From a virus: a stretch of 29,599 bases of DNA. Below, one piece after another: positions 1 to 29,599 of the stretch. The stretch is from the IMG/VR virus record IMGVR_UViG_3300029448_000274, positions 1 to 29,599 of that record; one strand, 5' to 3'. Below the pieces are notes generated by a model. The model was not told the origin of the DNA and did not search any database. It saw only the letters and a list, made by a program, of their open reading frames with translations. Position numbers and translations under genes: made by a program. Position 1 is the stretch's first letter; each line of letters starts with the position of its first letter.

Positions 1-66
1 GTTGAGTCATATGTTCGTTATATTTATACTCTCTAAAGTATGACTATCAACTAAGAGTTTAGTTTG

Positions 67-303
67 TTAAGATATTTCACTTAATTCTCTACAGAATTTT
101 GGAACAGTATTACTGTTTGTGTAAGATTTGTACTCTTGAAAACATGGCATTTCTTCAAATTTTTGTTGAAATGTTGAGTAAATTTCATCATGATCATAAG
201 TAAATGTTACTTCTTTCTTATTAGTAAATGTAATTACTGTATTTGTACCGAGTAAAGATTTTCTTATTACAAATCTTTTTGTTGTTAAGTTATTAGTTTT
301 CAT
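67..303 (-). CDS. Small hypothetical protein, divergent from the late genes
   Basis: A 78-residue product that I do not recognise. It is mixed alpha/beta in character, with a basic N-terminus (MKTNNLTTKRF) and an acidic, aromatic middle (YDHDEIYSTF), and has no signal peptide or membrane segment. The start is supported by an A-rich leader on the minus strand ending in AACAATATG, the same style as the + strand starts. It is the only convincing minus-strand gene, so position 303 probably marks the boundary between a leftward module and the rightward late module. On the minus strand a further ATG at position 10 could start another leftward gene, but only three codons are visible. Confidence 0.6.
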   Translation of the reverse strand: MKTNNLTTKRFVIRKSLLGTNTVITFTNKKEVTFTYDHDEIYSTFQQKFEEMPCFQEYKSYTNSNTVPKFCRELSEIS

Positions 304-671
304 ATTGTTATTATTTATTTAGTTTAGTTATTATTATTATCTGTTACTTGTCGTATTTAGTTTGTACAAGTGTATGTTAGTTTATTTGTTTATTTTAGTT
401 GTTAAGTGTATCGCGCACTATCTTGATATCTTACATTATATTCATTAAGAATATTAATTCATAAGTGATAAATGTTAATGGTAAGATTACTTCGATTGAT
501 ATTAGTTTATTTATATTTTTCATTTGTTATTTATTTATTAGTTACATATCTATTATCCATACGTCGTCGTATATAGTCTGTAGTAGTAAAAGCTAAAACA
601 TTATAAACTCGTACGGAAATTCGATGACGCAATATCGTATCGTAAATTCGCATATATGCAAAATATAATTA

Positions 672-776
672 TGAAAACGATGGGGAACCCGAAATTTAAA
701 AATGCAAAAGGTTTTAAAAACAAAATATTATTGTGGTAGGGCAGCACATAACTTATATATATCTAATACAGTGTGA
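672..776 (+). CDS. Possible 34-residue micro-ORF in the late leader
   Basis: A short frame beginning at an ATTATG start, the style used by other genes here, and encoding a Lys/Asn/Gly-rich peptide (MKTMGNPKFKNAKGF..., then KYYCGR). Its TGA stop lies inside the 5' arm of the hairpin at 773-817. It could be a leader peptide or a small basic protein. It is equally compatible with chance, and it overlaps the proposed promoter at 731-759, so both may not be used at once. No homology is recognised. Confidence 0.22.
731..759 (+). promoter_or_regulatory. Candidate sigma70-like promoter for the late operon
   Basis: TTGTGG at 731-736 is followed after exactly 17 bases by TATATA at 754-759, a fair match to -35 and -10 boxes. 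Transcription would begin near 766, just before the hairpin at 773, giving a leader of about 138 nt for the gene at 904. The Bacteroidota-specific TAnnTTTG box is not present, so a different sigma factor or a phage-modified polymerase is possible. Chance matches are common in AT-rich DNA. Confidence 0.33.
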
Positions 777-817
777 CATTAGCCTGTTAGAGCTACCTAA
801 TAAGGGGCATTTGTCAC
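773..817 (+). promoter_or_regulatory. Strong nested RNA hairpin in the 5' leader of the tail cassette
   Basis: GTGACA (773-778) pairs perfectly with TGTCAC (812-817). Inside it, TGTTAG (785-790) pairs with CTAATA (797-802), with one G-U pair, around the six-base loop AGCTAC. Flanking CC and GG bases can extend the inner stem. There is no T tract after it, so it is not a classical terminator. It sits 86 nt upstream of the first tail gene and could stabilise the mRNA, bind a protein, or be an uncharacterised cis element. It does not match a riboswitch consensus I know. Confidence 0.42.
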
Positions 818-903
818 CCTTGTCTTAAGTAAATCCATTTATTTACGTGTAATAAAGTATAATTAGGTGAAAAACCAAAAAAATTAACAAAAAAAATAAG
901 TGT

Positions 904-1236
904 ATGCCGATAATAACGTCTTATCCTTTTAAGAATGCTCCATTAGATTCAGATGATGAGATAATAATATCCGACTCTCAAAGTAATGATCCAAGGTTTA
1001 AGACTAAAACAACTAACTTAAAGGCAATAAGTAGTTTTACAAGTAATTCTTTTGATTTTACTCAAGGCGTGCCTTCTGCTACGTGGAATATTCAACATAA
1101 TTTAGATAAATATCCTTCAGTAACAGTGGTTAATGAGTCAAAAGAAGTAATGATAGGTAATATACAATACATAGACAAAGATAATATAACAATAACGTTC
1201 AGCGCTCCGTTTTCAGGGTATGCATACTTAAACTAA
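904..1236 (+). CDS. Tail fibre / tail-tip protein with C-terminal beta module
   Basis: A 110-residue structural protein. Residues 1-45 form a module shared with the 585-residue fibre encoded at 5128: both read roughly YP-K-P-D-IIISDS-KTK-NL, suggesting a common virion-attachment segment. Residues about 58-110 match the widespread phage tail C-terminal module W-I-HNL-KYPSVTVV-G-YID-ITITFS-FSG-AYLN, which I know from tail fibres and baseplate proteins of many marine phages. It is therefore a minimal fibre: anchor plus tip. The gene is first in the rightward cassette, four bases before the next start. The receptor-binding role is inferred from the module family. Confidence 0.7.
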   Translation: MPIITSYPFKNAPLDSDDEIIISDSQSNDPRFKTKTTNLKAISSFTSNSFDFTQGVPSATWNIQHNLDKYPSVTVVNESKEVMIGNIQYIDKDNITITFSAPFSGYAYLN

Positions 1237-1240
1237 CACA

Positions 1241-2650
1241 ATGGCAATAAATTTTTTAGACAATATTCAGCTTAATCAGAACCAATTATTAGGTGCTAGA
1301 TTAGAGAATGTAACATCGGATCCAGGCACAGCTAATGGAGGAGATATAATATACAACTCAACATCAAATGTATTAAAATATTACAATGGTTCAGCATGGA
1401 TAGATCCAGCAGCTGGTAGTTATACATCTTGGTCAATAGTAGGAGATGGCGGCTCAGCATCAACAACAGTTTCAAATGGCGAGTCAGTTGACTTTGCTGG
1501 TGGTACTGGAATAAGCACATCTTTAGCAACTGGAGTAGGAACCAGGACAATGACTTTTACTAATAGTAAACCTTTTGATAGCTTAACACTAGTATCGACA
1601 TCGGGTAGTAATTCTACTATATCAAATTCAGGTACTATAACTTTAGCAGCAGGTGCAGGTATTACAACTACTAACAACGGTTCTGGTCAAGTAACTATTG
1701 CAGCTACAGGATCTGGATCAATGAGTTCTTTTACTCTTACTGGTGACAGTGGTAGTAATCAAACTATATCAGATGGTAATACATTAGATGTAGCAGGTGG
1801 TACTAACATATCTACAGTCGTAGGAGCTACAGATACTGTTACAGTAAATCTAGATGATAATCCTACTGTAACTAGTTTAACTGTTGATGGTGGTAGTATA
1901 ATTTTAAGCGGTACAGGTCGTATTCAAGGTGTAGACACTGTTACCGCTGGTACAGATGCTGCTAATAAAACTTATGTTGACAACTCTGTAGTAGGTAACT
2001 TAATATTCCAAGGTGGTTATAATGCTAGTGATAATGAACCTGATCTTGATTCATCTCCATCATCAAGTATTAAAAAAGGTTGGTCGTACGTTGTAACAAT
2101 TGCTGGTAACTTTTTTACTGAAGCAGTTGAAGTAGGTGACTTTTTAATAGCAAAGCAAGATGCTCCAACTACATTAGCACACTGGGTAACTGTTCAAAAC
2201 AACGTTGATTTAGCAACAGCATCAACAGTTGGTATTGGCAATGTTAACATTAATGGTGCAGGTGCTAAAGATGGTTTAGCATTGAGCTATGGTTCAGGTA
2301 CGGCGACAGTAGGTTTAGATATTAATTCTTTACCTTCTCTTGCTACTTTAAACACAAGTTCTCTAGCTGTCTTTTATGATCCTGACGGAGATGATAATAA
2401 TGTTAAGGTAACAGCAGCAAATATAGCAGCTAGTTTAAATAGTGTTACTTCAAAAGTATTAACAACCACTAGTCAAACCTCACACGTATTTACTCATAAC
2501 TTAGGTACAACTAATGTTATGGTTCAACTATTTGAGACTGCAACTAAAGAAACAGTATATGCTTCTGTAGACAGAACAAGTGTTAATGCTGTTACAGCTA
2601 CAACAGCAGCTTCAGCTTCTTTAACCGCGTTAATACAGAAAATAGGATAA
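1241..2650 (+). CDS. Tail fibre protein with beta repeats
   Basis: A 469-residue Ser/Thr/Gly-rich fibre. The N-terminus contains a short carbohydrate- or fibre-associated pattern seen in tail proteins (IIYNSTSNVLKYYNGSAW). Three degenerate repeats of about 42 residues lie near 64-107, 115-156 and 164-205, with the pattern F-T-GD-GS-T-S-G-L-AGGT-IST-T-TVTV. These are followed by a GRIQGVDTV-AGTDAANKTYVDN segment typical of cyanophage and marine phage fibres. The C-terminus carries a HNLGTTNVMVQLF beta module ending in ALIQKIG, a tip domain family also seen in such fibres. The role in adsorption is inferred. Two minus-strand frames opposite the gene are shadows of the Ser/Thr-rich coding. Confidence 0.75.
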   Translation: MAINFLDNIQLNQNQLLGARLENVTSDPGTANGGDIIYNSTSNVLKYYNGSAWIDPAAGSYTSWSIVGDGGSASTTVSNGESVDFAGGTGISTSLATGVGTRTMTFTNSKPFDSLTLVSTSGSNSTISNSGTITLAAGAGITTTNNGSGQVTIAATGSGSMSSFTLTGDSGSNQTISDGNTLDVAGGTNISTVVGATDTVTVNLDDNPTVTSLTVDGGSIILSGTGRIQGVDTVTAGTDAANKTYVDNSVVGNLIFQGGYNASDNEPDLDSSPSSSIKKGWSYVVTIAGNFFTEAVEVGDFLIAKQDAPTTLAHWVTVQNNVDLATASTVGIGNVNINGAGAKDGLALSYGSGTATVGLDINSLPSLATLNTSSLAVFYDPDGDDNNVKVTAANIAASLNSVTSKVLTTTSQTSHVFTHNLGTTNVMVQLFETATKETVYASVDRTSVNAVTATTAASASLTALIQKIG

Positions 2651-2653
2651 ACA

Positions 2654-2673
2654 AAATTAAATCAAATTAAATG
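2654..2673 (+). repeat. Iterated pentanucleotide leader ending in a start codon (AAATN type)
   Basis: Reading back from the start at 2671, the leader is four in-register pentamers, AAATT, AAATC, AAATT, AAATG. The last supplies the ATG. The same design is seen at 7258 and 15649. Confidence 0.85.
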
Positions 2674-3810
2674 GCTATAAAGTTTTTAAACTCAATAGAA
2701 GCTAGTGGAACTAGGCCTGTAACAATAACAGGAGGTGCAGTTGGAACCGTTGCTATAAAAGGAAACGCTGCTGGCTGGGCTACTGGATATTTGTTTACAG
2801 GCAGTAGTGGAACAAATAGAGGAGGTTTTGGAGCTTTAGGTAGTTCTGATGCTTTAACTTATTTTTATATAGGCGATGCTTATAATGACACTACAATGGT
2901 TATAGAACCAAATGCTGGCAATGTGGGTATTGGCACTACTAGTCCTGGACAAAAGCTACATGTCAATGGCGATATAGAAATTGGAGATGACGGTAAAATA
3001 ATATCAGATGGCAGTGTTAATATAGAAATTGATTATGACAATACTCAAACAGATAGATTATTTAGTATTAGAAAAGATAATGCTACAGAACTATTTAGAG
3101 TACAAGAAAATGGTAACGTAGGCATTGGAACTAATGCTCCTGGAGAAAAACTAGAAGTTAGTGGAACCGCTAAAGCAACGTCTGTTAGATCTACAGGAGG
3201 AGGAGATGGTGGTTTTGTTTTAAGACAATGGACACATGCATCTAATTATGCTTCTTTAGCTACAAATGGTATGTTAAGTCAAGAGTACTGTATGATTTCA
3301 GATGGTACTAATACTTTTGTAGGTGGTGGAACAGGTGGATCGCTTTATTTAAGAGGACCTGCTAATGATTCTTCACCACAAATAGAAATAGATGGTAGTT
3401 TATGTAAAGTAGATACTGGTGATTTTAAAGTTGAAGATGGATCTATAGCTGTAGGTACTATAACTAATTCCACTACAAATGGTAGAATAGATGCTTCAAA
3501 CGATATTGTAGCTTATTCTACATCTGATATTAGATTAAAAAATAATATTAAAAGTATTGACAAAGCTTTAGATAAAGTAAATAGCATACAAGGCATAGAG
3601 TTTGACTGGATAGAAAAAGAAGAGGTACACGGTAATAGTGGACATGATGTAGGTGTTATAGCTCAAGAAATAGAAAAAATACTACCAGATGTAGTTACTA
3701 CTAGAGACAGCGGCTACAAAGCTGTTAAGTATGAAAAAATTGTACCATTACTAATAGAAGCTATAAAAGACTTATCAAAACAAGTTGATGGCTTAAAAAG
3801 ATTAATATAA
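2671..3810 (+). CDS. Tail fibre/spike with peptidase S74 intramolecular chaperone
   Basis: A 379-residue fibre. Two collar-like repeats contain GNVGIGT-(S/A)PG-KL-V, near residues 87 and 150. The C-terminal 95 residues are a clear peptidase S74 domain (endosialidase-type C-terminal chaperone). It begins SDIRLKNNI at Ser285 with Lys290 five residues on, which is the known Ser-Lys autocleavage dyad, and continues with GVIAQE, LP and a YEKIVPLLIEAIKDL coiled-coil end. In this family the domain trimerises the fibre and then cleaves itself off. The protein is therefore expected to mature by losing about 95 residues. Its leader is one of the pentamer-repeat starts. Confidence 0.9.
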   Translation: MAIKFLNSIEASGTRPVTITGGAVGTVAIKGNAAGWATGYLFTGSSGTNRGGFGALGSSDALTYFYIGDAYNDTTMVIEPNAGNVGIGTTSPGQKLHVNGDIEIGDDGKIISDGSVNIEIDYDNTQTDRLFSIRKDNATELFRVQENGNVGIGTNAPGEKLEVSGTAKATSVRSTGGGDGGFVLRQWTHASNYASLATNGMLSQEYCMISDGTNTFVGGGTGGSLYLRGPANDSSPQIEIDGSLCKVDTGDFKVEDGSIAVGTITNSTTNGRIDASNDIVAYSTSDIRLKNNIKSIDKALDKVNSIQGIEFDWIEKEEVHGNSGHDVGVIAQEIEKILPDVVTTRDSGYKAVKYEKIVPLLIEAIKDLSKQVDGLKRLI

Positions 3811-4214
3811 TGCCAGATCCGCTACCAGGCTCAGGCCCCATATCAATAAATCAAATTGCAGAATTTTATGAAGGAGGTTCAAGTAATATTTCTTTACAGA
3901 GCCTTGCTTCTAATTTAGAGCCTGAGCCAGAAGCTAATATAGCAATGTCTCTTTTTTACACATCAAGTAGTTGTACTTCTTTTGCTTGGAGTGGTGAAGG
4001 AGCAGAAGAACCTGAAGAAGCTTGTGAATATTCTGCGGAACAAACAGCTTATCACAATGGATCTGGAACTTATCCAGTAGCAGGTGACACTGTTTATACA
4101 AACTCTAGTTGCACTTCAGTTGCAATAGCATCCGCATATAAAATGGGAAGTGGTAATGTAGTTATAGTAGGTGAAAGTGGTGTAGTGTCATCAATATTTA
4201 CTGAATGCGAATAA
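3810..4214 (+). CDS. Small Cys-containing tail-associated protein
   Basis: A 134-residue acidic protein whose start overlaps the previous stop (TAATG), implying translational coupling to the S74 fibre. The N-terminus (LPGSGPISINQIAEF) matches a short pattern, PGSG-ISL-DI, that I recall from small structural proteins of tailed phages. The middle and C-terminal parts contain two copies of a YT-(S/N)SSCTS-(F/V)A motif and four cysteines, which would allow a disulfide-stabilised outer domain. There is no signal peptide. It could be a fibre accessory or tip protein. The function is inferred from position and motif only. Confidence 0.5.
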   Translation: MPDPLPGSGPISINQIAEFYEGGSSNISLQSLASNLEPEPEANIAMSLFYTSSSCTSFAWSGEGAEEPEEACEYSAEQTAYHNGSGTYPVAGDTVYTNSSCTSVAIASAYKMGSGNVVIVGESGVVSSIFTECE

Positions 4215-4228
4215 AAAATTAAAGTAAA

Positions 4229-4249
4229 ATTCACTCATAATGTGTGAAT
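4229..4249 (+). other. Hairpin between fibre and basic-protein genes
   Basis: ATTCAC-T-CAT (4229-4238) pairs with ATG-T-GTGAAT (4241-4249) with one T-T mismatch and a very small loop. No T tract follows. It lies in the only sizeable gap of this part (4215-4289) and could be a weak terminator or processing site. TATAAAT at 4252-4258 might be a -10 element for the next gene. Confidence 0.35.
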
Positions 4250-4289
4250 ACTATAAATAAGTGCACAAACTAATTAAAACAAAAAAATC

Positions 4290-4769
4290 ATGATGAAAAA
4301 AGAAAATGACGGAGCTTCTAAGAAGTTTGAAGATAAAACTGCTGGAGGTAAAAGAAGAGCTCTTAAAAGAGCTAAAAAAAGAAAATACGGAAAAGGTGAA
4401 GCTGGAAAAGCTAAAGAAGCTGCTGAAGCATCTATAAAATTTGCTGAAGGAAATCTTGATATGATGGGTGCTAGTAAGAAAAAACCTAAAGGTGTTAAAG
4501 ATGCTGATACTGAATATATGCCAGTTGTGGACAGAGAAAAAGATGCAATGAAAAAAGGTGCTTCAATGATGAAGAAAAAAGGCGCATCAATGGCTATGAA
4601 AAAAGATGGATCAAGTATGTCAGGAGAGAAGTATGACGCTAAAGAAGCTTATAACAAAAACTTATCTGCTTCTGCTAGATTACATTATCTAGAAAATAAC
4701 AGAGCTGACAAAAAAGCTAAAGGAAAAGGACACAGAAGTCCTATAATGAAACATATGAGAGGGATTTAA
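4290..4769 (+). CDS. Lys-rich basic protein with repeated GAS motif
   Basis: A 159-residue, very basic, probably disordered protein with many Lys-Lys and Lys-Ala runs. The tripeptide Gly-Ala-Ser occurs at residues 8-10, 60-62, 90-92 and 98-100, usually next to Lys, Asp or Met (NDGASKK, MMGASKK, KKGASMM). The same motif recurs in five other basic proteins downstream. The N-terminal pattern MMKKENDGAS closely resembles the start of the protein at 10880 (MKKENGAS). No enzyme motif is visible. It may bind DNA or be packaged in the virion, inferred from charge and location between fibre genes. An in-frame ATG follows directly, so the true start may be one codon later. Confidence 0.6.
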   Translation: MMKKENDGASKKFEDKTAGGKRRALKRAKKRKYGKGEAGKAKEAAEASIKFAEGNLDMMGASKKKPKGVKDADTEYMPVVDREKDAMKKGASMMKKKGASMAMKKDGSSMSGEKYDAKEAYNKNLSASARLHYLENNRADKKAKGKGHRSPIMKHMRGI

Positions 4770-4770
4770 T

Positions 4771-5124
4771 ATGAGCTTAAAAACTAACAGACATGGGGCT
4801 AGCCAAAAGAATGGTTTAACCCCTGGAGGAAAAACAAATAGGTCAATGACAAATTTAGGTACTAAGGCTATTAACAGAGCTGCTAACTCTGGTAGAAAAC
4901 CTAAATACACTGACTCAGGTCAAAATTATAGAGATGCAAATAATAAATTAGTAAAAGGAACTAATGTTGATGAAGGTGAATTGTCACCTGTAATAAGAAA
5001 ATCTCCTGAAAGACCTTATGTAAAAGCTAGCAAAGAATCTATGTATTCAGGTGAAAAACTTTACTTAACTAACAAGCCTTTAAAAATAGGAAACAAATTA
5101 ACTAAAGCTAAATACAAAAAATAA
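4771..5124 (+). CDS. Small basic hypothetical protein with N-terminal GAS motif
   Basis: A 117-residue basic protein rich in Lys, Asn and Gly. It starts one base after the stop of the preceding gene and has GAS at residues 9-11 in the context RHGASQK. No domain or membrane segment is recognised. The composition (GKTNRSMTNLG, GRKPKYTDSG) suggests an extended, flexible protein. Position and motif tie it to the neighbouring Lys-rich protein at 4290 and to the basic proteins around 9.5-15 kb. The function is unknown. Confidence 0.55.
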   Translation: MSLKTNRHGASQKNGLTPGGKTNRSMTNLGTKAINRAANSGRKPKYTDSGQNYRDANNKLVKGTNVDEGELSPVIRKSPERPYVKASKESMYSGEKLYLTNKPLKIGNKLTKAKYKK

Positions 5125-5127
5125 ATT

Positions 5128-6885
5128 ATGGCTGTACTATATACTTACCCTATAAAATCAACACCAGCAAATAGAAATGATTTAGTTATAATATCAGACT
5201 CAAGAGATGGTAATAAAACTAAGCAAATAGCTGTAGCTAATCTACCAGGTAGTGCTAGTTTTTCTGGAATTGGTGGGAGTGGTACAGTTAATTATATTCC
5301 AAAATTTAGTACAAGCACTGACTTAGTAAATAGTATAGTATATGAGACGGCTTCTACAATTGGTATTGGAACAACTGCTCCAGATTCTATACTAACAGTA
5401 GAAGCAGCTACTGCTAACGTTGGTATACCTGTTATAAAAAGTTCTGTCAATGGATTTGCTAACGGTTTTACTCTTATAGGGGATAATTATCTTACAGGTG
5501 AAAGTCAATTTAATCTTGGAATTTCTTATAGTGGAGCAAATGGAGTTCTTTCAAGAGGTGTAAAAGTTAGTAACACATCAGATGATGTTTTCTTATCATC
5601 TCAAGATGCTTATTCTACAAATCCAAATGCTTTTATACTGGATAAAGATGGTTCTTTTAGATTTCTTAATACTTCGACAAATGCTTCTACTTCTGTTGGT
5701 ACAGCAGTTAGCTTAAGTGAAAGAATGCGTGTTGATAACAATGGTAATGTAGGTATTGGAACTACATCTCCATTTAAGAAATTTACTGTTAGAGATGGTG
5801 CTGATACAAAAGTAACTGCGTTAGGCTCATCATCTAATGACCCAGTATTTTTTGCTAGTGATTCATCAGGTAACTTAGATAGAGTATTTATGCGTCAAAT
5901 ATCTAGTAATGCTGTTTTTGTTGGAGATATTGACGACAACGACGGTGACTTAGTTGGTAGAGCAGGAGGAGTATCAGAATTTATAGTAAAAAATGGTGGA
6001 AACATAGGTATGGGCGTTAATGTAGGAAGTGTTGATGCTAAACTAGACATATTAGACACGGTTAATCAAACTTCAATACGTGTAACAAATAATAATTACA
6101 ATAATTACTTAATACAAAAAAGACGTACTGATGATAGTCAAAAGCTAGGTATTAAAGAAGCCGGCTCTAACGGAGGTATGTCTTTAGTTACTGCAGACAG
6201 TGAAAGAATGCGTATAACCTCTGACGGTAAAGTTGGTATTGGAACTACTAGTCCAAGTAACAAACTTACTGTAGGTACTCTTAGTAATGAAACTAATATA
6301 GCATGTGCTTCCACTGGTTTTGATAGTCTTAGATTAGGACTGTTAACATTTCCAGCTGCTGCTGGATGGTATAGAGTGGCACAATACGCAACCGCAAGTG
6401 CTAGAGGTGGCGCTCGTATAGACTTATGTGTAACAGGAGGTGACTTTGCCCCAGTCACATACTCTATTGATTATTTTAAATCTTACACTCAATCAGGAAC
6501 AGAGCATACTTTAAAACTAGAACAATATGGTGGACAAACTCATGTAACCAAGGCTAGAATAGCAGTTGATGGTAGTAATACTTTTGTTGAAGTTTATAAA
6601 AATGCAACTACAGCTTCTGGGAATCCAGTAACAATGCCTGCTCAAGTTCACTTTAACAGACTTATTGGAGAAAGTGGAGGTTCTTTTCCTCTGTTTGGAA
6701 CTCCAGCTTCAGGCTCCGGTTCAACATCTTTAAAAGAAGTAGAATTTATTGTAAAAGGAACTTCTGTAGAATCCCTAAGAGTACAAGGTGGGAAATTAAA
6801 TTTAAAAAACTTACCTACTTCTACTAGTGGCTTAGTAGCTGGAGATATTTACAATGATGGAGGAACTTTAAAAATAGTTTCATAA
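5128..6885 (+). CDS. Large tail fibre with GIGTTSP collar repeats
   Basis: A 585-residue tail fibre. Residues 1-40 share the attachment module of the protein at 904 (TYPIKSTP, then LVIISDS and KTK). Several copies of the beta collar motif G-VGIGTTSP-KLTV occur (IGIGTTAPDS, NVGIGTTSPF, KVGIGTTSPS). A central region near residues 395-535 has longer beta strands and could be the receptor-binding part. The C-terminus ends LPTSTSGLVAGDIYNDGGTL, a short terminal module found in other phage tail proteins. Unlike the fibre at 2671 it has no S74 chaperone. Receptor binding is inferred from family features. Confidence 0.75.
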   Translation: MAVLYTYPIKSTPANRNDLVIISDSRDGNKTKQIAVANLPGSASFSGIGGSGTVNYIPKFSTSTDLVNSIVYETASTIGIGTTAPDSILTVEAATANVGIPVIKSSVNGFANGFTLIGDNYLTGESQFNLGISYSGANGVLSRGVKVSNTSDDVFLSSQDAYSTNPNAFILDKDGSFRFLNTSTNASTSVGTAVSLSERMRVDNNGNVGIGTTSPFKKFTVRDGADTKVTALGSSSNDPVFFASDSSGNLDRVFMRQISSNAVFVGDIDDNDGDLVGRAGGVSEFIVKNGGNIGMGVNVGSVDAKLDILDTVNQTSIRVTNNNYNNYLIQKRRTDDSQKLGIKEAGSNGGMSLVTADSERMRITSDGKVGIGTTSPSNKLTVGTLSNETNIACASTGFDSLRLGLLTFPAAAGWYRVAQYATASARGGARIDLCVTGGDFAPVTYSIDYFKSYTQSGTEHTLKLEQYGGQTHVTKARIAVDGSNTFVEVYKNATTASGNPVTMPAQVHFNRLIGESGGSFPLFGTPASGSGSTSLKEVEFIVKGTSVESLRVQGGKLNLKNLPTSTSGLVAGDIYNDGGTLKIVS

Positions 6886-6904
6886 AAAAAAATTAAATAA
6901 CCGA

Positions 6905-6927
6905 ACTATCGAGTGATAGTATATAAT
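6905..6927 (+). promoter_or_regulatory. Hairpin abutting a TATAAT box ahead of the chaperone cassette
   Basis: ACTATC (6905-6910) and GATAGT (6915-6920) form a perfect six-base stem with a GAGT loop. A consensus -10 hexamer TATAAT lies at 6922-6927. No good -35 is visible 17 bases upstream. The inverted repeat could be an operator or a small stem, and the region could drive the cassette with the GroEL homologue. This is suggestive only. Confidence 0.3.
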
Positions 6928-6956
6928 AACCAACGTTTAACTTAAAACCAAATACA

Positions 6957-7247
6957 ATGACGTTTTTATATACCCGCACTAATACGTGGTCTAGTGCACC
7001 ACAACCAACAGAAGATACCATTAAGTACTGGAAGCATATTTCAGAAAAGAAAAACTGGAGAATAGTACAATTACCTAATGGATTTTTACAAACCGAATAT
7101 AAATCTATCGACTCAGATGACTGGATCGATGTTACCAGAAGAGAAACGTTAGCTGGAGCAGAACAAGCAATAGATGCTTCTATTGAACATTATTCTAAAA
7201 AGCTAGAGTTTACCAAAGGACCGAAAGTAGTTAAAACCTTCGAGTAG
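6957..7247 (+). CDS. Small conserved-looking hypothetical protein before groEL
   Basis: A 96-residue soluble protein that I do not recognise by name. It has an aromatic N-terminal half with WKHISEKKNWRIVQLPNGF, an acidic middle (SDDWIDVTRRET) and a C-terminal helix (EQAIDASIEHYSKKLEF) ending in VVKTFE. The pattern of a small beta-sheet followed by a helix looks like a folded domain, not a disordered protein. It ends with TAG, 32 bases before the GroEL homologue, and may be co-transcribed with it. The function is unknown. Confidence 0.6.
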   Translation: MTFLYTRTNTWSSAPQPTEDTIKYWKHISEKKNWRIVQLPNGFLQTEYKSIDSDDWIDVTRRETLAGAEQAIDASIEHYSKKLEFTKGPKVVKTFE

Positions 7248-7257
7248 TATTCAAAAC

Positions 7258-7282
7258 AAATCAAATTAAATTAAATTAAATG
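7258..7282 (+). repeat. Iterated pentanucleotide leader of groEL (AAATN type)
   Basis: Five in-register pentamers AAATC, AAATT, AAATT, AAATT, AAATG. The fifth contains the start codon at 7280. A near-copy AAAAC precedes them at 7253. This is among the longest runs in the window and lies before a gene that is likely to be highly expressed. Confidence 0.9.
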
Positions 7283-8827
7283 CAAGAAATAAAGTTAGTT
7301 AAAAATCTGGCTTTTGGCGATACAGCTAGAAGTCAGATATTAACTGGCGTTGAAAAACTTACTAATGCGGTAGGGTCAACGTTAGGAGCAAGTGGTAAAT
7401 GTGTTATATTAGAAGATGCTAATGGTATGCCACAAATAACAAAAGATGGAGTAACAGTGGCTAATTCAATTACGCTACAAGATTCTATAGAAAACATTGG
7501 AGCGACACTTATTAAACAAGCAGCTCAACGAACAGTATCAGATGCAGGTGATGGAACAACTACAGCAACTGTTTTAGCAAAAGCAATACTAGATCAAGCA
7601 CAAGCTCACAATTTACTAGAAGATAGTAGAATAATGAAAGAAGGTATTGATAGTGCTGTTAAAAAAGTATTAAACTATTTAAATAAAAATAGTAAAAAAG
7701 TAACAGGTAAAAAAATAGACCAAGTAGCTACTATATCGGCTAACAATGATATAGAGTTAGGTAAAGTTATAGGAGAAGCGTTTAAGTTAGTAGATGAAAC
7801 AGGAGTTGTTATGATGGAAACAAACGAACAACCTGAGACTGTAGTAGAATTAATAGAAGGTGTTCAATATGATCAAGCATTAAAAAACAACCATTTTATT
7901 ACTAATAAAGAAAAAGGCACAGCTGAACTAGATAATCCATTAGTTCTTATAGTTGAATCAGTTATACCTAATGTTAGAAAAATACAGTCAGTCCTTGAAC
8001 ATGTTATTAAAAATGGTAAGAGCTTACTTATCATTGCTGATGTTGACCCACAAGTGGTTTCCGCGCTGGCCATGAATAAATCTAAAGGCAATATAAAAGT
8101 TAACATCATAGATGCACCAGTATACGGAATCAGCAAAAAAGATGTATTATCAGATCTATGTGCTGTGACTGGTGCTACACTTATTAATGAAGACTTAGGA
8201 GATGATATGGATATTATACAACCTGAGCATTTAGGATCATGTATTAAATCTATAACAAACCACGAAGATACAATATTAAAAGTTGATTTAACAGAGAATA
8301 AAGAAGTTAAAGAAACTATTGCTTTATTAGATAAGAACATAAAAGAAACTAAAAACCCTAATATTATAGTTAGACTAGAAAGAAGACTAGCTAAACTAAA
8401 AGCTAAAGTAGCTACGGTTAAAGTTGGGGCAAACTCAGAAATAGAATTAAAAGAGAAGAGAGATAGAGTAGAAGATGCTATTTGTGCTACAAAAGCTGCG
8501 ATTAAGGAAGGTATAGTGCCAGGTGGTGGTATAGCTTTATTAAATGCTGCACAACATTTAGAACCTAAGTCAATGGGCGAAGAAGTACTTTATTGTGCTA
8601 TCAAAGAGCCTTTTAAATTGATATTAAAAAATGCTGGTGTAGAAAATTATGAAACTCCAGAAGTAAAAGGTTTAGGATTAAATGTGGTTACAGGAAAAAC
8701 GGTTGATATGGTAAAAGCCGGAATTATAGATCCTTTACTAGTTACTAAGAGTGCATTACTTAACGCAGCTTCAGTAGCTACTACTATATTATCAACTGAT
8801 TGTGTAATTAATAATATAAGAGCATGA
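7280..8827 (+). CDS. groEL: Phage-encoded GroEL-like chaperonin (Hsp60)
   Basis: A 515-residue group I chaperonin that would refold phage structural proteins in an ATP-driven double ring. ATP-site signatures are intact: ITKDGVTVA (residues 53-61), DGTTT with Asp91 (E. coli Asp87 equivalent), GIVPGGG ending at Gly417, and the catalytic Asp399 in RVEDA (E. coli Asp398). The apical substrate groove is changed: aligned with E. coli, Tyr199, Tyr203 and Leu234 positions are Leu, His and Gln, while the Phe204 and Leu237 positions are kept. It ends NNIRA and lacks the Gly-Gly-Met tail, hence the short length. It overlaps the co-chaperonin gene by four bases. Other phage GroELs (EL, OBP) are known, though these usually lack a paired GroES. 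Confidence 0.95.
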   Translation: MQEIKLVKNLAFGDTARSQILTGVEKLTNAVGSTLGASGKCVILEDANGMPQITKDGVTVANSITLQDSIENIGATLIKQAAQRTVSDAGDGTTTATVLAKAILDQAQAHNLLEDSRIMKEGIDSAVKKVLNYLNKNSKKVTGKKIDQVATISANNDIELGKVIGEAFKLVDETGVVMMETNEQPETVVELIEGVQYDQALKNNHFITNKEKGTAELDNPLVLIVESVIPNVRKIQSVLEHVIKNGKSLLIIADVDPQVVSALAMNKSKGNIKVNIIDAPVYGISKKDVLSDLCAVTGATLINEDLGDDMDIIQPEHLGSCIKSITNHEDTILKVDLTENKEVKETIALLDKNIKETKNPNIIVRLERRLAKLKAKVATVKVGANSEIELKEKRDRVEDAICATKAAIKEGIVPGGGIALLNAAQHLEPKSMGEEVLYCAIKEPFKLILKNAGVENYETPEVKGLGLNVVTGKTVDMVKAGIIDPLLVTKSALLNAASVATTILSTDCVINNIRA

Positions 8828-9084
8828 AAGCAGTAGGTAAGTTTATAGTAATTGAACCAATCAAAGAAGTTGATGTTCAAACAAAGGGTGGATTAATTCT
8901 AGCTGAAAAGCAAAGAGAAGATGTTAGATATAGAAGAGCTAAGGTTATAGAACCTGGCTCTGAAGTATCTGTATTAAAAAAAGGTGATGAAATTTATTAC
9001 GATAAATCATCTGGATTTAATATTGAAATAAATAAAGAAGAATATAAAGTTATTAAAGAGTTTGATGTAGTTATTATACTATGA
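8824..9084 (+). CDS. groES: Phage co-chaperonin, GroES-like with shortened roof
   Basis: An 86-residue GroES-type beta-barrel. The mobile loop contains GGLILAEKQ, whose LIL tripeptide corresponds to the E. coli IVL contact with GroEL. The barrel signature KKGDEIYYD matches VKVGDIVIF. Between VIEPG and KKGDE about nine residues are missing relative to E. coli, which is where the roof hairpin sits. The T4 co-chaperonin gp31 is known to lack this roof, which enlarges the folding cage for its capsid protein, so a similar adaptation is inferred. Start and stop both overlap neighbours through ATGA, so it is coupled to groEL. Confidence 0.9.
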   Translation: MKAVGKFIVIEPIKEVDVQTKGGLILAEKQREDVRYRRAKVIEPGSEVSVLKKGDEIYYDKSSGFNIEINKEEYKVIKEFDVVIIL

Positions 9085-9515
9085 GAAAGTTAACTTCTAG
9101 TGATTTAAAAGAACTAGGTTTACTTAAACATTACAGAATAATTAGAAAGTGGGCTTGTAAAACTAATGACTTAAATGATGCAGATTTAGAACTATTGATA
9201 TATCTCGATGCTATAGATATGTTTACTAAAGATGATTTTATAAAAGGTACGTACTCATTCAGCTGGGATAACAGGCGCTGGAACAGATTATTGAAACAAG
9301 GGTGGATCACAGTGTGGAGAAAAAGAAACCGCACAACTCAAAAATATCATATATATAAAGTTTCCTTCAAGTGCAAACAGCTGATAAGTCGCATGTACCG
9401 TATTATGTTAGGCGAAGAAGATATGCCTACAACTAAATTAGAAAAAAGTAATAGATATAGTTATAAAGTAATTACTAAATCAATAGATTACGTTAACAAA
9501 GACAAAACAAGATAA
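9081..9515 (+). CDS. Putative winged-helix-like conserved phage protein
   Basis: A 144-residue basic protein overlapping the co-chaperonin stop by four bases. Residues about 15-95 look like a helix-turn-helix/winged-helix arrangement: a helix (LNDADLELLIYLDAIDMF), then FTKDDFIKGTYSFSWDNRRW, a LLKQGWI segment and a basic beta wing (VWRKRNRTTQKYHIYKVS). I recall similar unnamed proteins in marine phage metagenomes, but no function. It could bind DNA as a late regulator or be a virion protein. Neither is shown by the sequence. Confidence 0.55.
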   Translation: MRKLTSSDLKELGLLKHYRIIRKWACKTNDLNDADLELLIYLDAIDMFTKDDFIKGTYSFSWDNRRWNRLLKQGWITVWRKRNRTTQKYHIYKVSFKCKQLISRMYRIMLGEEDMPTTKLEKSNRYSYKVITKSIDYVNKDKTR

Positions 9516-9516
9516 T

Positions 9517-10566
9517 ATGCCTTATAAACAACCTAAAAATACTCCCCTGCATAATGATGGTGCTTCAGAGCCTATAACAGCTGCCATATTAGGAGGTATA
9601 AAACTTGCTAAAGTAGCTGTGGCAGGTGTAAAAGCTGCAAAAGCAGCTAAAGTAGCCGCGGCAGCAGCAAAGGCTGCAAAAGCTGCTAAGGCTGGTAAAG
9701 TTGCTTTAAAAGCTGGTAAGTTTGCTAAAACAGCAAAAGCTGCTTCTACCGCTGCTAAAACTGGTAAAGCAACAGCATCAACGGCTAAAGCAACAACAAA
9801 AGGTGCTGTTAAACTAACTCAAAATACTATGCCTAAACTTCAAAAACTTGGAGAGGCCGGTCAAAAAAGTGTTACAAAAGCTCAAAAGTTTGCTAAATTT
9901 TCTTCTAAACACCAGAAGTTAGGTAAAGCAGTAGAAAAAACAAAGTCATTAGCTGGAAAAGCAAAAGGAATGAGTGATTATGGTTTTGATAAAGCAGCTG
10001 AAATAACAGGCCAAGATGCTGGTGATTTAAAATCAAGAGTAGCTGAAGCAGGTATTAATAAAGCTAATGAAGCAGAAGCAGCAATAAAATCAAGAAATGA
10101 TAGTTCTGTTACGGCTGAAGATTTGAATAAGCCGCTAGGCTTAACGCGAAACGAAACAGAACCTCTAGACCCGAGATATGAAGCAAAAGACCAGCCAAGT
10201 TCTTACAGTAATCCTTCCGGAGCTTCAATGAAAAGTAATATGCCTAAAGGTTATCAATCTAGCTCTGCTGATAACTTTAAAACTCCAAAAACCGATTACC
10301 AAAGGTTTTTTCAAAATTTAGCTAACAATAGTGTAAATGCTAATATAGGCGGTGTTAAAGTAAATGTAGGTCACGTGGGTTTAATTGCTGGTCATTTAGT
10401 AGGTAAAGGTGTTGACGCTGTTAAAGCAAAGAAAAGATTAAATACTCTTAAAAAAGAGAAAATAGCTAACAATGAGTCAGCAGCTAGAGCTAAAGAAGAA
10501 GAAAAGAATAAAAACATCATGCAACAACTAGATGATGAAAACAAAATGGAAAATTTAAAAGGATAA
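9517..10566 (+). CDS. Lys/Ala-rich histone H1-like protein with GAS motifs
   Basis: A 349-residue basic protein. Residues about 25-100 are nearly all Lys, Ala, Gly, Thr and Val in short KAAKAAK-type repeats, similar in composition to bacterial histone H1-like (Hc1) DNA-condensing tails. A short hydrophobic stretch (ITAAILGGI) precedes it. GAS occurs at residues 15-17 (NDGASEP) and 235-237 (SGASMKS). The C-terminal third contains a predicted helix/coiled coil (AKKRLNTLKKEKIANNESAARAKEEEK). It could condense DNA, be an internal virion protein, or act on ejection. These are inferences from composition and from location next to lysis and virion genes. Confidence 0.6.
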   Translation: MPYKQPKNTPLHNDGASEPITAAILGGIKLAKVAVAGVKAAKAAKVAAAAAKAAKAAKAGKVALKAGKFAKTAKAASTAAKTGKATASTAKATTKGAVKLTQNTMPKLQKLGEAGQKSVTKAQKFAKFSSKHQKLGKAVEKTKSLAGKAKGMSDYGFDKAAEITGQDAGDLKSRVAEAGINKANEAEAAIKSRNDSSVTAEDLNKPLGLTRNETEPLDPRYEAKDQPSSYSNPSGASMKSNMPKGYQSSSADNFKTPKTDYQRFFQNLANNSVNANIGGVKVNVGHVGLIAGHLVGKGVDAVKAKKRLNTLKKEKIANNESAARAKEEEKNKNIMQQLDDENKMENLKG

Positions 10567-10569
10567 ATT

Positions 10570-10722
10570 ATGCAAAAACCAGCAGGAAAAGTATTGAACA
10601 CCGGCAAGCCCGTTGTTGGTACAAGAGTAATGAGATCAAATAACTCTACAATAATGCCTACTCTTAGGAAAATAGATAACGTGCCTTATAAAGGCAACGC
10701 TGTTCTTAACGCTCAGAAATGA
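10570..10722 (+). CDS. Small basic hypothetical protein
   Basis: A 50-residue basic peptide (MQKPAGKVLNTGKPVV..., ending YKGNAVLNAQK) that starts three bases after the previous stop and overlaps the next gene by ATGA. The tight packing and an ATTATG start support a real gene. The pattern RVMRSNNSTIMPTLRKID suggests a short structured element. No domain is recognised. It may be another minor virion protein, by analogy with its basic neighbours. Confidence 0.5.
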   Translation: MQKPAGKVLNTGKPVVGTRVMRSNNSTIMPTLRKIDNVPYKGNAVLNAQK

Positions 10723-10883
10723 TAGCAAGTGAAGATTTGAAGTTGTATTTACTAAATGCATCTTCATTTACTCTAGCTAGCTTAAACTGGATAGAACCGG
10801 CTTTAGAAATACTCTTGTTATCTTTAACAATTGGTTATACTGTACATAAGTGGTATTTAATAAATAAAAAAAATAAATTATGA
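10719..10883 (+). CDS. Single-pass small membrane protein, possible lysis accessory
   Basis: A 54-residue protein with one hydrophobic segment near residues 28-47 (ALEILLLSLTIGYTVHKW) and a basic C-terminus (INKKNKL), consistent with the C-terminus in the cytoplasm. It overlaps both neighbours (ATGA upstream and ATGA downstream), a strong sign of a real coupled gene. Similar short proteins with a terminal IGYTVHKW-like pattern are, as I remember, common in marine phage genomes near structural genes. A holin or lysis-accessory role is possible because the endolysin is only 0.7 kb downstream, but that is inference. Confidence 0.55.
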   Translation: MIASEDLKLYLLNASSFTLASLNWIEPALEILLLSLTIGYTVHKWYLINKKNKL

Positions 10884-11260
10884 AAAAAGAAAATGGCGCT
10901 AGCAATTTTTTCTCTAACTTTAATGATAGGATAGATCAAAGCGCAGAAAGAACTAAAGAAATGATTGAACCTAAACAAGAAAGTATGGTTAATCAAGGAG
11001 AGTTTCAAGGATTTGGAAATAAAACTCTTCCAAACAAGTTTCAAGGATTTGGAAATAATCAAGTACAAAGTATAAATGAAAGTGAAGTACAACCTTTAAT
11101 GAATAATACTACTGGAGTTACACAGCAAAATATTAATGATTTTCCTATAAGCAATGGCACTGGATCTGCGAGACCAAATTTTGATCAAACAACAACAATG
11201 AATGTTGAAAAAGTAAACGAAGGAGCTGCAATGAGCAATGTTTTATTTAAAAAGAAATAA
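10880..11260 (+). CDS. Hypothetical protein with N-terminal GAS motif and FQGFGN repeat
   Basis: A 126-residue Asn/Gln-rich, probably flexible protein. It starts MKKENGAS, nearly identical to the N-terminus of the 4290 product. It contains the six-residue repeat FQGFGN twice (near residues 42 and 54) and ends in a basic LFKKK tail following EGAAMSN, a degenerate GAS. No known domain is seen. The shared N-terminal tag links it to the set of basic proteins, so a common virion location or processing is a reasonable inference. Confidence 0.55.
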   Translation: MKKENGASNFFSNFNDRIDQSAERTKEMIEPKQESMVNQGEFQGFGNKTLPNKFQGFGNNQVQSINESEVQPLMNNTTGVTQQNINDFPISNGTGSARPNFDQTTTMNVEKVNEGAAMSNVLFKKK

Positions 11261-11262
11261 TT

Positions 11263-11607
11263 ATGGCAACAACTTATAAATGGTCAATTAACCCAATGAA
11301 CGCACATATTCACGCTGAAGGCAAAGACAATGTTATATACACAGTACATTGGATTTATACTGGATCAGAAGAATCTGCAGGAAAAACTTACACAGCAAGT
11401 AACATAGGTAGTGAAGGTTTTACTTATGTAGAAGGTGATCCTTTTGTACCTTATGAAAATACTGAGGCTTTTGAAAATGTAGTTATAGGATGGCTAGAAA
11501 ATGCTTTAGATTTAGACACTATGAAAGCTGATATAGATGCGCAAATACAAAAACAAATTACACCAGTAAACGAAGATTTATATTTTACTTGGCAAAATCC
11601 TGCTTAA
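11263..11607 (+). CDS. Small conserved phage structural protein (DUF7936-like)
   Basis: A 114-residue soluble acidic protein. The N-terminal MATTYKWSINPMNAHI followed by VIYTVHWIYTG, FVPYE and VIGWLENALD matches a phage-specific family I remember as DUF7936, whose members are about this size and carry the same TYKWSI and VIGWLE signatures. The family has no proven function, although it is usually encoded among structural or lysis genes. The start follows the ATTATG style and the stop is three bases before the endolysin. Confidence 0.65.
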   Translation: MATTYKWSINPMNAHIHAEGKDNVIYTVHWIYTGSEESAGKTYTASNIGSEGFTYVEGDPFVPYENTEAFENVVIGWLENALDLDTMKADIDAQIQKQITPVNEDLYFTWQNPA

Positions 11608-11609
11608 AC

Positions 11610-12023
11610 ATGAGAAGTATAAAAGAAATTATAATACACTGCTCTGCTACTAGAGAAGGTCAAGAAATACCAGTTGAAACAATAAAAAAGTGGCATACTG
11701 AAGGTAGAGGCTGGACGGACATAGGTTACCATTTCTATATAGAACTAGACGGCACTATCAAAAAAGGTAGAGATATAGATAAAACAGGCGCTCATTGTAA
11801 AGGGCACAATCGTAATTCTATAGGATTATGTTATTGCGGAGGCGTAGAAGCTGACGGTAAGACACCAAAAGATACAAGAACAGAGGTTCAAAAAGAAAGT
11901 CTGTTACATGTGCTTAAAACATTAAAAGCAATGTATCCAGACGCTATTATTTATTCACATAATGAGTTTGCTAATAAAGCATGCCCATCATTTGACGCGA
12001 CGAAAGAATATGAAAATATCTGA
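11610..12023 (+). CDS. Endolysin: T7 lysozyme-type N-acetylmuramoyl-L-alanine amidase
   Basis: A 137-residue zinc amidase of the Amidase_2/PGRP fold, cutting the bond between N-acetylmuramic acid and L-alanine of peptidoglycan during lysis. Zinc ligands are visible as His10 (IIIHCSAT), His117 (YSHNEF) and Cys125 (KACPSFD), with catalytic Tyr40 (GWTDIGYHF) and Lys123, matching T7 lysozyme His17, His122, Cys130, Tyr46 and Lys128. The start at 11610 is preferred over an in-frame ATG at 11589 because the latter would overlap the upstream gene and add residues not found in the family. It has no signal peptide, so it needs a holin. Confidence 0.92.
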   Translation: MRSIKEIIIHCSATREGQEIPVETIKKWHTEGRGWTDIGYHFYIELDGTIKKGRDIDKTGAHCKGHNRNSIGLCYCGGVEADGKTPKDTRTEVQKESLLHVLKTLKAMYPDAIIYSHNEFANKACPSFDATKEYENI

Positions 12024-12405
12024 AAACACTGAGTTTAAAATTGATATAAAAACTGTAATTGGGATAATAATGCTAACAACAACACTAGTTGGTATGTATT
12101 ATACTTTACAAGAAGATATAGAAGCAGCTAAAGGTTTACCACCAGTAGAAGTAGGTAGACTAGAGTATGATCTAAAAGAAAAGTGGAACCACGAGAACAT
12201 TGAAGACATGTTAGAAAGAGTTAATATGTTAGAACAAGTTGACGATGTTATATTTGAAGAAATAGATGTGTTGTCTGGTTTAGTTAAAGATGGTACAGAA
12301 AGTGATGGTAAGTTACAAGAGCTTCAAAAGAAATTAGAAGACTTACACAAAAGAAAACCAACTGTGATAGTTAAAGAAGTTCAAGTAAGTAAAAAACGTA
12401 GATAA
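12010..12405 (+). CDS. Single-TM coiled-coil protein, possible lysis accessory (spanin-like)
   Basis: A 131-residue protein with one membrane segment at about residues 13-32 (IKTVIGIIMLTTTLVGMYY), preceded by a short polar N-terminus and followed by a long acidic coiled coil (EDMLERVNMLEQVDDVIFEEID, then KLQELQKKLEDLHKRK) and a basic end. This N-in, coiled-coil-out layout is that of inner-membrane spanins. The start at 12010 is chosen because it leaves a 14-base overlap with the endolysin, whereas the ATG at 11962 would add 16 residues unlike the rest. No outer-membrane lipoprotein partner was found, so spanin is a hypothesis. Confidence 0.6.
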   Translation: MKISENTEFKIDIKTVIGIIMLTTTLVGMYYTLQEDIEAAKGLPPVEVGRLEYDLKEKWNHENIEDMLERVNMLEQVDDVIFEEIDVLSGLVKDGTESDGKLQELQKKLEDLHKRKPTVIVKEVQVSKKRR

Positions 12406-12563
12406 TGGGAAAAATTAGTCCAGCTTGTAAAGCCGCAGCAAAAAAGAAATTTAAAGTATGGCCAAGTGCTTATGCTTCTGGCTGGGGTGTGAGATGTACT
12501 AAAGCTGGTGGACCAGGTAACTACGGTGGCGGATCTAAAAAAAGAAACCGTGGGAAAAGTTAA
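12405..12563 (+). CDS. Small basic Cys protein with KVWPSAYASG motif
   Basis: A 52-residue protein beginning MGKISPACKAAAKKK, with the motif KVWPSAYASG followed by two glycine-rich turns and a Cys (VRCTK). This motif defines a phage and giant-virus family of unknown function that I remember as DUF5872. It starts in a TAATG overlap with the preceding stop. The frame ends at 12561-12563, just after an A7 run (12537-12543), beyond which a second basic protein is read in the +1 frame. The two may be separate genes or one protein joined by a frameshift. See the findings. Confidence 0.65.
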   Translation: MGKISPACKAAAKKKFKVWPSAYASGWGVRCTKAGGPGNYGGGSKKRNRGKS

Positions 12564-13206
12564 AGGAGGCGGAACTAGTAAAGTATGCCTACCTGCTTCC
12601 AAGGTAAGATCAATGAGTCAAGCTGAAAGAGATAAAGTTGTCAATGCTAAAAGATCTGCAGCTTCTAAAGGCAAATACAAGAGATCAAGTTCTTCTAATG
12701 TAAAAGGTGCTCGTAAAAAAGGAGCTACGCTAAGAGACTGGTTTGAAAAAGAGAACTGGATTAATGTAGCTACAGGTGGACCTTGTGGTGGTAGTTCTAA
12801 AAAAACAAAAAGAAAAGATGGACCTTCAAAAAAATCAACTCCTTGTTGGGATGGTTTTATTAAAAAAGGTATGAAGAAAAAAGGCAATAGGATGGTTAAC
12901 AACTGCGTAAAAGTAGGTGGTCCTAGTGCAGCTGATCCTAAAAGAACAATAGGTAAAGGCAAAAATTTTAACAAAGCTAATCCTACTGGTACAGGAGGTA
13001 AAGCTGGAGGTGGTATGACACAAAAAGGTGTTAATGAATATAAGCGTAATAATCCAGGTAGTAAATTAAAAACAGCTGTTACAAAAGATCCATCAAAGCT
13101 AAAACCAGGTAGTAAAGATGCTAAGCGTAGAAAATCATTTTGTGCTAGATCAAAAAGCTGGAAAGGCGAAAGAGGATTAGCAGCTAGAAGAAGGTGGAAC
13201 TGTTAA
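12508..13206 (+). CDS. Basic Cys-rich protein (DUF5872/DUF6321-like)
   Basis: A 232-residue basic protein if read from GTG 12508; other in-frame starts are GTG 12550 and ATG 12613. It has segments that resemble phage basic-protein families of unknown function: KRSAASKGKYKRSS, GATLRDWFEKENWI and, at the C-terminus, GGMTQKGVNEYKRNNPGSKL, KRRKSFCAR and a terminal RRRWNC. Six or more cysteines are spread through the chain. It overlaps the 52-residue gene in a different frame, and the true start is unclear. A strong AAAGGAGG lies at 12562-12569, unusual in this genome, but no in-frame ATG is well placed after it. Function unknown; a virion DNA-associated role is possible. Confidence 0.65.
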   Translation: MDQVTTVADLKKETVGKVKGGGTSKVCLPASKVRSMSQAERDKVVNAKRSAASKGKYKRSSSSNVKGARKKGATLRDWFEKENWINVATGGPCGGSSKKTKRKDGPSKKSTPCWDGFIKKGMKKKGNRMVNNCVKVGGPSAADPKRTIGKGKNFNKANPTGTGGKAGGGMTQKGVNEYKRNNPGSKLKTAVTKDPSKLKPGSKDAKRRKSFCARSKSWKGERGLAARRRWNC

Positions 13207-13216
13207 ATAAAATATT

Positions 13217-13369
13217 ATGAAATCAAGAGGTTTAGGCGATAGCATAGAAAAGTTTACAAAGGCAACAGGTATAAAAAAAGTTGCAGATATGATACCAGGT
13301 GGTTGCGGTTGCGATGATCGTAAGCAATGGTTTAATAAAAATTTTCCTTACAACATGAATAAAAAATAA
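13217..13369 (+). CDS. Small Cys-motif protein (GCGC, R, FPY)
   Basis: A 50-residue protein starting MKSRGLGDSIEKFTKATGIKK and carrying GGCGCDDRK, then NKNFPY near the C-terminus. I recall small proteins with the same CGC-x2-R-x3-LN-x2-FPY arrangement in Bacteroidota phages and related elements, always uncharacterised. The two close cysteines could bind a metal or form a disulfide. An ATTATG start follows the upstream stop after ten bases, and an A/T leader separates it from the next gene. No function is known. Confidence 0.6.
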   Translation: MKSRGLGDSIEKFTKATGIKKVADMIPGGCGCDDRKQWFNKNFPYNMNKK

Positions 13370-13374
13370 ACGAA

Positions 13375-13794
13375 ATGGCTAAGAAATTTCCAGAAATAAA
13401 AGAAAAGAACGAAGGTAAGTTTACTAAATGGGTAGAAAAGAATATGGGTGGTATGGACACTTGTAAAGCTGCTAGTAAAATTATGAGATCTAAAACTAAA
13501 AAGTATTCTCCGGCTGTAGTCAAAATGGCTAACTATGCTAATAACTTTGGTTGTAAAACTAAGAAAAATGATGGAGCTTCAGTTCCATTAAAAGGTAAAC
13601 AAAAGAATTTACCAGAAGCTTTGCAAAAGAAAATACTAGCTTCTGATGGTGCTTCACTAAGATCTAAAAGAGCAGATAAGTTAGTTTCTCAAGGTAGAAC
13701 TCACAAGAAAATGAGTCCAGAACAAAAGAAAGAAGCTATAAAAAATAAAAGCGCAAGATTTACACAAGGTGCTTCTATGAAAAAGAAAAAATAA
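13375..13794 (+). CDS. Basic protein with three GAS motifs
   Basis: A 139-residue Lys-rich protein. Residues 5-60 look folded: FPEIKEKNEGKFTKWVEKN, then DTCKAASKIMR, then YSPAVVKMANYANNFGC, a pattern I remember from small conserved proteins of marine phages. The C-terminal half is disordered and contains GAS at 67-69 (NDGASVP), 92-94 (SDGASLR) and 132-134 (TQGASMKKKK, the end of the protein). Two cysteines may pair. It belongs to the set of small basic proteins between the endolysin and holin genes. Confidence 0.6.
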   Translation: MAKKFPEIKEKNEGKFTKWVEKNMGGMDTCKAASKIMRSKTKKYSPAVVKMANYANNFGCKTKKNDGASVPLKGKQKNLPEALQKKILASDGASLRSKRADKLVSQGRTHKKMSPEQKKEAIKNKSARFTQGASMKKKK

Positions 13795-13795
13795 T

Positions 13796-14011
13796 ATGAG
13801 AAATAGAGGTAGTAAAGGTAAATGTGGAAAAGCTTGGAAAGCTTGGGAAGCAGGCTATGCTAAGAAACCAGGTGGTAAAGAAGAAGCTGCTAGAGAAAGA
13901 AGAGAGTTTTATTGTGACAATGGCACTATAAAATTAAGACCTTCTACAGATGCTGACGTTCCTTTAACTGACAAGCAAATAAAAGCAGATAAAAAGAATA
14001 AAAACAAATAA
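13796..14011 (+). CDS. Small basic hypothetical protein with two Cys
   Basis: A 71-residue basic protein (MRNRGSKGKCGKAWKAWEAG) followed by an RRE-rich, helical part with a second cysteine (REFYCDNG) and a Lys/Asn-rich tail. It starts one base after the upstream stop, and its own stop overlaps the next ATG (TAATG), so it is coupled in an operon. No domain is recognised. The composition and charge match its neighbours. Confidence 0.55.
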   Translation: MRNRGSKGKCGKAWKAWEAGYAKKPGGKEEAARERREFYCDNGTIKLRPSTDADVPLTDKQIKADKKNKNK

Positions 14012-14916
14012 TGGGTTTTAAGCTAAAAGGATCACCATACGATGAGTCTAATATGAACATAGCTGTTTATAAAAAAGATTTAACAGACGGATCTATAGGT
14101 AAATCAAACCATACTGGTATAATAGTGCAAAGTGGTATTAGTCCAGAAGAAGAGCAAAATGTAATAGCTCATGAAAAAGTTCATCAAAAGCAACAAGCTA
14201 ATGGTGACTTAGATTATGACCAACAAAACTTCTACTGGAAAGGTAAAACTTATCCTAGAGAAAATCTAAACGAACACAACGAACAGTTACCTTGGGAGAA
14301 AGAAGCTTACAAGGCTAGTAAACAATCAAGGAAAAAACAAACAGAAATGGGATCAACAAAATTCAAATTAAAAGGATATAGAGGCAATAATAAACCTTTT
14401 AAACACATGGCCGAAAGAGGTTTAATAGGTGTGTCAATGCATGGCGCATCAGCTCCTGGAGAAGGTGATAAAGAAAAAGTAACTAAAACTACTAAAACAG
14501 ATGTTAATCCTGAGACAGGTATGAAACGTCTTACTACTACAACCACTAAACAAGGTGGTTCACCTGGTTCAAAAGGTAGTGTTAGATATGAGGATGCTTA
14601 TAAAAAAGCAGATAAAAGCAAATACCCTACATTAGAAGGTTTTACTAAAGCTGCTAAAGCATATAAAAAGAAAGACGTTAAAGTTGAAGAACAAATACCA
14701 ACTAGAAAAGCTAAAATAACTACATCTTCAGAGCCAAAGCTTAGAACTGAGATAACACCTGTTAAGAAAGAAACAAAAGTAGTTGAAAAAAAGAAAGAAA
14801 AGAAAAACACAACATATAAGCCTAAGAAAGTTAAAACAACAAAATACAAAAAGAAAAATAGAAAGCCTCAATTTTCTACAAAGTTTTCAACTTCATGCAC
14901 TAAAAGATCTTGTTAA
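14011..14916 (+). CDS. Predicted HExxH metallopeptidase fused to a basic tail
   Basis: A 301-residue protein. Residues 45-100 contain VIAHEKVHQKQQ with the zinc-metallopeptidase motif His54-Glu55-x-x-His58, and about 38 residues later LPWEKEAY with Glu96/Glu98 as candidates for the third ligand, an HExxH...E (gluzincin-like) arrangement. The segment DLDYDQQNFYWKGKTYP lies between. After residue 115 the chain becomes Lys/Thr-rich and probably disordered. It repeats the initial FKLKG (residues 3-7) at 118-122 and has GAS at 145-147 and two Cys at the end (SCTKRSC). It could process virion proteins or attack the cell envelope. Peptidase activity is inferred from the motif only. Confidence 0.65.
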   Translation: MGFKLKGSPYDESNMNIAVYKKDLTDGSIGKSNHTGIIVQSGISPEEEQNVIAHEKVHQKQQANGDLDYDQQNFYWKGKTYPRENLNEHNEQLPWEKEAYKASKQSRKKQTEMGSTKFKLKGYRGNNKPFKHMAERGLIGVSMHGASAPGEGDKEKVTKTTKTDVNPETGMKRLTTTTTKQGGSPGSKGSVRYEDAYKKADKSKYPTLEGFTKAAKAYKKKDVKVEEQIPTRKAKITTSSEPKLRTEITPVKKETKVVEKKKEKKNTTYKPKKVKTTKYKKKNRKPQFSTKFSTSCTKRSC

Positions 14917-15363
14917 ATGAAAAAATCATTCAACGAAACTAAAATAGGTGCTTTTCTTTCAAGCAAAGCTCCTAAGGTATTGCAAGCTCTTGGAGATGTG
15001 CTACCTAATCAAGGAACACTTGGCGTGGTAAAAAATCTTATATCAAGTGATAATAAGATTAAGGCAATAGATAAAGAGCAGGCTATGAAGCTTATAGAGC
15101 AAGATATAGCTGAAATGAAAGAAGTATCTAGTAGATGGAGAGCAGATATGAAAAGTGATTCATGGCTGTCTAAAAACACTAGACCTTTAGCTTTGGTGTT
15201 CCTAACAGCATCTGCAGTGTTTATGATGGCTGTAGATTCTTTTCATTTACAATTCGATGTTGATGAAGCTTGGATAGGACTTTTGAAAACATTACTGGTA
15301 ACAGTTTATGTAGCATACTTCGGAAGTCGTGGTGCTGAAAAAATAACAAAAATAAATAAATAA
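14917..15363 (+). CDS. Putative holin (GTA/3TM-like)
   Basis: A 148-residue protein with a soluble amphipathic N-terminal half and two membrane segments at about residues 90-108 (PLALVFLTASAVFMMAVD) and 118-136 (WIGLLKTLLVTVYVAYFG), followed by GSRGAEK. The signature SDSWLSKNTRP directly before the first segment and VTVYVAYFGSRG after the second matches a phage/gene-transfer-agent holin family I remember as GTA_holin_3TM (PF11351). Holins form inner-membrane holes that let the amidase reach peptidoglycan. It lies 2.9 kb from the endolysin, at the end of the accessory region. Its start follows the preceding stop directly. Confidence 0.7.
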   Translation: MKKSFNETKIGAFLSSKAPKVLQALGDVLPNQGTLGVVKNLISSDNKIKAIDKEQAMKLIEQDIAEMKEVSSRWRADMKSDSWLSKNTRPLALVFLTASAVFMMAVDSFHLQFDVDEAWIGLLKTLLVTVYVAYFGSRGAEKITKINK

Positions 15364-15365
15364 AA

Positions 15366-15641
15366 ATGGACGGTTTACAAGGAAATATGATGGCTCAACC
15401 AAGAGTGTTTGGTCACGATGCCGTAGCTTTAACAGCTGGAACAGGCGCAATAGCAAACACAAGCGAAAGAGGTGTTGTAATATATAACGGAAAATCTTCA
15501 GCACAAGATATTACTATTACAACAGAAGCTGGTAATGACGTTATATTTAAAAACGTACAACCAGGAACAGTTGTAGGTGATAAAACACCTATGTTAGCTA
15601 CTAAATTAAAAGTTGGAACAGACTGTGTAGCTATATATTAA
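15366..15641 (+). CDS. Small beta-rich structural protein
   Basis: A 91-residue, Gly/Thr-rich beta protein (ALTAGTGAIANTSERGVVIYNG, then ITITTEAGNDVIFKNVQPG). The pattern of repeated short strands ending V-PGT is common in small phage structural proteins (head decoration or neck fillers), by remembered analogy. The start at 15366 is the best placed ATG after the holin stop. It has no membrane segment or catalytic motif. Its exact role in the virion cannot be told from sequence. Confidence 0.5.
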   Translation: MDGLQGNMMAQPRVFGHDAVALTAGTGAIANTSERGVVIYNGKSSAQDITITTEAGNDVIFKNVQPGTVVGDKTPMLATKLKVGTDCVAIY

Positions 15642-15648
15642 AACAATA

Positions 15649-15678
15649 AAATCAAATCAAATAAAATAAAATAAAATG
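15649..15678 (+). repeat. Iterated pentanucleotide leader (AAATN type, six copies)
   Basis: Six in-register pentamers AAATC, AAATC, AAATA, AAATA, AAATA, AAATG. The sixth contains the start codon at 15676. This is the longest such run in the window. Confidence 0.9.
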
Positions 15679-15927
15679 AGTAAAATAAAAAAAGAACAAT
15701 TAGAAACAATTGTAAAACACCAAGATGAAGCTAATAGAATATCTCACGAAATAGGAGCATATGAGTTTCAAAAATATAAAATGCTTTCTAGTTTAGACAA
15801 GGTAAATAAAGATATTATAGAATATAAAAAAGTTCTTGAAGCTGAATATGGTTCAGTTAATATCAACTTAGAAGATGGTAGTTACGTTGAGATAGAGACA
15901 AAAGATGTCGAAGATAAGAAAGATTAG
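15676..15927 (+). CDS. Small coiled-coil protein of the packaging cluster
   Basis: An 83-residue protein made mostly of two helices (EQLETIVKHQDEANRISHEIGAYEFQ, then MLSSLDKVNKDIIEYKKVLEAEYG), ending in an acidic beta strand segment (VNINLEDGSYVEIE). The heptad-like spacing suggests a coiled coil or helical hairpin. I recall similar small genes before terminase genes in marine phage genomes, without known function. It overlaps the next gene by 23 bases in another frame. Confidence 0.6.
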   Translation: MSKIKKEQLETIVKHQDEANRISHEIGAYEFQKYKMLSSLDKVNKDIIEYKKVLEAEYGSVNINLEDGSYVEIETKDVEDKKD

Positions 15928-16129
15928 TATAGGATCTGATTATAAAAATGATGCTATGCATTATTCTACTGGTCAAGAAGTTTATGGAGGTCACGTTATT
16001 AGTGACATAATATTTGAAAACAAAGATAGCTCTTATAATATTTTTATAATTAAAAATGAAGAAGTATTACCTTGGAAAAAATTTAACTCCAATATGGCCG
16101 TATCAGTAGAGTATGATCTTAAGTACTAA
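15905..16129 (+). CDS. Small conserved hypothetical protein
   Basis: A 74-residue protein starting MSKIRKISIGSDYKNDAMHY and containing GQEVYGGHVISDIIFE, a compact beta-rich domain. Its start at 15905 lies within the end of the previous gene (23-base overlap), and its stop overlaps the following ATG (TAATG). The overlap pattern and beta-strand periodicity support translation. I remember this sequence type beside terminase genes of marine phages. No function is established. Confidence 0.6.
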   Translation: MSKIRKISIGSDYKNDAMHYSTGQEVYGGHVISDIIFENKDSSYNIFIIKNEEVLPWKKFNSNMAVSVEYDLKY

Positions 16130-16722
16130 TGAATAGTATATACCATTTTATCATTAAACCACTAGATAAAACATATGAAAACGTTAAGCTGGTTGATGGT
16201 AAAGAATTAGTAATTAATTCCAATATAGAAAATCATATTTTTGTAAGTAAAAAAGCAGTTGTAGTTTCGACTCCAGCTGCTTATAAAACAAAAATAAAAC
16301 CTGGTGATGAAGTATATATTCATCATAATATCTTACGTAGATATTACAATATGAAAGGTGTAGAAAAGAATAGTAGTACATACTTTAGAGATAACTTATA
16401 TTTCTGTTCTCCAGAACAAATATATATGTATAATTTAAAATCTCATTTAAACTATTGTTTTGTCAAGCCTTTAAAAAATAAAAGCATTTTAGAGAATAGA
16501 AAAGAGCAGCCTAATGTTGGTATAGTAAAATACACTAATAAGTCCTTAGAAGCTGCAGGAGTAACACCTGGGACACTTATTACGTTTACACCAAACTCTG
16601 AATTTGAGTTTATTATAAATGGTGAACGACTTTATTGTATGAAATCAAATGATATAGCTTTAACTCATGAATATCAAGGAGACGAAAAAGAAAATAATCC
16701 AAGCTGGGCAAAAAGCAGTTGA
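16129..16722 (+). CDS. Possible tandem GroES-like beta-barrel protein
   Basis: A 197-residue protein that looks like two GroES-fold halves. First half: FIIKPLDKTYENVKL, AVVVSTP, IKPGDEVYIHHNILRRYY and LYFCSPEQIYMY. Second half: YCFVKPLKNKS, VGIVKYT, VTPGTLITFTPNSEFEF and LYCMKSNDIALTHEY. The order matches GroES: KPL start, an Ala/Val strand, then VK-GD-V-strand and a final D-I segment. I recall homologous proteins beside terminase genes in marine phages, without a known role. The GroES relation is inferred from the pattern and needs a structure or profile check. A true GroES is also encoded here. Confidence 0.55.
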   Translation: MNSIYHFIIKPLDKTYENVKLVDGKELVINSNIENHIFVSKKAVVVSTPAAYKTKIKPGDEVYIHHNILRRYYNMKGVEKNSSTYFRDNLYFCSPEQIYMYNLKSHLNYCFVKPLKNKSILENRKEQPNVGIVKYTNKSLEAAGVTPGTLITFTPNSEFEFIINGERLYCMKSNDIALTHEYQGDEKENNPSWAKSS

Positions 16723-16942
16723 GGAACTTATTAAAGTAGCAAAAGAAAAGATTGTTGACTCAGACGATGATGTAAGCGCTGACAGATTAAAAAATGCTGC
16801 TGCAACTAAAAAGTTAGCTATATTTGATGCTTTTGAAATATTAACTAGAATACAAATAGAAGAAGATATTTTAAATGAAAAGCCTAAAGAAGTTAAAGAA
16901 CAAAAAACTTTTAAAGGATTTGCAGAAGGGAGAAGCAAGTGA
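16667..16942 (+). CDS. Probable terminase small subunit
   Basis: A 91-residue acidic, helical protein directly before the large terminase, the usual position of the DNA-recognition subunit. It has two predicted helices, KKIIQAGQKAVEELIKVAKEK and AATKKLAIFDAFEILTRIQIEE, and a basic end (AEGRSK). It overlaps the preceding gene by 56 bases in another frame and the next gene by four (GTGA), so it is translationally coupled to the large subunit. The assignment rests on size and context; there is no clear DNA-binding motif. Confidence 0.5.
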   Translation: MNIKETKKKIIQAGQKAVEELIKVAKEKIVDSDDDVSADRLKNAAATKKLAIFDAFEILTRIQIEEDILNEKPKEVKEQKTFKGFAEGRSK

Positions 16943-19164
16943 GCTATGAACAAACACTCTGGAAAGAGTTAAAAGATGTTGTTAATCCTAAAATACTAAA
17001 GAAACAAAATCGTTTCAAAAAGTGGGAATATGGTTATAATTCCGACTATGATTTTATAGTAATAAGTAAAACTGGACAAATTGGACAAATCATTGAAATA
17101 CAGAATCTCAGGATTGCTTTACCAGCAGCAAATAAACCGTATAAACGAAGCGAAAAAAAAGCGGAGCAATACTGGCAAAAAGCAGAATACCCAAAAGAAC
17201 TAAACAGAATTAAAAGTAGATTTGATTGGGAGGAATATGACAATGATTTTAAAGAAAAATGGTATGACTATATCGACGAAGAATTTAAGCGTAGAGAAGA
17301 AGGTTTTCATTTCTTCAATAACGGCAGTCCTGTATATATTACTGGTACTCATTACATGTACTTGCAGTGGTCAAAAATCGATGTCGGAGCACCAGATTTT
17401 AGAGAAGCAAATAGATTATTCTTTATATTTTGGGAAGCATGCAAAGCAGATAACAGATGTTACGGGATGTGCTATCTTAAAAACAGACGATCTGGATTTT
17501 CATTTATGTCCTCAGCAGAGCTTGTTAACCAGGCGACAATTTCCAGTGATTCCAGATTCGGTATATTATCTAAATCTGGAGCAGATGCTAAAAAAATGTT
17601 CACAGACAAAGTCGTACCAATATCCGTTAACTATCCGTTTTTCTTCAAACCGATCCAGGACGGTATGGATCGTCCTAAAACAGAATTGGCGTATAGGGTT
17701 CCAGCTTCCAAACTTACTAGAAGAAAGCTTGAAAATAATGAACAACTAAAAGAGCTATACGGGCTTGATACAACTATTGACTGGAAAAATACTGGTGATA
17801 ACTCTTACGATGGTGAAAAGCTAAAACTATTAGCTCATGATGAAAGTGGTAAGTGGGAAAGACCTGACAATATATTAAACAATTGGAGGGTTACAAAAAC
17901 TACATTAAGACTAGGATCAAGAATCGTAGGTAAATGTATGATGGGCTCAACTTCAAATTCTTTAGACAAAGGTGGAAACAACTTCAAAAAGTTATACTAT
18001 AATTCAGACGTTACAAAACGAAATCGTAACGGACAAACTTCTTCTGGACTCTATTCTCTGTTCGTCCCTATGGAGTGGAACTACGAAGGATTCATGGATT
18101 CTTACGGACTACCTGTTTTCATTAGAGAAGAAAATCCAATCAAAGGAGTTGACGGTTACGACATTACAACAGGCGTTATTGAGCACTGGGAGAACGAAGT
18201 TGAAGGATTAAAAAATGATCAAGATAGTTTAAATGAATATTATAGACAGTTTCCAAGAACTGAACAACACGCTTTTAGAGATGAGTCAAAACAGTCTATA
18301 TTTAATTTAACTAAAATATACCAGCAAATAGATTACAATGAAGAAATAAATAACTCAAGTAGAGTTTCTAAAGGTAATTTCCAATGGGTAAATGGCGTTA
18401 AAGATACTAGAGTTGTATTTTATCCTAATAATAAGGGTAGGTTCATGGTTTCTTGGGTACCAAGTATAGGATTACAAAATAAAGTTATAATAAAAAATGG
18501 TATTAAACATCCAGGTAACGAACATATTGGAGCTTTTGGCTGTGATAGTTACGACATTAGCGGTACTGTTGATGGTAAGGGCTCTAATGGATCACTACAT
18601 GGATTAACTAAGTTTTCTATGGAAGATGCGCCACCTAACCATTTCTTTTTAGAGTATATATCAAGGCCTCAAACAGCTGAGATATTCTTTGAAGACGTTT
18701 TGATGGCTTGTATATTTTATGGTATGCCAATACTAGCTGAAAATAATAAACCTAGATTATTGTATTATTTTAAACGTAGAGGTTATAGAGCTTTTTCAAT
18801 AAACAGACCGGACAAAATTTGGAACAAATTATCTACAACAGAAAAAGAAATTGGTGGAATACCTAATTCAAGTGAAGACATTAAGCAAGCTCATGCAGCT
18901 GCTATTGAGTCTTATATAGAAACTCATATTGGATATTCTAATGAAGAATATGGTGATATGTATTTTCAAAAAACACTAGAAGACTGGGCTGTTTTTGATA
19001 TAAATAATAGAACTAAACACGATGCATCTATAAGCTCTGGTTTAGCTATTATGGCTTGTAATAAAAACAAATATACGCCTGTGCCTATGATTACTAAAAA
19101 AAGTATTGATTTAGGTATAAAAAAATATAATAACGAAGGAAGTTTATCTAAAATAAAAAAATAA
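16939..19164 (+). CDS. terL: Terminase large subunit (ATPase/nuclease packaging motor)
   Basis: A 741-residue DNA-packaging motor. The N-terminal ATPase has a deviant Walker A region near residues 180-188 (LKNRRSGFS), in which no Lys sits at the classical GKS/T place, and a Walker B at 297-302 (LLAHDE, Asp301-Glu302). The C-terminal nuclease, an RNase H-like fold, shows Asp536 in GAFGCDSYD, a Glu in TAEIFFED and Asp695 in NRTKHDASI. It starts with GTG at 16939, overlapping the small subunit by four bases. Between about 17050 and 18200 the DNA is richer in G+C and C-ending codons than its surroundings. The length is within the range of large phage terminases. Confidence 0.88.
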   Translation: MSYEQTLWKELKDVVNPKILKKQNRFKKWEYGYNSDYDFIVISKTGQIGQIIEIQNLRIALPAANKPYKRSEKKAEQYWQKAEYPKELNRIKSRFDWEEYDNDFKEKWYDYIDEEFKRREEGFHFFNNGSPVYITGTHYMYLQWSKIDVGAPDFREANRLFFIFWEACKADNRCYGMCYLKNRRSGFSFMSSAELVNQATISSDSRFGILSKSGADAKKMFTDKVVPISVNYPFFFKPIQDGMDRPKTELAYRVPASKLTRRKLENNEQLKELYGLDTTIDWKNTGDNSYDGEKLKLLAHDESGKWERPDNILNNWRVTKTTLRLGSRIVGKCMMGSTSNSLDKGGNNFKKLYYNSDVTKRNRNGQTSSGLYSLFVPMEWNYEGFMDSYGLPVFIREENPIKGVDGYDITTGVIEHWENEVEGLKNDQDSLNEYYRQFPRTEQHAFRDESKQSIFNLTKIYQQIDYNEEINNSSRVSKGNFQWVNGVKDTRVVFYPNNKGRFMVSWVPSIGLQNKVIIKNGIKHPGNEHIGAFGCDSYDISGTVDGKGSNGSLHGLTKFSMEDAPPNHFFLEYISRPQTAEIFFEDVLMACIFYGMPILAENNKPRLLYYFKRRGYRAFSINRPDKIWNKLSTTEKEIGGIPNSSEDIKQAHAAAIESYIETHIGYSNEEYGDMYFQKTLEDWAVFDINNRTKHDASISSGLAIMACNKNKYTPVPMITKKSIDLGIKKYNNEGSLSKIKK

Positions 19165-21570
19165 ATGCAAATACAAACTTATAATGGCAGTTCATTCCCG
19201 GATCAGGTTGTACCTGACGAGGTTAAAGAAAGTTTAGATTACGGTAGGCAAGTTGGTAGAGCGATTGAAGGAGATTGGTTTAGCGGTACTAGAACTGGTG
19301 TGTCAGGCAGGTATAACACTAATTATAATAATTTTAGAAATTTAAGATTATATGCAAGAGGCGAACAAACAGTTCAAAAATATAAAGATGAGCTAGCAAT
19401 TAATGGTGATTTATCTTATTTAAACTTAGACTGGAAACCAGTACCTATTATACCTAAGTTTGTAGATATAGTGGTCAATGGTATGGATGGCAAACTATAC
19501 GATGTTAAAGCTTATGCTCAAGATCCAGAGTCAATAAAGAAAAGAACTCAATATGCAGAATCTCTACTAAGAGATATAGAAGCAAAAAAACTTATAGATC
19601 AAATACAGAGTGTAACAGGTATGAACATGTATTCTACTTCTAACCCAGAAGATCTTCCTCAAAATAGGGAAGAGCTAGATGTGCATATGCAATTAACTTA
19701 TAAGCAATCAATTGAAATTGCAGAAGAAGAAGCTATAAATAACACTTTAGCTTTTAATAAATACGAACTTACTAGGAGAAGGATGGCAGAAGATTTAGTA
19801 GTGCTAGGTATTGGCGCTGTTAAAACTTCTTTTAATTTGTCTGAAGGTGTTACTATAAAGTACGTTGACCCGGCTGATTTAGTTTATTCATACACTGATG
19901 ATCCAAACTTTCAAGATATATGGTATGTGGGTGAAGTTAAATATATAAGTTTAAATGAACTTAAAAAAGAATTTCCCTACTTAGATGATAAAGATTTAGA
20001 GACAATACAACAATATCCTAGTAGTGCTAGTTATAACTATCAATTCAATGGCAGGCAAGACAATAACAGTGTAGCTGTTTTGTATTATGAATATAAAACG
20101 TATAGTAATCAAGTTTTTAAAATAAAAGAAACTAACACTGGTTTAGAAAAAGCTATTGAAAAACCAGATACTTTTAATCCACCTGAAAATGATAACTTTG
20201 ATAGAGTGTCAAGATCTATAGAGGTATTATATCAAGGAGCAAAAGTCTTAGGCCACGATATGATGTTAAGTTGGAAATTAGCTAATAACATGGTAAGACC
20301 AGATTCTAATTTAGTTAAAGTAAATATGAATTATAACATATGTGCTCCTAAAATGTATAAAGGCCGTATAGAATCTTTAGTTAGCAGAATGACAGGTTTT
20401 GCTGATATGATTCAATTAACCCATTTAAAGCTTCAACAAGTTTTAGCTAGAACAGTGCCAGATGGTGTTTTCTTAGACGTAGATGGATTAGCAGAAGTTG
20501 ATTTAGGTAATGGCACAAACTATAATCCAGCTGAAGCATTGAATATGTATTTTCAAACTGGTAGTATATTAGGTAGATCTATGACACAAGATGGTGGAGC
20601 AAACCCAGGTAAAGTTCCAATACAAGAACTACAGTCAGGATCAGGAGCTGCTAAAATGCAGTCTTTAATTCAAACTTATCAATATTATCTACAAATGATG
20701 AGAGATGTTACCGGTCTTAATGAAGCTAGAGATGGTAGTCAACCAAATAAAGATTCTTTAGTAGGCTTACAAAAGCTTGCTGCTGCTAATTCTAATACAG
20801 CAACTAAACACATAGTACAAGCTAGTTTATATCTATCAGCTAGAACATGTGAAAATATATCTTTAAGAATAGCTGATATGCTAGAGTTTCCTTTAACTAA
20901 AGAAGCCTTAAAATCAAGTATTAGTTCTTACAACGTAGGCACACTAGAAGACATGCAAAATTTAAACATGTTTGAGTTTGGTATATTTTTAGAGTTAGTT
21001 CCAGATGAAGAAGAAAAAGCTCAACTAGAACAAAATATACAAGTAGCATTACAGTCACAATCTATAAACTTAGAAGATGCTATAGAAATAAGAGATATTA
21101 AAAACTTAAAGCTAGCTAATCAATATATAAAAATCAAAAGAAAACAAAAAGCTGCTGAAGATCAACAAAAATCTCAAGCTAATATACAAGCGCAAGCTCA
21201 AGCAAATGCTGAGTCTAGTGAAAGAGCTGCTTTAGCTGAAATGCAAAAACAACAAGCACTAGCAGAAACAACTCTTCAAATAGCTAAAGGTAAATCAGAA
21301 TTTGAAATTAACAAAATGCAGCAAGACGCAGAGTTGAAAAAACAAATGATGCAGATGCAGTTTCAGTTCGACAAAGAGCTAAAACAAATGGAAGTAGATA
21401 GGCTTTTTGAAAAAGAAAAGCTAATAGAAGATAGAAAAGATACAAGAACAAGAATTGAAGGTACTCAACAGAGTGAAATGATAAATCAAAGAAATTTAAA
21501 TTTACCACCTATAGATTTTAAACAAGGTGGCGGGGTACAAGACTCTATACCCGAAGGATTATTAGAGTAA
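19165..21570 (+). CDS. Portal protein
   Basis: An 801-residue portal protein, the dodecameric ring through which DNA enters and leaves the head. Position (between large terminase and scaffold/capsid), size, and segments such as WKPVPIIPKFVDIVVNGMDG and the ETLGxxP-like ring region around LVSRMTGFADMIQ support the call. Residues about 655-765 form a long, Gln/Lys/Glu-rich helical segment (KAAEDQQKSQANIQAQAQAN, continuing to KLIEDRKD), comparable to the barrel or coiled-coil C-terminus of some podovirus portals. A Gly-rich, acidic tail follows. It starts immediately after the terminase stop. Confidence 0.85.
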   Translation: MQIQTYNGSSFPDQVVPDEVKESLDYGRQVGRAIEGDWFSGTRTGVSGRYNTNYNNFRNLRLYARGEQTVQKYKDELAINGDLSYLNLDWKPVPIIPKFVDIVVNGMDGKLYDVKAYAQDPESIKKRTQYAESLLRDIEAKKLIDQIQSVTGMNMYSTSNPEDLPQNREELDVHMQLTYKQSIEIAEEEAINNTLAFNKYELTRRRMAEDLVVLGIGAVKTSFNLSEGVTIKYVDPADLVYSYTDDPNFQDIWYVGEVKYISLNELKKEFPYLDDKDLETIQQYPSSASYNYQFNGRQDNNSVAVLYYEYKTYSNQVFKIKETNTGLEKAIEKPDTFNPPENDNFDRVSRSIEVLYQGAKVLGHDMMLSWKLANNMVRPDSNLVKVNMNYNICAPKMYKGRIESLVSRMTGFADMIQLTHLKLQQVLARTVPDGVFLDVDGLAEVDLGNGTNYNPAEALNMYFQTGSILGRSMTQDGGANPGKVPIQELQSGSGAAKMQSLIQTYQYYLQMMRDVTGLNEARDGSQPNKDSLVGLQKLAAANSNTATKHIVQASLYLSARTCENISLRIADMLEFPLTKEALKSSISSYNVGTLEDMQNLNMFEFGIFLELVPDEEEKAQLEQNIQVALQSQSINLEDAIEIRDIKNLKLANQYIKIKRKQKAAEDQQKSQANIQAQAQANAESSERAALAEMQKQQALAETTLQIAKGKSEFEINKMQQDAELKKQMMQMQFQFDKELKQMEVDRLFEKEKLIEDRKDTRTRIEGTQQSEMINQRNLNLPPIDFKQGGGVQDSIPEGLLE

Positions 21571-21580
21571 TTATTAACTA

Positions 21581-21595
21581 TTATATTATATTATG
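21581..21595 (+). repeat. Iterated pentanucleotide leader (TTATA type)
   Basis: TTATA, TTATA, TTATG, with the start codon (21593) in the last copy. This is the same design as the AAATN leaders with a different unit, and is also seen with three full units at 24580. Confidence 0.8.
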
Positions 21596-22669
21596 TCAGA
21601 AGAAATAAAAGAAACAAAAGGAGGAGAGTTGACTCAAGGTGAGTTTAAAATTAAGAAAAAACCAAGCATATTGGTTAAAGAAGACACTCCTTTAAAAGTA
21701 AATCTTAATAAAAAAGAACAAGAAGAAATAAAAGAAGAAGTTGATTTAAAAAAAGAAGAATCAACAGAACCTATTATACAAGAAATTACTGAAACTGAAG
21801 AAAAAAAAGAAGAGGTAAAAGAAAATACACCAACACCATTAGATTTACAACTACCTGAAGGTTTAGATAAATTAGTTAAATTTATGAAAGAAACAGGTGG
21901 AACAGTTAAAGACTATGTAAGACTAGACACTGATATTTCTAGTGTTGATGAAAATACTTTATTAAGAGAATATTACAAAAGTACTAAGCCACACTTAGAC
22001 AATGAAGAAATTGATTTTATAATGGAAGATCAATTTGGATTTGATAAAGAGTTGGACGAAGAGCGAGATATAAAGAAAAAGAAACTCGCTTTTAAAGAAG
22101 AAATTGCAAATGCCAAGAGTTTTTTAGAAGATACTAAGGATAAATATTACGAAGAGATCAAGTTGAGACCTAGTATAACCGAAGATCAACAAAAAGCAAC
22201 GGACTTTTTCAATAGATACAACAAAGAACAAGAAAGAGCAAACACACAACAGCAAGAGTTTATTGATTTAACTAACAAATATTTTTCCGAGGATTTCAAA
22301 GGTTTTGAGTTTAACGTAGGAGAAAAAAAGTTTAGTTATAATGTTAATAATGCTCAAGAGGTAGGCAAGACACAGGTTAAGTTATCAGAATTCACTAAGA
22401 TGTTCTTAAATGAAGATGGTTCAATGGCCGATCATGAAGGTTACCACAAAGCTATGTTTGCTGCTAGAAATGCTGATACTATAGCTAAACATTTTTATGA
22501 ACAAGGTAAATCCGATGGAATTAAAGATGTAGTTGATAAATCTAAAAATATAGAAGCGTCATCACGACCTCAAAATAATGGTGATATTTTTATTGGCGGA
22601 TTAAAAGTTAAAGCAGTGTCTGGCGTTGATAGTTCTAAGTTGAAAATTAAAACAAAAAATAAAAACTAA
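21593..22669 (+). CDS. Capsid assembly scaffold protein
   Basis: A 358-residue, strongly charged, helical protein directly before the major capsid gene, where the scaffold usually lies. The first 80 residues are Lys/Glu-rich and likely disordered (KKEQEEIKEEVDLKKEES). Central segments are helical (NAKSFLEDTKDKYYEEIK, then ATDFFNRYNKEQERANTQQQ), typical of scaffolds. The C-terminus is basic (KLKIKTKNKN), as in scaffolds that bind capsid protein by a basic helix-loop. No protease active site is seen, so the scaffold may be released intact or degraded by another enzyme. Confidence 0.72.
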   Translation: MSEEIKETKGGELTQGEFKIKKKPSILVKEDTPLKVNLNKKEQEEIKEEVDLKKEESTEPIIQEITETEEKKEEVKENTPTPLDLQLPEGLDKLVKFMKETGGTVKDYVRLDTDISSVDENTLLREYYKSTKPHLDNEEIDFIMEDQFGFDKELDEERDIKKKKLAFKEEIANAKSFLEDTKDKYYEEIKLRPSITEDQQKATDFFNRYNKEQERANTQQQEFIDLTNKYFSEDFKGFEFNVGEKKFSYNVNNAQEVGKTQVKLSEFTKMFLNEDGSMADHEGYHKAMFAARNADTIAKHFYEQGKSDGIKDVVDKSKNIEASSRPQNNGDIFIGGLKVKAVSGVDSSKLKIKTKNKN

Positions 22670-22680
22670 AAACTAAATAA

Positions 22681-24165
22681 ATGAGTTTATCTGGAGGGAG
22701 TTTCCCTGCGTCAATAGTGCCGGCGCAAAAGAGAATGGCACTTTCATCAAACTTTCTAGAGTTTAATACTGGATCTGGTAAAGATTTTGCTCAGCAATAT
22801 CTACCTGAACTTTATGAAGCCGAAGTAGAAAGATACGGAAATAGGACTTTGTCTGGTTTCTTGAGAATGGTAGGAGCTGAAATGCCTATGACTTCTGATC
22901 AAGTAATTTGGTCTGAACAAAATAGACTTCATGTTGCTTACAAAAGTTTAGCTGCTAACATTAGCGTTGCTAATAGTGGTACTTCTACTGCGAAAATTAC
23001 AGTTGAACCATTATTAACTGGAACAGGACCAGGCGGTACAAATTTATCAAAAATCGCTGTAAGAGTTGGTCAAACAGTTCTTTTATCTGACCAAGCTACA
23101 GGTTTAGTAACAATGAAAGTTTTAGTTACGGCTTTAACTACTAATGAAACTAAGTTTGAAGCTCAAATATACGGAGCTGATACAGTTCCAGCAGGATTAC
23201 TTAATACAAATAATGTAAATATGTTTGTATATGGTTCTGAGTTTAAAAAAGGTACTGACGGAATGGAAGGTTCTATTGAGCCATCTTTCACCCAGTTCTC
23301 TAACAGACCTGTAATTATCAAAGATAAGTACGAAATAAATGGTTCTGATACTGCTCAAATTGGGTGGGTTGAAGTTGCTACTGAAGACGGAACATCTGGA
23401 TACTTATGGTATCTAAAAGCTGAGTCTGAAACTAGATTACGTTTTGAAGATTATCTTGAAATGATGATGGTTGAAGGTGAAGATGCTAAACTTGCTAATG
23501 GTAATGCTTCTGCATTAAGTACTGCAGGTTTTGAAGGTACGGAAGGTATGTTTGAAGCTATCGAAAAAAGAGGTAATATATACTCTGGTTTCGCTGGTGC
23601 TGCTGCTCCTGGAGCTGGCGCTTTAGGTGATTTCGATGAAATCCTTAAAAACTTAGACAAACAAGGTGCTATTGAAGAAAATATGTTATTTTTATCTAGA
23701 GCTACTGCTCTTGATTTTGACGATATGATTGCTGCTATGGCAGGTGGAGGTTATGCTTCTACAGCTTCAGCTTCTTATGGTTTATTTGATAACGAACAAG
23801 AAATGGCATTAAACTTTGGATTTACTGGATTCAGAAGAGGTTCTTATGACTTCTACAAGACTGACTGGAAATATCTAAATGATGCTTCTACTAGAGGATT
23901 AGACAAAGCGATTGATGGTGTTTTAGTTCCTGCTGGAACTTCAACAGTATATGATCAAATGTTAGGATCTAACATCAGACGACCTTTCTTACACGTGAGG
24001 TATAGAGCTTCTGAAACTGAAGATCGAAGATTCAAAAACTGGATTACTGGTTCAGTTGGTGGAGCTTATACTTCAAGTTTAGATGCAATGTCTGTACACT
24101 TCTTATCTGAAAGATGTTTAGTAACTCAAGCTGCTAATAACTTCGTGTTATTCAAAGGAGCATAA
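22681..24165 (+). CDS. Major capsid protein
   Basis: A 494-residue protein directly after the scaffold and followed by a strong terminator, which is consistent with the major capsid protein, presumably of HK97 fold. Visible features are a long N-terminal arm (SGSGKDFAQQYLPELYEAEVERYGN is part of it), beta-rich middle segments, a GAAAPGAGALGDFDEILKNLD loop and a conserved-looking C-terminus (LSERCLVTQAANNFVLFKGA). Its leader is A-rich without pentamer iterations. Codon use is slightly more optimised, fitting high expression. The residue-level fold needs modelling. The phage chaperonin pair may assist its folding, by analogy with T4. Confidence 0.82.
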   Translation: MSLSGGSFPASIVPAQKRMALSSNFLEFNTGSGKDFAQQYLPELYEAEVERYGNRTLSGFLRMVGAEMPMTSDQVIWSEQNRLHVAYKSLAANISVANSGTSTAKITVEPLLTGTGPGGTNLSKIAVRVGQTVLLSDQATGLVTMKVLVTALTTNETKFEAQIYGADTVPAGLLNTNNVNMFVYGSEFKKGTDGMEGSIEPSFTQFSNRPVIIKDKYEINGSDTAQIGWVEVATEDGTSGYLWYLKAESETRLRFEDYLEMMMVEGEDAKLANGNASALSTAGFEGTEGMFEAIEKRGNIYSGFAGAAAPGAGALGDFDEILKNLDKQGAIEENMLFLSRATALDFDDMIAAMAGGGYASTASASYGLFDNEQEMALNFGFTGFRRGSYDFYKTDWKYLNDASTRGLDKAIDGVLVPAGTSTVYDQMLGSNIRRPFLHVRYRASETEDRRFKNWITGSVGGAYTSSLDAMSVHFLSERCLVTQAANNFVLFKGA

Positions 24166-24195
24166 TTAATTATTAACATTTAAAAAAATAAGAAA

Positions 24196-24531
24196 ATGGG
24201 ATATATAAAGTTAAAAAAATATGATGGATCTGTAGATCTATTACCTGCTGATAACATCGTACATGTTAGTGCTCCTAGTTCATCTAACAAAGACATTGGT
24301 ATTACTTACGGCGTAGTTGCTGAAAGTGCTGCAACACCAACGTTTTTAATAGCTATTATAGCTGGAGCTGATTCTGCTGATAGCGCTGCTGATTTAACAG
24401 CTGCTTCAAGAAACGGTATTAATACCGCTATTGAATTAGCTGCTGGAACTGCTGGACCTGCTATTGAAGTAGATTTAGGCGCTGGATTGTTCTGCAAGTC
24501 AGTAACTATTGGAGATGCTGATCCTTCATAA
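24196..24531 (+). CDS. Probable head decoration protein
   Basis: A 111-residue Ala/Gly/Ser-rich beta protein starting MGYIKLKKYDGSVDLLPADN, between the major capsid gene and a terminator. Small proteins in this position are often head-decoration or cement proteins that bind the mature capsid surface. Ala-rich stretches (DSADSAADLTAA, AIELAAGTAGPA) suggest a compact trimeric domain. No motif distinguishes it from other small head proteins, so the assignment rests on context. Confidence 0.6.
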   Translation: MGYIKLKKYDGSVDLLPADNIVHVSAPSSSNKDIGITYGVVAESAATPTFLIAIIAGADSADSAADLTAASRNGINTAIELAAGTAGPAIEVDLGAGLFCKSVTIGDADPS

Positions 24532-24546
24532 GGATTAAACAATAAT

Positions 24547-24571
24547 AAGATCCCGCTTAGGCGGGGTCTTT
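24547..24571 (+). terminator. Intrinsic terminator after the capsid genes
   Basis: AAGATCCCGC (24547-24556) pairs with GCGGGGTCTT (24561-24570) over ten base pairs, one of them G-T, with a TTAG loop, and a short T-rich stretch follows. This is the clearest terminator in the window. It would separate abundant capsid transcripts from the tail module, probably with partial read-through because no obvious promoter follows before 24597. Confidence 0.85.
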
Positions 24572-24579
24572 ATTAATTA

Positions 24580-24599
24580 TTATATTATATTATATTATG
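24580..24599 (+). repeat. Iterated pentanucleotide leader (TTATA type)
   Basis: TTATA three times followed by TTATG, whose ATG is the start at 24597. It begins ten bases after the terminator stem. Confidence 0.85.
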
Positions 24600-25394
24600 G
24601 AAACAAAAGAAAAGAAAAAGCCTGCAGCTAAAGCTGTAGCAAAACCTGAAGTAAAAAAAGATACTTGGGAATATAAAGATAGAAATTATTATCTAATAGG
24701 AGGTAAAAATCCTTTAACATATACTTTACCTAGTAAACATACTAGAAAATACCCTTTAGTTTGGTTTGACCCAGAAAAAGGTTATGAAAGAGAATTAAGA
24801 TACGCTACAAATCAAAAGTCAATATTTGTAGATGAACAACAAGGGCAAGTTACTTTAAAGCATGTGGTATTTGACCTAGGTGTGCTTATTGTGCCTAAAG
24901 AACAAAGGAATTTACAAGAGTTTTTATCTAAACACCCTCACAACAACATATTATTTTCTGAATATGATAAAGTTGAGGAAGCTGTAGATGAAGTAGAAGA
25001 TATAGAAGTTCAATTGATAGCAATGAATGCAGCTATGGAAATGGATCCAGATTTTGCAGAGGCTATATTAAGAGTTGAAATAGGATCTAAAGTATCTGAA
25101 TTAACTTCTAAAGAATTAAAGAGAGATCTTTTATTATTTGCTAAAAATCAACCTTCATTGTTTATATCTATAGCAAATGATGAAAACGTACAACTAAGAA
25201 ACTTAGGTATTAGAGCTAGAGAAGCAAACATAATAAAGCTTAGTGGTGATAATAGAGTGTTTTCTTGGGGGTCTAATGATCGTAAACTAATGACAGTACC
25301 TTTTGATGAGAACCCATATTCAGCTTTAGCTGCGTGGTTTAAGACAGATGAAGGTGTTGAAGTTTTTAAATCAATAGAGAAAAAACTAAAATAA
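24597..25394 (+). CDS. Neck / head-associated hypothetical protein
   Basis: A 265-residue protein. The N-terminal 20 residues are Lys/Ala-rich (METKEKKKPAAKAVAK), followed by a beta-rich domain (YKDRNYYLIGGKNPLTY, then LPSKHTRKYPLVWFDPEKGY) with an acidic helix in the middle (EEAVDEVEDIEVQLIAMNA). The C-terminus is WFKTDEGVEVFKSIEKKLK. I recall similar proteins between capsid and neck genes in marine phages, always unnamed. It lies between the terminator and the tail-ring module. A role in the neck or in capsid completion is possible, but there is no direct evidence. Confidence 0.5.
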   Translation: METKEKKKPAAKAVAKPEVKKDTWEYKDRNYYLIGGKNPLTYTLPSKHTRKYPLVWFDPEKGYERELRYATNQKSIFVDEQQGQVTLKHVVFDLGVLIVPKEQRNLQEFLSKHPHNNILFSEYDKVEEAVDEVEDIEVQLIAMNAAMEMDPDFAEAILRVEIGSKVSELTSKELKRDLLLFAKNQPSLFISIANDENVQLRNLGIRAREANIIKLSGDNRVFSWGSNDRKLMTVPFDENPYSALAAWFKTDEGVEVFKSIEKKLK

Positions 25395-25412
25395 CATGTA
25401 ACAATAGTATAA

Positions 25413-25432
25413 GGGCCCGTTCACTCGGGCCT
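25413..25432 (+). other. GC-rich hairpin before the duplicated ring module
   Basis: GGGCCCG (25413-25419) pairs with CGGGCCT (25426-25432), the outermost pair being G-T, around a TTCACT loop. It lies in the 62-base gap after the 24597 gene. No run of T follows, so it may be a weak terminator or an mRNA-processing/stability element protecting the tail transcript. Confidence 0.5.
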
Positions 25433-25456
25433 AATACGCAAAAATAAAAAAACAAA

Positions 25457-26176
25457 ATGGCTATAAACATAAATCAGGTATATAAGTCTGTACTTGTAGT
25501 ATTGCAACAAGAAAAAAGAGGTGTACTAACACCTACTGAATTCAACAAAGTTGCTACACAAGCACAGCAAGAAATATTCATAGAGTATTTTGATGAACTA
25601 AACCAGTTACTGAGACAACCTCAAACGAGTCTAGCATACGCTGATAGATATGCTTTATTAGACGAAAAGATACAAATATTTAAAAGAGTTGAAACTCTTA
25701 GCACATCTGCTACTGGGACTGTAACCCCAACAACAGCGGTGCAAGAGCTAGGTGATGTTGTTTATTTTGAAACAGGATCTAGCGCAGGTAGAGAAGTTCA
25801 AAGAATACAAAAACACGAGGTTTATACTACTAATCAATCTCCACTAACCGCACCAACTACTAGATACCCTGTATATACTTATGAAAACAATGTTATACAG
25901 CTATACCCATCGACCATTGTTAATGGAACAAATGATATTCAGTTAAACTTTTTAAAATATCCAACAGACGTTAAATGGGGTTTCACTATTGATACAGAAC
26001 TTGGTAATTATATTTACAACGCACAAAGCTCTGTAGATTTTGAGTTACATCAATCGGATGAGCCTATGTTAGTAGATAAAATACTAGGTTATGCAGGTGT
26101 TATGACTAGGGATCAGCTAGCTTTACAGTTGGCAAATAGCAAAGAACAACAAATAGATATTGACGGACAAAAATAA
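25457..26176 (+). CDS. Tail-ring/adaptor-like protein, copy A1
   Basis: A 239-residue structural protein, first member of the A pair. The N-terminus (NINQVYKSVLVVLQQEKRG, then LTPTEFNKVATQAQQEIF and EYFDELN) recalls tail-ring or tubular proteins of crAss-like and marine podoviruses, where a similar RGYLTP-EFN signature occurs. A central beta segment contains APTTRYPVYTYENNVIQLYP, and the C-terminus has VDKILGYAGVMTRD. The copy at 26779 shares the same architecture. The assignment to the neck is inferred from family resemblance and position after the capsid genes. It has no enzymatic motif. Confidence 0.6.
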   Translation: MAININQVYKSVLVVLQQEKRGVLTPTEFNKVATQAQQEIFIEYFDELNQLLRQPQTSLAYADRYALLDEKIQIFKRVETLSTSATGTVTPTTAVQELGDVVYFETGSSAGREVQRIQKHEVYTTNQSPLTAPTTRYPVYTYENNVIQLYPSTIVNGTNDIQLNFLKYPTDVKWGFTIDTELGNYIYNAQSSVDFELHQSDEPMLVDKILGYAGVMTRDQLALQLANSKEQQIDIDGQK

Positions 26177-26181
26177 AAATT

Positions 26182-26769
26182 ATGGCAACAACACCCTTAT
26201 CAAACGCTTTTATATCGCTTAATGATATTATAAATAACTTTTTAATTTCTTATACTGGACCTGGTAGATTAATACCAGATGCCATAAGAACAGAAGTTAT
26301 ATTTCATGCTCGTAGATGTTTGCAAGAGTTTGCTTACGAAACTATAAAAAGTCAATTTACAGAAGGACCTACTACTGTGACAACTTCAAGTGCAATTGCT
26401 TTACCAACAGATTTTGTTGCTGTAATATCAGCAATAAACACTGGTTTTAGTGCGACTACACCACTTGTTGAGGTTTCTACATTAGCCGCTCTTACCAGTG
26501 GAGAGTTTTTTATAGACTATGCAGCTAAGACAATTAAATATGGAGATGCTGGTAGTGCAACGTTGACATATTTATCAAATGCACTTACTACAGATGAATC
26601 TGCTGCTATACCTAAGCTAGCGGAACAAGCTTTATACGCATGTATGATTTATGCTATACTTGCAAATAGAGAAAAAACTAGACCAGACGTATTACAAAGA
26701 TTACTTATAGAAAAAACTGACAAACTAGAAAGAGCTAAATCAAGACTGGTATTTACTAACTTCGATTAA
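26182..26769 (+). CDS. Tail-ring/adaptor-like protein, copy B1
   Basis: A 195-residue structural protein. The N-terminal helix SLNDIINNFLISYTG-GRLIP is followed by RTEVIFHARRCLQEFAYETIKS, which aligns closely with residues 109-153 of the copy at 27577. The middle is beta-rich (LPTDFVAVISAINTG) and the C-terminus helical (AEQALYACMIYAILANRE, then a basic KLERAKSRL). The helix-rich ring pattern resembles head-to-tail adaptor or tubular proteins of podoviruses. No separate host function is seen. It is spaced six bases from A1, suggesting joint translation. Confidence 0.6.
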   Translation: MATTPLSNAFISLNDIINNFLISYTGPGRLIPDAIRTEVIFHARRCLQEFAYETIKSQFTEGPTTVTTSSAIALPTDFVAVISAINTGFSATTPLVEVSTLAALTSGEFFIDYAAKTIKYGDAGSATLTYLSNALTTDESAAIPKLAEQALYACMIYAILANREKTRPDVLQRLLIEKTDKLERAKSRLVFTNFD

Positions 26770-26778
26770 AACAATAAT

Positions 26779-27552
26779 ATGGCGATTAACGTAAACACAG
26801 TGTACACAACGGTGTTGAGTATACTTAACAAAGAACAGCGTGGTTACTTAACTCCATATGAGTTTAATCAAGCAGCTACTCAAGTTCAGTTAGATATATT
26901 TGAAAATTATTTTAAAGATTTAGACAAGCAATTAAGAATACCTCAAAATGAATTTGACTATAGTAATCCTATAGAAAATATTGATGATGAGTTATCTACA
27001 TTTAAATGCTTAGGTGCATGTACATACCAAAGTTCTTCGCGGTTTACTACACCAACTGTAGATTTATTAACAAACACAGCTGTTGTTTATGATGATGCTC
27101 CTGCATCTAATCAATTTGCTTTTTATAGATTAGGAACAGTCACTTTTGGATCTACTAAACCTGTAGAAATAGAAAGACTACAAAGAGATTATTTTTACAA
27201 TATAGATAGATCAGATTTAACAGCGCCTACTGCAAACTACCCTGTATATCTATATGAGAATAAAGAATTAACAATAAAACCTAGTAATATTACAGCAAAC
27301 GTAGAAGCAAGTTTTATAAGAAAACCTAAAAATGTTGTTTGGGCTTATAGCGTAAACTCAACTCTGGGTAACTATGTGTATCAACCATCTAGCACAGGCA
27401 CTGGTATTATACCTACCACTGGATCTGTAGATTTTGAAATAAGTAGTAACTACCAGACTGAAGTTATACTAGAAATACTTAAATATGCTGGAGTAGTAAT
27501 AAGAGATCCTCAAATAGTTCAAGCAGCAGCTCAAGAACTTGCAGATAAATAA
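26779..27552 (+). CDS. Tail-ring/adaptor-like protein, copy A2
   Basis: A 257-residue paralogue of the A1 product. Shared blocks: NVNTVYTTVLSILNKEQRG, LTPYEFNQAATQVQLDIF, LTAPTANYPVYLYENKEL and STLGNYVYQ. It has about 18 extra residues, mainly in the mid-loop with two Cys (FKCLGACTY). The C-terminal helix LKYAGVVIRDPQIVQAAAQEL matches A1. After duplication one copy may have changed partner or position in the neck stack. Confidence 0.6.
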   Translation: MAINVNTVYTTVLSILNKEQRGYLTPYEFNQAATQVQLDIFENYFKDLDKQLRIPQNEFDYSNPIENIDDELSTFKCLGACTYQSSSRFTTPTVDLLTNTAVVYDDAPASNQFAFYRLGTVTFGSTKPVEIERLQRDYFYNIDRSDLTAPTANYPVYLYENKELTIKPSNITANVEASFIRKPKNVVWAYSVNSTLGNYVYQPSSTGTGIIPTTGSVDFEISSNYQTEVILEILKYAGVVIRDPQIVQAAAQELADK

Positions 27553-27576
27553 ATTTAATATTAAAAGAAAATAAAT

Positions 27577-28731
27577 ATGGGACTAATAACTGAAACTAAC
27601 GCTCAATACTATTCAGGTCAACAAACATTTCCTAATTTAGCAGGTGAATCAAACCCAACTTTTAATTGTACTTTTAATGTTGATGTTGTTAGCGCTTTTG
27701 ACAGTGCTGGCGGTATGGTTTCATCTGCTTCTAATTACACTATATATATAAATGGTGTTGCTCAAGCAGAAAATTTATCTTACGTATCTAATCCATCTAG
27801 TAATATAATAACACTTAGGAATGGTCCATATACTGGATCTACTTACATACAGTTAAAAAATCCTGCAATAGAGGGAAATTACGGTAGTTACGAGTATACT
27901 AGTCTAAACGATATTATAAACAACTTTATAGTAGCCTACGTTGGCGAAGATAAATTAATAAATAGAATTAGCAGAACTGATGTTATATTCCACGCTAAAA
28001 GAGGTTTACAAGAGTTTAGTTATGATACTTTAAAAAGTATTAAATCTCAAGAATTAACAATACCTCCTGGTTTAGGTGTTCCAATACCACAAGACTATGT
28101 AAACTACGTTAGATGTTCATGGATAGACAGCAGTGGTGTTCAACACATAATATATCCAGTTAATAATCTAACATCCTCACCTTTTACTTTACCATTGCAA
28201 GATGAATCAGGAGTCCCAATCCAAGACAATTTTAGTAAAAATATTCAAGCAGATCAATCTTTAACAGAAGAAAAATGGAATACAGCTAGTGATAAAGATA
28301 TAACTGGAAATATTGACGAAAACGATGTTAATGTATATAGTAGAGATTGGTGGAAATTAACTTATGGACAAAGATATGGTTTAGATCCACAAGTTTCACA
28401 AATGAATGGTTGGTTTCAAATAAATGAAAGAGAAGGTAAATTTACTTTTTCTAGTGATTTAGCTAATAAACTTATAGTTTTAGAATATATTTCAGATGGA
28501 TTAGCCTATGACATAGATTCTAAGGTGCCTAAGATGGCCGAGGACGCATTATATGCTCATATTAATCATTCTATACTATCAACAAAAACAAACATCCCAG
28601 AATACATCGTTCAAAGATACCAAAGAGAAAGATCAGCAAAATTAAGAAATGCTAAAATAAGGTTATCAAATATAAAACTTGATGAAATAGTTCAAGTAAT
28701 GCGTGGTAAATCTAAATGGATTAAACACTGA
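27577..28731 (+). CDS. Tail-ring/adaptor-like protein, copy B2 with extra N-terminal domain
   Basis: A 384-residue paralogue of B1 with about 108 additional N-terminal residues (MGLITETNAQYYSGQQTF, then a beta-rich part NYTIYINGV) that B1 lacks. From residue 109 it matches B1: SLNDIINNFIVAYVGEDKL, RTDVIFHAKRGLQEFSYDTLKS and later MAEDALYAHINHSIL. An insertion in the middle adds further beta structure. I recall the MGLIT-QYYSGQQ segment as a separate small gene in related phages, so this may be a gene fusion. The longer chain could bridge to the next tail part. Confidence 0.6.
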   Translation: MGLITETNAQYYSGQQTFPNLAGESNPTFNCTFNVDVVSAFDSAGGMVSSASNYTIYINGVAQAENLSYVSNPSSNIITLRNGPYTGSTYIQLKNPAIEGNYGSYEYTSLNDIINNFIVAYVGEDKLINRISRTDVIFHAKRGLQEFSYDTLKSIKSQELTIPPGLGVPIPQDYVNYVRCSWIDSSGVQHIIYPVNNLTSSPFTLPLQDESGVPIQDNFSKNIQADQSLTEEKWNTASDKDITGNIDENDVNVYSRDWWKLTYGQRYGLDPQVSQMNGWFQINEREGKFTFSSDLANKLIVLEYISDGLAYDIDSKVPKMAEDALYAHINHSILSTKTNIPEYIVQRYQRERSAKLRNAKIRLSNIKLDEIVQVMRGKSKWIKH

Positions 28732-28733
28732 TT

Positions 28734-29599
28734 ATGCCAGAAATAAAAAATACTTTTACTAAGTCAAAGATGAACAAAGATCTTGACGATAGACTTTTAT
28801 CTAATGGAGAATATAGAAATGCTCAAAATGTAAATATAAGTAGATCAGAGGGAGATGATGTTGGTGCTTTAGAAAATGTTTTAGGTAATACTTTAGTAGC
28901 TAATTTACCTTCGTCTCAAAGTGGATTAGAAGTTATAGGTTATTTAGAAGACGATGGCAATAATAGAGCTTTCTTCTTTGTCACTGATTATACAGATACC
29001 TCTTTAGATATGTTAAGTAATGTTGCGCCATATAATAGTTTACATTATATCATAATGAGAGACTTAACCAATAACACAACTAATACTTTAGTTACTGGTA
29101 GGTTTTTAAATTTTTCTAAAACATCTCCAGTTTTTGGCGTAAATTTAATAGAAAACTTATTGTTTTTTACAGATAATCGTAATCAGCCAAGAAAAATAAA
29201 TGTAGATAAAGCTATTGATTCTCAAGATCATTATAACTCAGAAGATCAAATATCAGTAGCGAAATATTATCCATACGAACCTATTAAGCTATATAATAAT
29301 ATATCTATAAGTAGTGTTTCTGGTAGTGGCACAACTTATACTACTACCACTGTTTTAACTAGAGACAATTGTAGAGCTAATATGAATATTGCAGGAACTG
29401 CTGCTTATGTACAAACAGTAAAATATACTTCACCTTACCAATTTACTACCACATCCACTATTGGTTCTAAAAACGAGTCAACAATTCAACTTATAGAAAA
29501 ATCTGCTCAAAATGCTAATGATGAGTTTTTGCCTCCTTCTATTATTGTTGTTGGTCTAGGATCTACCGCGTTTGTAAGTACTACATCATGTAAGTTGCA
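28734..29599 (+). CDS. Muzzle/tail stabilization-like protein (partial, N-terminal)
   Basis: The reading frame is open to the right end of the window: 288 codons are visible and the protein continues beyond. The N-terminus (PEIKNTFTKSKMNKDLDDRL, then NGEYRNAQNVNISRSEGDDV and LENVLGN) matches the start of large stabilization or muzzle-type tail proteins of crAss-like and marine podoviruses as I remember them. Later SPVFGVNLIENLLFFTDNRN and PRKINVDKA, also seen in that family, occur. It probably forms the distal end of the short tail. The assignment is by family pattern; full-length sequence would settle it. It starts two bases after B2. Confidence 0.7.
   Translation, partial: MPEIKNTFTKSKMNKDLDDRLLSNGEYRNAQNVNISRSEGDDVGALENVLGNTLVANLPSSQSGLEVIGYLEDDGNNRAFFFVTDYTDTSLDMLSNVAPYNSLHYIIMRDLTNNTTNTLVTGRFLNFSKTSPVFGVNLIENLLFFTDNRNQPRKINVDKAIDSQDHYNSEDQISVAKYYPYEPIKLYNNISISSVSGSGTTYTTTTVLTRDNCRANMNIAGTAAYVQTVKYTSPYQFTTTSTIGSKNESTIQLIEKSAQNANDEFLPPSIIVVGLGSTAFVSTTSCKL

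Follow-up and report, generated by a model that had tools for sequence, protein, structure and literature searches.

A Gly-Ala-Ser tag on small basic late proteins of a marine podovirus follows portal and capsid phylogeny

Short targeting peptides in phage heads and protein shells

Many phage lineages carry small head proteins that are poorly understood, and detailed knowledge of their selection is limited to few systems. In phage T4, the internal proteins are variable basic proteins with a common capsid targeting sequence (CTS), which routes them into the head (PMC9026906). In IPI-IPIII, the CTS forms a propeptide of about 10 residues at the N-terminus, which the gp21 protease removes. Encapsulins, which are not viruses, use a targeting peptide such as SGSLNIGSLK to dock cargo to the lumen of an HK97-fold shell (PMC10960027). 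In crassvirus phicrAss001, a Bacteroidetes phage with a P22-like portal, a domain of a cargo protein is bound to the portal wing inside the head (PMC10172136).

The locus described here belongs to an uncultivated marine, flavobacteriophage-like podovirus with a P22-type portal. The window, meaning the whole stretch of 29,599 nucleotides that was analysed, is a partial genome from an IMG/VR viral record. Its terminase and portal match those of phages of Flavobacterium, Cellulophaga, Tenacibaculum, and Maribacter, and it also encodes a phage GroEL, an amidase, and a holin-like protein. Its small basic late proteins repeat the tripeptide Gly-Ala-Ser (GAS). As with the T4 CTS, a short peptide is common to small, variable, basic, and exchangeable phage proteins (PMC9026906). 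However, the window tag spans 3-5 residues and is not confined to an N-terminal propeptide; it lies at either terminus or in linkers, often in several copies. Like the encapsulin peptide, it is short, modular, Gly/Ser-containing, and placed on a flexible linker, with the window tags lying in low-pLDDT stretches of two models, one of them weak. The encapsulin peptide is longer, mostly sits at the C-terminus, and has two or three hydrophobic anchors in a fixed register, whereas GAS is without anchors, and the GSLxIGSLK pattern is absent from the consensus of 32 GAS contexts. The window capsid protein has a weak Pfam Crass_capsid match (E 0.01, below the cut-off). By analogy, the phicrAss001 cargo offers a precedent for where the tag might act, though not for the tag itself; these are large conserved proteins held by folded domains rather than by a common short tag.

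Short motifs repeated across many head proteins are also found in T4 and giant phages, where they are serine prohead protease cleavage sites. That motif is unlike GAS, and no prohead protease gene was recognised between the terminase and the tail genes in PHROGs/Pfam comparisons of this partial genome, with both libraries applied to part of the genes. The best reading by analogy is that the tag would work most like the T4 CTS and somewhat like encapsulin targeting peptides. The open-access literature searched contained no account of such a tag and none of concerted swapping of T4 tags.

The GAS tag and the proteins that carry it

The original prediction counted at least 12 GAS copies in six otherwise unrelated basic proteins and proposed a packaging signal, a docking motif, or a protease site. 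All 12 copies are present at the genes it named, here designated by their first nucleotide: 4290 (four), 4771 (one), 9517 (two), 10880 (one), 13375 (three), and 14011 (one). The six proteins are mostly lysine-rich and encoded at 4290-5124 and 9517-14916, in open reading frames (ORFs) called by simple rules. They are listed below with their tag sites and with a seventh protein that carries variant tags.

4290..4769, plus strand: basic protein of 159 aa, four GAS and one GSS; no PHROG/Pfam match
4311..4319, plus strand: GAS tag 1 (ENDGASKKF)
4467..4475, plus strand: GAS tag 2 (MMGASKKK)
4557..4565, plus strand: GAS tag 3 (KKGASMMKK)
4581..4589, plus strand: GAS tag 4 (KKGASMAMK)
4608..4616, plus strand: variant tag GSS (KKDGSSMSG); L086 and L089 carry GSSMYGKKH repeats here
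4771..5124, plus strand: basic protein of 117 aa, N-terminal GAS tag, kept in L086 and L089
4795..4803, plus strand: GAS tag 5 (TNRHGASQKN)
9517..10566, plus strand: K/A-rich protein of 349 aa, two GAS tags, both kept in L086, L088, L089, and L165
9559..9567, plus strand: GAS tag 6 (LHNDGASEP), directly after the N-terminal TPL
10219..10227, plus strand: GAS tag 7 (SNPSGASMK)
10880..11260, plus strand: protein of 126 aa, N-terminal GAS tag
10895..10903, plus strand: GAS tag 8 (KKENGASNFF)
12508..13206, plus strand: DUF6321 protein (Pfam match) with variant tags
12820-12828, plus strand: variant tag DGPSKK (DGASMKK in relatives)
12919-12927, plus strand: variant tag GGPSAAD (DGASAAD in relatives)
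13375..13794, plus strand: protein of 139 aa, conserved 62-aa core and GAS-clade-specific tail, three GAS tags
13573..13581, plus strand: GAS tag 9 (KKNDGASVPLKGKQKN); L087 and L120 have KSPAK at this homologous site
13648..13656, plus strand: GAS tag 10 (LASDGASLRSK); homologous place KSPATK in L087, DAPAKM in L120
13768..13776, plus strand: GAS tag 11 (FTQGASMKKKK, C-terminus)
14011..14916, plus strand: HExxH metallopeptidase-like domain (residues 15-114) and long disordered tail
14029-14037, plus strand: GSP in the N-terminal FKLKGSPYD of the 14011 protein
14428-14436, plus strand: GVS in RGLIGVSM of the 14011 protein (GAS in relatives)
14443..14451, plus strand: GAS tag 12 (SMHGASAPG), within a stretch of pLDDT below 50

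Within-protein shuffles of these six proteins, a set picked post hoc, give 0.62 expected GAS against the 12 observed (maximum 3 in 400). The excess over composition-matched expectation is also strong in an objective set of all 21 plus-strand ORFs with K+R above 12% and fewer than 450 aa: 11 GAS are observed where 1.27 are expected, 20,000 shuffles yield at most 7, and GAS ranks first among all tripeptides. In the same set, the anagrams GSA, AGS, ASG, SAG, and SGA are not enriched (0-1 each versus about 1.2-1.3 expected). The 12 copies use eight different codon triplets, and their serines are encoded by both TCN and AGY. Because the serine codons vary in this way, the repetition is a property of the protein rather than of the DNA, and this codon variety rules out an origin by DNA repeat or slippage. 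The sole further GAS among the called window proteins lies in GroEL at 7385, at a position common to the GroEL homologues of relatives, and has no connection with the tag.

Two details of the original prediction need adjustment. The motif is real, but the GAS spelling is too narrow; G[A/P/S/V]S fits better because the 12508 protein has GPS twice, the 4290 protein has DGSSM, and the 14011 protein has GVSM. GPS, GSS, and GVS occur in orthologues at the same sites as GAS; among orthologues of the 12508 protein, L089 has GAS at both variant sites, and L165 and L166 have it at the first. The description of the carriers as otherwise unrelated is nearly but not strictly true, since the tag-bearing tail module of the 13375 protein has been copied into the 10880 homologue of L086. 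The 12508 protein is itself a mosaic, whose KGATLRDWF half and RKSFCARS half are separate small proteins in relatives.

Family matches for the tagged proteins in PHROG/Pfam are limited to DUF6321 and uncharacterised PHROGs for the 12508 protein and a metallopeptidase-like domain for the 14011 protein; ejection proteins gave no significant match among them. A metallopeptidase that bears the motif had been predicted in this cluster, and the 14011 protein indeed combines an HExxHxxQ domain with a GAS tag. The domain weakly resembles PprI/IrrE zincins, and its HExxHxxQ is kept in aligned homologues. AlphaFold places the 14011 tags in a low-confidence stretch (residues 144-154), and the peptidase-like domain is mostly confident. 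The tags of the 13375 protein likewise fall where confidence is low, at residues 62-79 and 90-94, in a weak model (mean pLDDT 63) for which no fold match was found.

Conservation of the tag in close relatives

A search of IMG/VR with three anchors retrieved about 230 related loci. Outside this set, the 4290 core, the 13375 protein, and the 14011 domain have zero matches among the 50,697 phage records of INPHARED. Phage phi38:1 and the elemo phages share terminase/portal with the window, and inspection of their late genes revealed no such tags.

Enrichment of GAS across all relatives was considered and rejected, as one sub-clade alone has it. In nine relatives (L086, L088, L089, L163, L165, L166, L168, L173, and L174), GAS occurs 70 times against 8.9 expected. 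Because counts over related loci are not independent observations, distinct contexts and trees are given beside them. After similar flanks are collapsed, 98 GAS occurrences, in orthologues and in unrelated proteins, reduce to 32 distinct contexts with the consensus [D/K/N]-G-A-S-[M/K] and no fixed hydrophobic register. GAS is retained at orthologous sites while the codons differ, including TCA/AGT serine switches. In two longer contigs (L345 and L346), the excess is restricted to the late accessory cluster.

Tags take N-terminal, internal, and C-terminal positions, and new sites appear. In L165, L166, L168, and L089, the 13375 protein has N-terminal extensions that each finish in a tag directly before the common core. 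The core is also present in 13 relatives outside the GAS clade, where the protein mostly stops directly after it; the tagged tail belongs to the GAS clade. L096 carries GAS/GSS on accessory proteins without a detectable homologue in the window.

Replacement of GAS by other tags

The original prediction suggested searching relatives for conservation of the tag alone. The tag is conserved, although most relatives keep its positions and the idea rather than its letters. In 155 other relatives, GAS falls below expectation (57 vs 85), whereas SP[LFMY] is threefold enriched (316 vs 106 expected). Conversely, SP[LFMY] is at background in the nine GAS relatives (5 vs 6.7 expected). When tripeptides were ranked without bias in 636 basic accessory proteins of the other relatives, with similar contexts collapsed, SPF came first and SPL third; MAY and MAF, in second and fourth place, are N-terminal starts that often accompany SPF/SPL. 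SP tags are indeed often N-terminal, for example MSFKLKSPF, MAYKQSPF, and MAFKMKSPF. Assigning one top tripeptide to each locus by protein counts was dropped as too noisy at most loci.

In two cases, the same module bears GAS in one phage and SP in another. The linker PLxGKQKNLPxxLxxxIL has DGAS on either side in the window and KSPA on either side in L087, so that DGAS-PLKGKQKNLP-DGAS aligns with KSPA-PLVGKQKNLP-KSPA; in L120, its flanks are KSPA and DAPA. The second case is the C-terminal AYNKNLSASARLHYLENN module of the 4290 protein (AYxKNLxxSARLHYLEN), which has GAS flanks in the window and SPAK/SPMK flanks in L182 and L038. A possible third spelling, KAPM, is repeated in a similar protein of L090. 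Enrichment, conservation despite synonymous codon change, repeated gains, and concerted exchange together strongly support a functional tag on proteins that do not align.

Tag type and the head genes

Twenty genomes were labelled as GAS or not from their accessory proteins before the head genes were inspected. The label changes once on the portal tree and once on the capsid tree, and none of 500 shuffles needs as few changes. On the terminase tree, it changes three times, and a tree that holds the tag type together is rejected (AU p 0.014). The GroEL tree requires four changes (AU p 8e-7), and the tree of the 9081 protein requires three, where the rejection is not significant (AU p 0.066). The GroEL and 9081 genes sit among the tagged genes, and the terminase lies between the cluster and the portal; thus, neighbourhood alone fails to explain the pattern. 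The sharpest case is L096, whose capsid and portal fall in the GAS clade while its tagged proteins lack a detectable homologue in the window and its peptidase is short and divergent. GAS is represented in the trees by just five genomes, one of which (L163) has head proteins identical to those of the window, and two clades may coincide by chance of descent.

Three products of the head module are candidates for a protein that reads the tag.

19165..21570, plus strand: P22-type portal, candidate reader; phylogeny agrees with tag type
21593..22669, plus strand: charged protein between the portal and capsid genes, probable scaffold, candidate reader
22681..24165, plus strand: major capsid protein, candidate reader; phylogeny agrees with tag type

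The 21593 protein is probably a scaffold, judging from its position and composition, and its bit scores rank every GAS genome above every other genome. The tail-adaptor gene 27577 likewise tracks tag type, so the association spans the whole portal-to-tail block rather than one gene. Clade-private residues in the portal (E250Q, T377V) and capsid were considered as a guide to the reader, and their counts are no higher than in control clades; no contact site is therefore proposed.

Two observations concern recombination in this lineage. In L102 (G016), the portal groups with that of L085 and the capsid protein with those of L104/L114, so portal and capsid recombine with each other. GroEL and GroES are phage-encoded (7280-9084), and in these phages GroEL has recombined freely with respect to the head genes.

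A proposed docking or packaging role for the tag

The shared short functional tag of the original prediction stands. Among the functions it offered, the one favoured is docking or packaging, since tag type agrees with portal and capsid phylogeny; the protease site is disfavoured. We propose that GAS is probably a docking/packaging tag for small basic late proteins, read by the portal-scaffold-capsid module; binding and packaging are inferred. Small, basic, and largely disordered late proteins would bear one or more tag copies at their ends and between domains. The tag would be bound by the phage's own portal, scaffold, or capsid protein, and binding would bring these clients into the assembling head or onto it, where a position beside DNA would suit their positive charge. 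With many clients depending on one reader, a new reader type would call for a new tag in all of them: GAS here, and S-P-[LFMY] or KSPA in relatives. Given the agreement of tag type with portal and capsid, the portal-scaffold-capsid module is the most likely source of the reader. A portal reader is physically plausible, given that the phicrAss001 cargo is bound to the portal wing.

More tentatively, marine flavobacteriophage-like podoviruses may share an interchangeable address code, in which each phage type marks many non-homologous, small, and basic proteins with one tag (GAS, KSP, or perhaps KAPM) that coevolves with portal and capsid. Preferential loading of a phage's own clients would then amount to a self/non-self packaging code. 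If true, this would be a clear viral case of coevolution between many clients and one reader. Marine Bacteroidetes phages encode many uncharacterised proteins, among which a tag readable from sequence would also point out head-associated clients; the swap of tags in nature provides a specificity experiment ready to hand.

Alternatively, the tag could bind a host factor, such as a chaperone, protease adaptor, envelope protein, or modifying enzyme, with tag types following a host range carried by the structural/tail block. The behaviour of the tail adaptor, which associates tag type with the whole portal-to-tail block, fits this explanation, as does the serine in the tags, which could be modified. 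However, no obvious modification consensus is common to the S-P and G-A-S forms, and we consider a host reader unlikely.

A protease of phage or host origin, such as the 14011 metallopeptidase, could instead process the tag site and so free peptides or trim off propeptides during maturation. Phage head proteases are generally known to cleave many head proteins at a common motif (PMC10052503), and here a tagged peptidase-like gene lies within the cluster, the tags occupy disordered linkers, and the peptidase type differs between GAS and SP phages, L096 excepted. Yet the peptidase domain is present in GAS and SP phages alike, and one genome, L096, pairs GAS tags with a short, divergent peptidase 47% identical to that of the window. 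Tag copies lie inside conserved linkers and at several places within one protein, and tag type tracks portal and capsid. These tag positions, the L096 pairing, the presence of the peptidase in both phage types, and a head module in which the PHROGs/Pfam comparisons recognised no prohead protease make a cleavage site quite improbable.

It is very improbable that the repetition arose without function, through drift in low-complexity sequence, tandem duplication, or the copying of modules: the tagged proteins are fast-evolving and K/A/G-rich, and the 13375 tail module was copied into the L086 homologue of the 10880 protein, but GAS has 32 distinct contexts, persists while serine codon classes switch at orthologous sites, is not matched by its anagrams, and is substituted by another tag at the same places.

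Other genes of the lineage

Several genes outside the tagged set deserve mention. The 144-aa protein at 9081-9515 (phrog_17028, no known function) is 68-97% identical across the lineage and always lies close behind GroES, making it a good marker gene for these phages. The protein beside the terminase (16129-16722) has weak similarity to Cpn10 (Pfam E 0.09), and an elemo phage has a counterpart annotated as the co-chaperonin GroES; the window protein is possibly a second GroES-fold protein. Both long relatives contain a K/R-rich open frame of at least 3,100 residues (G002:C1:10729-19998 in L346 and G003:C1:40001-49744 in L345), distant from the tagged cluster, which perhaps encodes an ejected virion protein. 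The terminase gene of L296 (G016:C1:33074-35290) contains one in-frame TAA; the assembly may be wrong here, or the gene may be broken or interrupted.
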